From NCBI GenBank assembly GCA_039984955.1, contig JBDWTN010000007.1:1062501-1126500 (forward strand): a stretch of DNA of 64,000 nucleotides. The letters are read 5' to 3'. This document shows positions 1 to 64,000 of the stretch, piece by piece. The translations under genes and the position numbers were made by a program. Numbering within the stretch: the stretch's first letter is position 1; each line of letters begins with the position of its first letter. The notes below the pieces were generated by a model. That model ran no database searches. It saw nothing but the letters and a program-made list of their open reading frames with translations, and had not been told where the DNA came from. The stretch comes from Marinobacter alexandrii (GTDB lineage Bacteria > Bacteroidota > Bacteroidia > Cytophagales > Cyclobacteriaceae).

Positions 1-46
1 TCTTCATTGGACGCCAATCGTTTTGGTATTCTAGGATGAGCTCGAA

Positions 47-484
47 TTATCTATTTTCACAATTTTTCTTCTCACAAGCAGCATACAATATTAATGAATG
101 ATGCATCACATTAAACTGTAAAAGTTGACCAACGGTGGTTTGTATATTTTGAATGCGTGGATCACAAAATTCATGTACTTTATTGCAATCTGTACATATA
201 AGGTGATCATGTTGTCGAAAGCCATATGCTTTTTCAAATTGTGCTAAATTGGTTCCAAACTGATGCTTTGTTACTAAATCACAATCCACGAGCAAGTCTA
301 AAGTGTTATACACAGTTGCTCTACTAACCCTGTAATTTTTGTCTTTCATACTTACATATAGGGACTCAACATCAAAGTGTCCCTCTCGAACGTATATCTC
401 CTCCAAAATCGCAAATCGCTCTGGGGTTTTTCGAAGGTTCTTATTTTCAAGATGTGCTTGAAAAATTTTTTTGACTTCATCCAT
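47..484 (-). CDS. Fur family metal-responsive transcriptional regulator
   Basis: Ferric-uptake/peroxide regulator family repressor. The N-terminal half is a winged helix (the motif [14 protein letters not shown] and then [12 protein letters not shown], the usual recognition helix). The C-terminal half carries the metal site HDHLIC and two structural-zinc cysteine pairs, CTDC and CEKKNC. The open frame extends to 502 (MHGQNI), but a perfect Bacteroidetes -7 box lies at 507-514, so that start would have almost no leader; I chose the ATG at 484 (MDEVKK), giving 145 residues, normal for the family. It sits 45 bases downstream of relA/spoT on the same strand. Which metal or stress it senses (Fur, PerR or Zur type) cannot be decided from the sequence. 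Bases 1-46 downstream hold no supportable gene. Confidence 0.9.
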
Positions 485-506
485 GATATTTTGTCCATGC
501 ATACGG

Positions 507-514
507 CAAATATA
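507..514 (-). promoter_or_regulatory. Promoter -7 box for the Fur-family gene
   Basis: On the minus strand this reads TATATTTG, a perfect match to the Bacteroidetes sigma-A -7 consensus TAnnTTTG. It lies 22 bases upstream of the chosen ATG at 484, and its position argues against the longer start at 502. No clear -33 TTG is visible at the right spacing. Confidence 0.5.
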
Positions 515-529
515 ATTTAAGGTAATCGA

Positions 530-2734
530 TCAGTTTGTTCTACTGACTTTTACTACTCCGTTAACTTTTTCTAGTTTTTTGACTAAAATATCAATATGCG
601 AAGTATCCTCTACATATAAGCGAATAATACCTTCAAAGATTCCCCCCTCTGTATTAATAGATAATGAGCGCATATTTACTTTTAATTCTTCAGAAATAAT
701 GTTGGAAACATCACTAACCAACCCAAGACGATCTGTTCCTATAATCGATAGTGTAGCTTCAAAAGAATGCTTCCTCGATGAAGCCCACTTAGCTTTTATA
801 ATCCTGTATCCATAATTAGATAATAGCTCAGCAGCATTGGGGCAGGTTGTACGATGAATTTTGATACCCTCGCTAACTGTGACAAAGCCAAAAACGTCAT
901 CTCCTGCTATGGGATTACAACATTTGGCGAACTTGTAATCTATAATATCTAAATCTTCTCCGAGTAAAAGAAGGTCACTATCTGTCTTCCTAACCTTACT
1001 AAGCTTTTCTTCGACATCCTTAACGTCCCCCTCACCTATTCTTGTCTTTGAGTTCGGCTTATCAGATTTAATAAACGATTTGATAAGTGAATGATCTATT
1101 TTTCCTATACCAACTAAATAAAGCAGATCGGAAGCCGATTTGACATTGAAGTAATTAGCAATTTCTTCTAGAACTGTTTGCTTGTAATCTATTTTAAGTT
1201 GTTTGAGCTTTCTTTTGACAATCTCTTTGCCTTCATCAATAAATATTTTTCGCTCTTCTTTGAGGGCATCCTTGATTTTAGATTTAGCCTTAGAGCTTAC
1301 TACGTATTGAAGCCAACTTTCATTCGGTTTTTGTTTTGTTGAAGTAAGTATCTCTACCTGATCACCATTCTTTAATTCAAAGTTAAGTGGCACTAGTTTT
1401 TGATTGACTTTTGCTCCAAGGCAATGCTCCCCTATTTCGGTATGAATATCAAATGCAAAATCTAGAGCCGTAGCTCCTTGAGGTAATGTTCTCAAATCGC
1501 CTTTTGGCGTAAAGACAAAAACTTCATCACTATATAAGTTTGACCGAAAGTCATCAACAAACTCTATCGCATTGCCATCATTCTGCTCAAGTATTTCTCT
1601 GACCTTTGATATCCACATTTCTAAACCGGTTTCATCGGTCACTTTTCCATCTTTATACTTCCAATGAGCTGCATATCCTTTTTCTGCTATTTCGTCCATT
1701 CGTCGAGTCCGAACTTGTACTTCAACCCATTTACCTGTATCACTCATTACTGTTGTGTGAAGAGATTCATAACCATTTGCTTTGGGAATACTTATCCAAT
1801 CTCTTAATCGGTCCGGATTTGGCTGATAGTAATCTGTCACCAATGAATATACCTGCCAGCAAAGTGCTTTTTCATCTTTGTATGGCACAGTTAATATTAT
1901 CCTGACAGCAAAAAGATCAAAAACTTCTTCAAAGGGTACACTCTGCTTTTTCATCTTATTCCATATAGAGTGGATTGATTTCGGTCTGCCTTTTATTTCA
2001 TAGTCTACCTTCAGGGAGTTTAACTTGTCCTTGATTGGCTTAATGAAATTTCTGATAAATTTATTTCTTGAGTCTTTTGTTTCGTTTATTTTCCCTGCTA
2101 TATCATCATAAACTTCTGGTTCAGAATACTTAAGGTATAAATCTTCTAATTCGGACTTAAAAGCATAAAGTCCTAATCGATGAGCTAGTGGTGCATATAA
2201 GTAGATGGTTTCATTTGCAATCTTGAGTTGTTTGTTTCTAGGCATACTCTCAAGGGTGCGCATGTTGTGTAGGCGATCAGCAAGCTTAATTAAGATAACC
2301 CTGACATCATCTGATAATGTAAGTAACATCTTTCGGAAGTTTTCTGCTTGCTGTGAGCTTCCCTGATCAAAGACACCAGCTATCTTGGTAAGGCCATCGA
2401 TAATTATCGCGACTTTTTTTCCAAAAAGTCTTTCTATATCATCCAGCTCATAATCTGTATCCTCTACGACATCATGCAGTAAGGCTGCTACAATAGAAGT
2501 AGTACCTAACCCAATTTCCGAAACACATATCTCTGCAACCTCTAATGGATGAAAAATATAAGGCTCACCAGATCTTCTGCGCATTCCACTATGTGCTTCC
2601 ATGGAAGTGTAAAATGCTTTTTTAATAATTTTAGCATCACCATCTTTCAGGACCGGCTTGGCTTTTCTTAAGAGCCTTCTGTAACGCCTAATGATCTCTT
2701 TCTTTTCCGACTCTAAATCTTCCTCTACTACCAT
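530..2734 (-). CDS. RelA/SpoT bifunctional (p)ppGpp synthetase/hydrolase
   Basis: Long RSH enzyme that makes and degrades the stringent-response alarmone (p)ppGpp. Visible in order: an HD hydrolase domain (H62 and HDVVED at 87-92, so the hydrolase looks intact); the synthetase domain around residues 245-355 (GRPKSIHSIW, then PKANGYESLHTTV); a TGS domain near 405-465 (VFVFTPKGDLRTLPQGATALDFAF); a Cys-containing zinc-finger segment (FAKCCNPIAGD); and a C-terminal ACT domain near 660-734. At 734 residues it is full length. As the usual single long RSH of Bacteroidota it is probably bifunctional (family knowledge). It is transcribed away from tRNA-Leu from a region holding opposed promoters and is followed by the Fur-family gene. 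Confidence 0.95.
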   Translation of the reverse strand: MVVEEDLESEKKEIIRRYRRLLRKAKPVLKDGDAKIIKKAFYTSMEAHSGMRRRSGEPYIFHPLEVAEICVSEIGLGTTSIVAALLHDVVEDTDYELDDIERLFGKKVAIIIDGLTKIAGVFDQGSSQQAENFRKMLLTLSDDVRVILIKLADRLHNMRTLESMPRNKQLKIANETIYLYAPLAHRLGLYAFKSELEDLYLKYSEPEVYDDIAGKINETKDSRNKFIRNFIKPIKDKLNSLKVDYEIKGRPKSIHSIWNKMKKQSVPFEEVFDLFAVRIILTVPYKDEKALCWQVYSLVTDYYQPNPDRLRDWISIPKANGYESLHTTVMSDTGKWVEVQVRTRRMDEIAEKGYAAHWKYKDGKVTDETGLEMWISKVREILEQNDGNAIEFVDDFRSNLYSDEVFVFTPKGDLRTLPQGATALDFAFDIHTEIGEHCLGAKVNQKLVPLNFELKNGDQVEILTSTKQKPNESWLQYVVSSKAKSKIKDALKEERKIFIDEGKEIVKRKLKQLKIDYKQTVLEEIANYFNVKSASDLLYLVGIGKIDHSLIKSFIKSDKPNSKTRIGEGDVKDVEEKLSKVRKTDSDLLLLGEDLDIIDYKFAKCCNPIAGDDVFGFVTVSEGIKIHRTTCPNAAELLSNYGYRIIKAKWASSRKHSFEATLSIIGTDRLGLVSDVSNIISEELKVNMRSLSINTEGGIFEGIIRLYVEDTSHIDILVKKLEKVNGVVKVSRTN

Positions 2735-2744
2735 AATAATTTTA

Positions 2745-2752
2745 CAAAATTA
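2745..2752 (-). promoter_or_regulatory. Promoter -7 box for relA/spoT
   Basis: The minus strand reads TAATTTTG, a perfect TAnnTTTG match, 11 bases upstream of the relA/spoT ATG. The implied leader is very short. It overlaps the region of the opposed tRNA promoter. Confidence 0.45.
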
Positions 2753-2757
2753 AACCC

Positions 2758-2787
2758 TTGTTGAATCAAAAATATTACCTACTTTTG
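2758..2787 (+). promoter_or_regulatory. Promoter for tRNA-Leu (-33 TTG, -7 TACTTTTG)
   Basis: TTG at 2758-2760 (and again at 2761-2763) is followed after 19 (or 16) bases by TACTTTTG at 2780-2787, a perfect Bacteroidetes -7 box. It lies 44 bases upstream of the mature tRNA 5' end, leaving room for a processed leader. Confidence 0.65.
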
Positions 2788-2831
2788 CCATCCGATTTTC
2801 GGAGCAAGAAAAAGTTTGAGCGATGAAATCT

Positions 2832-2913
2832 GCGGATGTGGCGAAATTGGTAGACGCACTAGACTTAGGATCTAGCGCCGCGAGGCATGGGGGTTCGAGT
2901 CCCTTCATCCGCA
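2832..2913 (+). tRNA. tRNA-Leu (anticodon TAG)
   Basis: The acceptor stem pairs GCGGATG (2832-2838) with CATCCGC (2906-2912), followed by discriminator A and no encoded CCA. The anticodon stem CTAGA/TCTAG encloses the loop CTTAGGA, giving anticodon TAG. A long variable arm and the T-loop GGTTCGAGTCC are present, as expected for a class II leucine tRNA. Length is 82 bases. Confidence 0.96.
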
Positions 2914-2922
2914 CTAAGAAAC

Positions 2923-2973
2923 AACCCTCTTTCCGATACCCGATCAATGGGACGAGTAAGAGGGTTTTTATTT
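2923..2973 (+). terminator. Rho-independent terminator after tRNA-Leu
   Basis: Inverted repeat AACCCTCTT (2923-2931) and AAGAGGGTT (2958-2966) followed by a T-rich run. It ends 23 bases before the trigger factor start, so the trigger factor may be reached partly by read-through or use a promoter hidden in this short gap. Confidence 0.7.
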
Positions 2974-2996
2974 TATAAACATCAAACAATAGTACG

Positions 2997-4313
2997 TTGG
3001 ATATAATTTTTGACAAAACAGAAAAAACACAAGGTGTAATTAAAATTAGCGTAAACAAAGTTGATTTTCAACCAGGTGTAGATCAAAAAATCAAAGAGTA
3101 CAGCAAGACTGCTAACATTAAAGGTTTTCGTCAGGGAAAAGTACCCACTGGCATGATAAAAAAAATGTACGGGAATGCTCTTATCGTTGATGAAATCAAC
3201 AAGCTTGTTTCTGAAAAACTTAACAGCTACTTAAGAGAAGGTGATACTCAGTTTCTTGGAGAGCCATTACCTGTCCAGCAAAACGAAGAGTTTGATTGGG
3301 AGAATCAAGAATCGTTCGAATTTGAGTACGAGATTGGTTTTGCTGAACAATTTGAAGTTAAAGCTGATAAAAAGGTGAAGTTGGATAAGTACTTCATCAA
3401 TGTGGATGATAACGTAATTGATGAAACAATCGAAAACCTTCAACGCCAATTTGGAGAGATTGAAAATCCAGAAGTTTCTTCTGATAAAGATACTTTGTAT
3501 GGTCAGATAAAATCTAAGGATGGAGAAATCGATCAAGAAATAAGCATCGATATTCGAGATACTGAAAAGAATACTTTGAAGAAATTGGTCGGTATAAAGA
3601 ATGGTTCTGAAGTTGAGATTGATCCTAAGAAAAGCTTCAAGCATGAAAATGCTCTTAAAAATCAGCTGAAATTGAATGATGAGGAATTTAAGAAATTGAA
3701 AAAATTGACATTTACTCTTAAGGCTATCAATCATCACAAATTAGCTCCAGTCAACCAAGAGCTATTTGACAAAACATTTGGTAAGGACACTATTAAGAAT
3801 GAAGAGGGTTTTAGGGATCGTGTTAAAGAAATTGTTTCCCAAAATTATACAGCAGAATCAGATAAGTTTTTTGATCATCAAGTAAGAGAAAAGCTTACAG
3901 AGTCTTCTAAAATAAACCTGCCGGATGAGTTTCTGAAGAAATGGTTGATTCGAACTAACGATAACATTACTCCTGAACTTATGGAGCTAGAATATGAGTC
4001 ATACGCCAAAGAGTTGAAATGGTCTTTGATCAGAAATCAACTTGTGAAGAAGCAAGATATCAAGGTTGAACACGAAGATGTAACCAATGAGGCAAAAGAA
4101 CTCATCAAAAATCAATTTGCCGGTTCTGGAATGGGAAATCAGATGGATGACCAGCTTGATTCTTTTGCTGAAAATTATTTACAAGGAGAAAATGGGGAGA
4201 ACTATATGAAAGTTTTCAATCAAGTTCAGTCTCATAAAGTGCTTGAACACATCAAAAGCGAAGTGACTGTCAAGGAAAAAACTATTTCGTTGGATGAATT
4301 CAGAAAACTTTGA
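2997..4313 (+). CDS. tig: Trigger factor, ribosome-associated chaperone
   Basis: Binds near the ribosome exit tunnel and shields nascent chains. The N-terminal ribosome-binding signature GFRQGKVP is at residues 43-50. The middle region, where a PPIase domain normally lies, is weak and lacks recognisable FKBP residues, as in many Bacteroidota trigger factors. The C-terminal helical chaperone arms follow. Length 438 is normal. The start is TTG at 2997: the N-terminus from this codon matches the family and no ATG fits. It stands directly upstream of clpP-clpX, the same tig-clpP-clpX order known from E. coli, but separated from clpP by a terminator. Confidence 0.93.
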   Translation: MDIIFDKTEKTQGVIKISVNKVDFQPGVDQKIKEYSKTANIKGFRQGKVPTGMIKKMYGNALIVDEINKLVSEKLNSYLREGDTQFLGEPLPVQQNEEFDWENQESFEFEYEIGFAEQFEVKADKKVKLDKYFINVDDNVIDETIENLQRQFGEIENPEVSSDKDTLYGQIKSKDGEIDQEISIDIRDTEKNTLKKLVGIKNGSEVEIDPKKSFKHENALKNQLKLNDEEFKKLKKLTFTLKAINHHKLAPVNQELFDKTFGKDTIKNEEGFRDRVKEIVSQNYTAESDKFFDHQVREKLTESSKINLPDEFLKKWLIRTNDNITPELMELEYESYAKELKWSLIRNQLVKKQDIKVEHEDVTNEAKELIKNQFAGSGMGNQMDDQLDSFAENYLQGENGENYMKVFNQVQSHKVLEHIKSEVTVKEKTISLDEFRKL

Positions 4314-4348
4314 TTTTGAACCAAATGACATCATTTTAAGTTTTGAAC

Positions 4349-4376
4349 AAGTCCTCTAACCAGGACTTTTTTATTT
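4349..4376 (+). terminator. Terminator after tig
   Basis: Stem AAGTCCT (4349-4355) with AGGACTT (4362-4368), loop of six bases, then a T-rich tail. It isolates tig from clpP. Confidence 0.75.
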
Positions 4377-4403
4377 TTACACCATATACTTTAACTTATT
4401 GAA

Positions 4404-5072
4404 ATGATAAACACTGAGGAATTCAGAAAATATGCCGTAAAAGGCCAAAATATAAGCGGAACAGCCGTTGATGATTATGTTCATCATGTAGAAAACATGA
4501 CTAGGGCCGTTATCGAAGAAAGACCCACTAATTTTCGCGAAATTGATGTGTTTTCACGCCTTATTATGGATAGAATTATATTCCTAGGCACTCAAGTGGA
4601 GGAAAACATCGCAAATATTATTACAGCTCAGCTTCTATTTCTTGAGTCTGTAGATGCAAAAAAGGATATTCTACTCTATGTAAACAGTCCAGGAGGATCT
4701 GTATACGCTGGATTAGGAATGTACGATACGATGCAACATGTAAATCCAGATGTTGCTACAATCTGTACCGGAATGGCTGCTTCTATGGGAGCTGTACTTT
4801 TGGCCGGAGGTGCTCATGGAAAAAGATCCGCTCTTCCGCACGCTAGAGTTATGATTCACCAACCAAGTGGCGGAATGCAGGGTCAATCAAGAGACATGGA
4901 AATTACACTCAAGCAAACACTTGAATTAAGAAAGGATCTTTATAATATCCTTGCCAAACACTCTGGTAAGACATATAACCAAATTGAAAAAGACTCTGAT
5001 CGAGATTATTGGATGCGTGCATCTGAGGCTAAGGAATATGGCTTAATCGATGAGGTTTTAGAGAGAAAATAA
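4404..5072 (+). CDS. clpP: ATP-dependent Clp protease proteolytic subunit
   Basis: Serine peptidase (S14) that forms the ClpP tetradecamer and degrades proteins unfolded by ClpX. The catalytic triad is visible: Ser127 in GMAASMGA, His152 in MIHQPSGG, and Asp201 in DRDYWM. The oxyanion-loop glycines NSPGGSV are at 94-100. The N-terminus is about 25 residues longer than E. coli mature ClpP and may be processed. Length 222. It is followed after four bases by clpX, so the two are one operon. Confidence 0.96.
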
Positions 5073-5076
5073 TATT

Positions 5077-6306
5077 ATGGCTCAAGTAACTTGCAGTTTT
5101 TGTGGTAGAAATAAAAAAGATGTTGACCTAATGATTTCTGGGATACATGCTCACATTTGTGATAAATGTATTGCTCAGGCTCAACAAATTTTAAACGAGG
5201 AATTAAAAACTACATCTGAAAACGATAGCCCCAATTTTAAACTCATCAAGCCTGCTGATATGAAATCGCATCTTGATGAGTTTGTTATAGGTCAAGATGA
5301 GGCTAAAAAATACATTTCAGTTGCGGTGTACAATCATTACAAGAGATTAATGCAAGCATCTGATAGTGATGATATAGTGATTGAAAAGTCAAATATTATC
5401 ATGATTGGCCAAACAGGGACTGGAAAAACTTATCTAGCTAAAACATTAGCTAAAATTCTTCAGGTACCATTTTGTATTGCTGATGCCACAGTCCTTACTG
5501 AAGCTGGCTATGTTGGGGAAGATGTTGAAAGCATACTAACCAGATTGCTCCAATCAGCCAATTATGATGTTGAAGCAGCCGAAAGAGGAATCGTCTATAT
5601 AGATGAAATAGATAAGATTGCGCGAAAATCAGATAATCCATCTATAACAAGAGATGTGAGCGGTGAAGGTGTACAACAAGCACTCTTAAAATTACTTGAG
5701 GGTACAACTGTAAATGTACCGCCCCAAGGTGGTAGAAAACATCCTGATCAGAAGATGATTAATGTGAACACCGAAAATATTCTTTTCATCTGCGGTGGTG
5801 CATTTGATGGTATTGAGCGTCACATTGCAAATCGCTTAAATACACAACCCATAGGTTTTGCAAATGACAATGAATTCAATTCAGGAGCTATAGACAAGGA
5901 TAATCTCCTGCAGTATATCACAGCGCAAGACATAAAAAGCTTTGGGCTTATTCCTGAGTTAATAGGTAGACTACCAGTATTAACCCATTTAGATCCTTTG
6001 AACAATGAGGCACTAAAGAGAATATTGACAGAGCCTAAAAATGCTCTGGTAAAACAGTATACCAAGCTTTTTGATATGGAAGAAGTCAAACTTGATCTTC
6101 AAGATGATGCTTTGGATTACATAGTGGAAAAAGCAATGGAATTTAAGTTAGGTGCGCGTGGTTTGAGGTCTATTTGTGAAGCGATCGTAACTGATGCTAT
6201 GTTTGAGTTACCTTCTAACAAAGACATAAAAGATATCGTGATTGATAAGACTTATGCCGCTGAGAAATTTGAAAAATCTAAATTCAATAAGCTTAGAGCT
6301 GCTTAA
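5077..6306 (+). CDS. clpX: ATP-dependent Clp protease ATP-binding subunit ClpX
   Basis: AAA+ unfoldase partner of ClpP. The N-terminal C4 zinc-binding domain has Cys6, Cys9, Cys28 and Cys31. Walker A GQTGTGKT is at 111-118 and Walker B VYIDEID at about 173-179. The [19 protein letters not shown] segment carries the pore and sensor region. Length 409 is standard. Its stop codon overlaps the stop of the convergent LpxB-like gene in the palindrome CTTAAG at 6302-6307, with no terminator between them. Confidence 0.97.
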
Positions 6307-7199
6307 GTTTCATTAGCTTCCTCTAACCAATCAACCATTTTTTGCGCAGTTTGTCTCGCCACAGGTTCCATACCTATTATCAATTTCAATTCTTGAAAGC
6401 TTGACATTATTTCTGCACAATATTGATGATCAAGCAATATTCTACTAATTTCTTCTGTGATATTTACTGATTTATCTTGTGTAAAGACAGAAATTGCTTC
6501 TCTACCTAATAACTCATTTACTATAGATTGATTTTTTAATCTCTCTTTAAAGAACAATTTCTTATTAATCAATACACTGGGGCAGTTGGTGAGTACTGAA
6601 AACATACTACTCAATTGATCCATTGCGACTATTGCATTGGATCGAACTGCCATCCGAATAGCGTCTGTAAAATTTTTAGAAACATCAACCACTATAAAAT
6701 TATATTCTGGAAGTAGCCTTTGAAACTTAACCCTCATCTTTTCTGCCATTTTCATATCACGTGTACCGGACACAAAAATTGATATTAAAATTTCAGAGGT
6801 TTCTTGATCGCTATAGGATTCATTTTTTCTTATATACTCATAAAGCAAACTGCCTGAATACTCAAAACCCATTTGATCATCAGGAGCAGGAAGGTCTACA
6901 TAAATCTTACAGGCATTAAGCAAATTACTGCCCAGCAACTGTCCATCTAAAAGTGACTGATAGAAAAAACAAGTCTTAATCTTGAGCTTATTTGCTCTCT
7001 TGACTATTGAATTACTTTTTTTTGAGCCAAATACGATGAATAAATCCGGATCGGATCTAAATAGTTCTTTACCTAAGCCTGTTTTACTCGAATTTGTAAA
7101 AATTATTTCACTTCGAACATCAAAGCGCTCTAACTCCTTCGTCAAAAGCGAAGCTTGGTGTTTACAAATAAGGTTCTCAGACCAAATTAGATACTTCAT
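6303..7199 (-). CDS. LpxB-like GT-B fold protein, function unknown
   Basis: A 298-residue protein I do not recognise as a standard enzyme. Its C-terminal half resembles the end of lipid-A-disaccharide synthase LpxB: a [15 protein letters not shown] segment like the LpxB acceptor/donor loop, then [14 protein letters not shown], which resembles the NLI..RE..KELIQ block, and a final helix followed by [17 protein letters not shown]. The N-terminal half ([19 protein letters not shown]) looks like a degenerate Rossmann half lacking the LpxB GEASGD motif. It starts at the base next to the queD stop, so the two are cotranscribed. It is too short for a full LpxB (about 370-380 residues) and may be a divergent or inactive glycosyltransferase. 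Confidence 0.5.
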
Positions 7200-7619
7200 T
7201 TATTCCCCGTAATAATCCACGAAATTACGAGGGGTTTCGTAGAGTCTAAGTCTATATAGCGAAGCTGTAGAACTAATTCTTGGAATATGTGCTTGCAGTA
7301 TTTTCCAAAATTCAATGATCAGGTTTTCACAACTACCCATCTTATTCTCCATAAATGGCACATCTAAATTGATGTTTTTATGATCTACCTTATCAATTAT
7401 TTCTTGGCTTATTACATCACTTAATTTTTTAAGATCAATAACAAATCCAGTAGAATCATTGACTTTTCCTTTCACAGAAGTAATTAACTCGAAATTATGC
7501 CCATGCCAATTTTTGTTGGCGCAGGGTCCGAAAACTTCTAAGTTCTTTTCCTCACTCCAGCTTGGGTTGTATAGTTTGTGAGCAGCATTGAAATGTTCCT
7601 TTCTATGAACGATAATCAT
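7200..7619 (-). CDS. queD: 6-carboxy-tetrahydropterin synthase / PTPS family
   Basis: QueD/6-pyruvoyl-tetrahydropterin synthase family enzyme. In queuosine synthesis it converts dihydroneopterin triphosphate to 6-carboxy-tetrahydropterin, the substrate of QueE, which is encoded at 20230-20847. Zinc ligands are visible: His14 in HFNAAH and His39 and His41 in WHGHN, with the catalytic Cys33 in GPCANKNWHGH. The Cys-to-His spacing matches the eukaryote-like PTPS branch, so pterin synthase activity is an alternative. Length 139. It is the first gene of a two-gene unit with the LpxB-like protein (TAA then ATG adjacent). Confidence 0.85.
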   Translation of the reverse strand: MIIVHRKEHFNAAHKLYNPSWSEEKNLEVFGPCANKNWHGHNFELITSVKGKVNDSTGFVIDLKKLSDVISQEIIDKVDHKNINLDVPFMENKMGSCENLIIEFWKILQAHIPRISSTASLYRLRLYETPRNFVDYYGE

Positions 7620-7648
7620 GCTCTAAAGTCATTTATAACAAAACGTAG

Positions 7649-8338
7649 TTAGTTTTTGATTGACGCAGTATAGTTCACTAAGCCGATAATCTTTTCGTCC
7701 TTTTTAAATCTAACTTTATTTTGCTTTATGTATTTCGATATTTTGCTTTCCAAATCGGGAAATAGGCTTACAAATTCTTTTTTGTTTGATACGCTTTGTA
7801 CTATACCGTCTTTTGATGGTGAAATATAATAAGTTTCTCTTAAAATAAATTCAGCTTGACCTACTGAGGAATTATAACCATTTGGTTCTGGAGCTTCCTT
7901 TATTTCTTTAACTATTTTTTTAAATAATGAAACATCGCCACTAGCTAGGTTTAATAGAAAACCATGATACGGGATATGCTTAAATAAATAAGCATTCCCA
8001 TCATTGTCATTAAATTGAAAATGCTGAACTTTTTCACGCGCTATTGTTCTCTCATCACCGTTTTCTGATAGAAAGAATAATTGATCAGAATATGCGGCAT
8101 ACTTAATCTTAATATTGGGATAAACTGCACCCGATTTAGTTTTAATTTCTCCCATCATCCATTCATCCAATAGGTAAGGGCTACCTATTATGTTCTCTCT
8201 ACCACCATCACCCCAGAGATCTCGGTTATTCCTGTTAGGATCAACTATATCTCCAATGTTTAACCCCTGAGCATAGCTAAGAGTCAAGAAAAATAAAAAT
8301 ACGCAAGTGAAAATCTTAAATCTAGTTATACTGTTCAT
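7649..8338 (-). CDS. Small exported protein coupled to the M43 protease (GxPY family, locus A)
   Basis: A 229-residue exported protein of unknown function. A signal peptide is clear (ITRFKIFTCVFLFFLTLSYA then Q). The mature part has a GSPYLLDEW segment, a beta-rich stretch that probably ends at KVQHFQF, and a helical C-terminus (FPDLESKISKYIKQ). It resembles the protein at 46859-47539 in length, in the G(S/H)PY motif, in a Y.SS.G/Y.SG.. turn, and in the C-terminal helices; identity is low, so homology is inferred. Both follow a T9SS metalloprotease. The ATG shares a base with the protease stop (TAATG at 8340-8336), so translation is coupled. No lipobox and no sorting domain are seen, so it is probably periplasmic. 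Confidence 0.75.
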   Translation of the reverse strand: MNSITRFKIFTCVFLFFLTLSYAQGLNIGDIVDPNRNNRDLWGDGGRENIIGSPYLLDEWMMGEIKTKSGAVYPNIKIKYAAYSDQLFFLSENGDERTIAREKVQHFQFNDNDGNAYLFKHIPYHGFLLNLASGDVSLFKKIVKEIKEAPEPNGYNSSVGQAEFILRETYYISPSKDGIVQSVSNKKEFVSLFPDLESKISKYIKQNKVRFKKDEKIIGLVNYTASIKN

Positions 8339-10578
8339 TATTTAAGTTTTAATATTTTTCTTTTAATTACCGTCCTATCAGTATGAATTCTAACAAAATA
8401 TATGCCATTGTTCAAGGTTGATAAATCAATTAATGAATCTGTTTTGAGGCTGGGTTCATCTAAAACCACTTTCCCGTTTATATTAACAATATCAATACGA
8501 TAAACCCTATTTTGAAGTTCTTCACTTAAAGAAATGTTAATCATATTTTTTGCAGGGTTAGGATAAATAATGAAATCGCTTAGTTCATCTACTCCAGTTA
8601 CTGTAAGAACTACATCAGCAACAACTGAATAGCTAGATTCTTCCACGTCATTCTCATTCTTTACCCTATATCGTATTGTAGTTGAGTTTTCAAATGGAAT
8701 CGAATCATCAATGTATTCAGTTATTGAAGGGTCAATTGAATCTATTCTAATAAATCCTTCATTATTAATATTCCGCTCAATAATTACTCTCCTCGAATTG
8801 ATCGCAGGATTGAACCACCTTAAAATGGTTTGATTATTTGAAAAATTTCCACGGAAAAACTCAACAGAGTCAAGTGAAAAATCCGGAACTAGACTAACCT
8901 GATCAATATACAAATTATTGCCATTTCCTGTTTGATTCTGTATAACCGGGGTTATTGAAGAGAAATCTTCTACATGCGATATATCAGAGATTTCAAATCT
9001 ATTCGAAATAAAAGACCAATCATCAGCAGAAGGCACGAAATAACTATTTATGCCGGATGTAGTGGTGCGTAACTCCTCTCCACCTTCTTTAAAAAGGATA
9101 TTAATATCTTCATTACAATCCAATTTATAGCCCAAGACTAAAGTATCGTAGGCCTCTGAGCTAATTCCCGTTTCAAAAAAACGGTGTGTATATGCATACG
9201 CAAATTCTATTGTTAGAGACTTGAGATCTCTCAAATCAAACGAACTAAAATTAAGGTTATCATACTGGGGTAACAATTCTGGGTTATAATCAAAATTATT
9301 TACCATAAAAGAACCGCCATCCAAGTCTACTGAGTTCTCATCATACTCCCACGTCAATGATTGATCACTATTATCAATAGACCAACTTTCTGGCAAATCT
9401 CCTGGGCTAAAAGATCGAAAAGAAGGGCTCTGAATTAGGTTTTCATAAGGATCACGAACTAAAATATAATTTTCTCGTGTAACTGTGGATTCTTGTCCTG
9501 CATCATTGGTAACACTGAGAGTAACATCATAGAATCCTGGTTCATCATAGGTAACAAATACAGTTTTCAATGGTGAACTTTCTTTATCGCTTCCCGGAAA
9601 ACTCCAATTTCGAGATACCGAATTATTAGTTAAATCTGTGAATTTTATTGTGACAGGAGAACATCCCAATCTAGTATCTGAGGTGAACTTTGAAGTAAAG
9701 TTTTCATAAACAAGATTTAAATAATCCCTACCTGATTCAAGGCCATTTCTTATTCTTTCAAACTGTCCTACTGTAAAAGTATTCCTACAATTATTAGGTG
9801 CATATGACATTATGTTAGTTGGATCAGGTGCAAAAAAAGCGCCATTAGCATCTCTAGCACTTCCGGAATATGAGCATCCACTTACATTCCCTGATAAATT
9901 AGGATCAGCAGCTGTATCGCACAAGTCATCACCCGCTATAGTACAATTGCTTCCATTAACTAATTCATCTGTTGTGCCAGTATTTGTTTTCCCATGGGTA
10001 TGATACAAGGTGAAATAATGACCCAATTCATGAGCTGTAGTACCGAATTCATTATCTGCACAAGACATAGCCAAAAATATCCTATCTGCACTTGGAGGAA
10101 ATCTTGTATAACCACAAAGGGATGAACCTCCACTTGTAAGTGCCCCAGACACATAGATATTAACCACACCTACTTTATCATTCGGACCTGCTAGTTCCTG
10201 CTCTTGAGAACTATCCAAATTATAATATTGATCGCTTGATATGATTGTGGGTTCTTCGACTTCAAAAAAAATCATACCAGCAGATGAGTAGATATCGTTT
10301 ACTTCATCAATCAAAGCAGAAACTCTTGCTAAAGCAAGACCTCCAGAATTATCGGACTGTCTAATAATGAAAAATTTAAGTGGTACACTAACAGTATTTG
10401 AGGTATTTGATATTCTTGCAGAACCCAGAAAAGTATCACGATTGATGACTGAATTCATAAACTCAACCTGTTCTTCAGTAGCAACAGTGCCACAGGTAGG
10501 ATCGATTGTTTGAGCATTAGAACTTAATACTAACACTAATACTAAGAAAAGTAAATACTTTAATCTCCTCATAATCAA
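8338..10578 (-). CDS. Secreted M43-type (pappalysin/cytophagalysin-like) metalloprotease with PKD domain and T9SS sorting domain
   Basis: Secreted zinc endopeptidase. A signal peptide ends near NAQ (residues 21-23). The zinc motif HELGHYFTLYH (His183, Glu184, His187, His193) and the Met-turn NIMSYAP (Met257), followed by CRNTFTVGQFERIR, are typical of M43. The usual Gly of HExxHxxGxxH is Thr here. A PKD domain lies near 290-375, then a probable jelly-roll region near 380-560 and a fibronectin-like stretch. The C-terminus is a type A T9SS sorting domain (FIIYPNPAKNMINIS, ending VIKRKILKLK). It is the fifth gene downstream of the SusC gene at 18073, separated from the fasciclin gene by a strong terminator, and is coupled to the small exported protein. 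Confidence 0.88.
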   Translation of the reverse strand: MIMRRLKYLLFLVLVLVLSSNAQTIDPTCGTVATEEQVEFMNSVINRDTFLGSARISNTSNTVSVPLKFFIIRQSDNSGGLALARVSALIDEVNDIYSSAGMIFFEVEEPTIISSDQYYNLDSSQEQELAGPNDKVGVVNIYVSGALTSGGSSLCGYTRFPPSADRIFLAMSCADNEFGTTAHELGHYFTLYHTHGKTNTGTTDELVNGSNCTIAGDDLCDTAADPNLSGNVSGCSYSGSARDANGAFFAPDPTNIMSYAPNNCRNTFTVGQFERIRNGLESGRDYLNLVYENFTSKFTSDTRLGCSPVTIKFTDLTNNSVSRNWSFPGSDKESSPLKTVFVTYDEPGFYDVTLSVTNDAGQESTVTRENYILVRDPYENLIQSPSFRSFSPGDLPESWSIDNSDQSLTWEYDENSVDLDGGSFMVNNFDYNPELLPQYDNLNFSSFDLRDLKSLTIEFAYAYTHRFFETGISSEAYDTLVLGYKLDCNEDINILFKEGGEELRTTTSGINSYFVPSADDWSFISNRFEISDISHVEDFSSITPVIQNQTGNGNNLYIDQVSLVPDFSLDSVEFFRGNFSNNQTILRWFNPAINSRRVIIERNINNEGFIRIDSIDPSITEYIDDSIPFENSTTIRYRVKNENDVEESSYSVVADVVLTVTGVDELSDFIIYPNPAKNMINISLSEELQNRVYRIDIVNINGKVVLDEPSLKTDSLIDLSTLNNGIYFVRIHTDRTVIKRKILKLK

Positions 10579-10598
10579 GTTTTAATAATCTTTTAAAG

Positions 10599-10630
10599 CA
10601 AAAAAAGGGCCATAGTACTATGGCCCTTTT
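10599..10630 (-). terminator. Terminator between fasciclin and M43 protease genes
   Basis: A perfect 28-base palindrome at 10603-10630 with the GC-rich core GGGCCATAG/CTATGGCCC. On the minus strand it is followed by a run of T. It ends the susC-susD-lipoprotein unit but lies only 21 bases upstream of the M43 protease ATG, so read-through would control protease expression. Confidence 0.85.
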
Positions 10631-10648
10631 ATAACATATATTTATAAT

Positions 10649-12550
10649 TTATAGTTCTGGCAATGCGGACTCTAGAACATGGACAACTCCATTGCTACCA
10701 GTTGCATTAGCTTGCACTATTTCTACTACTGTGAACTCTGTGTCATCATTAATCACAAATCCAGTCTCAGTAGACATACCCACTGTTACTGTTCCATAAT
10801 CTAGTGTCTCACCAGCACGATTACTAAATTCCAAATCAGCGACCAGATCAAGACTAAAAAACAGTTCTGTGATTATGTGTCGTTGTATAACTGCTAATAA
10901 TGTTGCGGCATCCGCTGACTCAATATTAGTGATTAAGCCTGCATAGTTGCCAGCTGCGATTGTTGTTTGATCAAAAACACCCCCGGCATCAAAAGCATCT
11001 CTGTAAAGCTCCTCTAATTCAGAATTTTGAACAGCCAAATATGTGACATCAATTAAACTATCTAACTCAAGAAATATTAACGCTTCGAAGAATAAATCTA
11101 AAGTATCAGTAGCTGCTTGTACAACAGACGTGGTACTTATATTAGAAAGAGGAATAACCTCTCCCGCTAACAAAGTAACATTGCCATTGTATGCTTCAAC
11201 GTCTTGCAAACATGCATCGTCATCAGCTCCACATTCCTTCGCTAAAATACTAGAACCATTTTGCCCATAAAGAGCTATACGATCTGTATCTAAACTTTCT
11301 GTCGAACTAACGAAATATTGATCACCACCTATTGACTCTATTCTAGAACCAACTGCATCTTCAATATCCAGAATTCCCTCGAAGATGTAAGCATCTAACT
11401 CAGCTTGAGTATTTCCTCCAGCGTATGCATCAGGCACAAGAACAGTATATTCAGTCTCCGTACTTAATAGAGCACTGTAATCAAAACTACTTGCCTCAAG
11501 TGCTGTATGAAAATTGCTCAACGAGCCCTGCTCTGTTTCTGGATCGTCTATAGGTACATCTCCACTTAAAGCTTCGTAAATAAATGCTTCAGTAAATAAT
11601 ACTTCGTCAACAATATGTATAACCCCATTTGTCGCTAGTGTATTTACACTTGTTGTGCTAGATGTTTGTCCAGCATCAATCTCTATATCAATTTCGCTTA
11701 CCTCTACACTGATGTCTAGGCCCTTTGCAGTACCTGATCCACCAGCTAATGTATACGTTCTTCCTGATGCAAGATCCTGAGTTAAAAATCTACCCGCTAA
11801 AACATGTCCTTGCAGTAGTGCTGTCAACTCATCTGTTGTGAAATCAGTTGCTAATGTAGCCAGTGTAGTTCCTATGTTAGCAAATGCTGCATCCGTAGGT
11901 GCAAACACAGTAAAATCACTAGTGCCACTGCTGAGAGTTACGTCCAAACCTGTTGCCTCCAGGGCTGCATCTAAAATCGTGAATTCAGGTGTAGTTGCAT
12001 CAGCAGATAAATCAGCCACTATAGTTCCTATACTAGAAGTTGGAAATGTCAACATAGGAAAATTAACAACATGAACTATTCCGTTTGATGCTATATTATT
12101 CCCATCAGTTATTACTGCTTGACTATTAAACACTACATCATCTTCAACAGAAACATATATCTGAGAACCACTTTCAGCAGTTAAAATCCCTTTTGCGAAT
12201 TCATCCACAGTTATAATGCTACCGCTAATGGTATGATCATTAATTAACTGAGCAAGAAATGCTTCATCAGCAGCTGCAACTGTCAAAAACCCGCTGTTTT
12301 CAAGTGCCGCTTGCATTGCAGGATTGTTAAGTACCAGATATGTTCTTTCAGTTGATTCTGACAATCTTGCGTCAAGACCCGTTTTTATGAGTGCATCGTA
12401 ATATAGGTTTACTCCCGATATACGAGCCTCAGTAAAAAGACCTTCTACATCACCAGTGTACTGAATTACACTTGGACTGCTTCTATCATCACCACATGCA
12501 CTCAAAATAACTATGAATGTCACTGCGATTGTATATATAAAATTCTTCAT
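10649..12550 (-). CDS. Multi-domain fasciclin (FAS1) lipoprotein
   Basis: A 633-residue surface or periplasmic lipoprotein. The lipobox VILSAC places the lipidated Cys near residue 19, followed by GDDR. About four FAS1 domains follow; the repeated hallmarks are FTVFAPTDAAF, NGVIHIVDEVLF, NGIVHVVNFPM and NGVVHVLESALPEL, with the H-box-like LINDHTISG and LLQGHVLAG. The first and third domains are more divergent. It is the last gene of the susC-susD unit, one base after the Calx-beta lipoprotein gene, so it sits where SusE/SusF-type binding lipoproteins usually sit. FAS1 domains mediate adhesion or ligand binding; I infer an accessory binding role for the importer. Confidence 0.85.
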   Translation of the reverse strand: MKNFIYTIAVTFIVILSACGDDRSSPSVIQYTGDVEGLFTEARISGVNLYYDALIKTGLDARLSESTERTYLVLNNPAMQAALENSGFLTVAAADEAFLAQLINDHTISGSIITVDEFAKGILTAESGSQIYVSVEDDVVFNSQAVITDGNNIASNGIVHVVNFPMLTFPTSSIGTIVADLSADATTPEFTILDAALEATGLDVTLSSGTSDFTVFAPTDAAFANIGTTLATLATDFTTDELTALLQGHVLAGRFLTQDLASGRTYTLAGGSGTAKGLDISVEVSEIDIEIDAGQTSSTTSVNTLATNGVIHIVDEVLFTEAFIYEALSGDVPIDDPETEQGSLSNFHTALEASSFDYSALLSTETEYTVLVPDAYAGGNTQAELDAYIFEGILDIEDAVGSRIESIGGDQYFVSSTESLDTDRIALYGQNGSSILAKECGADDDACLQDVEAYNGNVTLLAGEVIPLSNISTTSVVQAATDTLDLFFEALIFLELDSLIDVTYLAVQNSELEELYRDAFDAGGVFDQTTIAAGNYAGLITNIESADAATLLAVIQRHIITELFFSLDLVADLEFSNRAGETLDYGTVTVGMSTETGFVINDDTEFTVVEIVQANATGSNGVVHVLESALPEL

Positions 12551-12551
12551 A

Positions 12552-13490
12552 TTATTCTGCTTGCTTAGTTAAAGTGAATTGATATGCTCCAAAAGTTGCT
12601 AATGGCCCTTCACATTTAATAGAAAAATTACCCTCACTGTAACTTGAAGTTTCAAATACAAAATTTCTAAAAAGGGCTACATTCGGTGCTGGCTCACTGA
12701 AAGAAACTTGACCTGGACAGGTCAAAAAGGTTACTACCAAACCGTCATTAAAGTACTGATCGAATCCAGTAGAATTAGTAATGATCCCTTTCGTTCCTGT
12801 GACATCAGATGGATCTAATGCTATTTCAACCTGATAAGATTCAGCAAAGAAATCTGACAATCCACTAGGAGCATTAGTACCCGCAGTGAAATTTTCATCT
12901 ACAGTATATACTCCAACCCAGTCAGCTATAGTGATTGGACAATCGTCATCAATTATGGTTACCGTTAGGGAAGTCTGAGGATTAGAAGAAGTTAAACCTA
13001 ATTCTCCCGTACTTGTTTCCGTCAATGTTATATTAATTGCTCTATCTCCAGTTGCTACAACATCATCAGCAATAGCTACAAAAAATGAACCTCTAGTCTG
13101 TCCAGCAGGTATCGTAATTGTACCCTCATTGCTAAAAGTAACAGTACCAGAAGCATCATCTCCTTCATCGAAGAAATCTGATGTAACTGCATACGTCGTT
13201 GTAGCAGTGAAATTAATCGTGGCATCAGAACTAAAATCAGTACCTGTTCTAATAACCGCTACTTCTAACGTGTTTTGCGTCGTGATTGATGTTGATCCAT
13301 CAGGAGTGGATACAACATTAGAAGTCTCACTAACCTCTGATGGAGTTGTAGGATCGAAATATACTTTTATCGTTCCTGTCAAATCATCATTTATCAGTTC
13401 TCCCGAATCCTCCTCTTCACATGCCCCAATAACAAATGTTAGCATGAGCAGGAAGAAAAATCTATTAATTAAATTATTATGTACTTTCAT
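12552..13490 (-). CDS. Calx-beta-like domain lipoprotein of SusCD locus A
   Basis: A 312-residue lipoprotein with lipobox FVIGAC and an acidic EEEDSGE run behind the Cys. The N-terminal half resembles a Calx-beta domain: a TLEVAVIRTGTDFSSDATINF strand pair in a Thr-rich context, TITIPAGQTRGSFFVAIADD, then SLTVTIIDDD, which is the characteristic end. The C-terminal half (ITIADWVGVYTVDEN onwards) is of unknown fold and contains two Cys. It lies between susD (11-base gap) and the fasciclin gene (one-base gap), so it is an operon member and probably an outer-membrane ligand-binding accessory. The substrate is unknown. Confidence 0.75.
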   Translation of the reverse strand: MKVHNNLINRFFFLLMLTFVIGACEEEDSGELINDDLTGTIKVYFDPTTPSEVSETSNVVSTPDGSTSITTQNTLEVAVIRTGTDFSSDATINFTATTTYAVTSDFFDEGDDASGTVTFSNEGTITIPAGQTRGSFFVAIADDVVATGDRAINITLTETSTGELGLTSSNPQTSLTVTIIDDDCPITIADWVGVYTVDENFTAGTNAPSGLSDFFAESYQVEIALDPSDVTGTKGIITNSTGFDQYFNDGLVVTFLTCPGQVSFSEPAPNVALFRNFVFETSSYSEGNFSIKCEGPLATFGAYQFTLTKQAE

Positions 13491-13501
13491 GTCAAATTAA
13501 T

Positions 13502-14959
13502 TTATTGTTCGTAACCAGGATTCTGTGTTGTAATCGCCGGGTTAGCATCCAATTCAAACAGTGGAATAGGTAAGGTGAATCTGAAGTCATCAGAAGCTAT
13601 GGAACAGTTACCAAAGTTTGTACATTCGGCATCTGGTCTACTGACTGATACTCCCGCTCTCACTCCTAGTCTTTTAAGATCTCTATATCTATGACCCTCA
13701 AAAGCAAATTCGATTCGTCTTTGCTCTAACACTGCGGCAAAAGCTGCAGTTTGATTAGCCACAGCTGGTGTTGCTACATCTGTCCCAAATCTAGCATCTC
13801 TCAATTCATCAATAAATGTTGCAACAGCAGCAAAATCACTTGAAGAGGCCGCCGCTTCCGCTCTTATTAACAACATATCAGCTGATCTAAATATCTTTAG
13901 ATCATTGAGAAGAGGCTGCCCTCCTGATCCAGGATATTTACCTACAGGAAGTACAGCATAATCAGGAGCTGCTGATTCATCAACATACACCTCTCTACGA
14001 ATGTCTCCGTCAGGCATTAAATCAAATAACTGCGAACTCATTACGAAGTAAGGAGATCCATCCACAGTTGGATTCACAAAAGCATAGTTTGCTCCTGCCC
14101 AGCCTCCGGCGTTAGCACTACCCGTAGCACCCTGACCGTCATACGGATCACCAACAGATCTTTCCAATTTAAAGATAATCTCCGTATCATCTGAATCATC
14201 CCACATACCTTCAAATTGGGTTGTATTTGAAATTGGATAATTTGCAAGTAGGCTAGCTGCTAATGCATCTGCAGTAGTATAATCCTCCGTGTAAAGAGCT
14301 ACCTTAGCTCTCAAAGCAGTTACAAAATCTTGACTTACTCGTGTTGGACTACTCTGTACTGTTAACAATCCTGCGGCAGTAGTTAAATCCTCACCAATCT
14401 GAGTTAAGAATTCTGTACTTGTCGCTCTTGGCAACTGAGTCGCAACTTCGGGAACAAAATTTACCAACAGAGCAGATAAAGCTGTACCATCTGTGTAGTT
14501 AATTGTGTAATACGACCAAAGTTCAAATAAGCCCCATGCCCTTAATGCGTAAGCCTCACCTAACACATTATTATATGCGTCAACCTCATCTTCTTCTGCT
14601 TCAATTAAATCAGCAGCTTCGATAATTCGATTAGCCGAGTTTAGCGCATCGTAATACGTCTGCCAAATAGAAGATGTAACTGCAGAACCTGTATTTACAA
14701 TACCGGAATAAACTGCTTGCCCTTGTCCTCCATTATCAGGACCAATTGCTATTTCATCCGTAAAATTGGATGCCCATTGCATCGAAGGAGTGTAATCAAA
14801 TTGATTATACGTTCCTAGGATACCAGATTCCAGATCAGCTAAAGACTGAAATGCCTGTTCAGCTCCAAGTCTTCCAACTTGATCTATATCTATCGACTCG
14901 TTACAACTTACAGTAAGTGCAACTAAGCCTAGAATAATATATTTATTCATTTTCTTCAT
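13502..14959 (-). CDS. SusD/RagB family nutrient-binding outer-membrane lipoprotein (locus A)
   Basis: Lid lipoprotein of a SusCD importer. The lipobox TVSC is followed by NESIDIDQ. The SusD N-terminal region (AEQAFQSLADLESGILGTYN) and TPR-like helices (LGEAYALRAWGLFELWSYY) are followed by the conserved C-terminal block QRRIEFAFEGHRYRDLKRLG, which is the RagB/SusD signature. Length 485. It is encoded 18 bases after its SusC partner. The ligand cannot be predicted; the downstream secreted protease suggests a peptide. Confidence 0.93.
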   Translation of the reverse strand: MKKMNKYIILGLVALTVSCNESIDIDQVGRLGAEQAFQSLADLESGILGTYNQFDYTPSMQWASNFTDEIAIGPDNGGQGQAVYSGIVNTGSAVTSSIWQTYYDALNSANRIIEAADLIEAEEDEVDAYNNVLGEAYALRAWGLFELWSYYTINYTDGTALSALLVNFVPEVATQLPRATSTEFLTQIGEDLTTAAGLLTVQSSPTRVSQDFVTALRAKVALYTEDYTTADALAASLLANYPISNTTQFEGMWDDSDDTEIIFKLERSVGDPYDGQGATGSANAGGWAGANYAFVNPTVDGSPYFVMSSQLFDLMPDGDIRREVYVDESAAPDYAVLPVGKYPGSGGQPLLNDLKIFRSADMLLIRAEAAASSSDFAAVATFIDELRDARFGTDVATPAVANQTAAFAAVLEQRRIEFAFEGHRYRDLKRLGVRAGVSVSRPDAECTNFGNCSIASDDFRFTLPIPLFELDANPAITTQNPGYEQ

Positions 14960-14977
14960 GTTATATCAAATTATTGA

Positions 14978-17900
14978 TTAAAAACCTAGCTCTATTCCCA
15001 ACGAGAATGTTCTTGGCGTTGGATAAAGCCTTGAACCTGTGGTACCTTCAACATCAAATCCTCTCCAATCAGTAAATGTTAAGATATTCTCACCATTTAC
15101 AAATACTCTTGCTCTTTGAAGGAATCCAGTCTTATCGAGCATAGATTTCGGGAAATCATAACCAATGGTTGCAAATCTAATTCTTAAGTAATCTGCATTT
15201 CTTAAAAATCTATCACTTGCAAGTGCTCTGTTGGTTGCATTCAATCTTGGGATATCCGTTACTCTATTAGTTGGAGTCCAAGCACGATTTATGTCTCTTG
15301 AGTGTCTGAATTGACCAATATTATTAGGATTGATAAACCCAGCATAATCATTATCAAATCGATATACACCTATTACGTAGTTTGTTTGAATCTGAACAAA
15401 CACTCCTTTATAGTCAAAGTCAATATTAATACTACCCTGATAGTCTGGAATATTGTTCTTCCCTGTCCAAACTCTATCATTATCAGCATCAGGAGTTTCT
15501 GTAATCTCTCCATCGGCCGTTAAAAACAATAAGTTACCATTAGCTGGATTCACGCCTGCATATCTCACAGCGAATACTTCTCTAATAGGGCCTCCAATTC
15601 TACCAACACCAACTTGCTCTTCAAGACCTCCTGGAAACTCTAATAATTCGATTTTATTATAGTTACCAACAGTTCTAACAGTTAAGTTAGGACCATTAGG
15701 ATTTCTCAAAACATCATAGGCAAGTTCTAAATCTACTCCTCTATTTCTCATTTCACCAAAGTTCGCGTTAATGCTTGTTACAGATGTAACTGCTGATACA
15801 GGAACTGACTGAAAAAGACCACTTGTCGTTTTCTGGTAAAAATCCACTTTGGTTCTTAGTCTACTTTGAAACAATTCAGCATCTAATCCAATATTAAACT
15901 GCTCTTGTTCTTCCCAACTCAAACTTGAATTACCTATTTGACTTAGGAACAATGAATTAGCTCCACCGTAACCTGCGCCAGTTGCAAAAAGGTCTCTGGT
16001 TCTATCAGGAGAAGAAAATACTTGGGATTCATTTAATGCTACGTCAAGCACATTGATAACCTGGTTTCCTGTCACACCATAAGATGCTCTTAACTTAAGG
16101 ATATCAAATGGTAAATTTGAAGCGAAAGACTCATTGTGAATATTCCATCTCGCTGCAGCTGACCAAAATGTACCCCACCTGTTACTCTCAGCAAATCTGA
16201 ACGAAGCATCTCTTCTTACAGTGAAATCGGCACCATATTTTGAATCATAGTCATATCCAGCTGTACCAAAGTACGAGAATAATCCTGCTTGTAAAATATT
16301 CGCTCCGACGGTATTTGCGAAGAAGTCGTTAGTAGCATTATCAGGGACAAATGCACTTCCGTCACCAGGGGAGAATGTTTTAGGATCTAATCCATTGGAT
16401 CTAAAGTTAAATTGATCATGTCTAGCTCGAAAGTTTTCAGTATATAACCCACCAGTTATGGTGTGTAAATCAAACGACTTTGTATAATTAAGACTCGCTA
16501 ATTGATTATATCTAAACTCTCTAGTAAATCGCTGATCCTGGAATCCAGGAGTAGTATTACCTGTCTGAGCAAATAGAATTGCATTAAAAGAATTAGGTCC
16601 TTCAGCTCGTGTTAATATCTCTTCCTGAAAATCTCCAGAAATTTGGTATCCTATTCTCAACCCATCAATTATTTCATATCCTAAATTAATGGTTCCAATA
16701 ACTTTCAATTCATTCTCAGTCCTTGTGTAGGTATTCAATCTATCTATCAAGAATAGAGGAGTATTTGCGAAAGCAAGTGGTACCTGAATATCAGCGCCAT
16801 TTGTATACTCATCTGGAGTTACATAAGTCACGGACTGATAAGCTCCTAAAATGTAGTTACGGTTAATACCTCCACCACCAATTGCATTAGGCTCTTCACT
16901 ATCTGAATAATTTAATGAAGTATTAACTGAGTAAGTGAATTTACCGTTATCGTTTTTACCTGAAAGGTTTGCTCTAATATTACCTCTTTCAAGACTACTA
17001 CTTTGAAGTATTCCTTCCTGATTTAAATAACCAAAATTGAGAACGACTCTTGTATTTTCACCTCCTTTAGTCAAAGATAAATTATGCTGCTGCGCAATTC
17101 CTTGATCAAAAAAGAAATCCACATAGTCTGCATTCTTATTTGTTGCTATTGAATCCAGTTGAACATTCGTAAGTGGCAAATAACTTCCATCAGATTGAAT
17201 ATTCAATCCAGGAATACCCTGACCTGTTCTATTTTGATGATAAATCGGTGCTGGACCAAGACCCAATCCGAACGCCGCTCTTTCAAGCTCTAATTGCTCA
17301 CGTGTTCCCATCAGGTCATAACCATTATCCTGAAGCTTTGAAGAAGCTACTCTATATGTATATTCAATTTGTAATGGGCTACCGTAAGTTCCTTGTCTCG
17401 TTGTTACAACAATTACTCCATTTGCTCCTCTGTTTCCATAAATAGCAGTTGCTCCCGCATCCTTAAGAACAGAAACTGATTCAATATCATTTGGGTTAAG
17501 GCTTCTAAAGTTATCCTGATTTACAGGTGCTCCATCAATAATAAATAATGGCTCAGTATCTCCATTGATTGAACCAATACCTCTAATATTCACATTAGAG
17601 TTAGCTCCTGGCTGACCGCTTGTCGTTGTAATATTCAGACCTGCCACTTGTCCCGACAATGTCTGAACAAATGAGGGGTTCGGTCGATTTTGAATATTCT
17701 TGTTTGAAACAGTAGCTGCCGAAATACTTGATTTCTCTTTAGTTGTGCTACTGTAACCAGTAACAACAACCTCTTGAAGCTCAGTAGCTCCACCTAGGGT
17801 TACATCAATTGTAGTTCGTGCTCCTATTAGAATCTCCTGAGTTTCAAAACCCACATAGGAGAAGGTAAGTGTAGCACCATCTTCAACTGAAAGACGGTAA

Positions 17901-18073
17901 TTTCCATCAAGATCAGTTGTAACACCTGTTGTTGTGCCTTTAATCACAACATTCACTCCTGGTAAGGTCTCACCTGTGTCGTCAGTGACCTTTCCAGAAA
18001 CCGTCCTTTGCGCCATTGCACTGAATGCAACAACAGTTAAGAACGCAAAACTTAGTAGTAAAATCCTCTTCAT
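14978..18073 (-). CDS. SusC/RagA family TonB-dependent transporter (locus A)
   Basis: Outer-membrane TonB-linked importer of 1031 residues. After a signal peptide (LLLSFAFLTVVAFSAMA then Q) come a carboxypeptidase-regulatory-like domain (about 22-108, RTVSGKVTDDTGETLPGVNV), the TonB-box region ELQEVVVTGY, and a plug domain with the SusC signature (GIGSINGDTEPLFIIDGAPV). The beta-barrel fills the rest and ends with the aromatic strand PRTFSLGIELGF. It is the first gene of an operon with susD and two lipoproteins. The N-terminal domain is very similar to the SusC at 39964-43002, but the plug and barrel diverge, so the ligands probably differ. Confidence 0.95.
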   Translation of the reverse strand: MKRILLLSFAFLTVVAFSAMAQRTVSGKVTDDTGETLPGVNVVIKGTTTGVTTDLDGNYRLSVEDGATLTFSYVGFETQEILIGARTTIDVTLGGATELQEVVVTGYSSTTKEKSSISAATVSNKNIQNRPNPSFVQTLSGQVAGLNITTTSGQPGANSNVNIRGIGSINGDTEPLFIIDGAPVNQDNFRSLNPNDIESVSVLKDAGATAIYGNRGANGVIVVTTRQGTYGSPLQIEYTYRVASSKLQDNGYDLMGTREQLELERAAFGLGLGPAPIYHQNRTGQGIPGLNIQSDGSYLPLTNVQLDSIATNKNADYVDFFFDQGIAQQHNLSLTKGGENTRVVLNFGYLNQEGILQSSSLERGNIRANLSGKNDNGKFTYSVNTSLNYSDSEEPNAIGGGGINRNYILGAYQSVTYVTPDEYTNGADIQVPLAFANTPLFLIDRLNTYTRTENELKVIGTINLGYEIIDGLRIGYQISGDFQEEILTRAEGPNSFNAILFAQTGNTTPGFQDQRFTREFRYNQLASLNYTKSFDLHTITGGLYTENFRARHDQFNFRSNGLDPKTFSPGDGSAFVPDNATNDFFANTVGANILQAGLFSYFGTAGYDYDSKYGADFTVRRDASFRFAESNRWGTFWSAAARWNIHNESFASNLPFDILKLRASYGVTGNQVINVLDVALNESQVFSSPDRTRDLFATGAGYGGANSLFLSQIGNSSLSWEEQEQFNIGLDAELFQSRLRTKVDFYQKTTSGLFQSVPVSAVTSVTSINANFGEMRNRGVDLELAYDVLRNPNGPNLTVRTVGNYNKIELLEFPGGLEEQVGVGRIGGPIREVFAVRYAGVNPANGNLLFLTADGEITETPDADNDRVWTGKNNIPDYQGSINIDFDYKGVFVQIQTNYVIGVYRFDNDYAGFINPNNIGQFRHSRDINRAWTPTNRVTDIPRLNATNRALASDRFLRNADYLRIRFATIGYDFPKSMLDKTGFLQRARVFVNGENILTFTDWRGFDVEGTTGSRLYPTPRTFSLGIELGF

Positions 18074-18322
18074 ACTTACTAGTTAATCGTTAAACATTAA
18101 TTATTTGAACCCGAAAGATATCTCTTTTTAAGAATAATTAACAAACTCTTAATTCGATCAAATTGACCTTAAAGCATATGAGATAATGTTTTTAAGGTAT
18201 TTATTAGCTGTTTTTGAAAAAAAAATGAGATTCGCCAAATAATAACCTATCACTCTCACTAAAACTTTAATTTAATTCTGAATAAAGAAAATTTCGAAAA
18301 TTGTAATAAAAAGTAGAACCTT

Positions 18323-20275
18323 TTATTGGTTCACTCGTAGGACACGAAATTCTATTCTGCGGTTGGATTTTCTGTTGGAATCTGTTGTATTAGGCAATAA
18401 GGGCTGCAAATCGGCATATCCCTTGAAAGATATTCTACTCCTTGATATGCCTTTAGAAGTAAGCATATCATATACAGCACCTGCTCTTTTTTCTGATAAT
18501 TGTTGATTATAATTTTTTGATCCAATGTCGTCAGTATGACCAGCAATCTCTACTATCATGTCTGGATTTTCAATTAAAAGTTGATAAGCATTATCTAATT
18601 CGGAGATTGATTTCTTTTTTATCTCATAGGAATCTATGTCGAAATAAATGTTTTTAAGTATCAGGGATTCTCCTTCCGATATAGGTTTGAGCTTGATGTT
18701 TATTGTATCTGGTTCTGAAACTTTATTGGTCTGCGTTGTGAAATGAAAGTCAGAATATAGATATCCTTTCTTCTTAACATAAGCTGCTAATTCCAGTCCT
18801 GCAGGTACAATCATCAGATAGCTACCTGTTAATGAGTCGGACTCATTTCTATAGATTACTTTGTTCGTATTCAGATCGATTATTTCCACCTCTGCTTTCA
18901 AAGGAATTAGAGTTTCCTTATCTGTTACTCTTCCTATGTTATACGAAACTGGATCGGGTCGAATTTCTTTAGGTAACGTGATACTTACAATTTTGCTATC
19001 CAGTATTTCAAAATTCTTTTGTTCTTCCTTAGCGAAATATGCCATTTGACCTTCGGCACCTATTATTATAGCTACTTCGTCTTTAAATGTATTAATAGGA
19101 AAGCCCAAGTTTCTCGGAATGGACCACAAAGAGTCAGTTTTAGAAGAGACGAAAAGATCATATCCTCCCATCCCAGGGTAGCTATTTGCTGAGAAATACA
19201 AATCTGAACCATTCGGATGGATAAATGGTGTGGTCTCATCTTTTGGAGTATTTACATCTCCACCCAGATTTATGGGAACAGACCATTTTCCGTCTGCACT
19301 TTTAGATACCCAAATATCCCTACCTCCAAGCCCTCCTGTCCGGTTAGAGGAAAAGTACAAGGTTTTGCCGTCTGCTGATAATGAGGGTTGTGATTCCCAG
19401 TATCTTGAGTTTATAGGCTTTCCAAGGTTTTTAGGCTTAGACCAATTATCACCCACTTTTCTTGTAATGTATAAATCACAGCTACCTAAAGAGTATTTTC
19501 CATCACAAGAAGTGAAAATCATCGTTCTTCCATCAGCGGATACTGCACAAGCTCCTTCATTTAGCGATGAGTTTATTCTAGGTGAGATTGATTCTGCAGG
19601 AGTCCATTTTCCATCTACAAAATGACTAACTACGATATCTTCATCTCCCTGAACATAATCTCTCTTCGTGAAAAACATGGAAGCATTGTCGACTGTAATT
19701 GATGGTAAATATTGAAGTTTGAATCTGTTTACCTCAGAAGGTAATATCTTTAATTCGATACTATCAACAGGCTTTTTTAACTCCTTTTTAGCAAATCTTA
19801 TACTTCGAATTAAGAGGTCAATATCTCTACTGGATTCACGTTCAGGCACCTTCACTAGGAATTTATTAAGGAAGGATTCAGCTTTCCCATATTCACCTCG
19901 ATCAAAAGCCATAAAGGCAAGTCTCTCTAATACTGAGGCAATAGGGTCTAGAGCTGTTTTTTCGTAAAGTTGGAACTTTGAATAAACTGAATCTTCTTGA
20001 CCCATCGCATTATACAAACTCCCCATACGGATGTAAGCCTCAAAAAATTCAGAATCTTGTCTAACCGATTCTTCCAAATACGATATAGCAGTGAGGAAAT
20101 CTCGTTCCTTATATTTCTTATCTGCCTTTTCATATAGCTTTTTTGCTTTTTTGCTATCAGTGGAAAGTCCCGACTGAGCAAATGAAACTGTAGAAATTGC
20201 AAGTAAGAGAAGAAGGGAGAAAACTCTCTTTATGGAATATCCATGTATTTGTGTGTCTGTAGTGATATTTTCCAT
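18323..20275 (-). CDS. PorE-like OmpA family protein (TPR, PD40 propeller, CRD, OmpA)
   Basis: A 650-residue envelope protein with the domain order of the T9SS component PorE: N-terminal TPR helices (about 35-160), WD40-like PD40 repeats (about 190-420, with repeated SLSADGKTLYFSSNR-type blades), a carboxypeptidase-regulatory-like domain (about 440-535), and a C-terminal OmpA peptidoglycan-binding domain (AGHTDDIGSKNYNQQLSEKRA). Bacteroidota have many such paralogues, so the PorE role is inferred. The only usable ATG (20275) lies 46 bases inside queE and gives a signal peptide with an unusually long n-region before VFSLLLLLAISTVSFA. It is the last gene of the lepA-folD-queE unit. Confidence 0.85.
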   Translation of the reverse strand: MENITTDTQIHGYSIKRVFSLLLLLAISTVSFAQSGLSTDSKKAKKLYEKADKKYKERDFLTAISYLEESVRQDSEFFEAYIRMGSLYNAMGQEDSVYSKFQLYEKTALDPIASVLERLAFMAFDRGEYGKAESFLNKFLVKVPERESSRDIDLLIRSIRFAKKELKKPVDSIELKILPSEVNRFKLQYLPSITVDNASMFFTKRDYVQGDEDIVVSHFVDGKWTPAESISPRINSSLNEGACAVSADGRTMIFTSCDGKYSLGSCDLYITRKVGDNWSKPKNLGKPINSRYWESQPSLSADGKTLYFSSNRTGGLGGRDIWVSKSADGKWSVPINLGGDVNTPKDETTPFIHPNGSDLYFSANSYPGMGGYDLFVSSKTDSLWSIPRNLGFPINTFKDEVAIIIGAEGQMAYFAKEEQKNFEILDSKIVSITLPKEIRPDPVSYNIGRVTDKETLIPLKAEVEIIDLNTNKVIYRNESDSLTGSYLMIVPAGLELAAYVKKKGYLYSDFHFTTQTNKVSEPDTINIKLKPISEGESLILKNIYFDIDSYEIKKKSISELDNAYQLLIENPDMIVEIAGHTDDIGSKNYNQQLSEKRAGAVYDMLTSKGISRSRISFKGYADLQPLLPNTTDSNRKSNRRIEFRVLRVNQ

Positions 20276-20847
20276 TCAGGATTCTTTTTCACAAAATCAA
20301 CGATCAAAGGTGTCATTTCTTTTTCTTTTGACCATTCAGGTTGAAGAAACAATTGTGCATCCTTGTTCATTTTTTGGCTATGTCCTAAAGCCCATTTGAA
20401 ATCGCTTTTATTATAAGCTACGACTTTCAATTCATGTGATGAGTTATAAAATTCAACTAAGGGTTCTTTGAATTTCTTTGGGGAGAAGCAAATCCAGTCC
20501 CAATCACCGGTGATTGGATATGCACCTGAAGTTTCAATGTTGGTTTGAAGACCTGCTTCTTTTAACTTCTTTGTAAGCATCGAAAGATCGTACATTAAAG
20601 GCTCGCCACCAGTCACTACAACAACATGAGCACCAGATTTTTTCACTTCTTCAGTAATGTTTTCTATTGAAACCCAATCAAATTGAGATGCATCCCATGA
20701 TTCTTTGACATCACACCAGACACAGCCAACATCACAACCTCCAAGCCTAACAAAATAAGCGGGAGTTCCCGAGAAAAAGCCTTCCCCTTGTATAGTATAG
20801 AAAGACTCCATCACCGGAAGATATTCCGGATCAGTGATTGAGCTCAT
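20230..20847 (-). CDS. queE: 7-carboxy-7-deazaguanine synthase (radical SAM)
   Basis: Radical SAM enzyme that turns 6-carboxy-tetrahydropterin into 7-carboxy-7-deazaguanine for queuosine. The [4Fe-4S] motif is CDVGCVWC (Cys38, Cys42, Cys45), preceded by ESFYTIQGEGFFSGTPAYFVR as in QueE. The glycine-rich TGGEPLMY (SAM-binding) is present. Length 205. The start overlaps the folD end by 17 bases and the end overlaps the PorE-like gene by 46 bases. Its pathway partner QueD is encoded separately at 7200-7619. Confidence 0.93.
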   Translation of the reverse strand: MSSITDPEYLPVMESFYTIQGEGFFSGTPAYFVRLGGCDVGCVWCDVKESWDASQFDWVSIENITEEVKKSGAHVVVVTGGEPLMYDLSMLTKKLKEAGLQTNIETSGAYPITGDWDWICFSPKKFKEPLVEFYNSSHELKVVAYNKSDFKWALGHSQKMNKDAQLFLQPEWSKEKEMTPLIVDFVKKNPEWKISLQTHKYMDIP

Positions 20848-21700
20848 ATGCCTTTAAGGTGTTCAATAGTAGGGAAGCGATTGTCATTGGACCCACGCCC
20901 CCAGGTACTGGAGTGATATAGCTTGCAATGGGAGCCACATCTTCATAGACTACATCACCAGACAAGCGAAACCCTGATTTACGTGAAGGGTCCTCAACAC
21001 GGGTGGTTCCAACATCAATGACTACAGCTCCTTCTTTAACCATATCCTTTGAAATAAGACCTGGTTTTCCAACTGCCACAACGAGAATGTCTGCCTCCTT
21101 GGTATGCGATTTTAAATCAATGGTTGCCTTGTGACAAACGGTAACTGTAGCCTGTCCTTCCTGAAGCATCATCAAACTAAGAGGTGCTCCCGCTATTCTA
21201 CTAGCACCAACTACTACACAGTTTTTTCCTTCTGTAGGGATGTCATATCTTCTAACAAGCTCCATAATTCCGTATGGAGTAGCTGGCAGTAAAAGTTGAT
21301 TATCTGAAATAATGCTTCCAAAATTTTGATTAGTAAAGCCATCTACATCTTTGAGCGGTGAAATTCTTTCCGTGATGTTTTCCACTGAGATATGATCAGG
21401 AAGAGGTATTTGAACAATGAATCCATCGATATCAACGTCCTCATTCATTTGCTCTATGTGTTTAATGAGCTTTTCTTCTGAGATAGTGCTTGCAAAATGC
21501 ATCAGTGTGAAATCAAAACCAACTGCTTTGCATGCGTTGATTTTTCCATTTACATATGTATGGCTTGCTCCATCATCACCTACAATGATAATAGCCAGAT
21601 GAGGCGCTCGCCCCCCTCCTGTTTTGATTTTCTCAACTTTCTCTGCAATCTCTCTTTTGATGTCTTTCGAGACTTTGCGTCCGTCAATGATTGTAGGCAT
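20831..21700 (-). CDS. folD: Methylenetetrahydrofolate dehydrogenase/cyclohydrolase
   Basis: Bifunctional enzyme interconverting 5,10-methylene-, methenyl- and 10-formyl-tetrahydrofolate. The catalytic YVNGKINACKAVGF region, the substrate motif VQIPLPDHI, the NADP-binding VVGASRIAGAPLSLMM (the usual GRS is ASR here) and the C-terminal signature PVPGGVGPMTIASLL are all present. Length 289 is standard. It follows lepA after 11 bases and overlaps queE. Confidence 0.95.
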   Translation of the reverse strand: MPTIIDGRKVSKDIKREIAEKVEKIKTGGGRAPHLAIIIVGDDGASHTYVNGKINACKAVGFDFTLMHFASTISEEKLIKHIEQMNEDVDIDGFIVQIPLPDHISVENITERISPLKDVDGFTNQNFGSIISDNQLLLPATPYGIMELVRRYDIPTEGKNCVVVGASRIAGAPLSLMMLQEGQATVTVCHKATIDLKSHTKEADILVVAVGKPGLISKDMVKEGAVVIDVGTTRVEDPSRKSGFRLSGDVVYEDVAPIASYITPVPGGVGPMTIASLLLNTLKAYELNH

Positions 21701-21711
21701 TATTCAAGTAT

Positions 21712-23499
21712 TTAATCAAGTTTTAAAACAGCCATGAATGCTTCCTGTGGGATTTCTACATTACCAACTTGGCGCATTCTCTTTTTTCCTTTCTTCTGTT
21801 TTTCCAGAAGCTTTCTTTTACGCGAGATATCACCTCCATAGCATTTTGCTAATACATTTTTACGCATAGCTTTTACGGATTCTCTCGCAATTATTTTTGT
21901 TCCGATTGCTGCTTGAACTGCAATCTCAAACATCTGTCTTGGGATTAACTCTTTCAGTTTTTCGCAAAGTCGCTTACCCCATTCATATGCTTTATCTCTA
22001 TGGACAATAGCAGATAAGGCATCCACCTTATCTCCATTCAGCATGATATCCAATTTAACCATGTCTGATTTTCGATAGCCAATTAGCTCATAATCAAGTG
22101 ACGCATAACCTCGAGAAATAGTCTTCAACTTATCAAAAAAGTCGAAAACGATCTCCGCAAGAGGGATTTCGAATGTCAATTCAACTCGACTTGATGTGAG
22201 GTAAACTTGGTTCTTGATCTCCCCTCGTTTATCCATACAAAGGGCGATTATTGGACCTATAAATTCATCTTTGGAAATAATTTGCGCTCTAATAAAAGGC
22301 TCTTCAATATGGCTAATAGTATTAGATTCTGGCAGCTCAGAAGGTGCACTTACTTTTAAGATTGATTCATCACTCTCTACCGCATGGAAACGCACTGAAG
22401 GGACAGTAGTGATCACTGTCATATTAAACTCTCTCTCCAATCTTTCCTGGACGATTTCCATGTGGAGCATTCCTAAGAATCCACATCTAAATCCGAATCC
22501 TAGTGCGGCAGAAGTTTCTGGTTCCCAGATCAATGAAGCATCATTCAATTGGAGCTTTTCCATGGAAGCACGAAGCTCTTCAAATTCACTCGTCTCTACA
22601 GGATAAATGCCTGCAAAAACCATCGGTTTTACATCCTCAAATCCTTTTACTTGTCTTTGAGTAGGATTATCTACATGAGTAATAGTATCTCCTACTTTCA
22701 CCTCTTTAGCTACTTTAATTCCTGATATTAAGTAACCTACATTCCCTGCAGATATAGTCTTTCTTGGTTCATGCTCCAAACGCAATACTCCGATTTCATC
22801 CGCCTCATACGTTTTGCCTGTATTGACAAACTTCACCTTGTCTCCTTTACTCAGAGATCCATTAAATACTCTAAAGAATACTTCAATGCCTCGGTATGGA
22901 TTAAACACAGAGTCAAAGATCATGGCTTGGAGTGGCTCCTCCGTATCCCCTTGTGGAGCAGGCACTCTGTCTACGATTGCTTCTAAAATATCAGTAATTC
23001 CAATACCTTCTTTTGCGCTAGCATGAATGATTGATTCTTTTTCACAACCAATTAGATCAATTATCTGATCAGAAACTTCATCAGGCATTGCACCAGGAAG
23101 GTCTATTTTATTAAGGACTGGGATAATTTCCAGATCGTGTTCAAGTGCGAGATAAAGATTTGATATTGTTTGTGCTTCTATTCCCTGAGCAGCATCTACT
23201 ACCAGAAGTGCTCCTTCACATGCCGCTATTGATCGAGACACTTCGTATGAAAAATCTACATGTCCAGGAGTATCAATAAGGTTTAACGTATATTGTTCAT
23301 CATTTAATTCATAATCCATCTGGATGGCATGACTCTTAATGGTGATTCCCCGCTCTCTCTCCAAATCCATATTATCAAGTAACTGAGCCTGCATATCACG
23401 TTCTGTTACTGTTTGAGTGAATTCCAAAAGCCTATCAGCCAAAGTGCTTTTACCATGGTCGATGTGGGCGATAATACAAAAATTTCGAGTGTTCTTCAT
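21712..23499 (-). CDS. lepA: Elongation factor 4 (LepA) back-translocating GTPase
   Basis: Ribosome-associated translational GTPase, 595 residues. The G motifs are visible: AHIDHGKST (G1), [13 protein letters not shown] (G2), DTPGH (G3), and NKIDLP (G4). The elongation-factor-like domains follow, and the C-terminal LepA-specific domain ends with [27 protein letters not shown]. The start ATG gives the expected [19 protein letters not shown]. It leads the unit lepA-folD-queE-PorE-like. Confidence 0.97.
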
Positions 23500-23555
23500 A
23501 AGACTAGTCCACGGATTGTGACTTTCAATCTCCTCAATCCTTTGAAAATTAGGCG

Positions 23556-23563
23556 CAAAGGTA
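23556..23563 (-). promoter_or_regulatory. Promoter -7 box for the lepA operon
   Basis: The minus strand reads TACCTTTG, matching TAnnTTTG, about 57 bases upstream of the lepA ATG, within the 96-base gap between lepA and the dtd stop. No well-spaced -33 TTG is obvious. Confidence 0.4.
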
Positions 23564-23595
23564 ACAATCCTTTCACCTATTCATTCAAAAAAATA

Positions 23596-24048
23596 TTACT
23601 GTTTGTTTTTGGTATCTATCAGAATGGTAACTGGTCCATCATTGACTAGTGAAACTTTCATGTCTGCTCCAAATTGTCCCGTTTCAACTGTCTTTTGAAG
23701 GTGAGCTGATAATGTCTTCACAAATGACTCGTATAAAGGAACTGCTACATCTGGCTTTGCTGCCTGGATGTATGAAGGACGATTACCCTTTTTAGTACTG
23801 GCGTGCAATGTGAATTGACTTACTACCAAAGCTTCTCCTTCTATATCTAAAAGGCTTTTATTCATAACCTCCTGTTCATCAGGAAAGATTCTCAAACCAC
23901 TAATCTTACGGCAGAGCCAGTCAATATCTTCTTGACTATCTGTATCTTCAATACCGACAAGGAGCAGTAACCCTTTTCCAATTTGGGATTTTATGTCTCC
24001 TCCTATTTCAACAGAAGCTGAACTTACTCTTTGTATGACTACTCTCAT
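23596..24048 (-). CDS. dtd: D-aminoacyl-tRNA deacylase
   Basis: Hydrolyses D-amino acids (and mischarged glycine) from tRNA. The two hallmark motifs are present: SQFTLHA and NDGPVTILID (family GPVT). The N-terminus MRVVIQRVSSASVEI is typical. Length 150. It overlaps the preceding oxidoreductase gene by four bases (ATGA), so it is translationally coupled as the last gene of a four-gene minus-strand unit starting at 25652. Confidence 0.95.
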   Translation of the reverse strand: MRVVIQRVSSASVEIGGDIKSQIGKGLLLLVGIEDTDSQEDIDWLCRKISGLRIFPDEQEVMNKSLLDIEGEALVVSQFTLHASTKKGNRPSYIQAAKPDVAVPLYESFVKTLSAHLQKTVETGQFGADMKVSLVNDGPVTILIDTKNKQ

Positions 24049-24716
24049 GAATATGCAATATCTATCATTTGATTTGGCTTGAATCTTTTGAAGCCCTCAG
24101 CATTCTTCTCAGCTACTTTCAACATTGATTTTGCAACTTCAACATCCCGAATAGCTCCTATTCTCTTTTTTGAGTCAATAAGAAAAAAGGAAGCAATTGC
24201 GCTAATTGCTTTAGCTACTTCTTCAAATGCACGTGTCTCTTGTCTATCACCTAATAACAATGATGGTTGAAAAATTTTAAGCGCTCTCAATTCCAATGCT
24301 TGAAGAGACTCTTCCAATTGTCCTTTTGCCCTGTTGTAAAATAATGGAGAAGAGCTATTAGCTCCGACTGCTGATACAACCAAAAATTGATTAAATCCTG
24401 ATTGTTCTTTCGCAATTTCCGCAAATGCAATAGGATAATCTACGTCTACTTTCAGAAACGCTTTTTTTGAGCCTGCTTTCTTTTTTGTAGTACCTAATGC
24501 GCAGTAAAAATCATTTGCATCTAATTGCCCAGAAGAATTTATTAGACAATCAAAGTCTTCAACAATAATCTCTTGAATTCTTGAATCTGATAGTTCTAAA
24601 GATCTACGAGTTACTATCTTAATTGAATCATAGAGATTTTCTTTCAGCATCAATCGAACCAATTGCCTCCCAACCAGTCCTGTTGCACCTATAATTGCAG
24701 CCGTCTTTTTTGACAT
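24045..24716 (-). CDS. NAD(P)-binding oxidoreductase, atypical SDR (TIP30/HTATIP2-like)
   Basis: A 223-residue Rossmann protein of the atypical short-chain dehydrogenase group. The dinucleotide motif GATGLVGRQLV is at the N-terminus. YCALGTTKKKAGSKKAF and VVSAVGANSSSPLFYNRAKGQLE (YxxxK-like YNRAK) follow, as in TIP30-like oxidoreductases. The IFQPSLLLGDRQE block supports this. No substrate can be inferred. It lies between the DUF1232 gene (13-base gap) and dtd (four-base overlap). Confidence 0.85.
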   Translation of the reverse strand: MSKKTAAIIGATGLVGRQLVRLMLKENLYDSIKIVTRRSLELSDSRIQEIIVEDFDCLINSSGQLDANDFYCALGTTKKKAGSKKAFLKVDVDYPIAFAEIAKEQSGFNQFLVVSAVGANSSSPLFYNRAKGQLEESLQALELRALKIFQPSLLLGDRQETRAFEEVAKAISAIASFFLIDSKKRIGAIRDVEVAKSMLKVAEKNAEGFKRFKPNQMIDIAYS

Positions 24717-24729
24717 GTATCAGGTTATA

Positions 24730-25131
24730 TTATTCAGCTTCTTCAAACTGTTCTTTTTCCCATTCAATAAATTTTTTGATATCTCTGTTCAGCTTTTTTA
24801 CAATTAAAAAAACAACTGAGGCGTCATCAGTGAACCCGAGGGCCGGAATGAAGTCTGGTATTAAATCTATTGGAGTAATGAAGTAGGCTAAGGCAAACAA
24901 AATAAGAACTATTGAGGATATCGGAAATGCTTTGTATTCCTTCGAAATATGGGATTGAACCATTCGAATCAGCACTTGAAGTTTTGCTTTCAATTCTTGT
25001 AGTTCATTAGAGTTTTGTGCCAATTTTTGCAATTTGTCTCCAGCTTTTGCAAGCGTAGACTTCATCTGTTCTTTGTTAGCAGCTGTTTCTTTAGCTTTTT
25101 TCCATATTTTTTTGGTTTTATCCATAGTCAT
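24730..25131 (-). CDS. YkvA-like DUF1232 membrane protein
   Basis: A 133-residue protein with one probable membrane hairpin. The DUF1232 core is clear: YFITPIDLIPDFIPALGFTDDA followed by a helix. The N-terminal half is Lys-rich and helical (KKIWKKAKETAANKEQM). The function of the family is unknown. The ATG shares its A with the stop of the upstream gene (TAATG). Confidence 0.8.
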   Translation of the reverse strand: MTMDKTKKIWKKAKETAANKEQMKSTLAKAGDKLQKLAQNSNELQELKAKLQVLIRMVQSHISKEYKAFPISSIVLILFALAYFITPIDLIPDFIPALGFTDDASVVFLIVKKLNRDIKKFIEWEKEQFEEAE

Positions 25132-25652
25132 TAAAAAACGCCCTGAATCTCTTCTTTGATATATCTTATTGCTTGTTTTGGTGTGTCCATTTCTTCACTT
25201 GAGCTATTTTCAAGTATTGCCCTAGCTAAATCAAATCCTTTTGATTTTTCATTTAATGAGTTGGCAGATGAATTGATTATTGAAATAGTTTGCTCAACAG
25301 CTGTTATAATATACGTCCAGGCACTATCTGACATATAAACTTGCTGAGATAGGTTATGATTAAATTCATTTCTTATTTCATGGATTAGAATTTGCTGAAA
25401 TTCTTCTGCTGAATAGTCTGAACTGCTGAGCCTAGAAATGAGATTTGCTGGCGTGATTCGTTCTAACAATAAAACAACTCTCTCATACGCCTGCAACCTT
25501 ATCGGCACTACAATTTCCTGATTTTTTTGACGCACTCCGAAAGCAATTTCATCTAATTGCTTTTGTAAGAATGATCGAACGAGCAAGTATGCGAGATACA
25601 GAACGAGTCCTGCTGGAATCGTAATTTTTAGAAGGTCGTAAACCATTTCCAT
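25131..25652 (-). CDS. Conserved single-pass membrane protein, function unknown
   Basis: A 173-residue protein with one N-terminal membrane helix (ITIPAGLVLYLAYLLVRSF) and a long helical cytoplasmic part (IRLQAYERVVLLLERI, FQQILIHEIRNEFNHNLSQQ). I recognise the pattern as common in Bacteroidota but know no function. It is the first gene of a unit with the DUF1232 protein, the oxidoreductase and dtd. The start is preceded by a -7 box at 25683-25690. Confidence 0.7.
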   Translation of the reverse strand: MEMVYDLLKITIPAGLVLYLAYLLVRSFLQKQLDEIAFGVRQKNQEIVVPIRLQAYERVVLLLERITPANLISRLSSSDYSAEEFQQILIHEIRNEFNHNLSQQVYMSDSAWTYIITAVEQTISIINSSANSLNEKSKGFDLARAILENSSSEEMDTPKQAIRYIKEEIQGVF

Positions 25653-25682
25653 GTATTGGATTGTTTAGTGTTTGTTAATCGT

Positions 25683-25706
25683 CAAAAATAACTCGAAAAA
25701 TTCGAG
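25683..25706 (-). promoter_or_regulatory. Promoter -7 box and adjacent palindrome
   Basis: The minus strand reads TATTTTTG (25690-25683), a perfect TAnnTTTG box 30 bases upstream of the ATG at 25652. Directly upstream lies the inverted repeat CTCGAA-AAA-TTCGAG at 25692-25706, placed where a regulator would cover the spacer. No regulator is known. Confidence 0.4.
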
Positions 25707-25816
25707 ATTTATTCATTGCAAATTGGTATTAATTATTGACTCGATTATAGAAAAAATAGATAATACTTCAATTTTAATGAATCATAAACATGACGAATCT
25801 GCTTTTAACATTCAAC

Positions 25817-25845
25817 TTGTTTTAACCTGAAAGGAGATAGATTTA
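25817..25845 (+). promoter_or_regulatory. Probable promoter for the HesB-like gene
   Basis: TTG at 25817-25819 and, after 18 bases, TAGATTTA at 25838-25845 (one mismatch to TAnnTTTG). The start codon is 20 bases further on. The AAGGAG string at 25831-25836 lies inside the promoter and is probably not a ribosome site. Confidence 0.4.
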
Positions 25846-25865
25846 AACTCGAAAAAGAATAAAGC

Positions 25866-26147
25866 ATGGATTTGCCTGTAGAAATAACGGACAGAGCGCT
25901 AGAAGAGGTAAAAAATATTCTGAAAAATAAAGGAATTCCTGAGGACTATGGCTTGCGGATAGCTACAAAAGGTATGGGTTGTGGTGTTGGGTTTAAGCTA
26001 GGGTTTGACAAAAAGAAAGAGACTGACGATGAATACTTTATTGATGGCGTACAAATACTGGTACAAAAACAAGAAATGATGTTTCTAGTTGGCAAAAAAA
26101 TTGAATTTTATGATGAGGCAGATGCGCGAGGTTTTGTGTTCGTTTAG
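25866..26147 (+). CDS. HesB/IscA-like protein lacking two of three cluster cysteines
   Basis: A 93-residue protein with the IscA/HesB fold (VEITDRALEEVKNILKNKGIP; LRIATKGMGCGVGFKLGFD). A-type iron-sulfur carriers need three cysteines: one in the middle and the C-terminal CxC. Here only Cys39 exists, and the C-terminus ends ADARGFVFV without cysteine. It is therefore probably not a classical Fe-S carrier. The gene is solitary, and its end overlaps the convergent folB end by four bases. Confidence 0.85.
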   Translation: MDLPVEITDRALEEVKNILKNKGIPEDYGLRIATKGMGCGVGFKLGFDKKKETDDEYFIDGVQILVQKQEMMFLVGKKIEFYDEADARGFVFV

Positions 26148-26494
26148 CCTTCTAGCTCCACAGTAGCTCTATGACAAAGACCCTTAATTGGTGGATTGTA
26201 TTTACTTATTCGAACCTGAACATTGTTTACCTCTGAAAAATTTGCTTTTAAAGCTTTTATCATTTTTCCTGCAAGATGTTCTAATAGATTAGCATCTATA
26301 CTCATCACGCTTTGTACTATTTCATAAACCTTCTCGTAGTTTACCGTTCCTTCTAACTTATCATCAGAGGCAGCTTCTGAAAAGTCTACATCTAGCGTAA
26401 CATCAACACTGTATTTGTTACCTATGACACGCTCCTCTTCATAATAGCCATGACGTGCGTAAAATTCCATTCCTTCTAATGAAACTTTTCCCAT
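26144..26494 (-). CDS. folB: Dihydroneopterin aldolase
   Basis: Folate-pathway enzyme cleaving 7,8-dihydroneopterin to 6-hydroxymethyl-dihydropterin and glycolaldehyde. The N-terminal LEGMEFYARHGYYEEER and the C-terminal VRISKYNPPIKG are the family landmarks. VNYEKVYEIV and NLLEHLAGKM (with the active-site Glu and Lys blocks) are in place. Length 116. It lies three bases after the DivIVA gene. Confidence 0.93.
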   Translation of the reverse strand: MGKVSLEGMEFYARHGYYEEERVIGNKYSVDVTLDVDFSEAASDDKLEGTVNYEKVYEIVQSVMSIDANLLEHLAGKMIKALKANFSEVNNVQVRISKYNPPIKGLCHRATVELEG

Positions 26495-26497
26495 GAG

Positions 26498-27460
26498 TTA
26501 GTCAGTATCTAGTTCGTCAAAAAAGGAAACTGTTTTAGATACACGAGGACCCTTTTTCTCTTCGCTCTCCTTCTCTTTAGAAACTAGTTCTTCCTTTTTT
26601 GAAACCTCTTCCTCTTGCTTTGGCTCTTCAACTACTGGCTCTACTTTCTCAGGTTGTCTCGGGCTTAATTTTTCTTTCTCTTCTACAGCTTTTGACTCTT
26701 CCTTCTTCTCCTGAACAGGATGTTTTTGAATTATTCGCTCTCGCAGCTCCTCCGTTTTCGGAGGTTTGCTTACTTCTTTTGTTTTTGATTCTGCTACTTC
26801 AACTTTTGGCGTGATTTCATTGGATATAGGTTCGATTTGCCTTGTCTCAATCTGTACTTCAGTTTTTTCCGCCTTTATTCTTTCTTCACTATCCCTGGCG
26901 AGCTTTTTCACTCGCTTTACATAATCGTCGAATTTAAACTCCTTACTCTCTCCTGTATTCCGCTCTACTTTCTCTATTAGCGTAACGGAAAGGTTTTTCA
27001 GTTCTTGCAGTGCATTTTGTCTGTGGTTTTCAATATCTCGATGATTTTGCTCAATACTTTTTACGGCATCCTGAAGTTCTTCAATAATCTGACGAGCCTC
27101 CATTTCAGCCTGTTCAATCATGGCTCTTGCCTTGTTCTTGGATTCACTAAGGAGTCCTTCAGCATTCATCTTAGTCTCCTTCATGTGAAGTTCAGCAGCT
27201 TTATTTGCCTGCTCAATCACATTGGCACCCGTGTCTTCAGCTGTCTTGAGAGTCTTGTAAAGTGAACTCTCTACTTCTCTGAGTTTCTCAACCTCTTTCT
27301 CTGCTTGTTTTAGCTTGAGTGTTAGCTCTTTGTTTTCTTCCAGCACACGTTCCCACTCATTGGAAAGTGACTGTAGAAAAGCGCTGACCTCATCTTTATC
27401 ATATCCTCTAAGTTTCTTTTCAAAGTCTTTCTGGCGAATTTCCAGCGGCGTTATCTTCAT
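26498..27460 (-). CDS. DivIVA domain protein
   Basis: A 320-residue coiled-coil protein. The N-terminal DivIVA membrane-targeting region is clear: ITPLEIRQKDFEKKLRGYDKDEVSAFL. A long coiled coil spans about 35-180. The C-terminal third is highly charged and Glu/Lys/Pro-rich, without a fold. DivIVA proteins mark curved membrane or organise polar growth in Gram-positives; in Bacteroidota the role is not established. Its ATG overlaps the WD40 gene stop by four bases, so the two are coupled. Confidence 0.85.
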   Translation of the reverse strand: MKITPLEIRQKDFEKKLRGYDKDEVSAFLQSLSNEWERVLEENKELTLKLKQAEKEVEKLREVESSLYKTLKTAEDTGANVIEQANKAAELHMKETKMNAEGLLSESKNKARAMIEQAEMEARQIIEELQDAVKSIEQNHRDIENHRQNALQELKNLSVTLIEKVERNTGESKEFKFDDYVKRVKKLARDSEERIKAEKTEVQIETRQIEPISNEITPKVEVAESKTKEVSKPPKTEELRERIIQKHPVQEKKEESKAVEEKEKLSPRQPEKVEPVVEEPKQEEEVSKKEELVSKEKESEEKKGPRVSKTVSFFDELDTD

Positions 27461-28362
27461 TCTGCAAATTTAATTTCCCAAACGGAGATCGAACGATCAT
27501 CGCTACAAGTTACTAACAAGTCGTGATAATTCATCCATAGAAGCTTATTAACGCTATTTCCATGTCCTGCGTGCCTATGCTTATCTAATACTTTTAATAA
27601 TTTGAAATTGTGCGCATCCCATAGCTTCACCGCTTTATCCATACTTGCAGTTACAAAGTGTCTACCATCGTTACTAAAAATCACGTCATTGATTGTATAT
27701 AAATGTGCTGCGATAGACTCTCTTAGCAAATATTCAGCTTCAGTATCCCAAACTTTAAGATGTGCATCTCTGCCTGCAGAGATCATATATTTTCCAGATG
27801 GATGAAACTTAGAAGTAAATACGGAATTTTTATGACCTTTCAACTCACGGGTTATCTTAAGAGTTTCTGAATCTATAATCCGCGTAATATGATCACTAAA
27901 CGCTATTGCAATGGTTTCGCCGAAAACATCGAAACTACGTACACGTTGATCTGAAAATTTTAGTCGGTTTTCTATTGCTAAATTTTTATTCAAAAGAACA
28001 ATTTCCCCATTTGATAAACCTGCCCAAATCAAGTCATCAATCAATTCAAAGTCGAAGATTTGAAATTCTCCAAGCTGAACTGACTTAACTTCTTTTTTTG
28101 ATTTTAAACTAATCTTATGAATACCTTGACCATTTTGTCCAACGTATAAAAAATCTTCTTTTGAATCGTATAGGAGTGCATAAACTGATCCAGGAATTTT
28201 TACAATAACCTCTCCTTCATCTGGTGATTTTAGATCCCATAAGACCACCATGCCATCACCTCCTGCTGAAACAAACCGATGATCATCAAGCTTGCATAGC
28301 GTATAAATACTATCGTTATGCCCGAGAAATGTATGTAGCTTTTTTGCGCTTATATTACTCAT
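27457..28362 (-). CDS. WD40 repeat beta-propeller protein
   Basis: A 301-residue cytoplasmic propeller of about seven blades with clear WD/GH hallmarks (FVSAGGDGMVVLWDLK, GKYMISAGRDAHLKVWDTE, GRHFVTASMDKAVKLWDA, DLLVTCSDDRSISVWEI). There is no signal peptide. An in-frame GTG lies at 28371, but a -7 box starts there, so I chose the ATG at 28362. It is the first gene of WD40-DivIVA-folB. WD40 proteins are usually scaffolds; the coupling to DivIVA suggests that the two products interact (inference). Confidence 0.85.
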   Translation of the reverse strand: MSNISAKKLHTFLGHNDSIYTLCKLDDHRFVSAGGDGMVVLWDLKSPDEGEVIVKIPGSVYALLYDSKEDFLYVGQNGQGIHKISLKSKKEVKSVQLGEFQIFDFELIDDLIWAGLSNGEIVLLNKNLAIENRLKFSDQRVRSFDVFGETIAIAFSDHITRIIDSETLKITRELKGHKNSVFTSKFHPSGKYMISAGRDAHLKVWDTEAEYLLRESIAAHLYTINDVIFSNDGRHFVTASMDKAVKLWDAHNFKLLKVLDKHRHAGHGNSVNKLLWMNYHDLLVTCSDDRSISVWEIKFAE

Positions 28363-28370
28363 TTGGAGCA

Positions 28371-28378
28371 CAAAAGTA
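28371..28378 (-). promoter_or_regulatory. Promoter -7 box for WD40-DivIVA-folB
   Basis: The minus strand reads TACTTTTG, a perfect match, only about nine bases upstream of the ATG at 28362. The transcript would be nearly leaderless. The box lies in the 29-base gap between divergent genes. Confidence 0.45.
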
Positions 28379-28391
28379 TTACAATTGCTTT

Positions 28392-28997
28392 ATGCCATTG
28401 CTATTAAACAAACAGATAGATACGGATTCCGCCTATGCTGTTTGGAACATTCAAGAGACTTTTTTAGAACTACCCTATCTTTCTCCAGAACCTTTCCCTG
28501 TTGATTTAAATCCAGTAAGGCAGGCTGAGTGGATCGTTGGTCGGATCTTAGTAAAAACTCTTTGCGAAAAGTTCGATATTAAATATGATGGAATAGGTAA
28601 ACATGAAAACGGTAAACCATTCCTTAATAATAGCGATGTTCATATATCAATTTCACATTCATTTCCTATAGCTGCTGCCATGATTCATCTTCGAAAATCT
28701 TGCGGAATAGATATGGAGCGACCTAGAGATAAGCATAATTATGTGAAGATGAAATACCTGCATACTTCTGAAATGGAGCATCAGAACGACTTGGAAAAGC
28801 TCTGTACTATCTGGTGTGCAAAAGAGGTCATCTACAAAATTTTCGGGCGTAAGTTTTTAAGTCTGAAAGATGAGATAAAGGTTTCTTTTGAATCTGATCG
28901 TATGATCAAAGGCGAAATACTCAAGAAAGGACATGAAGACACTCATGAAATCCACTATGAATGGGTCAAAGAGTATCTCCTTGCCTATGGTATTTAG
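28392..28997 (+). CDS. 4'-phosphopantetheinyl transferase, Sfp-type
   Basis: Transfers 4'-phosphopantetheine from CoA to a carrier protein. The magnesium-binding GIDMERP and WCAKEVIYKIFG motifs are present, as is the HISISHSFPIAAAMI strand. The open frame extends left to 28224, but those 56 residues overlap the divergent WD40 gene and are not family-like; MPLLLNKQ at 28392 is the natural start, giving 201 residues. It ends one base before the stop of the convergent permease gene. No polyketide or peptide synthase is nearby, so it probably serves acyl carrier protein. Confidence 0.88.
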   Translation: MPLLLNKQIDTDSAYAVWNIQETFLELPYLSPEPFPVDLNPVRQAEWIVGRILVKTLCEKFDIKYDGIGKHENGKPFLNNSDVHISISHSFPIAAAMIHLRKSCGIDMERPRDKHNYVKMKYLHTSEMEHQNDLEKLCTIWCAKEVIYKIFGRKFLSLKDEIKVSFESDRMIKGEILKKGHEDTHEIHYEWVKEYLLAYGI

Positions 28998-28998
28998 C

Positions 28999-31605
28999 CT
29001 ATTCGTCCTTTAAAACATTTACAGGGTTTGTTTTTGCAGCTTGAAAAGATTTGAAACTCACTGTAAGTACTCCTATTACAAACGTGATAAGGCCTGAAGC
29101 AATGAACACCAAGGGATCAAGTGTTGTCTGAAATTCGAAATTTTCGAGCCATTGCGTTCCGTAGTAGTATCCAAACGGAATGGATAAAACAAATGCAATA
29201 AGCATCAATTTTGAATAATCTTTCGAAAGAAGAACAAGAATCTGAGCTATGGAAGCGCCATGCACCTTTCGAACTCCAATTTCCCTAGATCTGCGCTCTA
29301 TCGTGTAGGCAGAAAGACCAAAGAGACCTAAGCATGAAATAAAGATGGCTATCACAGAAAAGATATTAGCCAACTTGCTTACAGTCAATTCACTCTCATA
29401 GCTTGCGTCATAGGCTTCACTTATAAATTCGTAATCAAAGTCAGCTGATGGGTTAAGTGTTCTCGTCACTTGTTCGATCTCAGACAAGGTTTCTCCCACA
29501 TTTCCCTTGATTTTGATTAGAGACAGATGTGCTGAAGAGGGGTCAATACAACTGATGATCAATGGAGCTATCGGTTCGTGCATGTTTCTCATATGAAAGT
29601 TTTTGGCCACTCCTACAATTTTTCCATTGATGCCCCAAAAAGAAAGATCCTTATCTATTGGATCATCAAAACCCATCAGCTCTGCAGCTACTTCGTTAAT
29701 AATAAAATTAGTAGAGTCGGTAAGCTGATTTGAAAAGGCACGACCTGCCACCATTTCTATCCCCATGGTTTCAATGAAATCTTCATCGGAAAGAATCACG
29801 TTAATTTCGTATCCTTCAGATGGGCTTTTACCTGTCCAGCTGGCAGAACTTGTTGATCTGCCATAGTCAATGGGATTCCCTGATGCTGCAGTCACATGCT
29901 TAACTTCTGGTATCTTTTTTAATTCATTTTTATAGGTATCTAACCGGTCGGATAAATCTCCACCCATATACACAGCTACCAAGTTTTCTCTATCGACTCC
30001 TAAATCCTTATTCAACACAAAATCTATTTGTTTATACACCACAGAGGTGCCGATAATCAAAAGAGTGGAGATAGCAAATTGAAAAACTACAAGTCCTTTT
30101 CTGAAATAAGAACTAGCTGAAGACTGCTTGATCAGTCCTTTCAGTGACTCGATGATGTTTAAACCTGGAAGCAATAGTGCTGGGTAGCTTCCTGAAAGCA
30201 AAGCAGTAACCAACGTAATTCCGAAGAGAAAATACCAGGTTTGTAGCTGTGTGAAATCAATCGCCAAGGATTTATTTACCAGATCATTGTAAAAAGGAAG
30301 TAGTAATAGGACTACAACTATAGAAAGCAAGACGGATATTGTTGTAAAAGTCAATGCTTCTACATAAAACTGTATTCCTATGGAAGTTCGCTGAGCACCC
30401 ATCACCTTTCTTAGTCCTATTTCTTTGGATCTTCGACCAGATCTAGCCGTGGCGAGGTTCATGAAATTCACACATGCAACGATCAGTATAAATATTGCTA
30501 CTATGGTCATGATTCTCACATAATCAATTCGGCCTCCATCTATCACTCCATTTTCGAAATTGGAATAGAGGTAATAGTCCTGGAATTTGTGAACAATTAA
30601 TGTTTCATCACCAGCATTGTTATTTCCTTTTGAATGATCCTTTATCTCATTAAAAATTCGCTTTTTAAAATTTTCTAATTTTAAAGGATCGTTTAATGTG
30701 AAATACACACTAAATGAGCCATTCCCCCAATCATTTACCCAGTCATTTTCACTAATGAAAGCTTGCGCAGAGGCTAGCCATTCAAAGTCTAAGGAAGAGT
30801 CAGTTCCCATATCTTCAAACACACCTTTCACCGTAAGAGTATAATCATCTTCAAGCTTTATTGTTGATCCACTCACCTCGTTTTTCCAGTTTTCTCCGAA
30901 CTTCTTAATAGCCAAAGATTTTGAAATAACAATCGAAGATTGATCTACGAAAGCCGTTTGCTTGTCGCCAACCAAAAAATTCAAGCTGAAAATATTAAGA
31001 AATTCCTGACTAGCCATTCTTCCCGCTTCTGTGGTCATGCCCTCTCCCTCACCTATATCATATCTCACTGCTCTACTAAGCAAGGCTACTTGATCTATTT
31101 CCGGATATTCATCCTTCATTAAGTCAGCGGCAGGTTTAGGTATGGTGTTAGTCGTTTGTACCATACCATTGGATTGTCTCATATTTCTGAACAATTGATA
31201 AATTTTATCGCCATTTGTATGGAATTTATCAATGGTTACTTCGTCATTGACCCATAGCAGAATAAGTATACTGGATGCTATTCCCACAACAAGTCCTAGT
31301 AAGTTTAGCAGTGTAAAACCTTTATATCGTAGTGCATTTCTGCGTGCAATTTTTAAGTAATTATTTAGCATGGCATAATTGATTAGTCGTTGAGTTATTT
31401 CGATATTTTTTATCATTCCTGGCCTGAAGAGCAATAGCACATCAAGCATAAATAGTAGTTGAGCTTTTATTTTTTTCTTTTCAAGTCTTCTTTCATAAAG
31501 CTCTGCCAGATCTCCCTCTACATCCTCCAACATACGAGGTTTGCAGAATAATCTTAAGAATTTCAGAGGAAGAGCAGGTAGTGATATTTTCTTGTGATCA
31601 CTCAT
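28999..31605 (-). CDS. FtsX/MacB-type ABC permease with N-terminal prefix domain (orphan)
   Basis: An 868-residue inner-membrane permease. The first about 90 residues form a soluble prefix (LRLFCKPRMLEDVEGDLAEL) with a hydrophobic helix, as seen in PadR-linked permeases. A MacB-like part follows: a membrane helix (FTLLNLLGLVVGIASSILILLWV), a periplasmic domain, then FtsX membrane segments (SGRRSKEIGLRKVMGAQR), a second periplasmic domain and a final FtsX block (RRSREIGVRKVHGASIAQI). The duplicated layout matches orphan permeases. No ATPase gene is adjacent. It overlaps the padR gene by four bases, so PadR controls it. Confidence 0.88.
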   Translation of the reverse strand: MSDHKKISLPALPLKFLRLFCKPRMLEDVEGDLAELYERRLEKKKIKAQLLFMLDVLLLFRPGMIKNIEITQRLINYAMLNNYLKIARRNALRYKGFTLLNLLGLVVGIASSILILLWVNDEVTIDKFHTNGDKIYQLFRNMRQSNGMVQTTNTIPKPAADLMKDEYPEIDQVALLSRAVRYDIGEGEGMTTEAGRMASQEFLNIFSLNFLVGDKQTAFVDQSSIVISKSLAIKKFGENWKNEVSGSTIKLEDDYTLTVKGVFEDMGTDSSLDFEWLASAQAFISENDWVNDWGNGSFSVYFTLNDPLKLENFKKRIFNEIKDHSKGNNNAGDETLIVHKFQDYYLYSNFENGVIDGGRIDYVRIMTIVAIFILIVACVNFMNLATARSGRRSKEIGLRKVMGAQRTSIGIQFYVEALTFTTISVLLSIVVVLLLLPFYNDLVNKSLAIDFTQLQTWYFLFGITLVTALLSGSYPALLLPGLNIIESLKGLIKQSSASSYFRKGLVVFQFAISTLLIIGTSVVYKQIDFVLNKDLGVDRENLVAVYMGGDLSDRLDTYKNELKKIPEVKHVTAASGNPIDYGRSTSSASWTGKSPSEGYEINVILSDEDFIETMGIEMVAGRAFSNQLTDSTNFIINEVAAELMGFDDPIDKDLSFWGINGKIVGVAKNFHMRNMHEPIAPLIISCIDPSSAHLSLIKIKGNVGETLSEIEQVTRTLNPSADFDYEFISEAYDASYESELTVSKLANIFSVIAIFISCLGLFGLSAYTIERRSREIGVRKVHGASIAQILVLLSKDYSKLMLIAFVLSIPFGYYYGTQWLENFEFQTTLDPLVFIASGLITFVIGVLTVSFKSFQAAKTNPVNVLKDE

Positions 31606-31940
31606 CCAAATTTGAAGTCAAACGCTACTGATGGAATTGCTTCCCAAAGTTGGTCGCGCGCATCTTTCACCTGATCAAGTGCACTTTTTCCTTCTGGAGT
31701 AACTAAATAATATCTCTTTCTTTTTCCTCCTCTTACTGCAGTGGTTTCACCAAATTGAGACTTTAGAAATCCCTTCTTCTCTAGTCTGTTCAGGGCAGTT
31801 CTCATGGCTCCAACACTTACTTTTCGTTTAAGGCGATTTTCAATTTCATCTTTGATGGAGATACCGTAAGCATTTTCATATAGTACAGCTACAGTGAGCA
31901 TTACTACTTCCTCAAACTCTCCTATTGAATGTTTTCCCAT
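31602..31940 (-). CDS. PadR family transcriptional regulator
   Basis: A 112-residue winged-helix repressor. The N-terminal GEFEEVVMLTVAVLYENAYGISIKDEIENRL and VSVGAMRTALNRLEKKGFL are the PadR HTH, followed by the wing GGKRKRYYLVTPEGK. It sits directly before, and overlaps, the permease gene. Two near-identical repeats lie 9-49 bases upstream of its start and are a likely autoregulatory operator. PadR proteins usually sense small molecules; the ligand is unknown. Confidence 0.92.
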   Translation of the reverse strand: MGKHSIGEFEEVVMLTVAVLYENAYGISIKDEIENRLKRKVSVGAMRTALNRLEKKGFLKSQFGETTAVRGGKRKRYYLVTPEGKSALDQVKDARDQLWEAIPSVAFDFKFG

Positions 31941-31948
31941 AGAATTTT

Positions 31949-31989
31949 TATTTAAATCCTAAAAGTAATTAAAATATTTAAGTCCTAAA
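31949..31989 (-). promoter_or_regulatory. Tandem 15-base repeats: probable PadR operator
   Basis: TATTTAAATCCTAAA (31949-31963) and TATTTAAGTCCTAAA (31975-31989) differ at one base and are 26 bases apart. The second copy abuts, and the first overlaps, a near-consensus -7 box TACTTTTA (minus strand, 31967-31960). Binding would block the padR-permease promoter. Confidence 0.55.
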
Positions 31990-32047
31990 CGTAGCTTTTA
32001 TTGAAAGGTTATTCCAACAAAGATTATGAGCCGCTAAAAGCAGGGTT

Positions 32048-32695
32048 CTACTTATCTAGATCAGGGATAAATTGATATTCTGGTTTTCTAACCATTTCTC
32101 TGATATTATGGATGGCTGTAAGCGGGCTATCAAATAGGAATATATTAGCAATCCAAGCAGGAATTCCTGAAGCATCACCTACGGCACTATAGGTCATTCT
32201 TGTTTTGCCGTCTTCTTCTTTGAGTAGCCAATAACCTTCAGATTGTGATACTCTGATAGTCTTTTTTTTCTCCGGGATGAGGTCGGCTGCATTAGTTACT
32301 TCTATAAATATGCCATCATCTCTGCTTTCCGTAATAAATCCGTTAATGATATCTCTTCGATAGAATGGCCAAGGGAGCTTGAAAACAATTCGTCTCATTT
32401 GAATAGAATCATTTTGACTTAAAACCTCCCCCTCTTCGCAATCAGGATACCATTTATCATAATTTTCAATATCGATTATTACATTATAGACCGTGAAAAG
32501 ACTAGCATCTATCAATCCAGAAGCCTTAAAAGCTTTTAACTCGTAACCTTCAATTGATTTACTAAAAACCTCAACACCGTATTTTGTTTTTTCAAGTTTC
32601 CAACCTTCTTCTGATATAAGACGGGGATGTTGGGCTGAAACGCAAAAAGAAAAAATTAAATATGCTACAATTTGCCGCAGAAAATATCCTCTCAT
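32048..32695 (-). CDS. START-domain (Bet v 1-like) exported lipid-binding protein
   Basis: A 215-residue protein with a signal peptide (FLRQIVAYLIFSFCVSA then Q) and a START-like domain (GWKLEKTKYGVEVFSKSIEG, VYNVIIDIENYDKWYPDCEEGEVL, KLPWPFYRRDIINGF). These domains bind lipids or hydrophobic ligands. It is the last gene of a five-gene minus operon and overlaps the SirB1-like gene by four bases. The ligand is unknown; its link to an MCE protein in the same operon suggests envelope lipid handling (inference). Confidence 0.8.
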   Translation of the reverse strand: MRGYFLRQIVAYLIFSFCVSAQHPRLISEEGWKLEKTKYGVEVFSKSIEGYELKAFKASGLIDASLFTVYNVIIDIENYDKWYPDCEEGEVLSQNDSIQMRRIVFKLPWPFYRRDIINGFITESRDDGIFIEVTNAADLIPEKKKTIRVSQSEGYWLLKEEDGKTRMTYSAVGDASGIPAWIANIFLFDSPLTAIHNIREMVRKPEYQFIPDLDK

Positions 32696-33543
32696 AAGCT
32701 GAAATACTGATCGTCCATCTTCTGAAGGATCAGCTTAATTTCATCTGCCTTGTGATAATCACCAAGTTTTTCAAAGGATACAATAAGGTTTCTCAGGGCT
32801 CTAAGAATGATATCAAGGTTTGAGCATGGATCATAGAAAATATCTTGTTTTTCTAGCTGTAAGCTTTCTAGGTAATTGTCAATATCATCTCGAGTGAAAA
32901 TGAGTCCTCTGTTGAATACGTTGATATAAAAAGAATCTTCACCTATTTGATAAGTGAGGATAAAAAGGTTTGGGAGATTTACGCCATAAATCGGCAATTC
33001 CATTTTTTGAGCAAGCAAGAGGTAAATAGCACACAATGAAATCGGATTCCCTTTTTTTGTCTCAAGTACCGAGTTTATCATCGAGTTTGCTGGAGAATGG
33101 AAGTTCTTGGTATTCGCTCTGAATTTGAATTTATTGAAGAAAATTTCGTTGAAGATTTTCACTCGATCATTGGGAGTCATTTCGTCTTCCATATGTCTCC
33201 AGAGTTCATGATAAAATTGCTCAATTTCTTCCTTTATATCAGCAATTTCTAAGTCAGGATACAAATACGTAGCTACTATCCAAAGACCTTCTAGCAAGTC
33301 TTTTGATCCGTTTTCCTTCCACTCCAAGAAACGCTCCTTGAGCAATTCAAACTGAAGTTCATGGACTAAATCTTCAATTTTATTTTGAATGATCGGGTTA
33401 AATGTGCTTTCCCATTCTTGTTCTAAAAGTGGGATAATACTCGTCCCAATTGACATAATCTTGTTTTCTACATGGGACACTACCTCTCCGTCCTCATCAT
33501 CTAGTAGAACAACTAAAGCTTTTATTTCAGATTCTTTAAGCAA
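32692..33543 (-). CDS. SirB1-like transglutaminase-fold protein
   Basis: A 283-residue cytoplasmic protein of the SirB1/YchA (transglutaminase-like, TPR-linked) family. The core block is VLETKKGNPISLCAIYLLLAQKMELPIYGVNLPNLFILTY, with Cys in the position of the transglutaminase nucleophile and helix-rich flanks. The C-terminus is TPR-like (NLIVSFEKLGDYHKADEIKL). The enzymatic role is not established. It lies 12 bases after the carboxyltransferase gene. Confidence 0.75.
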   Translation of the reverse strand: MLKESEIKALVVLLDDEDGEVVSHVENKIMSIGTSIIPLLEQEWESTFNPIIQNKIEDLVHELQFELLKERFLEWKENGSKDLLEGLWIVATYLYPDLEIADIKEEIEQFYHELWRHMEDEMTPNDRVKIFNEIFFNKFKFRANTKNFHSPANSMINSVLETKKGNPISLCAIYLLLAQKMELPIYGVNLPNLFILTYQIGEDSFYINVFNRGLIFTRDDIDNYLESLQLEKQDIFYDPCSNLDIILRALRNLIVSFEKLGDYHKADEIKLILQKMDDQYFSL

Positions 33544-33555
33544 GGAATAAATTTA

Positions 33556-35184
33556 TCAAGTTTGAATAACACCTACATTCATCCGTTCTTCAATAGGAGC
33601 ATGGTTGGCCATTTCAATCCCTTTGGAAATCACATTGCGTGTTTCTTTGGGATCGATAATTCCATCCACCCAAAGTCGAGAAGCTGCGTAATATGGGCTA
33701 AGCTTTTCATTGTAGGAATCTTCGATTTTCTTAAGTTGAGCTTGTTTTTCCTCTTCGGTAAGTTCTTTTCCTTTCGCTTTAGCTGAGGCAATTTCAATTT
33801 GGAGTAATGTTTTTGCAGCAGAGCCTCCACTCATGACTGCAATTTCTGCAGTTGGCCATGCATAAATCAATCTTGGATCGTATGCTTTACCGCACATGGC
33901 ATAATTCCCCGCTCCATAAGAACTGCCCATCACAATGCTGAATTTTGGAACTACTGAATTCGAAACAGCATTAACCATTTTGGCACCATCCTTAATAATG
34001 CCCCCATGTTCCGATCTAGAGCCAACCATAAAACCATTCACATCATGTAAAAAAACCAAGGGAATCTTACGCTGATTACAGTTCATGATAAACCTTGCTG
34101 CCTTATCTGCTGAATCTGAATAGATGACTCCTCCTAGCTGCATTTCTCCTTTTTTGGTTTTCACAACCTTGCGCTGATTCGCAACTATCCCGACACTCCA
34201 CCCATCTACACGTCCGTATCCACATACAATTGATTTACCATAAAGCTCTTTGTATTGATCAAAGTCTGAATCATCTACCAAGCATTTGATCACTTCAACC
34301 ATGTCATATTGAACTCCTCGATTGGCAGGGAACTCTCCATAAATATCCTCCAACTTCTTTGCTGGGAATTTACTTTCTGCTCTGTTAAATCCAGCTGTTT
34401 TGGGTGCTCCAGCCTTATCAAATATTTTCTTTATTGCATCAAGTGCTGCTTTATCATCCTCATATTTATTATCTGTCACACCAGATATTTCACAATGAGT
34501 TGTTGCCCCTCCAAGTGTTTCATTATCAATATCTTCACCAACAGCTGATTTCACTAAATAGCTTCCTGCTAAGAAAACAGAGCCTGTGCCATCCACAATC
34601 AGAGCCTCATCTGCCATAATAGGCAAGTAAGCTCCTCCAGCAACACAGCTTCCCATGATCGCAGCTATTTGAATGATGCCTTTTGAAGACATAATCGCAT
34701 TATTCCTGAATTGTCTTCCAAAATGTTCTTTGTCAGGAAAAATTTCATCCTGCATAGGAAGAAACACACCTGCGCTATCCACTAAGTAGATAATTGGTAT
34801 ATCATTTTCTATCGAAATCTCTTGAGCGCGAAGATTTTTCTTAGCAGTCATTGGAAACCATGCTCCAGCCTTGACCGTTGCGTCATTAGCGACAATCATA
34901 CATTGTCTTCCTGAAACTTTTCCTAAGCCCGTTACCACTCCTGCAGATGGGCACCCCCCCACTTCTTTATACATTCCATCAGCTGCAAATGCTCCAATTT
35001 CAAGAAAATCGTTGGGATCATCTATTAAATAATCAATCCTTTCTCTGGCAGTGAGTTTTCCTTTCTTGTGATGAGATTCGATCTTTTTTTCTCCTCCACC
35101 AAGTTGTACCTTCTTGAAACGCTCACCTAGCTGATACACTAATTGTTTATTAGCGTCTTCATTTTTGTTGAATTGGATATTCAT
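33556..35184 (-). CDS. Acyl-CoA carboxylase carboxyltransferase subunit, methylcrotonyl-CoA type
   Basis: A 542-residue carboxyltransferase (beta) subunit of a biotin-dependent acyl-CoA carboxylase. Motifs typical of the methylcrotonyl-CoA type are VDSAGVFLPMQDEIFPDKEHFG, MGSCVAGGAYLPIM and NETLGGATTHCEISGVTDNK. The C-terminal crotonase half (VFLHDVNGFMVGSRSEHGGII, SSYGAGNYAMCGKAYDPR) is intact. The alpha (biotin carboxylase/carrier) subunit is not in the window, so specificity is inferred from motifs. It is encoded five bases after the MCE gene. Confidence 0.9.
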   Translation of the reverse strand: MNIQFNKNEDANKQLVYQLGERFKKVQLGGGEKKIESHHKKGKLTARERIDYLIDDPNDFLEIGAFAADGMYKEVGGCPSAGVVTGLGKVSGRQCMIVANDATVKAGAWFPMTAKKNLRAQEISIENDIPIIYLVDSAGVFLPMQDEIFPDKEHFGRQFRNNAIMSSKGIIQIAAIMGSCVAGGAYLPIMADEALIVDGTGSVFLAGSYLVKSAVGEDIDNETLGGATTHCEISGVTDNKYEDDKAALDAIKKIFDKAGAPKTAGFNRAESKFPAKKLEDIYGEFPANRGVQYDMVEVIKCLVDDSDFDQYKELYGKSIVCGYGRVDGWSVGIVANQRKVVKTKKGEMQLGGVIYSDSADKAARFIMNCNQRKIPLVFLHDVNGFMVGSRSEHGGIIKDGAKMVNAVSNSVVPKFSIVMGSSYGAGNYAMCGKAYDPRLIYAWPTAEIAVMSGGSAAKTLLQIEIASAKAKGKELTEEEKQAQLKKIEDSYNEKLSPYYAASRLWVDGIIDPKETRNVISKGIEMANHAPIEERMNVGVIQT

Positions 35185-35189
35185 GTATT

Positions 35190-36107
35190 CTACTTTCCGT
35201 CTTGAGAGACCCCTTTCAATTTCTTATTCTTGCGACCGAGTGGTCCCATGAAATCTTTAGGATAATTATTAAAATGAATGATTAACTCGTCCATGTCAAC
35301 CAACAATTTGTTCAGGTTATTATATACCGAATCATTATTCAACATTTTCCCTATTGTACCTTCGTCAGATTGAATGTCAAGAAGTAGATTGTTCACATGA
35401 TCGAGAGACTTGTTAACCTTAGACAAAGTCTCTCCTAGAGGCACAGCATTGAGCGAATCAATAAGCAATTTTGATCCAATTAAAACACTATCCAATTGAT
35501 CAGATCTGTCTTTTATACTGATTAAAAGGTTATTAGTATTTCGAATAGTTCCTTCAATATTTAGTTTTTCCGCTTTATTTGTAAGAGTTCCTATTGAATA
35601 CTTAAGTGTATCTACAGTTCCTTTGATATCTGTTTCGTTTAACTGATCAAGAAGTGTATTTAATTTCGTAATCGTAGTATTAAGGTTATCAGCTACCGGC
35701 TCAAATTGAGCCAGCATGCCCCCATCCATCTCAGATGCGAGTGTATCACCTGGTTGAATTGGAGTAACCGATTGCCCCACATCCAGTACTATTGCTTTCC
35801 CTCCAAATAGGCCATCATTAGAAAGTCGAGCTGATGCATCTTCACTAATCATAAGACCTTCATCTATATCTAAAGCAACTACGATATATCCTTTGGATTG
35901 CTTCAATTCAAATCCACTTACCCTGCCAACAGGCAAGCCATTGAAGTAGATAGGGTTGGAGACATTTAATCCAGATACATTGTTATACTTCGCATAGTAT
36001 CTGTTTGAGGGTGAAAACAAATCTGAACCTCTCAAAAAGTTGAAGCCATAATACAATAGAGCTCCTGAAATAATGGTGATTAAACCAATTTTAAATTCCT
36101 TAGACAC
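35190..36107 (-). CDS. MCE/MlaD family lipid-transport protein
   Basis: A 305-residue periplasmic protein anchored by one N-terminal helix (IGLITIISGALLYYGFNFLRG). An MCE domain follows (about 35-115: YYAKYNNVSGLNVSNPIYFNGLPVGRVSGFEL), then a long coiled-coil region (about 130-280). MCE proteins bind phospholipids in transport across the periplasm. The start is GTG at 36107. It follows the amidase after 11 bases. No MlaE or MlaF gene is adjacent. Confidence 0.88.
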   Translation of the reverse strand: MSKEFKIGLITIISGALLYYGFNFLRGSDLFSPSNRYYAKYNNVSGLNVSNPIYFNGLPVGRVSGFELKQSKGYIVVALDIDEGLMISEDASARLSNDGLFGGKAIVLDVGQSVTPIQPGDTLASEMDGGMLAQFEPVADNLNTTITKLNTLLDQLNETDIKGTVDTLKYSIGTLTNKAEKLNIEGTIRNTNNLLISIKDRSDQLDSVLIGSKLLIDSLNAVPLGETLSKVNKSLDHVNNLLLDIQSDEGTIGKMLNNDSVYNNLNKLLVDMDELIIHFNNYPKDFMGPLGRKNKKLKGVSQDGK

Positions 36108-36118
36108 TGTTCTTAATT

Positions 36119-36919
36119 TTAATTCCTGGCATCAAATGCTTCTTTATATTCTTTTATAGCACGATAGATACCTGATGCAATATATGATTGGATATCTGGG
36201 TTATTCAGTTCCTTTTCTTCCACAGGATTGGAAAGGTAGCCAATTTCCACTAACACGCTAGGCATTGCTGTGCTCCACATTACATATAAACTCGATTGCT
36301 TTACTCCATAACTTCTTCTACCTGCTCTAGTTGTCAATTGGTCATCAATCAAACTTGCTAACATCAGGCTATTATCCTGATATGCTGATTGAGTTAAATT
36401 GAAAAGTATATATGATTCCTCTGACTGAGGATCAAAATCATAATTCTTCTCATAGTCTTCTTCTAGAAGGATTACTGAATTTTCACGTTGAGCAACGTCT
36501 AAAGCTCTATCTGTATTTTGGGCTCCCATGACATATACTTCGGAACCTTTTATTCTCTGCTTTCTGGTAAGTGGTGTGCTCTTTGGTAAGGAGTTTGCAT
36601 GGATTGAAACAAATAAATCTGCATCATGATTATTTGCAATTTCAGATCGCTTTTTAAGATCAATGAACGTATCGTCTTTTCTTGTAAAAACAACCTCTAC
36701 ATCAGGCACGTTCTTCTTAACATATTCTCCAACCTTCAAGGCTACTTGAAGTGCAACATCTTTTTCTTTGGTGTAAGATCCAACTGTACCAGGGTCCTTA
36801 CCACCATGTCCAGGATCAATCACAATTTTAGTAACAGCAAAACTCTTCTTTCCTACCGGTTGAAATGAAGCTAGAACCAAAAATAATGTCAGTCCGATGG
36901 GTAGTACTATATTTCTCAC
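36119..36919 (-). CDS. N-acetylmuramoyl-L-alanine amidase (Amidase_3)
   Basis: Peptidoglycan amidase that removes the stem peptide from muramic acid. The zinc-site motifs are IVIDPGHGGKDPG (His ligand), a Glu in KEKDVALQVALKVG, and VSIHANS. The catalytic Glu is in PSVLVEIGYLSNPVEE. A signal segment begins at IVLPIGLTLFLVLASF. Length 266. It is the first gene of the five-gene minus operon and is divergent from lptD with 166 bases between them. Confidence 0.93.
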   Translation of the reverse strand: MRNIVLPIGLTLFLVLASFQPVGKKSFAVTKIVIDPGHGGKDPGTVGSYTKEKDVALQVALKVGEYVKKNVPDVEVVFTRKDDTFIDLKKRSEIANNHDADLFVSIHANSLPKSTPLTRKQRIKGSEVYVMGAQNTDRALDVAQRENSVILLEEDYEKNYDFDPQSEESYILFNLTQSAYQDNSLMLASLIDDQLTTRAGRRSYGVKQSSLYVMWSTAMPSVLVEIGYLSNPVEEKELNNPDIQSYIASGIYRAIKEYKEAFDARN

Positions 36920-37085
36920 GTCCTTTATTGTCTAAAATGAAATACTTTTACGCAAAAGTCAGAAAAACGAGCAAAAGCAAATGTTTTTCTAAACAAATGA
37001 ATACAAAAAATCTGCCAATTGTGTCAATAATTAAGCTTCTCAAAGATAGTTTGGTCGTTGTTCATTTTCAAAAAAGTGAGTTGGA

Positions 37086-39818
37086 TTGAGGCGTCTTATA
37101 ATACTTTTATGTTTTATTGGCTCTTTCTGTGCATCGGCGCAGGAAATAGATTCGTTGATCCGATCCGATACAACAACTATCGGTCTAGATAGTACAATTG
37201 TTTCAGACTCAACTTTAGTTGAACCTTCTGGTAGCGGAAGGAAAAGTGATATCGAGACTACAATCAACTATAACGCTCGAGATTCTTTATTCTTTGATAT
37301 TAAGAAAAGGGAGCTATTTCTCTATGGTGAAACTCATATAGATTATGGAAGTATTGCATTAGATGCTGAGCGTACGAATGTCGATTGGGATGATCGAACT
37401 CTTAAAGCAAAATATTTAACAGATTCAACAGGCAAAAAAGTTGGCAAACCGGTATTTAGTGAAGGGTCAGATGTCTATGTCACTGATGACATTGTTTATA
37501 ATTTCAAAACTGAAAGAGCACTTATTAAGGGAGTCATTACTGAGAAACAAGGAGGGTTCATGCATGGAGAAGATGTTAAGAAAAATGCAGAAGACGAACT
37601 TTTTATCCGTGGAGCAGAGTATACCACCTGCAATCTTGAGCACCCTCATTTTGCAATTCATTCTACTAAGCTGAAGGTGATTCCAAATAACAAGGTTGTA
37701 TCCGGGCCTTTCAACATGCGATTTAGAGATGTTCCTACTCCTCTTTTCTTTCCTTTTGGGATGTTTCCGCAACCTCAAGAAAAATCATCAGGTATTATTG
37801 TTCCGTCTTACGGAGAAGAACAAAGGAGGGGTTTCTTCCTTAGGAATGGAGGATATTATTTTGCTATTAGTGATTATGTTGATTTGAGGCTAACTGGTGA
37901 TCTCTATTCAAAAGGAGGAAATGCGGTAAATGCTGTTTCTAACTACTATAAACGTTATTCTTTTCGGGGAACATTTAACTTCTCTTATGTTAAGTCCGTG
38001 TCTGATGATGTAGAAAGTGCGTTAGAAACTAATGACTACAGTATAAGATGGAATCATACTCCAGAATCCAGAGGAAACTCTTCATTTTCGGCTTCTGTGA
38101 ATGCCGCAACAAGAAGTTACACAGAGAATAACAACTTAGTCGTTCAAGATTTCAGTAGAAGTATCAACTCGCAGTTAGCTTCTAGTATAAGTTATAGAAA
38201 GACTTTTTCAGGAACTCCATTCAACATGTCTTCAAACCTAAGACATAGTCAAAATTTACAGACAGGTATTGTAAATCTCACTTTGCCTGACTTGACAGTT
38301 AATATGAATCGTATCTATCCCCTAAAAAATGTAGTCAAATCCAGTAAATCGCCACTTTCAAAATTAAATTTTAGTCATGCTCTAGCAGCGAAAAATGAGA
38401 TCTCCAATTCTTCAGTAAGGAACCCTTTCGGATTTGAAGTAATCAACAGAAGCGCTAGACTGGACTCCATTCTTACGTTTAATCAAGAGAATTTTGATGA
38501 AATAAATGATAGATCTCAATTAGGAGCTCAACATACAATTCCGATTTCAACCTCTATGAGTGTTCTCAAGTATTTCACGCTAAATCCAACTTTCAATTAT
38601 CGAGACTTGTGGTATACAAAAGAACTTCAGTATACATATCTAGAGGAAGAAAATGCGGTGAGAATAGATACTGTAAACGGATTCAGTAGAGCTGGAAGTT
38701 GGTCCTCTGGTGCTTCGCTAAATACACGAATCTATGGAACTGCTTTCTTTAAGAAGGGCAAAATACAAGCTATCCGACATGTGATGACCCCAAGTTTGTC
38801 ATTTAGCTATAGTCCAGATTTTTCAGACACCAAGTACGGTGTATACAGTGATGTTCAAATAGATTCTCTTGGAAATACTGAAAGAGTTAGTAAATATGAA
38901 GGATTTGCTTATGGATCTCCTCCTGGCGGAGAAAGTAAGACAGTTGGCTTTTCCCTTTCCAATAACATAGAAATGAAGGTTGCGAGTAAAAAAGATACCG
39001 TCACTGGCTTCAAAAAAATAAAACTTTTTGACAACCTCGGGTTAAGTACTGGATATAATATTGCTGCAGACTCATTCAAGCTCAGTAATATCGGCATCAA
39101 TGCCAGAACTAGTTTTCTTGGTGGCACCATCTCATTAAACTTTACGGGTACATTAGACCCTTACGAGTACTTACTAATTTCGGAGAGCACAAATTCAAGC
39201 GGTGAGCGTACAGTGAGCCAGAGAAGATTAGATAGGTATACCTGGAATAATGGAAATGGACTTGGCAGACTATCTAGTATGAATACGGCCATTGGTATCA
39301 ATTTAGCTCCGAAAGGCTCAAGCAGAAGATCGAATAATTCGGCTAATTCAGCTGGGAGCGCATTGGAACCTGATCAAGGAATTCTTGCTCCTGAGGAAGG
39401 AGTTGGGGCAGACGGATATACGGATTTCGAAAGACAGCAAGTAAATCACATACAAAATAATCCTGAACTATATGTAGATTTCGCAGTTCCATGGACATTG
39501 CGAATGCAATATTCTATCAACAGAACAAAAACAGGATTTCAAGACCCTACTATTCGCCAAAGCTTTCAATTTAGTGGTACACTCGGTTTAACTGATAATA
39601 CCCAAATCACCTTCAATTCAGGTTATGACTTTGAGGCAAAAGACTTTACAACCACGCGTGTCGGAATATCGAGAGATCTCCATTGCTGGACTATGAATCT
39701 TGACTGGGTTCCTTTTGGGAGATTCCAGTCCTATTTTTTATCGATCAGAGTTAAGTCCGCAGTACTGCAAGATTTGAAACTTGAGAAACGAAGAAGCTTC
39801 TTTGATTTCTTTAACTAG
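37086..39818 (+). CDS. lptD: LPS-assembly outer-membrane protein LptD
   Basis: A 910-residue outer-membrane protein of the OstA/LptD family that inserts lipopolysaccharide into the outer leaflet. The start is TTG at 37086 and gives a good signal peptide (LIILLCFIGSFCASA then Q). An OstA-type beta-jellyroll domain follows (ELFLYGETHIDYGSIALDAER), then the LptD barrel (EKSSGIIVPSYGEEQRRGFFL) to a terminal hydrophobic strand. Cys residues near the N-terminus (TTCNLEHPHF) are fewer than in E. coli. It ends before a strong terminator. Confidence 0.9.
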   Translation: MRRLIILLCFIGSFCASAQEIDSLIRSDTTTIGLDSTIVSDSTLVEPSGSGRKSDIETTINYNARDSLFFDIKKRELFLYGETHIDYGSIALDAERTNVDWDDRTLKAKYLTDSTGKKVGKPVFSEGSDVYVTDDIVYNFKTERALIKGVITEKQGGFMHGEDVKKNAEDELFIRGAEYTTCNLEHPHFAIHSTKLKVIPNNKVVSGPFNMRFRDVPTPLFFPFGMFPQPQEKSSGIIVPSYGEEQRRGFFLRNGGYYFAISDYVDLRLTGDLYSKGGNAVNAVSNYYKRYSFRGTFNFSYVKSVSDDVESALETNDYSIRWNHTPESRGNSSFSASVNAATRSYTENNNLVVQDFSRSINSQLASSISYRKTFSGTPFNMSSNLRHSQNLQTGIVNLTLPDLTVNMNRIYPLKNVVKSSKSPLSKLNFSHALAAKNEISNSSVRNPFGFEVINRSARLDSILTFNQENFDEINDRSQLGAQHTIPISTSMSVLKYFTLNPTFNYRDLWYTKELQYTYLEEENAVRIDTVNGFSRAGSWSSGASLNTRIYGTAFFKKGKIQAIRHVMTPSLSFSYSPDFSDTKYGVYSDVQIDSLGNTERVSKYEGFAYGSPPGGESKTVGFSLSNNIEMKVASKKDTVTGFKKIKLFDNLGLSTGYNIAADSFKLSNIGINARTSFLGGTISLNFTGTLDPYEYLLISESTNSSGERTVSQRRLDRYTWNNGNGLGRLSSMNTAIGINLAPKGSSRRSNNSANSAGSALEPDQGILAPEEGVGADGYTDFERQQVNHIQNNPELYVDFAVPWTLRMQYSINRTKTGFQDPTIRQSFQFSGTLGLTDNTQITFNSGYDFEAKDFTTTRVGISRDLHCWTMNLDWVPFGRFQSYFLSIRVKSAVLQDLKLEKRRSFFDFFN

Positions 39819-39859
39819 ACCTCTATTATAAAATTGTAAAATAGCCCTATTAACTATCC

Positions 39860-39898
39860 AACCCCCTAAATCCCTTACGATTTAGGGGGTTCTTTTTT
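39860..39898 (+). terminator. Terminator after lptD
   Basis: A 13-base inverted repeat AACCCCCTAAATC (39860-39872) with GATTTAGGGGGTT (39879-39891), six-base loop, then a T run. It ends lptD and separates it from the susC of locus B. Confidence 0.85.
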
Positions 39899-39963
39899 AC
39901 AATTAATCAGACTTTTTCAGGACTAACCTTACCAGTTTAAATCATTTTTTAACTAAACAAATC

Positions 39964-42900
39964 ATGCTTATGAAAAAGTTTTACTTTTCATTGATTGTGT
40001 GTCTTTTGGCAGTGACTCAGGTCTTTGCTCAAAGAACGGTATCTGGAAAGGTGACCGACGATGTTGGTGAAGGCCTACCCGGAGTGAACGTAGTGATAAA
40101 AGGCACTACTACAGGAACTACTACTGATATTGACGGAAACTATCGGTTAGAGGTTCAAGATAATACCACTCTAGTGTATTCTTTTGTCGGATTCGAAACT
40201 CAGGAAGTTACTGCAGGAGGAAGATCAGTGATAGATGTTACGATGGGTGGTGTAACGGAGTTACAAGAAGTTGTAGTTACTGGTTACGGTGTTCAACAAA
40301 AATCTGATTTGACAGGAGCTATTGGTCAAGTCAAAGGAGAAGATCTCCAAGACCTGCCTGTTCCAGGAGTGGATCAAGCTCTTCAGGGAAGGGTAGCAGG
40401 AGTGAACGTAATATCTGCCAATGGGCAACCAGGTGGTGGTATTTCAGTTAGGATCAGGGGAGCATCTTCGATTAACTCTAACAATCAGCCACTTTATGTG
40501 ATAGATGGTGTTCCTGTTGAAAGTTTTGACACTCAATCAACCGCCCAAGGAACTTTTGGAGGTTTTGGAGGTCAAACAGGTAACTCTCTCAATCAAATAA
40601 ACTTCAATGATGTTGCATCTATCGAAGTATTGAAAGATGCATCTGCAACTGCTATTTATGGAAGTAGAGCAGCTAATGGAGTTGTGTTGATCACTACCAA
40701 AAGAGGAAAAGCCGGACAAGCGAGAATCAGTGCTTCTTACACTGCTGGTGTTTCAGAAGTGTTTGAATTACCAAGCTTATTGAATGCCGAGCAGTATGAA
40801 CTATTGCATAGAGAATCTGTAACAAATGCTGGAAATACTCCTGATGACACATTTTACGGAGATGCAGAAACCGATTGGGTAGATGCAATTTTCAGAACAG
40901 CAAAAATTAGTCAATTCAACATATCTGCCTCTGGGGGATCTAATGATTTAAACTACTTTGTATCTCTTCAAAATGATGACCAAGAAGGAACGATGCTCGG
41001 CACGGGATTCAGAAGAACAACTGCAAGAGTAAATCTCGATGCAAAACTTTCTGACAAGGTTGATTTTGGAACTTCACTATTGTTTGGAAATACAAAAGAT
41101 ATCATTCAATCGGGTGATAATTTCATTATAGGCCCATTCTTTAGCGCACTTAGGAGTAGGCCTGACCTTCCAATCTATAACGATGATGGAACGTTTGCAA
41201 CTACCAATCAATTTGATAATGCTGTAGCTGCTACGACGTATGAAAATACGTTTGTTAGTAACCGTTTTCTTGGATCCTTCTTTGCTCAATATGAAGTAAT
41301 TGACAATTTGATTCTGAAAGGGACTATCTCGCTTGATAGAGTAGGCGTTAATCGTGAACTATATTGGCCAAGTACCACATTAGGAGGAAGGTTGAATGGA
41401 AACGTTTTTATAGAAAGAGGTTTTGATGAACAACGTACTTTCAATAACACGTTCACAGCTAACTATAAATTCGACTTAAATGAATCTAATAGATTCAATG
41501 TATTAGTTGGAGCAGAATGGCAACTTGTAGATAGAGATCAATTTTCTGCATCTGCTGCAGGGCTACCAAATGATATCTTAAGAACATTGAATTCCGCAGC
41601 TAACCCTGTGAATACTGATGGACTTAAGACAGAATGGGGTCTTCAATCATATTTCACTAGAGTTAATTATGGTTATGGAGATAGATATTTAGCAACAGTA
41701 ACAGTTCGAACCGATGGTAGCTCAAGGTTTGGTGAAGATAACCGCTTTGGCATCTTCCCTTCCGTAGCTGTAGGATGGAATGTGATGAATGAATCATTTT
41801 TCAATTTCGAAACCGTTAACAATCTAAAAGTTAGAGCTAGTTACGGAGTTACAGGTAACCACAGAGTAGGAAACTTTGCTTCTCGTGGGCTTTTCGGAGG
41901 AGGCTTTTCCTATGGAGGAAATCCAGGAACTGCACCAACTCAAATTTCAAATCCATCATTGAAGTGGGAAGAAACAGCACAATTTGACGTTGGGTTAGAC
42001 TTTGGATTATGGGGATCAAGAATTACAGGTTCAATTGACTACTATGTTAAGACAACCACTGATGTATTGCTTCTTGCACCACTGCCAAGATCTACAGGTT
42101 TTAACAATGTAAATCAGAACATCGGTGAGATTGAAAACAAAGGAATCGAGATTGAACTATCGGGTGATGTTATCTACACAAACGATTTCCAATGGAATAT
42201 ATCTGGCAACATTGCTTTTAACAGAAACAAGATTCTTTCCTTAGTTGACGAAAATGATATTCTAGCTACAGGTTTTAATCAAAGTATTGTTAGAGTAGGT
42301 CAGCCTATTGGAGCCTTCTTTGGATGGCAAGTGGAAGGCATCTTCCAAGATCAAGCCGAGATTAACGAGCTAAATGGTGCTTCTCCAACTGGGTTATACC
42401 AAGCAGCTGGAACTTCTCCAGGCGATCTTAGATTTCAAGATACTAACGGAGATGGGCAAATTACAGCAGATGATCGTGTAATCACAGGATCTGCTCAGCC
42501 AGACTTTATAGGCGGTATCACAAGTACAACTACTTATAAAGGCCTAAGTCTTACTGCTTTCTTCCAATTCTCTCAGGGGAATGACATTATCAATTTGACT
42601 AATACCGAGTCATTGATTTTTGAAGATGCTGACAATGTTTCTACTCGCGTACTTGATAGGTGGACTCCTTCAAATACAGACGCAACATTGCCTCGAGTAG
42701 TACAAGGTGATCCAAACAATAACGCTAGAAATTCTAGTCTTTTTGTTGAAGATGGATCGTTCATCAGACTTAAGACACTACGTCTAGGGTACACACTTCC
42801 TCAAGAATTATTGTCGAACGTATTTCTTTCGAATGTGACTGTATTTGCTCAAGGCACTAATCTTTTGACTATCACTGATTACTCAGGTATTGATCCTGAA

Positions 42901-43002
42901 ATAAACACTTTTGGTCAAAATAATAGTACTGCTCTTGGAGTAGATAACAGTACTTACCCTGGTGGTAAGACTTACACTTTTGGTGTTAAGCTAGGATTTT
43001 AA
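39964..43002 (+). CDS. SusC/RagA family TonB-dependent transporter (locus B)
   Basis: Outer-membrane importer of 1012 residues with a signal peptide (FYFSLIVCLLAVTQVFA then Q). The carboxypeptidase-regulatory-like domain (RTVSGKVTDDVGEGLPGVNV) is very similar to that of locus A, then ELQEVVVTGY and the plug with RIRGASSINSNNQPLYVIDG. The barrel ends with the aromatic KTYTFGVKLGF. The plug has a locus-specific Gly/Gln-rich stretch (GTFGGFGGQTGNS) absent from locus A. It is followed after 14 bases by susD. Confidence 0.95.
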   Translation: MLMKKFYFSLIVCLLAVTQVFAQRTVSGKVTDDVGEGLPGVNVVIKGTTTGTTTDIDGNYRLEVQDNTTLVYSFVGFETQEVTAGGRSVIDVTMGGVTELQEVVVTGYGVQQKSDLTGAIGQVKGEDLQDLPVPGVDQALQGRVAGVNVISANGQPGGGISVRIRGASSINSNNQPLYVIDGVPVESFDTQSTAQGTFGGFGGQTGNSLNQINFNDVASIEVLKDASATAIYGSRAANGVVLITTKRGKAGQARISASYTAGVSEVFELPSLLNAEQYELLHRESVTNAGNTPDDTFYGDAETDWVDAIFRTAKISQFNISASGGSNDLNYFVSLQNDDQEGTMLGTGFRRTTARVNLDAKLSDKVDFGTSLLFGNTKDIIQSGDNFIIGPFFSALRSRPDLPIYNDDGTFATTNQFDNAVAATTYENTFVSNRFLGSFFAQYEVIDNLILKGTISLDRVGVNRELYWPSTTLGGRLNGNVFIERGFDEQRTFNNTFTANYKFDLNESNRFNVLVGAEWQLVDRDQFSASAAGLPNDILRTLNSAANPVNTDGLKTEWGLQSYFTRVNYGYGDRYLATVTVRTDGSSRFGEDNRFGIFPSVAVGWNVMNESFFNFETVNNLKVRASYGVTGNHRVGNFASRGLFGGGFSYGGNPGTAPTQISNPSLKWEETAQFDVGLDFGLWGSRITGSIDYYVKTTTDVLLLAPLPRSTGFNNVNQNIGEIENKGIEIELSGDVIYTNDFQWNISGNIAFNRNKILSLVDENDILATGFNQSIVRVGQPIGAFFGWQVEGIFQDQAEINELNGASPTGLYQAAGTSPGDLRFQDTNGDGQITADDRVITGSAQPDFIGGITSTTTYKGLSLTAFFQFSQGNDIINLTNTESLIFEDADNVSTRVLDRWTPSNTDATLPRVVQGDPNNNARNSSLFVEDGSFIRLKTLRLGYTLPQELLSNVFLSNVTVFAQGTNLLTITDYSGIDPEINTFGQNNSTALGVDNSTYPGGKTYTFGVKLGF

Positions 43003-43016
43003 AATCAGACAATATC

Positions 43017-44381
43017 ATGAAAAATATATTAATGAAATTCACATACATTATTGTGTTATTTGTCTTTGTTACTTCGTGTGACCTATATGACAATTTAGAC
43101 ACAGTTCCGGCTCAAAGCTTGTCGGATGCAACTGCTATTACAAATCCAAATGATGCTGAATCTGCTCTTACGGGTGCATATGCTGCATTGAATCAAGATG
43201 GTTACTATGGAAGAATGCAAATTATTTGGGGTGCTAATCAGTTTATCTATTTAGGCTCCAATGCTTCTACCACTCGAAATTCCACTTTTGATTCCGAGAA
43301 TAACAATGTAAACCCTGTAGATAATACATTATTAGGTACATGGGATGACATTTATGAATTAGCAGATAGGTCTTCAAATGTAATTACGGCTGTTGAGTTA
43401 TTGGACGATGCAGCCTTTACTGAAGGTAGAAAAGAAGGATTATTAGCAGAGGCACGTTTTCTGCGAGCTTTAGCTCATTTCGATGCGCTTAGATTCTTCG
43501 GAAGATTCTGGGAATCTGGTTCAGAGGATGGAATTCCTTTGCGTTTAGTTCCTGGAAATACCACAAATAAGGATCTGGCAAAAGCAACTGTGGCAGAATC
43601 ATATGCTTCAATTACAGGAGACCTTGACTTTGCGATTGCTAATGCGCCAGACTTCACATTAAGCTATAGAGTATCAGCAGATGCTGCCAGAGCTTTAAGA
43701 GCTCGAGTTGCTCTGTATATGGAAGACTATGCAACTGCAATCGCACTTGTTGATGATGTGGTTCCAAACTTTACATTAGAAGCTAACTATGGAGACATTT
43801 TCGTTAACAGGTTATCGTCTTCTGAATTGATTTTCGGAATGTTTGCTAACGCTACTGTAGAACAATCTGGGCATTCATTCTTTTTCATCAGTCAAGCAAA
43901 TGGCGGGAGACAAGATTATGCTCCAACAGCTCAGTTTCTTAATTTAATTGCAGGGGATCCTAGGGAAGCATCAATTGTGAATGCGGTTCCTGAAGTGCTT
44001 AAGTACCCCAACGTGAATACTCAGGATGATCCGACCTATATTGTCAGATTAGCTGAACTTCATTTTATCAAAGCTGAAGCTCTTGCTAGACAAGCTGCTC
44101 CGGATCTTGAAGCAGCCAAGGACGCGTTATTCTTTGTAAGTGATCGAGTAGGATTAGCAAGATCAGCTGCTACTACAATAGCTGAATTCTTGGATGAACT
44201 TCAGGAAGAAAAAGTAAAAGAGCTTGCTTTTGAAGGCAGTCATTCCTGGTTTGATGCAATTAGGTTAGGCAATGTTAGAACCCTAAAGTCAAGTATAACT
44301 ACTGACGACAGGCTAATACTTCCGTTTCCACAAACAGAAGTAGACACTAACGCTGCTCTTGAGCAAAATGATTCTTATTAA
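43017..44381 (+). CDS. SusD/RagB family nutrient-binding lipoprotein (locus B)
   Basis: A 454-residue lid lipoprotein with lipobox VTSC followed by DLYDN. The SusD landmarks are NDAESALTGAYAALNQ, LLAEARFLRALAHFDALRFFG and a C-terminal LDELQEEKVKELAFEGSHSWFDAIRLG, the RagB/SusD signature. It is the partner of the SusC upstream. The ligand is unknown. A terminator follows its stop. Confidence 0.93.
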   Translation: MKNILMKFTYIIVLFVFVTSCDLYDNLDTVPAQSLSDATAITNPNDAESALTGAYAALNQDGYYGRMQIIWGANQFIYLGSNASTTRNSTFDSENNNVNPVDNTLLGTWDDIYELADRSSNVITAVELLDDAAFTEGRKEGLLAEARFLRALAHFDALRFFGRFWESGSEDGIPLRLVPGNTTNKDLAKATVAESYASITGDLDFAIANAPDFTLSYRVSADAARALRARVALYMEDYATAIALVDDVVPNFTLEANYGDIFVNRLSSSELIFGMFANATVEQSGHSFFFISQANGGRQDYAPTAQFLNLIAGDPREASIVNAVPEVLKYPNVNTQDDPTYIVRLAELHFIKAEALARQAAPDLEAAKDALFFVSDRVGLARSAATTIAEFLDELQEEKVKELAFEGSHSWFDAIRLGNVRTLKSSITTDDRLILPFPQTEVDTNAALEQNDSY

Positions 44382-44403
44382 CTAATCTAGTTTTTTACAA
44401 TTT

Positions 44404-44430
44404 AAAAGGGCCCATATGGGCCCTTTTTTT
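44404..44430 (+). terminator. Terminator between susD and metalloprotease (locus B)
   Basis: A perfect 24-base palindrome at 44404-44427 with the core GGGCCCATATGGGCCC and a T tail. It lies only 14 bases upstream of the protease ATG and is analogous to the palindrome at 10603-10630 in locus A. Confidence 0.85.
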
Positions 44431-44444
44431 AACCTCTCATTTAA

Positions 44445-46862
44445 ATGAAAATCTGGGCTTACTTATTACTTATCATACCTCATATTGTTCTTCCACAAAG
44501 CATACAATTCCATCCAGGAGAAAAAACAATTTGCTATGCTTCTGACAAAGTTGAAAACACACATATACCAGCAAGTTTTTTAGGTGGTAGGCTTGCAAAT
44601 ACTACGGAAACAAGCGCTGAGATATCAGTCTCTTATAATGGATTCACTAATGAAGCTAGAATAGCTTTTCAATACGCGGTAGATATCTGGGCTCAAACAA
44701 TTACATCAGATGTTCCAATTAGAGTTACCGCCAACTGGTCACAATTAGGTCCAGGAGTACTAGGGTCAGCAAGTGCAACCAGTACTGTCAGCAACTTTGA
44801 AAATGCACCTGAAAAAGATACAAGATACCCACTAGCTTTAGCTGAAAAGCTCGCCAGAAAACAATTAAATTTCGAATCTCAATCCGAAGTTTCTGCCAAC
44901 TTCAACAGTCAGATTGACTGGTACTTTGGAATTGACGCAAATCCTCCATCAGATCAATATGATTTAGTTTCTGTCGTACTACATGAGATCGGTCACGGCC
45001 TAGGATTCTCAGCCTCATTTGGAGCCAACGCTCAAATAGCTGCCTGGGGTTTAGGAAATACTGGACAACCAAATACTCCGATAATTTACGATCTCTATTT
45101 AGTCGATAGGCTAGGTAATCAACTTATCGATGAAGATGTTTACGCTAACAATTCTGCAGAATTATTGGCTGCTGTAACAAATAATAGTGTTTCTTATGGG
45201 AGTTCATTGGCGGAAGATGTCTATGGGACATTTCCACCAATCTTCGCACCTAATCCATGGAATGGTGGCTCTAGTATTTCACACTTAGATGAATCTGTAT
45301 TCCCAGCAGGAAATGAAAACTCATTAATGAGTCCTCAGTTTGGACTCGGTGAGGCCATACATCTTCCCGGCGAAGTAACTAAAGCAATATTTTCTCAACT
45401 TGGTTGGGTACATACATTCATTGATCATGATGAAATTGTTTTTGCTGAAAGCCCTGGTGTTCCAGTTCGATTTCTTATAAAACTGGAAAGTGACTCCTTA
45501 ATCAATGCAAGTAATACCGAGCTCATTATATCAGAAGATAATTTCAATACCTCTACTATCTATAATTTAAGCCAAAGCAGTAATGATGATTTATATGAAA
45601 TTTCAATTCCATATGAAGACTTGCCAGACGAATCATCATACTATTTTAGATATACAAGTCCGGAAGGAAGGATTTACCAATTTCCAGAAGAAGGTTTTAA
45701 CAATCCACTCTCTGTGATAAAGGAACAAGACAATGAGGGGCCCTCAATTTCCCATGTCCCAGTCAGTTTTATTCTTCAAGAAGAATTTGATATAGAATTT
45801 AGTGTTGAGGATAATTTCGCTATTGACACTTTATATATTGAATATAAGACCACTGAAAATGGAGATAGCAATTATAAAGGTCTTGATTTTGAAGTTTCAG
45901 AAACAGAAAAGTTCGAGTTAAATAAAAGTGACTTAGGTCTTTCAGAAGATGATACTTTATTCTACAAAATCCATGCGCTAGATGTATCAGTCAATCAAAA
46001 CACATCCTCATTTCCACAAGCAGGATTCATTAGAGGTAGAGTCATTAACATTAGCGAGCAAGTCGATTTCTATTCCTTGAGTTTTGATACTCCTGAAGCT
46101 GGGGATTCATTGGTTTTAAATAATCTAAAAATGGAAACTGGGGAAGGTTTTTCATCCATGGCTATCGTTTCTGATCACCCGTATAAAAATGACGCACAAG
46201 GGCTTGCCTCCTTTATCCTAAAACATCCTATTAGGCTTAAAGAAGATTCCAAACTATCATTTGATGAGATATTATTGATCGAGCCTTCTACAGAAATAGT
46301 TATAAACGATTATTTAATCATTGAAGCATCTTCTGATAACGGTAACACATGGGTCCAAGTAGGTGAAATAGCAGATGCAAGCAATGACGATCAGTGGCTA
46401 ATGAGATACAATTCAAACGTTGAAGCTTCCGGTTCTTTGGCTACAGGAGATGCTTCACTATACAAGCAAAGAGAAATTGATTTGGTAGGACAAGCTCTAC
46501 CATTTTCTTCCAATGACAATCTCATTATCCGTTTTTCATTCGTTGTAAACAGTACAGTAAATGGATGGGGAATAAGGATTGACAATCTGAAAATTGGAGA
46601 TGGAATAGTATCAGCAGTAAAAAGTGAATCGCCAATTCTCATCTATCCAAATCCTGTCTATGAAACACTTCGCATTAACAATGCTAAAAGTGAGAATTAC
46701 AAAATGATTATTCGTGCTTTATCAGGTCAAGAAATAGATCATATTGATCTATCAGAAAATACAGACTACAAAACGCAGAAACTTCAACCAGGCATTTATC
46801 TACTCGAGATTAGAGACGAGCGTGGGAAAACAATTAAAACTGAAAAAATTATAAAAAAATGA
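44445..46862 (+). CDS. Secreted T9SS metalloprotease, HExxHxxGF type (locus B)
   Basis: An 805-residue secreted protein. A signal peptide (IWAYLLLIIPHIVLPQ) is followed by a catalytic domain with HEIGHGLGFSASF (His180, Glu181, His184). The third His expected in HExxHxxGxxH is not there (Ser/Ala instead), so the third zinc ligand must lie elsewhere, as in other bacterial secreted proteins with HEIGHGLGF. Beta-rich domains follow; the C-terminus is a T9SS sorting domain (ILIYPNPVYETLRINN, ending EKIIKK). It differs from the M43-type protease of locus A but plays the same positional role. Its stop overlaps the next ATG by four bases. Confidence 0.85.
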   Translation: MKIWAYLLLIIPHIVLPQSIQFHPGEKTICYASDKVENTHIPASFLGGRLANTTETSAEISVSYNGFTNEARIAFQYAVDIWAQTITSDVPIRVTANWSQLGPGVLGSASATSTVSNFENAPEKDTRYPLALAEKLARKQLNFESQSEVSANFNSQIDWYFGIDANPPSDQYDLVSVVLHEIGHGLGFSASFGANAQIAAWGLGNTGQPNTPIIYDLYLVDRLGNQLIDEDVYANNSAELLAAVTNNSVSYGSSLAEDVYGTFPPIFAPNPWNGGSSISHLDESVFPAGNENSLMSPQFGLGEAIHLPGEVTKAIFSQLGWVHTFIDHDEIVFAESPGVPVRFLIKLESDSLINASNTELIISEDNFNTSTIYNLSQSSNDDLYEISIPYEDLPDESSYYFRYTSPEGRIYQFPEEGFNNPLSVIKEQDNEGPSISHVPVSFILQEEFDIEFSVEDNFAIDTLYIEYKTTENGDSNYKGLDFEVSETEKFELNKSDLGLSEDDTLFYKIHALDVSVNQNTSSFPQAGFIRGRVINISEQVDFYSLSFDTPEAGDSLVLNNLKMETGEGFSSMAIVSDHPYKNDAQGLASFILKHPIRLKEDSKLSFDEILLIEPSTEIVINDYLIIEASSDNGNTWVQVGEIADASNDDQWLMRYNSNVEASGSLATGDASLYKQREIDLVGQALPFSSNDNLIIRFSFVVNSTVNGWGIRIDNLKIGDGIVSAVKSESPILIYPNPVYETLRINNAKSENYKMIIRALSGQEIDHIDLSENTDYKTQKLQPGIYLLEIRDERGKTIKTEKIIKK

Positions 46863-47539
46863 AATCACTAATCGTTTTAGCTATATGTCTATTCTCTCTC
46901 AAAAAGGCAGTTTCACAAGAAGCAAAAGGTTTTGTGAATACTAGTCAAACCGCAGAAAATATCGAAAATGGTAATACGCTTAGAACATTTGATGAAAGGT
47001 ATGAAGGCATTGAGGGGCACCCATACATGTTCAATGAAAATCAGGAAATATGGCTAGTCACAATAAAACCAGACACCATTTTAATCTTTGGGAACTTAAA
47101 TCTAGAAGCTAAAGAATTAATTTCAGTAAGTCCCGATAGGGTTAAGGGGATTATTCCTTTAAGGAATATCTCATATTTCTTGGTGGATGGTGTTAGCTGG
47201 AATGAAATTCAAATCAATGATAAAAAACACGTCGTTTCAATAGTTTATGCATCCAAAGCTTTTAAAGTTCTCAGATCGCATGATAAAGTACTCGAAAGAG
47301 CCGATTATGCAGGTGCTTATTCAAGTGGAGAAACGAAAGATGAATTTAAATATAAAACATCGCTATGGCTTGAAATGGATAATAAATTAACTCCATTTAA
47401 AATGAGAGCTAGTAATTTATCTGAGATCTTCAATTTACCAGCTAAGCAAATAAGATCATTAATTAAGAAGAGTTATTTAGATCTTAATAGAGCAGAGAAT
47501 TATTTTGAAATTTTAAAACTATTGGATGAAAATAGTTAA
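46859..47539 (+). CDS. Small exported protein coupled to the metalloprotease (GxPY family, locus B)
   Basis: A 226-residue exported protein of unknown function. Signal peptide: SLIVLAICLFSLKKAVSQ. The mature part has GHPYMFNEN, a beta-rich stretch with RNISYFLVDG, a SSGETKDEFKYKTSLWLEM strand pair, and helical NLPAKQIRSLIKKSYLDLN at the end. The layout matches the locus A protein at 7649-8338: length, G(S/H)PY motif, and C-terminal helices. It overlaps the protease stop by four bases, and the lipoprotein that follows by 14, so all three are coupled. Confidence 0.75.
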   Translation: MKSLIVLAICLFSLKKAVSQEAKGFVNTSQTAENIENGNTLRTFDERYEGIEGHPYMFNENQEIWLVTIKPDTILIFGNLNLEAKELISVSPDRVKGIIPLRNISYFLVDGVSWNEIQINDKKHVVSIVYASKAFKVLRSHDKVLERADYAGAYSSGETKDEFKYKTSLWLEMDNKLTPFKMRASNLSEIFNLPAKQIRSLIKKSYLDLNRAENYFEILKLLDENS

Positions 47540-47912
47540 GATATTAATCATTGCATTCTCTATAATTTCTTGCTCAAGAAGTGGTACTCATTTTCGTATA
47601 GACATAAACCCAGGGCTTCAACCAATAAAAGTTTCATCTATTCTCTTGATTGAAAAACCTTACAAGACAAAGTTGAGTTTCATAAATGAGTTAAAGGAAA
47701 AACATAATCTAACAGTTGAGAATAAAAACCTTATTGCCTTAATCAAGAAGTACAACCCACCTGAAGAATTGGAAATTCAGGAAGTAGATAAGCCTTCATT
47801 CATCATCTATAAAAAGGGATTGAAACCAGTGTATGTACACCTTCAATCAACATTGCACGCAGAACTATCTTCCTTGCTTTTTTCTCTAGATACTATGGAA
47901 CTATCTAAATAA
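47526..47912 (+). CDS. Small lipoprotein, function unknown (locus B)
   Basis: A 128-residue protein with a type II signal (ILIIAFSIISC, lipobox IISC) and no recognisable domain. The mature part is Lys-rich with alternating strands and helices (SFINELKEKHNLTVENKNLIALIKKY). It starts inside the end of the GxPY gene (14-base overlap) and ends 12 bases inside the end of the convergent AraC gene. It has no counterpart in locus A. Confidence 0.7.
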   Translation: MKIVKILIIAFSIISCSRSGTHFRIDINPGLQPIKVSSILLIEKPYKTKLSFINELKEKHNLTVENKNLIALIKKYNPPEELEIQEVDKPSFIIYKKGLKPVYVHLQSTLHAELSSLLFSLDTMELSK

Positions 47913-48710
47913 AGATCCTTTTTGCATAAAGAATCTCTTAGGGCTTGTGTCAAGAAAGTACTTAAAGTCTTTAATCAAATGAGATTGATCATAATAGCCG
48001 CACAGATAGGTGATCTCAGTTAAGCTTTGATCACAACTATCTCTGTAAGTCCTAATGAAATGATTGATTTTTTCGATTTTACAATACTCTTTTGGGGTAA
48101 GTCCAATTTCACGATTAAAATGTTGCTCTAATTTAGATTTACTGACATTCAAAGAGGAATATATTTCCTTAACCGAGATTGTACCATATGAATTTCTAAT
48201 CTTGCCTATCGATTCTAATATGGTAATGTTGTGATCAAAGAATGAATTTTTACTAGCAAAGCACTTTATCAATATTTCCTCCATTTGATGGATACTTTGC
48301 ATTCTTGAAGCCCTGTTAATGGCTTGTAAGGTTGATTGATTTAATCCAAGCTCGAAAACTCCATTAAAAATTTCTTTTAACCCCCTAGATATCCCATATG
48401 CATACATAGGATTGATTTTAACTAACAAGTATTCACTGTCTTTTGCGATTGTAATCTCCGTTCCTCTTCTTCTTGGCATTAAAAAATATCCAATGCCTTC
48501 TCTCATTAATATTGACCTGGCGCTTCCTAGAGCTTTGAAAGATAGATTCCCACTCACTGGTATAAATATTTCAGCTGTATTATCCGGAACTAAAATTTGC
48601 TTTGAAGGAACATTGAGTGAGTCAATCAACAAGATCTCTTCAACAATAGATATGTCTTCTTCAATTACTATTTCTTCTATGTACATTTTGGTGATATTTG
48701 TTTCATCCAA
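47901..48710 (-). CDS. AraC family transcriptional regulator
   Basis: A 269-residue regulator. The C-terminal AraC HTH pair is clear: ISVKEIYSSLNVSKSKLEQHFNREIGLTPKEYCKIEKINHFI and SLTEITYLCGYYDQSHLIKDFKYFLDTSPKRFF. The N-terminal domain (about 1-150) is a probable cupin-like sensor without a recognisable ligand site. The gene faces locus B, convergent to the lipoprotein gene. A 20-base perfect palindrome lies about 47 bases upstream of its ATG. Confidence 0.88.
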   Translation of the reverse strand: MDETNITKMYIEEIVIEEDISIVEEILLIDSLNVPSKQILVPDNTAEIFIPVSGNLSFKALGSARSILMREGIGYFLMPRRRGTEITIAKDSEYLLVKINPMYAYGISRGLKEIFNGVFELGLNQSTLQAINRASRMQSIHQMEEILIKCFASKNSFFDHNITILESIGKIRNSYGTISVKEIYSSLNVSKSKLEQHFNREIGLTPKEYCKIEKINHFIRTYRDSCDQSLTEITYLCGYYDQSHLIKDFKYFLDTSPKRFFMQKGSLFR

Positions 48711-48752
48711 AACGTATAGAAGGCACCCACTACTTATTGATTTTCAGGCACA

Positions 48753-48802
48753 TATGTAAAGAATCGCGATTCTTTATGTAAAAGATCGTGCATTTTTACA
48801 CT
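48753..48802. promoter_or_regulatory. Perfect palindrome and imperfect second copy between two AraC genes
   Basis: AAAGAATCGCGATTCTTT (48758-48775) is an 18-base perfect palindrome, extended to 20 by flanking T and A. A second, imperfect site follows: TGTAAA starts at 48755 and again at 48777, 22 bases (two helical turns) apart, the second reading GTAAAAGATCGTGC then TTTTTAC. The likely role is a dimer-binding operator for a regulator of the gene at 48710. Confidence 0.55.
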
Positions 48803-48828
48803 TTCAAAGAATTTGAATAGGGTAAACT

Positions 48829-49296
48829 TTAATTGAGTTGTTTTGATGCCCGATATTGAGTCGGAGACATCCCTGTCTCACTCTTGAAAGCATTATAAAA
48901 AGAAACTTTATTGGAAAAACCGCTTTCATCAGCGATAGCTTCAATTGTATAATGGTCGAATTTTCCTCCAGTCAATAGATCTTTTGAATATTCAATCCTA
49001 AAAGAATTAATAAACTTATTGAAGTTTCCATTACTAAATTTATTAATAGAGCGAGACAATATTCTTTCGTTGTACGAAAGTTCTGAGGCAAGATCGGAAA
49101 GTTTAAGACTCTTATTTAAGTAGAATTTTCGCTCATTGATCAGCTCAATGGTTCTATTATAAACCATTCCTAATTCCTCCTCATCTATATCTACCTTACC
49201 GGAGGATGCCTTTTTTGGTCGTTTAACATACCAAATAAGCACTATCCCTATCAAAGTAAGACTTATTGCAATCATTGTCCAATTCACGTCGAGCAT
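48829..49296 (-). CDS. Membrane-anchored AraC-type HTH protein, short
   Basis: A 155-residue protein with an N-terminal membrane helix (WTMIAISLTLIGIVLIWYV), a short basic linker, and a C-terminal AraC HTH (LKLSDLASELSYNERILSRSINKF, AIADESGFSNKVSFYNAFKSETGMSPTQYR). Long Bacteroidota regulators of this type have several membrane helices or a periplasmic sensor; here the sensor part is absent, leaving one helix. It is either a truncated relic or a minimal membrane-tethered regulator. Confidence 0.82.
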   Translation of the reverse strand: MLDVNWTMIAISLTLIGIVLIWYVKRPKKASSGKVDIDEEELGMVYNRTIELINERKFYLNKSLKLSDLASELSYNERILSRSINKFSNGNFNKFINSFRIEYSKDLLTGGKFDHYTIEAIADESGFSNKVSFYNAFKSETGMSPTQYRASKQLN

Positions 49297-49411
49297 TTGT
49301 TATATAAAAAACAAGTGTTAAAGCTAACTACCCCAATTCGCCAGAAAAATCTTCTTTTTTACAGTTACATGGTTTCAATCTTTTTTACAATCATCAGATA
49401 TGGCACTACAA

Positions 49412-49477
49412 TAACCTTGTAGTCCTCTTCATACTTAATAGAGGGGTACCGGGTTACTTCGGCCCCTCTTTTTTTTT
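49412..49477 (+). ncRNA. Candidate small RNA ending in an orphan terminator
   Basis: A near-consensus -7 box TAACCTTG (one mismatch) at 49412-49419 precedes a strong terminator at 49440-49477. A transcript of about 50 bases is possible. There is no protein gene upstream on the plus strand that this terminator could serve, because the AraC gene runs the other way. It has no similarity to a known RNA family that I can see. Confidence 0.3.
49440..49477 (+). terminator. Orphan Rho-independent terminator
   Basis: AGAGGGG (49440-49446) pairs with CCCCTCT (49463-49469), with an inner CCG/CGG pair, followed by an uninterrupted T run to 49477. On the minus strand it is not followed by T, so it works only for plus-strand transcription. 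Confidence 0.7.
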
Positions 49478-49557
49478 ACAAATGATCTTTCTGATATAAC
49501 TATTCTAAGATTATCATTTGATAATTCACAGTAATTTCATTCTATAGAACCTGAAAT

Positions 49558-49587
49558 ATTTTTTTTTCGTTAAAAAATGTACATTTG
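49558..49587 (+). promoter_or_regulatory. Promoter for the His-rich small protein
   Basis: TACATTTG at 49580-49587 is a perfect TAnnTTTG, with a T-rich -33 region at about 49558-49567. The ATG at 49607 is 20 bases further on. Confidence 0.5.
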
Positions 49588-49606
49588 AATAGGTTAACCA
49601 GCTAAA

Positions 49607-49759
49607 ATGTCAACTATGCAGAAGAAAAGAGATAATTGGCTCAACTTCAAAAACATAATCCATTATGCGTTTGATGATATGTGGAGGAGTATGTGGGAGT
49701 TTTTGCTTAAAAGGCAAAACAGATTTCATCACCATCATGCACATCACGAAGAAGAATAA
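49607..49759 (+). CDS. 50-residue His-rich small protein
   Basis: The ORF begins ATG at 49607 and encodes 50 residues; the C-terminus is HHHHAHH followed by EEE, preceded by an aromatic, Met/Trp-rich amphipathic segment (YAFDDMWRSMWEFLLK). Such a tail can bind Ni, Zn or Cu. It has its own perfect -7 box 20 bases upstream and its own terminator 28 bases downstream, which together support a real gene. No function is known. Confidence 0.6.
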   Translation: MSTMQKKRDNWLNFKNIIHYAFDDMWRSMWEFLLKRQNRFHHHHAHHEEE

Positions 49760-49786
49760 AATATACCAAGAAAATATAATTTGAAT

Positions 49787-49810
49787 AAGTCGGCATTGCC
49801 GACTTTTTTT
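49787..49810 (+). terminator. Terminator after the His-rich small ORF
   Basis: AAGTCGGCA/TGCCGACTT hairpin (49787-49804) with a two-base loop and a long T run. It lies within the 5' extension of the sigma factor frame and shows that the sigma factor cannot start at 49781. Confidence 0.8.
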
Positions 49811-49831
49811 ATTTTAAATAATTTACCGCTA

Positions 49832-49860
49832 TGCAACCATCAGCTTAGAAGCTGCATCTA
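49832..49860 (+). promoter_or_regulatory. ECF-type promoter for the sigma factor operon
   Basis: TGCAACC (49832-49838) is separated by 15 bases from GCATCTA (49854-49860), the form of an ECF promoter (AAC-containing -35 and a -10 with an ATCTA-like core). Placed directly upstream of an ECF sigma gene, it suggests autoregulation. It also places the transcript start near 49866, favouring the ATG at 49880. Confidence 0.5.
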
Positions 49861-49879
49861 CCCCATGAAGGTTAAAACC

Positions 49880-50467
49880 ATGCTGCGAATCAATAAGTCA
49901 CTAACCGAAGAAGAACTACTTGAAGGCTGCCGAAAAGGTAAGGCTTCAGCGCAGCGTAGTATGTATGACCGCCTTTCTCCTAAAATGTTAGGGGTATGCC
50001 TCAGGTACATAAAAGACAGAGAAGAAGCTGAACATGTAATGATTGGAGGTATCGTAAAGGTTTTTGAAAAAATGGATCAATTTAAAAGCGAGGGCAGCTT
50101 TGAAGGATGGGTAAGGAGAATCGTAGTAAATGATTGCCTGATGTATATCCGGAAAAATCGGAATATGTCTCTTCAAACAGATATAGAAACAGTAACTGAT
50201 AGTCCTGATTTAAGTGTGATGGAAGATGCTTTAGATACTGCCGATCTTTTAAAATTGATTAATGATTTACCCGTAGGGTATAGAACGGTGTTTAATCTCT
50301 ATGCTATTGAGGGTTACTCTCATGCTGAGATTGCAAAACAATTAGAAATAAATGAAAATACTTCTAAGTCTCAATTGAGCAGAGCTAGAAAGTGGTTACA
50401 AGCCCGCCTAGCAGAAGTTGAAAAAGAACTTGAAAATAAGATTACAAATGGATCAACAAAACATTGA
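49880..50467 (+). CDS. ECF RNA polymerase sigma-70 factor
   Basis: A 195-residue ECF sigma factor. Region 2 (RSMYDRLSPKMLGVCLRYIKDREEAEHVMIGGIVKVFEKMDQFKSEGSFEGWVRRI region) and region 4 (LPVGYRTVFNLYAIEGYSHAEIAKQLEINENTSKSQLSRARKWL region) are clear. The open frame reaches 49781 and also has an ATG at 49865, but the terminator and ECF-like promoter rule out 49781 and favour 49880 (MLRINKSLTEEELLEG). It overlaps the next gene by 20 bases. Confidence 0.92.
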   Translation: MLRINKSLTEEELLEGCRKGKASAQRSMYDRLSPKMLGVCLRYIKDREEAEHVMIGGIVKVFEKMDQFKSEGSFEGWVRRIVVNDCLMYIRKNRNMSLQTDIETVTDSPDLSVMEDALDTADLLKLINDLPVGYRTVFNLYAIEGYSHAEIAKQLEINENTSKSQLSRARKWLQARLAEVEKELENKITNGSTKH

Positions 50468-51158
50468 TCGGTTATTTAGAGAAAAACTAGACCAACTGGA
50501 GGTGGTTCCATCTTCAAATTCATGGTCGCTAGTAGAAAAACAGATTAGGCCTAAAAAGACCCCTATAATTTACTGGGTGGCTGCATCTGTGTCACTCTTA
50601 TTCATATCATGGGTGGTATGGCCGGTAACGAATACGCAAGATCTAACTCCTATTGCCTCTGAGATAACTTATCCAGTCAACCATGGTTCACCTGAGTTTG
50701 TACTTCCAGTAATCGATAAAAAGGATAAGTCGGTGAAAAAAAATATTCAAGAAAAGCAACCCATTATACAGAAGAAGATTCAAAAAGCTCATAAAGTACA
50801 TTTTGCGACGAACAATAGTCAAAAATCACAAGAAGAGATCATTGAAAAAGTTGAGCTCATTGAACCTGAATCGAAAAAGATGGTAGCTACAGCTGAGATA
50901 GAAAAGCCTGAAATCACTAATTCAGAAGCTATAGAAGTCGAAAAACCGGTTTTCAGAACCGTAAAAATTACATACATCGCTTCTTCTGACAATAAACCGG
51001 TAGAAGTACAAAAAAATGATTCTACAGGAGCTTTAAAGAAATTTATCGCCTTTGCAGGAAAAATAGATCCGGGGGATATGTTGGCCGACATGAAAACGGC
51101 TAAAGACAATCTACTTAATGGTGGATTGAAAAATAAAAAGGACAGGAATTCATTATAA
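50448..51158 (+). CDS. Single-pass membrane protein, probable anti-sigma factor
   Basis: A 236-residue protein starting at ATG 50448 (MDQQNIDRLFREKL). The short N-terminal cytoplasmic segment (FREKLDQLEVVPSSNSWSLVEK) is typical of Bacteroidota anti-sigma-like proteins next to ECF genes. One membrane helix follows (IIYWVAASVSLLFISWVVWPV), and then a low-complexity Lys/Glu-rich periplasmic part. There is no zinc anti-sigma motif. The role is inferred from position and topology. Confidence 0.65.
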   Translation: MDQQNIDRLFREKLDQLEVVPSSNSWSLVEKQIRPKKTPIIYWVAASVSLLFISWVVWPVTNTQDLTPIASEITYPVNHGSPEFVLPVIDKKDKSVKKNIQEKQPIIQKKIQKAHKVHFATNNSQKSQEEIIEKVELIEPESKKMVATAEIEKPEITNSEAIEVEKPVFRTVKITYIASSDNKPVEVQKNDSTGALKKFIAFAGKIDPGDMLADMKTAKDNLLNGGLKNKKDRNSL

Positions 51159-51169
51159 ACGATAAGGAC

Positions 51170-52309
51170 ATGAGAAATCAACTGACAATAAATTCAATGA
51201 TGAAGTCAACGATAATATATATCCTACTTGCATTAATGCTGCCAACGATGGCACTAGCCAAAAGTGGCACTAATCTAAAGCAGGATACTGTAATCATAGA
51301 ACTGAATAATAATAGCAAGATCGTTATCATAACAAAAAATCGAAATGATTTAGCATCTCTGGAAAACTATGATATCAATCAAATGGTGAGAGATCTAAAT
51401 AATCAACTTTCAGATAGTGTGGAGTACATGGAAATAAGTGATGGAAAAGCTTATGTGAATGAGGACAATGAGGTGGAAATGAAAGATTGGAAGATAAATG
51501 ATGATGAAATCAGAATTAAGCTTGGAGGCGTAGAAGTAGACGTAGATCCTGACGAAGTTGATGATTGGGATGAGGATGATTGGGGAGACAGAAGAAAGGT
51601 GACCTATGAAACTGAAAGAAGAGATCGAACCACACACCACTTCAATGTAGATATCGGTTTGAATAACTGGCTAGATGATGGAAGCTTTCCTGAAGGGAAT
51701 TCTCCTTATACGGTAAAATCTTTTGGCTCTTGGTATGTTGGATTAAATAGCACCAACAGAACGTGGGTTGGTGGCCCTATTTTTCTTGAGTGGGGATTGG
51801 GAATTAACTGGTACAATTGGAAATTAGAGGATGCAGATTACATTATCCAGGAAGGTTCAGAAGCTGTCGAATTCAATTTAGCCCCTACTACTCAGAATGG
51901 TAGTAAGAGTAAGTTGACAGCTTCATTCATCAATGCGACCGTCGTTCCAATGTTTGATTTTTCCAGAGGAAGAAGAAAAATCACAAGTATAGAATCGGGC
52001 GGAGTACGAATAAAAAGATACTCTAGAAAAGGATTCCGATTTGGGGTAGGTGGATATGCTGGTTACCGAATTGGAAGTCATACAAAATACAAATACAAGG
52101 AAGATGGAGACAGAGAAAAGGATAAGGAAAGAGATAACTTCTTCCTTGAGAACTTCCGCTATGGACTTAGAGCTCAAGTTGGATGGAAGGGTGTTGAGCT
52201 TTTTGCCAACTATGATTTGAATGAAGTATTCTCACCAAATAGAGGTCCCCTGAATGCTAACGGGCAAAATGCAAAATTAAATGCGATCAGTTTCGGAATT
52301 ACGTTATAA
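51170..52309 (+). CDS. Outer-membrane beta-barrel-like protein of the ECF operon
   Basis: A 379-residue exported protein. A signal peptide ends at MALA; the ATG at 51197 (MMKSTIIY) would give a tighter signal peptide. The N-terminal part is very acidic (EVDVDPDEVDDWDEDDW); the rest is a probable beta-barrel (WVGGPIFLEWGLGINWYNWKL, GFRFGVGGYAGYRIGSHTKYK, LNAISFGITL at the end). The last gene of sigma-antisigma-OMP, 11 bases after the anti-sigma gene. It may be the sensor or target of the sigma factor (inference). Confidence 0.75.
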   Translation: MRNQLTINSMMKSTIIYILLALMLPTMALAKSGTNLKQDTVIIELNNNSKIVIITKNRNDLASLENYDINQMVRDLNNQLSDSVEYMEISDGKAYVNEDNEVEMKDWKINDDEIRIKLGGVEVDVDPDEVDDWDEDDWGDRRKVTYETERRDRTTHHFNVDIGLNNWLDDGSFPEGNSPYTVKSFGSWYVGLNSTNRTWVGGPIFLEWGLGINWYNWKLEDADYIIQEGSEAVEFNLAPTTQNGSKSKLTASFINATVVPMFDFSRGRRKITSIESGGVRIKRYSRKGFRFGVGGYAGYRIGSHTKYKYKEDGDREKDKERDNFFLENFRYGLRAQVGWKGVELFANYDLNEVFSPNRGPLNANGQNAKLNAISFGITL

Positions 52310-52329
52310 CTATTCTCTTAGATAAGATT

Positions 52330-52362
52330 AAAAGGGCATCATTCAATATGATGCCCTTTTTT
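52330..52362. terminator. Bidirectional terminator between convergent genes
   Basis: AAAAGGGCATCAT (52330-52342) pairs with ATGATGCCCTTTT (52348-52360), loop of five bases, T runs on both strands. It serves the OMP gene (plus) and the four-helix protein (minus). Confidence 0.85.
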
Positions 52363-52843
52363 ATTCTTCATGCAAAGTTTTTCGATCTTCTTTCGATAAT
52401 CTCATGTCCCTAACAAACTTATCCTCTGAAGGCCTCAGGAAAGAATACTGAATCAATACCGCAAAATAGGCTATCACAAAAATGAATGATGGCGCAAGCC
52501 ACATAGCAGCTACAGAGATAATTCCAGCACCGCCCAGAATTAGATACTTTCTAATGTTTCTTTTTTTAAACTCACCCATCTTATAGGCTACATCAGCTGA
52601 ATCTGTGATTTGATATTTGATATTTTCACCGCGCCAAACATACCAGCTAGCATAACCAACAACCCATATTGATTGAGCAATAAGTATAAAAAACGGATTA
52701 CTCATCGAAATTGGAGAGATGAACGATGAATCCCATTCCAAAAAAAAGAAAGCAAACGGCACGAGTGTCAGAGCTATAATACTGTGATAAACCTGATACA
52801 GTTGATGATGATAATCTTTCCAACTTTTAACCTTCTTCTTCAT
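52361..52843 (-). CDS. Four-helix membrane protein, function unknown
   Basis: A 160-residue inner-membrane protein with about four helices (ALTLVPFAFFFLEW, FFILIAQSIWVVGYASWYVW, YLILGGAGIISVAAMWLA, IFVIAYFAVLIQYSFL). The C-terminus is charged (KFVRDMRLSKEDRKTLHEE). No domain is recognised. It is divergent from the hydrolase gene. Confidence 0.65.
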   Translation of the reverse strand: MKKKVKSWKDYHHQLYQVYHSIIALTLVPFAFFFLEWDSSFISPISMSNPFFILIAQSIWVVGYASWYVWRGENIKYQITDSADVAYKMGEFKKRNIRKYLILGGAGIISVAAMWLAPSFIFVIAYFAVLIQYSFLRPSEDKFVRDMRLSKEDRKTLHEE

Positions 52844-52904
52844 TGCTCACAAAAGAAAAGAATTAATCTCATGATAACCATTTTAAATTTCTGTCGTATA
52901 TTGT

Positions 52905-52927
52905 AATGATATCATTTTAATATCATT
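52905..52927. promoter_or_regulatory. Palindrome and half-repeat upstream of the hydrolase
   Basis: AATGATATCATT (52905-52916) is a perfect 12-base palindrome, followed by AATATCATT (52919-52927), directly before the ATG at 52928. It may be an operator of the divergent pair. No regulator is identified. Confidence 0.3.
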
Positions 52928-53857
52928 ATGAAACACGCATTAATATTTCTTTCTATTTGTACTTCATTTTTCTCGAATGCTCAATCATTTAAAGAAGAGC
53001 CTGTTGAGATTGGGGAACTAAAAGGCACTTTAATCACTCCTGAGCAAGAGACCAGCAAAGCAATTTTAATGATCTCTGGATCCGGACCCACGGATAGAAA
53101 TGGAAACAGCGCACTTGGCCTCAATAACAACTCACTCAAAATGGTAGCACATGCACTTGGCAATGCAGGATATGCTGTACTCAGATTTGATAAACGCGGA
53201 ATCGCTGAGAGCAAAAATGCCATAACCAATCCTACGGATATGAGATTTGATGATTTTGTATCAGATGCCAAAAACTGGTTATCACTATTAGAAGACAGTG
53301 GCTACTCAGACTTGGTAATTGCAGGGCATAGTCAAGGCTCACTTGTGGGCATTTTGGCTGCTCAGGACAACAAAAATGTTACCGGTTTTATCTCTATTTC
53401 AGGCCTATCAGAAGATGCAGGCGAAGCTATTATAAGACAATTAGGCATGCAGTCGCCAGCTTTAGCGGAAGATGCCAGAGTTAATATTGACTCAATGAAA
53501 AATGGGCATACCGTAAATTCGTATAGCCCGTATCTCGCCTCTCTGTTTGGTCCTCATATTCAAGATTTTTTGAAATCATACATCTTATATAACCCGTCAA
53601 ATGAGGTTAAGAAATTGGACATTCCTGTTCTAATTGTAAATGGAACAACCGATATGCAAGTAGGAAAAGATCAGGCAGAAAACCTTAAAGTGGCTTATCC
53701 AGATGCTAAACTTCTTATCATTCCCGGAATGAATCATGTTTTGAAGGATACTCCAGAAAATGACTTAACCGCCAATATGGCTACTTATAATAATCCAGAT
53801 CTCTCCTTGAGTGATGGATTAATGACTGGAATCATTGAATTCCTACAAACTCTGTAA
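52928..53857 (+). CDS. Alpha/beta hydrolase, exported
   Basis: A 309-residue alpha/beta hydrolase with a signal peptide (LIFLSICTSFFSNAQ). The nucleophile elbow is GHSQGS (Ser), with the oxyanion region ISGSGPTDRNGN, and the catalytic Asp/His near GTTDMQVGKDQ and PGMNHVLKDT. Substrate unknown; serine hydrolase of the YqkD/dienelactone-like type. It leads a tight plus-strand cluster with the SPFH gene 29 bases on. Confidence 0.85.
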   Translation: MKHALIFLSICTSFFSNAQSFKEEPVEIGELKGTLITPEQETSKAILMISGSGPTDRNGNSALGLNNNSLKMVAHALGNAGYAVLRFDKRGIAESKNAITNPTDMRFDDFVSDAKNWLSLLEDSGYSDLVIAGHSQGSLVGILAAQDNKNVTGFISISGLSEDAGEAIIRQLGMQSPALAEDARVNIDSMKNGHTVNSYSPYLASLFGPHIQDFLKSYILYNPSNEVKKLDIPVLIVNGTTDMQVGKDQAENLKVAYPDAKLLIIPGMNHVLKDTPENDLTANMATYNNPDLSLSDGLMTGIIEFLQTL

Positions 53858-53886
53858 TCAGTTTTCAATTTTAAAGCTTATCAACT

Positions 53887-54744
53887 ATGCAATCAAACGA
53901 AAAAACCCATACTCCCTTATCTGGTTATGTCGCATTGTTTTTCAATGTCAGCCTTTTAGGAGCATTCATCGCACTGGTTTCTATCACTCAGCAACCCATT
54001 TGGCTTTTACTGATAATTCCATGGTTGATCATGATGCCGGGTTTCTTCTTTGTCAATCCTAATGGATCTAGAGTACTTGTCTTATTTGGTAAATACATTG
54101 GCACAGTGCGCGAAAACGGGTTTTATTGGGTAAACCCTTTTTATACCAAAAAGAAGATTAGCCTTCGTGCTCGAAACTTTGATAGCGAACGAATCAAAGT
54201 AAACGACAGTATTGGAAATCCAATTATGATTTCAGTGATTTTAGTATGGAGAGTAAAAGACACATTCGCAGCAGCATTTGAGGTAGACGATTATGAAAAT
54301 TTTGTGAGAGTACAAACTGATGCTGCTGTAAGAAAGCTCGCTGGAACATATCCGTATGACAATTTCGACGATGAACAAGCTGAAGTAACTTTAAGGTCTG
54401 GAATCAGGCAGGTAAATGAAGATCTAGAAAAAGAGCTTGATGAACGATTAGCTATTGCGGGAATCGAAATTCTTGAAGCGCGCATTGGATACTTGGCATA
54501 TGCTCAAGAAATTGCTAGTGCAATGCTCAGAAGACAGCAAGCAACGGCAATCGTAGCAGCACGTCACAAAATAGTAGAAGGTGCTGTAAGTATGGTAGAA
54601 ATGGCTCTCGAGCAGCTTAAAGAAAAGGAGGTGATCGATTTGGATGAAGAGAGAAGAGCTGCAATGGTTAGTAATCTCATGGTTGTCCTTTGTGCTGACA
54701 AAGACGTTGCTCCGGTAATAAACTCAGGGACTCTTAATCATTAG
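53887..54744 (+). CDS. SPFH/Band 7 (stomatin-like) membrane protein
   Basis: A 285-residue stomatin-family protein. Two N-terminal hydrophobic segments (LFFNVSLLGAFIALVSI, WLLLIIPWLIMMPGFFF) precede the SPFH domain (SRVLVLFGKYIGTVRENGFYWVNPF, ILVWRVKDTFAAAFEVDDYENFV) and a coiled-coil C-terminus. SPFH proteins scaffold membrane microdomains or protease complexes. The next gene begins three bases after its stop. Confidence 0.88.
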   Translation: MQSNEKTHTPLSGYVALFFNVSLLGAFIALVSITQQPIWLLLIIPWLIMMPGFFFVNPNGSRVLVLFGKYIGTVRENGFYWVNPFYTKKKISLRARNFDSERIKVNDSIGNPIMISVILVWRVKDTFAAAFEVDDYENFVRVQTDAAVRKLAGTYPYDNFDDEQAEVTLRSGIRQVNEDLEKELDERLAIAGIEILEARIGYLAYAQEIASAMLRRQQATAIVAARHKIVEGAVSMVEMALEQLKEKEVIDLDEERRAAMVSNLMVVLCADKDVAPVINSGTLNH

Positions 54745-54747
54745 ATT

Positions 54748-54900
54748 ATGAACAATTATAAATTTCTAAAGCAAAAATCCTTTGAGAAAAGAGAGGGCTT
54801 TGAAAAAAGACTTCATGATATTTCTGGACAAGGCTGGAAGGTTCATAGTTTTTCAGTTGACCATGGAGCAATTACAGTCATGTTAGAAAGAGAACGTTAA
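54748..54900 (+). CDS. DUF4177-like small protein (50 residues)
   Basis: A 50-residue ORF at ATG 54748. The pattern FEKRLHDISGQGWKVHSFSV then ITVMLERER resembles DUF4177 proteins (a helix, then GWE/K-type strand pair). It is three bases from the SPFH stop and 11 from the next start, so it is an operon member. Function unknown. Confidence 0.65.
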   Translation: MNNYKFLKQKSFEKREGFEKRLHDISGQGWKVHSFSVDHGAITVMLERER

Positions 54901-54911
54901 GCACAGAGGCC

Positions 54912-55418
54912 ATGAAAGGAAAACTATTGTTTAAAGAAGAGCAAACCTTTGTTGGTACCTGGATGTGGTACTTGGTTATTGGGATTTCCATTCTATCCGT
55001 TGGAGGGACAGCTGTAGGTCTTATTTATACTCAGAATAATGAAGGAGTCATAGGATTGATCATTGCCGCAATCGTGACGGGCGGAATTATCGCTCTCTTC
55101 TATACTTCCAAACTATACACATCCATTGATCAGGATACGCTGTATTATCGTTATCCGCCTTTTGTAGGTTCTGAGAGAAAAATTTTGAAGGAAGATGTTA
55201 AAGAAATTTATGTTCGAAAATATAAACCTATACGTGAGTATGGTGGCTATGGCTATCGATTTAGATTCAGGTCAGGAAGAGCCTTGAATGTGTCTGGAAA
55301 TGAAGGATTACAACTAGTCCTACAAAATAATAAACGTATTCTCATAGGAACTCAAAGACCACAAGAGATGAAGCAAGCTGTGAGGCGATTGAAAGAAAAC
55401 TGGGGATTAGATGGCTAA
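54912..55418 (+). CDS. Two-helix membrane protein with PH-like domain
   Basis: A 168-residue protein with two membrane helices (MWYLVIGISILSVGGTAVGLIY, GLIIAAIVTGGIIALFYT) and a cytoplasmic C-terminal bPH-like sandwich (TSIDQDTLYYRYPPFVGSERKILKEDVKEIYV). No family is recognised. Its stop overlaps the RHH gene by eight bases. Confidence 0.7.
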   Translation: MKGKLLFKEEQTFVGTWMWYLVIGISILSVGGTAVGLIYTQNNEGVIGLIIAAIVTGGIIALFYTSKLYTSIDQDTLYYRYPPFVGSERKILKEDVKEIYVRKYKPIREYGGYGYRFRFRSGRALNVSGNEGLQLVLQNNKRILIGTQRPQEMKQAVRRLKENWGLDG

Positions 55419-55563
55419 GAAAAAACCATTTGCGCTACGATTAAATGAAGATACCATGAAGGCTCTTGAAAAGTGGGCTGCAGATGAGTTCCGTTCAACT
55501 AACGGGCAGATAGAATGGATTATTCATAAGGCATTAAAAGAAGATGGGAGACTTAATAAATAG
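55411..55563 (+). CDS. Ribbon-helix-helix (Arc-type) DNA-binding protein
   Basis: A 50-residue ORF at ATG 55411, typical Arc-type RHH: KKPFALRLNEDTMKALEKWA then NGQIEWIIHKALKEDGR. RHH proteins bind as dimers with the strand KPFALRL in the major groove. It starts inside the membrane-protein gene (overlap eight bases). It could regulate the SPFH cluster or another target. Confidence 0.8.
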   Translation: MAKKKPFALRLNEDTMKALEKWAADEFRSTNGQIEWIIHKALKEDGRLNK

Positions 55564-55575
55564 TTATTGGTAGAA

Positions 55576-55746
55576 ATGAAACGAAAAATTACTTTAAGCT
55601 AATTATTGGCAATTACACTTTTCGCAATATCAATTGCACTTTTCGGCTTTGAAAGTCCAGAGTGGATCGGAAATGAGAAAAGCTATATTGGTCTTCTAGC
55701 AGCAATAATTATATTTTTAATGGGCCGTAGGAAATCGACTCACTGA
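55576..55746 (+). pseudogene. Small two-helix membrane gene interrupted by an in-frame stop
   Basis: ATG at 55576 starts a frame (MKRKITLS) interrupted by TAA at 55600-55602; the same frame then encodes LLAITLFAISIALFGF, ESPEWIGNEKSY and IGLLAAIIIFLMGRR, a clear two-helix protein, ending TGA at 55746. If the stop is removed the product has 55-56 residues. An alternative is a 45-to-46-residue protein starting at TTG 55606. Its end overlaps the convergent peptidase stop. Confidence 0.45.
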
Positions 55747-58244
55747 CCCACAAAAAACATCGCATTCACCATCAGTAGCTTCCCATTTTGCCAGAAAGAT
55801 CGAAAAAGAGGGTTGTCTACTATATGGATAATCTGACCTCTACCCTTGTTTTCAACTCCAAAAACTAATGTTTCAGCCATATCTTCTCTAGCATATTGGC
55901 CGGCAAATCCGCTTAACAAATCTTCTTTATCAACTACTACTCCCACATTATTCCCATCTAAATAGGCTACCCTGCTTGACCCTGTCTTTAAAGTGTAGTA
56001 AATGCCCTCATAGCCAAAAGCAAGTGGATGCGTTCCGTCCATTTTTACTTTGTAAATAGCACCTGGAGCAAATCCTTTAATAAATTCTCTCTCTTGATCT
56101 TCATATGGAATAAGTTTCGCCGAGTCTTTCCGTTTCTCATCTATAGACTCAGACTTCTTCTTAGCTTCATCATCCACATAGGCGGAAAGAGATGAATAAT
56201 CAGTATCCTTCAGCTTATTCAACGCACCTTCTATCGCTATAAGCTTACCTCCTGCTGAAACCCAGTCCATCATCTTGTTCATTTCCTTTTCTCCATATGA
56301 ACTATACCACCCACTTTGCATGATTAGCACATTATATTCAGAAAGGTCTATCCGATTGAAATAATCCGTCCCAAGAATTGTTACTGGATATTTTAATTCT
56401 TGCTCCAAAAAATGCCATGTCGCTCCAAAAGCAAGAGAAGAAGTACCCTCACCGCTCAATAAAGCAATTTTAGGTTTCTTCAAATACCTCACGTCTGATG
56501 AACCTATATCAGGACCCATATCCATAAATCCCGTTTTGATAGCTGTGACATTCCGAGTGTGCTTATTTGCCAAATCAACAACTCTCTTTTCAAAATTTTG
56601 AATGGATTTATTATCACGTTTAGCAATGATTAGGCTACCTCTATCAAAGGACTTTCCTTTATAATTCATTGGCTTTTGAGTGAACCTGACTTTTACATTC
56701 TCTTTTAAAAGAGAAGCTAGAAATCGTGCATCATCCATACTATTCCATTTATTGATGAAAGCATATACTTTTTCAGGCACTTCAGAATCCTTGAAATTAT
56801 CACTTGTTCTATTGCTTACATCAATCATCTGTGAAGTAGCGTATGCTCGAAGACCATGGGCATATGGAACTCCCCATGCAGTGATATCGTAAGTAACAGA
56901 ATCCACTAATTTCGTTTTTGGCTCAAACAGGATATGAGCTAAAGTCGCTTTTGGTTGATTGGTATTAACTACCAAATCTCTCGACCCTATTGAAAAATTT
57001 GTCTGTTGACCTGTGTTATAATCGTATCCTTTAAGGCCCTTTACATTTGGCGCTGATCCATATTCAATACCTTGATCATCTAGCCAATTCATTAATATTC
57101 TAAACTTATCTTCATTCCCATCAAATTTGAGAACAAAGGATTTGTACTCAAGACCAGGTTTATCTCCAAAGAATTTAGTGAATTCAATGAGCAATCTATC
57201 GGCATGATTGACTGAAATTTCAATTGTAGAAAGGCCTGTTGTGTAATGATGAGCTATTCTATCCTTAAGTGTCAACGTATCCCCTTCTTGCTTAATGATC
57301 CCCAATCCTGCTCTTCCATGACCTGCCTGTTCGTATGTCATACCTATCGCACCATTATAGGTAGGGTATGTATCTCCATAGCTTGGATATAGCAAATCAA
57401 AAAACTGCTTGGTAAAATAGAACCAGTTATTATCATCAAAATATTTCGCATGATTACGACCGATCTCATTTTGAAAATCTCTTTGGAAGAGAGTGATTAA
57501 CTCATGAAATGGCTGGGCTGCTGGAGCAAAATAATAAGGTGAGTTAATACCTTGTTCGTGGAAATCAACATGAATTTGAGGTAGCCACTGGTTATAAACC
57601 TTTAACCTACCTTGAGTTTCAATTTGTGTTTGCCATGCCCAATCTCTGTTTAAATCGAATAAATAATGATTAGGACGTCCCCCAGGCCATGGCTCATTAT
57701 GTTCTATTGCATTAGGATCAGGGTTATAAGGCTGACTCGCATTTTGCCAATAGAAATTCACATACCGATCTCTGCCGTCAGGATTAATACATGGATCTAT
57801 TACAATCACTGCATTTTCAAGCCATTCACTCTTATCTGACCCTGATCTTATCAATTCATATATGGTTGCCATAGATGCTTCCGTAGAGGAAGATTCATTG
57901 CCATGGACATTGTAGCTCAGCCAAACAATTGGAATAGTAGATGTCGGAGTTCCTTCTTCAATACCTGCTCGTCTAAGGTTATCGAGTCTGATGTTTTCAA
58001 GATTTTTAATGTTCTCTTCAGAAGACACGAAAGCAAGTAAAAGTGGGCGTCCTTCATAAGTTTCTCCATATTGTTGGACAGAAACCTTTCCTGATTCTTC
58101 AGATAGAAACTCGTAATAATCAACAACTTGATGATGGCGAGTAAACTTCTCACCAAGCTCATACCCTAAGAACTCTTTAGGGCTTTGAACTTGCGAAAAG
58201 AGTAGGAAGGGAAAAATGGTAATGAAAGAGATCAGGGTCTTCAT
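55740..58244 (-). CDS. M14 family zinc carboxypeptidase, secreted
   Basis: An 834-residue M14 metallocarboxypeptidase with a signal peptide (LISFITIFPFLLFSQ). Zinc ligands: His114 and Glu117 in VHGNES, and His225/229 in IHVDFHEQG. NPDGRDR (substrate-binding) is present. The C-terminal half adds a GATase-like region (IALLSGEGTSSLAFGATWHFLE, YNVLIMQSGWYSS). No sorting domain is visible, so it is probably periplasmic or outer-membrane associated. It may help degrade imported peptides (inference). Confidence 0.9.
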   Translation of the reverse strand: MKTLISFITIFPFLLFSQVQSPKEFLGYELGEKFTRHHQVVDYYEFLSEESGKVSVQQYGETYEGRPLLLAFVSSEENIKNLENIRLDNLRRAGIEEGTPTSTIPIVWLSYNVHGNESSSTEASMATIYELIRSGSDKSEWLENAVIVIDPCINPDGRDRYVNFYWQNASQPYNPDPNAIEHNEPWPGGRPNHYLFDLNRDWAWQTQIETQGRLKVYNQWLPQIHVDFHEQGINSPYYFAPAAQPFHELITLFQRDFQNEIGRNHAKYFDDNNWFYFTKQFFDLLYPSYGDTYPTYNGAIGMTYEQAGHGRAGLGIIKQEGDTLTLKDRIAHHYTTGLSTIEISVNHADRLLIEFTKFFGDKPGLEYKSFVLKFDGNEDKFRILMNWLDDQGIEYGSAPNVKGLKGYDYNTGQQTNFSIGSRDLVVNTNQPKATLAHILFEPKTKLVDSVTYDITAWGVPYAHGLRAYATSQMIDVSNRTSDNFKDSEVPEKVYAFINKWNSMDDARFLASLLKENVKVRFTQKPMNYKGKSFDRGSLIIAKRDNKSIQNFEKRVVDLANKHTRNVTAIKTGFMDMGPDIGSSDVRYLKKPKIALLSGEGTSSLAFGATWHFLEQELKYPVTILGTDYFNRIDLSEYNVLIMQSGWYSSYGEKEMNKMMDWVSAGGKLIAIEGALNKLKDTDYSSLSAYVDDEAKKKSESIDEKRKDSAKLIPYEDQEREFIKGFAPGAIYKVKMDGTHPLAFGYEGIYYTLKTGSSRVAYLDGNNVGVVVDKEDLLSGFAGQYAREDMAETLVFGVENKGRGQIIHIVDNPLFRSFWQNGKLLMVNAMFFVGQ

Positions 58245-58361
58245 AGCTTTTATTTAAGCCCCGAAATTAAACTCATAATTTAAGTCTACAAACACAAAAG
58301 TGTTGGGTGGCTTCTGAATACATAAAGAAGGTATAATGAAGAAATTAATCTCGTTAAATAG

Positions 58362-59435
58362 TTAACCCATCTCTATGCGAACACGATCAGAAAGTGGCTT
58401 ACCAACACATGTAAGGACGTATCCTTCATCCAACTCATCTTGAGATAAGCCTTCTGCCTCATCAATGCTAACCTTCCCTTCTACGCACTTTCCACGACAT
58501 GCTGTACATAAGCCACTTTGACATGAATAAGGCATATCTAAGTCATTATCTAGTGCAGTATCTAAAATAGAAGCATTCTTCTTAACCGTCACTGAATATT
58601 CCTCGCCATCTAGCAAAATAGCAACTTCGCTTTCTGTCGTTGCACCTTTATCAATTATATCGTTGGGAGAAGTTTTCCCCGCTTCAAAACTTTCCATCCT
58701 GATTTTAGCTTCAGCGTATCCTTTTTTGTTCAAGCCTTCTGAAACTATATTCATCATTGGTTGAGGGCCACATATATAAAATTCAGTTTGCTCATTGCAA
58801 GACAATTCCTCGCAAATAGCTCCAATCATATCAGAAGTAGGCCTTCCTTGATAATCTGCCTCGCCTTCTTCTAAAATATGAACTGCTCTAAATCGTTCTG
58901 GATATGTAGCCTGTAATTTGGCTATTAAGCTCTTGAATATGATGTATTCATCTTTTCTATTTCCATAAACAAGCGTTGTATGACTTTCTGGTTCTTTCAA
59001 AAGAATGGATCTGATGATGGAAATCAAAGGGGTGATACCACTACCTCCGCCAAAAAAGATTGCTTTTCTTTTATTAGAAGGATTATACTCAGTGGTAAAC
59101 ATGCCCATAGGCTCCATTATTTCCAGTTGATCACCAGCCTTGATATGATCGTTTAGATCGTTTGACATTGCTCCACCATCTACTCTCTTTACCGTTACTG
59201 CAGGGTTTTCATCCTCGAAGGGAGTCGTGCACAAAGAATATGCTCTTCTGATCTTTTTTCCATTAACCTCCTTAATGATGGTAATGAACTGCCCTGGCTC
59301 ATATTCAAAACTTTCAGGTTTTTCAAATACAAGATTCACGGCGTCCTTTGCCACGTTCACCACTTCCTTAATTGTCACCGTTTGATAACGATTGTCTTTC
59401 TTGTCTTTCTTCTTTTTGAATAATGAAAATGCCAT
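58362..59435 (-). CDS. PaaE-like flavin/2Fe-2S reductase
   Basis: A 357-residue ferredoxin-NADP reductase-type protein: FAD-binding (RRAYSLCTTPF), NAD-binding (FFGGGSGITPLISIIR, FYICGPQPMMN), and a C-terminal plant-type [2Fe-2S] domain (PYSCQSGLCTACRGKC, LTC). This is the order of PaaE and related reductases. No paa genes are adjacent, so the partner oxygenase or desaturase is unknown. The start has a short leader from a consensus promoter. Confidence 0.9.
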   Translation of the reverse strand: MAFSLFKKKKDKKDNRYQTVTIKEVVNVAKDAVNLVFEKPESFEYEPGQFITIIKEVNGKKIRRAYSLCTTPFEDENPAVTVKRVDGGAMSNDLNDHIKAGDQLEIMEPMGMFTTEYNPSNKRKAIFFGGGSGITPLISIIRSILLKEPESHTTLVYGNRKDEYIIFKSLIAKLQATYPERFRAVHILEEGEADYQGRPTSDMIGAICEELSCNEQTEFYICGPQPMMNIVSEGLNKKGYAEAKIRMESFEAGKTSPNDIIDKGATTESEVAILLDGEEYSVTVKKNASILDTALDNDLDMPYSCQSGLCTACRGKCVEGKVSIDEAEGLSQDELDEGYVLTCVGKPLSDRVRIEMG

Positions 59436-59453
59436 ATTGTCGATTTAAGGGCG

Positions 59454-59480
59454 CAAAGATAATTCTCTAAATGAGGTCAA
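59454..59480 (-). promoter_or_regulatory. Promoter for the PaaE-like reductase (TTG-N16-TATCTTTG)
   Basis: The minus strand carries TTG (59480-59478), 16 bases, then TATCTTTG (59461-59454), a perfect -7 box, 18 bases upstream of the ATG at 59435. Confidence 0.6.
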
Positions 59481-59618
59481 GCAAGTAAACATGATGAGGT
59501 ATTTTTGTGTTCGCTTTTATACGACTTATTTCCATGAAATAATTTGAGGAAGAATAATAATTATCAACACAATTCCCTCAGACAAATTCCATGTGGACAT
59601 TGAACATAAATTATACAC

Positions 59619-60962
59619 ATGAATCTTAACCCACTAGAGGGTATCTCTCCTATCGATGGCAGATACAGATCCAAGGTTTCTCATTTAGCCGACTACTTTT
59701 CTGAAAAAGCTCTGATCCAATACAGAGTTAAAGTAGAAGTGCTCTATTTTATTTCACTTTATGAAAGTGGCATCCCCCAATTAGCTGGTTACAAGCCTGC
59801 AAATAATGATAAACTGCATAAAATCTATGAGACTTTCTCTTTGTCAGATGCGGAAGAAATTAAAGAAATTGAAAAGACAACCAATCATGATGTAAAAGCC
59901 GTCGAGTATTTTCTCAAAGAGAAATTTGATCAATTGGGACTCTCTGATTATAAGGAATTCATTCATTTTGGGCTGACATCACAGGATATTAATAATACTT
60001 CAATCCCATTGTCTATGAAAGATGCACTTGAGCAGGTGTTTCTTCCTAAGCTGGAAGCGCTGATTGTAGTACTTGAATCAAAAGCTACCCAATGGAATGA
60101 TGTTCCAATGCTAGCAAAAACACATGGACAACCAGCTTCTCCAACCAGACTTGGGAAAGAGATTATAGTCTTTGTTGTGCGGCTTAGAGAGCAGTTGAAT
60201 TTATTGAAGCAAATTCCTTTTTCAGCAAAATTTGGTGGGGCTACTGGTAATTTTAATGCCCATACAGTTGCCTACCCAGATCATAACTGGCACTCGTTTG
60301 GGGATCAGTTTGTGAAAGATAAGCTGGGACTAAAGAGAAGTCACCCCACAACTCAAATTGAACATTATGACCACCTAGCAGCCCTTTTTGATGCATTGAA
60401 GCGAATCAACACAATATTTATTGACTTCAGCAGAGATGTATGGCAATACATTTCAATGAACTACTTCACGCAGACAATTTCAAAAAATGAAGTAGGCTCA
60501 TCTGCCATGCCACATAAAGTAAATCCAATTGATTTTGAAAATGCAGAAGGAAACTTAGGTATTGCCAATGCACTGTATGAGCACTTGAGTGCCAAACTTC
60601 CTATATCCAGATTGCAGAGAGATTTAACTGACTCTACTGTGCTCAGAAACATTGGAGTGCCGATTGCTCACTCCTTTATTTCACTTCTTTCTTTGGAAAA
60701 AGGTTTATCTAAAATCAATGCGAATGCACAAGTCATTAAGGCAGATCTGGATGATAACTGGGCAGTTGTAGCTGAGGCTATACAAACTATTTTGAGGCGA
60801 GAAAGCTATCCTAAGCCTTATGAAGCCTTAAAGGAACTTACCAGAACCAATGAAGCCATAACAGAAGCTTCAATTGGCTCATTCATTGATGGGTTAAGTG
60901 TTTCGAAAGAAATAAAAGATGAACTCAAGAGAATCACACCTTTTAACTATGTAGGTAAGTAG
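59619..60962 (+). CDS. purB: Adenylosuccinate lyase
   Basis: Purine enzyme that cleaves SAICAR and adenylosuccinate to release fumarate. The fumarase/lyase signature GSSAMPHKVNPIDFENAEGN, the substrate loop HFGLTSQDINNT and KTHGQPASPTRLGKE are present. Length 447 is normal. Convergent with pyrB, with both stops inside one palindrome. Confidence 0.96.
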   Translation: MNLNPLEGISPIDGRYRSKVSHLADYFSEKALIQYRVKVEVLYFISLYESGIPQLAGYKPANNDKLHKIYETFSLSDAEEIKEIEKTTNHDVKAVEYFLKEKFDQLGLSDYKEFIHFGLTSQDINNTSIPLSMKDALEQVFLPKLEALIVVLESKATQWNDVPMLAKTHGQPASPTRLGKEIIVFVVRLREQLNLLKQIPFSAKFGGATGNFNAHTVAYPDHNWHSFGDQFVKDKLGLKRSHPTTQIEHYDHLAALFDALKRINTIFIDFSRDVWQYISMNYFTQTISKNEVGSSAMPHKVNPIDFENAEGNLGIANALYEHLSAKLPISRLQRDLTDSTVLRNIGVPIAHSFISLLSLEKGLSKINANAQVIKADLDDNWAVVAEAIQTILRRESYPKPYEALKELTRTNEAITEASIGSFIDGLSVSKEIKDELKRITPFNYVGK

Positions 60963-60976
60963 CTTAATTAAGCTAC
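60959..60976. repeat. 18-base perfect palindrome carrying both stop codons of purB and pyrB
   Basis: GTAGCTTAATTAAGCTAC (60959-60976). The purB stop TAG lies at 60960-60962 and the pyrB stop TAA (minus) at 60970-60968. It could form a weak hairpin on either strand but lacks a T run, so it is not a classical terminator. Confidence 0.55.
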
Positions 60977-61891
60977 CCCAGCTAAAAGATAGAGCACCGC
61001 CATTCTAATTGCTACCCCATTCTCCACCTGCTGTAGGATTATCGAATGATCAGAATCGGCCACATCGCTGGTAATCTCTACACCTCTATTGATGGGGCCT
61101 GGGTGCATAATCACTATTTCTTTGTTTAAAGAATCCAGTATTTGCTTATTCACACCAAAATACTTTGTGTATTCCCTTAAAGAAGGGAAGTATCGCATCT
61201 GCTGCCGTTCAAGTTGAATACGAAGGATATTAGCTACATCACACCAATCGAGAGCCTTTCTTATGTTTGTCTCTACTTTTACTCCAAGCTCTCCTATATG
61301 TTTTGGGAGCAAAGTCGCCGGACCACAGACCATCACCTCTGCTCCAAGTTCTTGCAAAGCAAAAATATTAGATAACGCAACCCTTGAGTGAAGAATATCA
61401 CCAACAATTACAACCTTCTTTCCTTCTACAGTTCCACATTTTTCTTGAATTGAAAAAGTATCTAAGAGTGCTTGCGTAGGATGTTCGTGAGTTCCATCTC
61501 CAGCATTGATAATATTTGCATCTATATGCTTGGATAGAAAATGTGGAGCTCCAGGACTAGCGTGTCTCATGACTACCATATCTACTTTCATAGCCAGGAT
61601 ATTATTGACCGTATCGAGTAGTGTTTCTCCTTTTTTCACAGAGCTGCCTGAAGCAGAAAAGTTTACCACATCTGCCGAAAGTCTTTTTTCAGCAAGCTCA
61701 AATGAAAGTTTAGTTCGTGTAGAATTTTCAAAAAAGATATTCGCAACAGTTACATCACGTAATGATGGAACTTTCTTAATCGGCCTATTAATGACTTCTT
61801 TGAAATTAGCTGCTGTCTGAAAAATGAGATTGATATCCTCTCGATCGAGGTTTTTGATTCCTAAGAGATGCTTGGTTTTCAATTGACTCAT
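60968..61891 (-). CDS. pyrB: Aspartate carbamoyltransferase catalytic subunit
   Basis: Pyrimidine enzyme joining carbamoyl phosphate and aspartate. Carbamoyl-phosphate loop STRTKLSFELAEKRL, and HPTQALLD and the C-terminal MHPGPINRGVEI signature are present. Length 307 is normal. No pyrI gene is seen. It overlaps pyrR by four bases. Confidence 0.96.
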   Translation of the reverse strand: MSQLKTKHLLGIKNLDREDINLIFQTAANFKEVINRPIKKVPSLRDVTVANIFFENSTRTKLSFELAEKRLSADVVNFSASGSSVKKGETLLDTVNNILAMKVDMVVMRHASPGAPHFLSKHIDANIINAGDGTHEHPTQALLDTFSIQEKCGTVEGKKVVIVGDILHSRVALSNIFALQELGAEVMVCGPATLLPKHIGELGVKVETNIRKALDWCDVANILRIQLERQQMRYFPSLREYTKYFGVNKQILDSLNKEIVIMHPGPINRGVEITSDVADSDHSIILQQVENGVAIRMAVLYLLAGVA

Positions 61892-62430
61892 TCTTCCTTC
61901 GTGATTAACCAGATATGATCTTCTTCTTGTTTCTCGTCTAAATCTACGAGTACCTTCTGTGATTGGATCGTATTAACCTTTCTGCCAACATAGTTAGCTT
62001 CCACAGGTATATCTCTACTGTATAGTCTATCGATGAGAACGAGTAATTCTACCTTGGCCGGCCTTCCAAATGTGTTCATAGCATCCAATGCTGCTCTAAC
62101 ACTTCTTCCAGTGAATAAAACATCATCTACTAGTATAACATTCTTGTTCTCAATCAGAAAAGGGATTTTCGTTTGACTAGGAGTAATGGGTTCATCTCTT
62201 CTTCTAAAATCATCCCGATGAAATGTAGTATCCAAATATCCAAGATGGATTTCCTTTGCTATCAGTTTCTCAAGCCTTGTTTTTATTCTTTCTGCAAGGT
62301 GAATACCTCTTGGTTGCATCCCAATTATCACCGTTTGAGAAAAATCATCATGCACTTCAATGAGTTGTTGACACAATCGGCTAATTGTGACTTTTAGTAA
62401 GGGGCTATCAAAAAGCAGGCGCTTTTGCAT
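61888..62430 (-). CDS. pyrR: PyrR, uracil phosphoribosyltransferase / pyr regulator
   Basis: A 180-residue phosphoribosyltransferase-fold protein. PRPP-binding VILVDDVLFTGRSVRAALD and the QPRGIHLAERI segment match PyrR. In Gram-positives PyrR binds pyr mRNA to cause attenuation; here no attenuator is seen upstream, so the uracil phosphoribosyltransferase activity may dominate. First gene of pyrR-pyrB. Confidence 0.93.
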   Translation of the reverse strand: MQKRLLFDSPLLKVTISRLCQQLIEVHDDFSQTVIIGMQPRGIHLAERIKTRLEKLIAKEIHLGYLDTTFHRDDFRRRDEPITPSQTKIPFLIENKNVILVDDVLFTGRSVRAALDAMNTFGRPAKVELLVLIDRLYSRDIPVEANYVGRKVNTIQSQKVLVDLDEKQEEDHIWLITKEE

Positions 62431-62445
62431 CAGTAATTATTCCTG

Positions 62446-62453
62446 CAAAAGTA
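62446..62453 (-). promoter_or_regulatory. Promoter -7 box for pyrR-pyrB
   Basis: The minus strand reads TACTTTTG, a perfect match, 15 bases upstream of the pyrR ATG. The -33 region would fall in the end of the neighbouring gene. The leader is too short for a PyrR attenuator. Confidence 0.45.
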
Positions 62454-62465
62454 ATGAGATAGAAT

Positions 62466-64000
62466 TTAATTCGGCTGCCTATCTAAGTCATATTGGATCT
62501 TATTAATGTAAAAAACCTTTCTGGTAGTTTTTCCAGCTACTCCATTGGGGTTCTTAATTGATTGATCGCCATAAGCAAATAGGGTTTTATCGTACCATCT
62601 TTCCAAGCCCTCAACATTTGGGTCTTTAGATTTAATTTCATCTGCTTGAAAAGAAAGCTTCACGGGATTGAAAGTTCTTCCTTCGATTACGGTATTGCCT
62701 TCAATAATCTTTGTTCTAATCTCATTTTCTTCCAAATACATTAGTATCACACGGTCATTAGAAGTACTTACAACTACATTTTCTTCTAAAGAATATGTTT
62801 GAGTGTCTTCAATTTTGAAAGTCTGATCCCAAAGAATATTACAATTCGGATCAAATCCTAAAACAACCGCATGAGTGTATTTATAGCCAAGAAAAAATGG
62901 GTTTCTCGAAAAATTGGAGTTGTCTCCTTGAAAAGTAGTATAGCTATTTCCAGAGTTAGAGTAGTTATACCTGGGATAATATGCTTCTGCAATCATAATA
63001 TATTCTCCATCTCTTTCAATAATCTCATGAACCAGAAGACGATAATTAAATCTCTTTACTTTCCCTTTTTGTCGTTTCTTTTCAATTCTATTTCTTATCC
63101 TTTGCTCACGTTTTGGTTTTAAGTGACCAAAAAAGTTATTTAAGTCAGCAAAGGGGTGATACTTATTGAACTGTTGTTGACCATTGATGAATTTACTCAG
63201 ATAAAAGCCTTGACTATATTGAAGAGACTTTTTTGAGTGCGTCCCTGCTAAATATTGAAGTCCGCCAGAAAAGGAAGTACTCGCCGCATCTAAGATGCTT
63301 CTTCTATCTCCAGGGTTTACAAGATTGTCTTGTATAATATCTCCTTTGTCTGTAAAAGTCCTTACTCGTACGGTATATTTTTTATTCCGCATTTTTTCAG
63401 ACATAATGACTGTAAAGATTTTGGAATCCTCATCTACTACGAGATCTAGAATATCATTCCTGTTATCGTAGAAGCCAGGCACTACTCTTGGTATTCGATC
63501 ATTAATATTATAAGTAATAACCACAGGCCTAAAATTCGCATAACCTGCAATTAACAAGGTCTCCCCTACGGATTCAAAATGAATGATTTCTACCGGGAAC
63601 ACTGTTGTAATTTCATAGGTAATGAAATCGATGGTCTCAGGATTCAATTGGTAAACAATTAAATCTTCACTACTATATTTCTTCGCGCTGAATAGTAAGT
63701 AAAATTTACCATCAAAGTATTCATAGCCAAGCATTGATCCTTCAGCTGGAATCACTAATGTTTGTGACCACTTCACGTGTAATGCAGTATCGATCATATT
63801 CAACTTCCATTGGTAGCCTCCATTCCTAGCAGGCTCGGTAGTTTCTTCAACAACTAGAATTCCATTTTTATCACCAGGAACAACAAAAAACTCTGAAACA
63901 TCTCTATGTTTTTCGAATTCTATTCTATTAGGTTGAAGGATGACAGAGCTTGTGTCTCGATCCTTTTTCTTTTGACCAAAAACTAAAACAGGTATTAGTA
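62466..64000 (-). CDS. Secreted beta-rich protein, 5' end outside the window
   Basis: The frame stays open to the right edge: past the TTG at 63803 it continues as ...QWKLNMIDTAL, upstream through VVEETTEP, VSEFFVVPGDKNGI and DRDTSSVILQP, back to LIPVLVFGQKKK at the edge, which looks like the end of a signal peptide. The annotated 445-residue ORF starting at 63803 is therefore too short; the visible part has about 511 residues. The protein has repeating strand-rich segments (ILDLVVDEDSKIFTVI, YIMIAEAYYPRYN) without a known domain. Not recognised. Confidence 0.75.
   Translation of the reverse strand, partial: LIPVLVFGQKKKDRDTSSVILQPNRIEFEKHRDVSEFFVVPGDKNGILVVEETTEPARNGGYQWKLNMIDTALHVKWSQTLVIPAEGSMLGYEYFDGKFYLLFSAKKYSSEDLIVYQLNPETIDFITYEITTVFPVEIIHFESVGETLLIAGYANFRPVVITYNINDRIPRVVPGFYDNRNDILDLVVDEDSKIFTVIMSEKMRNKKYTVRVRTFTDKGDIIQDNLVNPGDRRSILDAASTSFSGGLQYLAGTHSKKSLQYSQGFYLSKFINGQQQFNKYHPFADLNNFFGHLKPKREQRIRNRIEKKRQKGKVKRFNYRLLVHEIIERDGEYIMIAEAYYPRYNYSNSGNSYTTFQGDNSNFSRNPFFLGYKYTHAVVLGFDPNCNILWDQTFKIEDTQTYSLEENVVVSTSNDRVILMYLEENEIRTKIIEGNTVIEGRTFNPVKLSFQADEIKSKDPNVEGLERWYDKTLFAYGDQSIKNPNGVAGKTTRKVFYINKIQYDLDRQPN

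Follow-up and report, generated by a model that had tools for sequence, protein, structure and literature searches.

SusCD importer genes, an intervening terminator and an exchangeable exported peptidase in a candidate peptide-foraging locus of a Cyclobacteriaceae genome

Protein is food for many Bacteroidota, yet most mapping of their import loci has concerned glycans. The window analysed here, a stretch of 64,000 nucleotides from the Marinobacter alexandrii assembly GCA_039984955.1 (contig JBDWTN010000007.1), carries two gene sets, loci A and B, on opposite strands, in each of which importer genes, a hairpin, an exported protease and a small exported protein occur together. This raises the question of what locus B brings into the cell, and what a hairpin is doing between its importer and its enzyme. 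Numbered from the first letter of the window, locus B comprises the following features:

39964..43002, + strand: susC, a SusC/RagA-type TonB-dependent outer-membrane importer of 1012 aa (TIGR04056, PF07715, PF13715)
43017..44381, + strand: susD, a SusD/RagB lipoprotein lid of 454 aa (PF14322, 6e-16; PF07980, 6.3e-12)
44404..44430, + strand: perfect-palindrome intrinsic terminator (24-nt palindrome at 44404-44427, T run to 44430)
44445..46862, + strand: T9SS-exported metalloprotease of 805 aa (HEIGHGLGF, C-terminal sorting domain)
46859..47539, + strand: small exported GxPY-family protein of 226 aa (signal peptide, then Gln)
47526..47912, + strand: small lipoprotein of 128 aa (SISCS lipobox judged by eye)

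All of the elements that the initial annotation had listed for this locus were thus found in place and in order, including the overlaps of 4 bases between the protease and small-protein genes and of 14 bases between the latter and the lipoprotein gene. The susD gene lies directly downstream of susC, after a gap of 14 bp. The product of susC scores 907.5 bits against TIGR04056 (cut-off, 368.25) and contains the SusC/RagA barrel, the carboxypeptidase-regulatory domain and the plug, while both Pfam scores of SusD exceed their cut-offs. Neither Pfam nor NCBIfam has a family that matches the 128-aa lipoprotein above its cut-off, and an xRRM assignment was rejected (14.5 bits; cut-off, 23.7). The syntenic locus L039 has the same plan and protease type as locus B and lacks this lipoprotein. 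In G005, a genome of the same genus, SusD, protease and small protein follow one another in that order, as judged from coordinates only.

The corresponding features of locus A are:

14978..18073, - strand: susC (PF07715, PF13715)
13502..14959, - strand: susD (PF07980, 1.9e-20)
12552..13490, - strand: lipoprotein of 312 aa (weak, sub-cut-off LapA/Calx-beta similarity)
10649..12550, - strand: lipoprotein of 633 aa with fasciclin domains (PF02469, 7.6e-43)
10603..10630, - strand: intrinsic terminator with a 12-bp stem, ahead of the protease gene
8338..10572, - strand: T9SS-exported M43 metalloprotease of 744 aa (HELGHYFTLYH; PF05572, 6.1e-7; PF18962, 5.3e-17; the domain scan used a TTG start at 10578)
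7649..8338, - strand: small exported GxPY-family protein of 229 aa (profile match 1.8e-36; hhalign)
7200..7619, - strand: PTPS-family gene (PF01242, 6e-28), which borders the slot of cassette A and does not belong to the cassette

The proposal that both loci follow the same plan holds for the importer, hairpin, protease and small protein; the difference is that the hairpin of locus A follows the two extra lipoprotein genes and not susD.

Both proteases carry the type A sorting domain that marks type IX secretion cargo. For the locus B enzyme, the matches are to PF18962 (E-value, 3.4e-9; 37.3 bits, cut-off 27) and TIGR04183 (E-value, 1.4e-10; 41 bits, cut-off 23), and the locus A enzyme scores 62.3 bits with the Pfam model and 51.4 bits with TIGR04183. 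The catalytic region of the locus B protease is related to NF038122 (metallo_LGF) and was not assigned to it as a member, the score of 66.3 bits lying below the cut-off of 80; that against PF00413 (Matrixin/Peptidase_M10; 19.4 bits) also lies below the gathering cut-off of 24, and a sequence search of the PDB with this region returned one weak match, a matrix metalloproteinase (E-value, 0.27). By BLASTP, the two proteases share little outside the HExxH pentapeptide, in line with the initial annotation, which had called their catalytic domains unrelated. This wording is nevertheless too strong, as both are zinc HExxH peptidases with weak matches to metzincin-type models, which we take to represent one clan.

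For comparison, 108 regions were surveyed, taken mostly in rank order from the matches listed, so that close profile matches are favoured and close relatives are included; genes in these regions were called as longest ORFs. The slot behind the terminator was found to hold an M43, NF038122/matrixin-like, S8 or M28 peptidase, or none that was detected (the classes in L113, L123, L137, L203, L208, L058 and L122 come from motifs and a home-made sorting-domain profile rather than from Pfam). The enzyme module is therefore replaceable in evolution, with peptidases of at least four families behind the terminator, and the suggested exchange of the protease is borne out by these other loci. A motif search, supplemented with an M28 peptidase recognised by Pfam in L034, gave no peptidase within or immediately behind 19 of the 32 SusC-linked runs; the protease is thus an optional part.

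The small exported proteins of loci A and B show no similarity by BLASTP, and their relationship appears only by profile. The GxPY family was defined here by the profile and alignment A1, in which the locus B protein is one row; the locus A protein was not part of A1 and was retrieved from its own genome by this profile at 1.8e-36. The two proteins are 18% identical, with an hhalign probability of 99.7 and an E-value of 2.6e-25. Their AlphaFold2 models (pLDDT 77.8 for B and 86.7 for A) have an identical predicted order of elements, so that the structural comparison, in which unrelated folds would have spoken against a common protein, agrees with a single family in both loci. Neither Pfam nor NCBIfam yielded a model for this protein, and a search of viral contigs with the locus B protein as query gave no relative. 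Almost all family members have Gln where the signal peptide is expected to be cleaved, and no sorting domain was found in the locus B protein. In the models, the first small barrel aligns to the SH3-like barrel of the YgdI/YgdR-type (DUF903) small lipoproteins: in A at top rank (Z 5.3, rmsd 3.3 over 53 residues), in B with Z 4.5 and rmsd 2.7 (50 residues), where CgeA and Hfq chains score equally. This likeness spans about 50 of the 226-229 residues, and the Z-scores may reflect no more than a common arrangement; unlike YgdI/YgdR, both proteins have additional strands and, at the C terminus, three helices. For the B model, the similarity to Hfq was rejected as an arrangement that small barrels share.

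Within the taxonomic family of the window, 288 of 295 genomes have a member, which makes this unnamed and undescribed protein a subject for further work. It mostly occurs without SusC: an importer gene was found upstream in the same gene run for 28 of 115 distinct members, at loci sampled from the matches listed. The small protein is therefore not specific to the plan, contrary to its description as one of the constant parts. Peptidase-like genes make up 13 of 118 same-strand neighbours (at least 100 aa) of the small gene vs 2 of 930 genes at least four places away (p 2e-11), in loci selected by their small gene, close relatives among them. This enrichment, together with the overlap of the protease and small-protein genes in A, B, L123 and L134, would suit an inhibitor or chaperone that is dedicated to the exported protease and guards the periplasm. 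Such a role is doubtful, though, since one and the same family accompanies metallo- and serine peptidases as well as runs lacking a detected peptidase, and elsewhere adjoins OmpA/PD40 and other genes. The small protein would be exported by Sec and, having no sorting domain, would stay in the periplasm, where it most likely serves as an accessory, an escort or adaptor, for outer-membrane or exported products of its own operon.

The hairpin of locus B has a G+C-rich stem, a U run and a stability above that of shuffled sequences, as expected of an intrinsic terminator. Its RNA fold has an energy of -18 kcal/mol (z -3.26; 1 of 200 shuffles equally stable), and 14 bases separate the end of the T run at 44430 from the ATG at 44445. 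In locus A, the fold has an energy of -19.9 kcal/mol (z -4.04), and 30 nt lie between the end of the stem and the ATG. The locus A hairpin was listed by a general terminator scan with a stricter tail rule and that of locus B was not, a probable reason being that half of the T run is base-paired in the stem. The survey was carried out with our own script, which applies fixed thresholds and is less demanding as to the T run. A terminator was detected in 21 of 22 gaps (40-200 bp) leading from a SusCD run to the protease or small-protein unit vs 55 of 382 other same-strand gaps (Fisher p 9e-16), and in 5 of 24 gaps before a small gene without SusC. The earlier claim that the terminator position is shared thus extends well beyond the two loci.

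Counted by run, a hairpin occurs in some gap of 27 of the 32 SusC-linked runs, one of which, in L203, begins with a 115-aa SusC fragment. In four of the five remaining runs (L039, L102, L110 and L112), a hairpin lies no more than 150 nt from the upstream stop codon and had been masked by over-long gene calls; in the fifth, L108, an inverted repeat is visible by eye and was left unscored by the script, rescan included. This rescan was made after the fact, with the five misses already known; under identical scanning, 23 of 491 short same-strand gaps had a hairpin. The distance from the hairpin to the next start is 295 nt in L042 and 1124 nt in L061.

A strong terminator could simply end an operon, with the next genes using a promoter not recognised here. 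The hairpin would then only close the susCD transcript, the protease, small-protein and lipoprotein genes would make up an operon of their own, transcribed from a promoter within or ahead of the hairpin, and no role in dosage would follow. Strong hairpins with a T run normally stop transcription, terminators are also found behind other SusCD runs (after those without a small gene, in 2 of 4 by script and 5 of 12 by eye), and some loci have 50-87 nt from stem to start, which is enough for a promoter. In B and several relatives, on the other hand, this distance is only 15-20 nt; at 15 nt in L079, L080 and L103 and 17 nt in B, there is no room for a promoter in between. The position of the hairpin is also kept while the downstream gene alternates between protease and small protein. 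The -7 promoter motif of Bacteroidota was found in 1 of 22 hairpin gaps vs 92 of 382 other gaps (p 0.036); it is equally infrequent ahead of small genes lacking SusC (1 of 24), and its scarcity is therefore weak support at best for an absent promoter. Taken together, a separate operon appears possible and somewhat unlikely.

From its position and sequence, the hairpin fits a read-through attenuator. The initial annotation had spoken of a hairpin switch; the sequence supports a terminator past which transcription has to continue, but the word switch exceeds the evidence. A true switch, in which an antiterminator, a ribosome or a ligand decides on protease production, could draw on the position kept in 21 of 22 gaps and on the short leader to the start codon. 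However, the hairpin sequences differ between distant loci, which argues against one common ligand or protein site, and the AraC gene that adjoins locus B is missing beside L039; regulation of this kind is improbable.

With partial read-through preferred, locus B may work as follows. Transcription would run along one path through its genes, susC and susD first, and the strong terminator after the importer part would let only a fraction of polymerases reach the protease and small-protein genes, giving much importer and little enzyme. The protease, with its signal peptide and type IX sorting domain, would be brought to the cell surface to cut protein, and the SusC/SusD pair would take up the resulting peptides through the outer membrane as RagAB does. 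Gene sets of this kind probably serve extracellular protein digestion and uptake of the resulting fragments, and for locus B itself we lean, by a little, towards an oligopeptide-foraging locus resembling RagAB plus gingipains, with enzyme and periplasmic accessory made below the level of the importer.

Gingipains leave the cell by type IX secretion, and to our knowledge their genes are not in the ragAB operon, in which they differ from the genes here; the peptidases of the present loci also belong to other families. According to the excerpted text of PMC11817032, RagAB of Porphyromonas gingivalis takes up gingipain-cleaved peptides, and the ragAB locus is polymorphic, with four alleles; the likeness lies in a SusCD-type importer for peptides from surface proteases, and neither a small GxPY protein nor a terminator-split operon figures in those excerpts. 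A SusCD system with a collagenase has been proposed to supply a Flavobacterium with peptides as food, and weak internal terminators with leak-through have been suggested for a polysaccharide utilization operon of Bacteroides xylanisolvens (excerpts of PMC9723704 and PMC4855328, respectively); the latter likeness concerns leaky terminators within an operon, whatever their position relative to its susC/D genes. Among the papers listed on terminators inside susCD operons and on exported peptidases accompanying SusCD, the present arrangement is described in none of the titles or abstract openings.

With Sus-type polysaccharide utilization loci, locus B shares the order of susC and susD followed by lipoproteins and a degradative enzyme, and it differs in that this enzyme is an exported peptidase. 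As SusC/SusD pairs import mostly glycans, the cargo might instead be a glycan or glycopeptide freed from glycoproteins, the protease opening the protein part. The locus B SusD matches NanU weakly (36.8 bits against 425), but no carbohydrate-active enzyme family, the hallmark of a polysaccharide utilization locus, was matched in locus B (Pfam and NCBIfam) or locus A (Pfam), and we regard glycan import as rather unlikely.

The importer had also been named as a constant part. SusCs that accompany the small protein fall into many clades across the SusC tree, and the importer is therefore not constant. A broader picture, tentative and on the whole unlikely, would be a widespread, as yet undescribed and exchangeable peptide-foraging cassette in the window's taxonomic family, composed of SusCD, a surface lipoprotein, a conserved attenuator, a peptidase of any catalytic class and a periplasmic GxPY adaptor linking whichever enzyme is present with either the importer or type IX export. 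Cassettes that differ in SusC clade and peptidase would take each other's place at a fixed chromosomal slot between an OmpA/PD40 gene and a PTPS gene. The GxPY tree, with no starred set and long branches, gives no reliable position for A or B and was therefore not used for the history of the slot. An architecture of importer, terminator and exchangeable peptidase would provide a genome rule for finding peptide-foraging loci and would allow the dosing of importer vs enzyme from one gene run to be tested.

Matches to the locus B protease occur in 49 genomes. In the 33 checked by coordinates, a GxPY family member lies directly behind the protease only in G000, G020 and G005, which counts against the preferred reading of locus B. 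Also by coordinates, a family member is found about 440 bp in front of the protease in G045, and a second protease in G020 is convergent with a family member.

Locus B, on the forward strand of the window, consists of the following features:

39964-43002, + strand: susC, encoding a full-length RagA/SusC protein (907.5 bits)
43017-44381, + strand: susD, matched by two Pfam models
44404-44430, + strand: hairpin, a perfect 24-nt palindrome followed by a T run, 14 bases from the protease gene
44445-46862, + strand: protease with a type IX sorting domain and the motif HEIGHGLGF
46859-47539, + strand: small exported protein, its gene overlapping the protease gene by 4 bases
47526-47912, + strand: lipoprotein, its gene overlapping the small-protein gene by 14 bases

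The HEIGHGLGF region of the protease scored 66.3 bits against NF038122 (cut-off, 80) and 19.4 bits against matrixin (cut-off, 24). Since both scores lie under the cut-offs, the enzyme is a relative of these families, outside formal membership of either. An AraC-type regulator (47901-48710, - strand) is convergent with locus B and has a 12-base overlap with its lipoprotein gene; no such regulator occupies this position in L039, the nearest relative of locus B. Locus A, on the opposite strand, comprises, in order, susC, susD, two lipoprotein genes, a terminator with a 12-bp stem, an M43 protease that carries a sorting domain, and a 229-aa small protein. The two lipoproteins (10649-13490, - strand), one with fasciclin repeats and the other weakly Calx-beta-like, have susD on one side and the terminator on the other. 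Beyond HExxH, the catalytic regions of the A and B proteases have little in common by BLASTP.

The initial annotation held that the small protein is shared by the two loci. No similarity between the A and B proteins was found by BLASTP. A 26-sequence profile, built from the B protein together with its relatives out of 146 searched genomes and leaving the A protein out, aligned with the A protein over 215 columns (probability, 99.7) and recovered it from its own genome at 1.8e-36, together with three more clear members, which places both proteins in one family, GxPY. No Pfam or NCBIfam model covers this family, the matches in each library being to single members only. The predicted models (pLDDT, 77.8 for B and 86.7 for A), compared by order of elements, both consist of a signal-peptide helix, a low-confidence stretch, strands and three terminal helices. 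Within the first small barrel, about 50 residues align with SH3-like barrels of YgdR type in A (Z, 5.3) and in B (Z, 4.5, a score shared with CgeA and Hfq chains); Foldseek returned nothing at E 0.001 or better for either model. A nearly invariant glutamine follows the signal peptide across the family, and is consistent with signal peptidase I export under the Q-rule described for Bacteroidetes (PMC5837995). No member matches the Pfam sorting-domain model; we infer a soluble, periplasmic protein.

The proposed exchange of the protease was borne out among 32 SusC-linked runs, i.e., gene runs with SusC upstream of the small gene. A peptidase lies between SusC and the small gene in 10 of them (M43 in locus A; B type in locus B and L039; S8 in L099, L113, L123, L134, L137, L203 and L208) and immediately 3' of the small gene in three (M43 in L103 and L125, M28 in L034), the class being assigned by Pfam in A, B, L039, L099, L103, L125, L034 and L134 and by motif in the remaining loci. 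In 19/32 runs, no peptidase was detected. Peptidase-like genes made up 13 of the 118 same-strand neighbours of the small gene, compared with 2 of 930 genes at least four places off. The locus B arrangement was seen again in L039; in G005, a genome of the same genus, coordinates alone indicate SusD, then a 40%-identical protease, then a GxPY member. In 30 of the 33 genomes checked by coordinates, no B-type protease is immediately followed by a GxPY gene. A third similar plan in the window's genome (L034:7870-15751, - strand) contains, in order, SusCD, a lipoprotein, a hairpin, the small protein and an M28 peptidase.

Of 295 genomes from the taxonomic family to which the window belongs, 288 had GxPY matches at 1e-6 (1-9 per positive genome), and named relatives (14 loci altogether) come from Cyclobacteriaceae MAGs, Splendidivirga, Rufibacter, Pontibacter, Xanthocytophaga and others. 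Since SusC lies upstream in the same gene run for 28 of the 115 distinct members that the retrieved loci contain, and the others neighbour OmpA/PD40, subtilase or other genes, the protein is not exclusive to the SusCD/protease plan. A second recurring peptidase link was observed in eight loci (L052, L060, L068, L070, L073, L076, L083 and L084), where the GxPY gene lies 14-27 bp upstream of a subtilase-like gene (409-414 aa; Pfam S8 and I9 prodomain in L052 only); these runs lack SusC.

The shared place of the terminator likewise held: the coding strand carried a terminator-like hairpin in 21 of 22 gaps (40-200 bp) separating the SusCD run from the protease/small unit, against 55/382 same-strand comparison gaps of the same loci (Fisher, 9e-16). 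It was found in 5/24 gaps before small genes without SusC, and behind 2/4 SusCD runs without a small gene. Some gap carried a hairpin in 27/32 SusC-linked runs. In the other five (L039, L102, L108, L110 and L112), rescanning to 150 nt beyond the upstream stop revealed hairpins masked by over-long gene calls in all except L108, the identical rescan of short same-strand gaps giving 23/491; the hairpin of L039 lies behind susD, as in B. Among 20 extra SusD regions from three genomes, 5/12 first gaps of 40-213 bp had a hairpin, as counted by eye (p 0.001 versus 21/22). One of these is L173:1757-5074 (- strand), from the window's own genome, where a SusCD run is followed by two further genes and, 19 nt past a hairpin, by an exported subtilase-like protein; no small GxPY gene was detected in this run. 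In distant loci the position is kept and the hairpin sequence varies.

In L079, L080 and L103 the stem ends 15 nt from the start codon; in B the distance is 17 nt. A promoter would not fit behind such a hairpin, yet the downstream genes need transcription, which points to read-through. The switch that the initial annotation saw in this hairpin is putative. Scanned with what we take to be its consensus, the Bacteroidota -7 element occurred in 1/22 hairpin gaps versus 92/382 others (p 0.036); it was equally rare (1/24) upstream of small genes that lack SusC, and hairpin gaps therefore do not stand out in this respect. Leak-through at weak terminators within a PUL operon was suggested for Bacteroides xylanisolvens (PMC4855328), and partial termination is a named transcript class in Flavobacterium psychrophilum (PMC9723704).

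In the mechanism we consider most likely, type IX secretion would take the protease to the surface, peptides would presumably enter via SusCD, and the hairpin, through read-through, would hold the dose of the enzyme and its accessory, putatively the small GxPY protein, under that of the importer. Precedents are RagAB with gingipains (PMC11817032) and a SusCD system of F. psychrophilum proposed to work together with collagenase (PMC9723704).

Locus A has an OmpA/PD40 gene on one side (18323-20275) and a PTPS gene on the other (7200-7619). PTPS lies at most three genes downstream of 13 distinct GxPY members, 12 of which have SusC upstream. A second sample was selected solely for PTPS (20 regions, PTPS present in 19); the 19 regions contained SusCD, subtilase and small gene (2), SusCD and subtilase (1), SusCD without subtilase or small gene (1), subtilase alone (1), an empty slot with 166-214 bp separating the OmpA/PD40 gene and PTPS (3), an opposite-strand gene beside PTPS (9) or other genes (2). 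The SusCs of filled slots are spread over several separate clades, and the view of the importer as a constant part thus fails. The interval is a candidate hot spot of exchange; the small-protein tree is too weak to separate cassette swapping from divergence in place. In the window (7200-20275) and in L197, L199, L201, L203, L208, L191, L193 and L204, the OmpA/PD40-PTPS interval is either empty or holds differing SusCD/peptidase cassettes.
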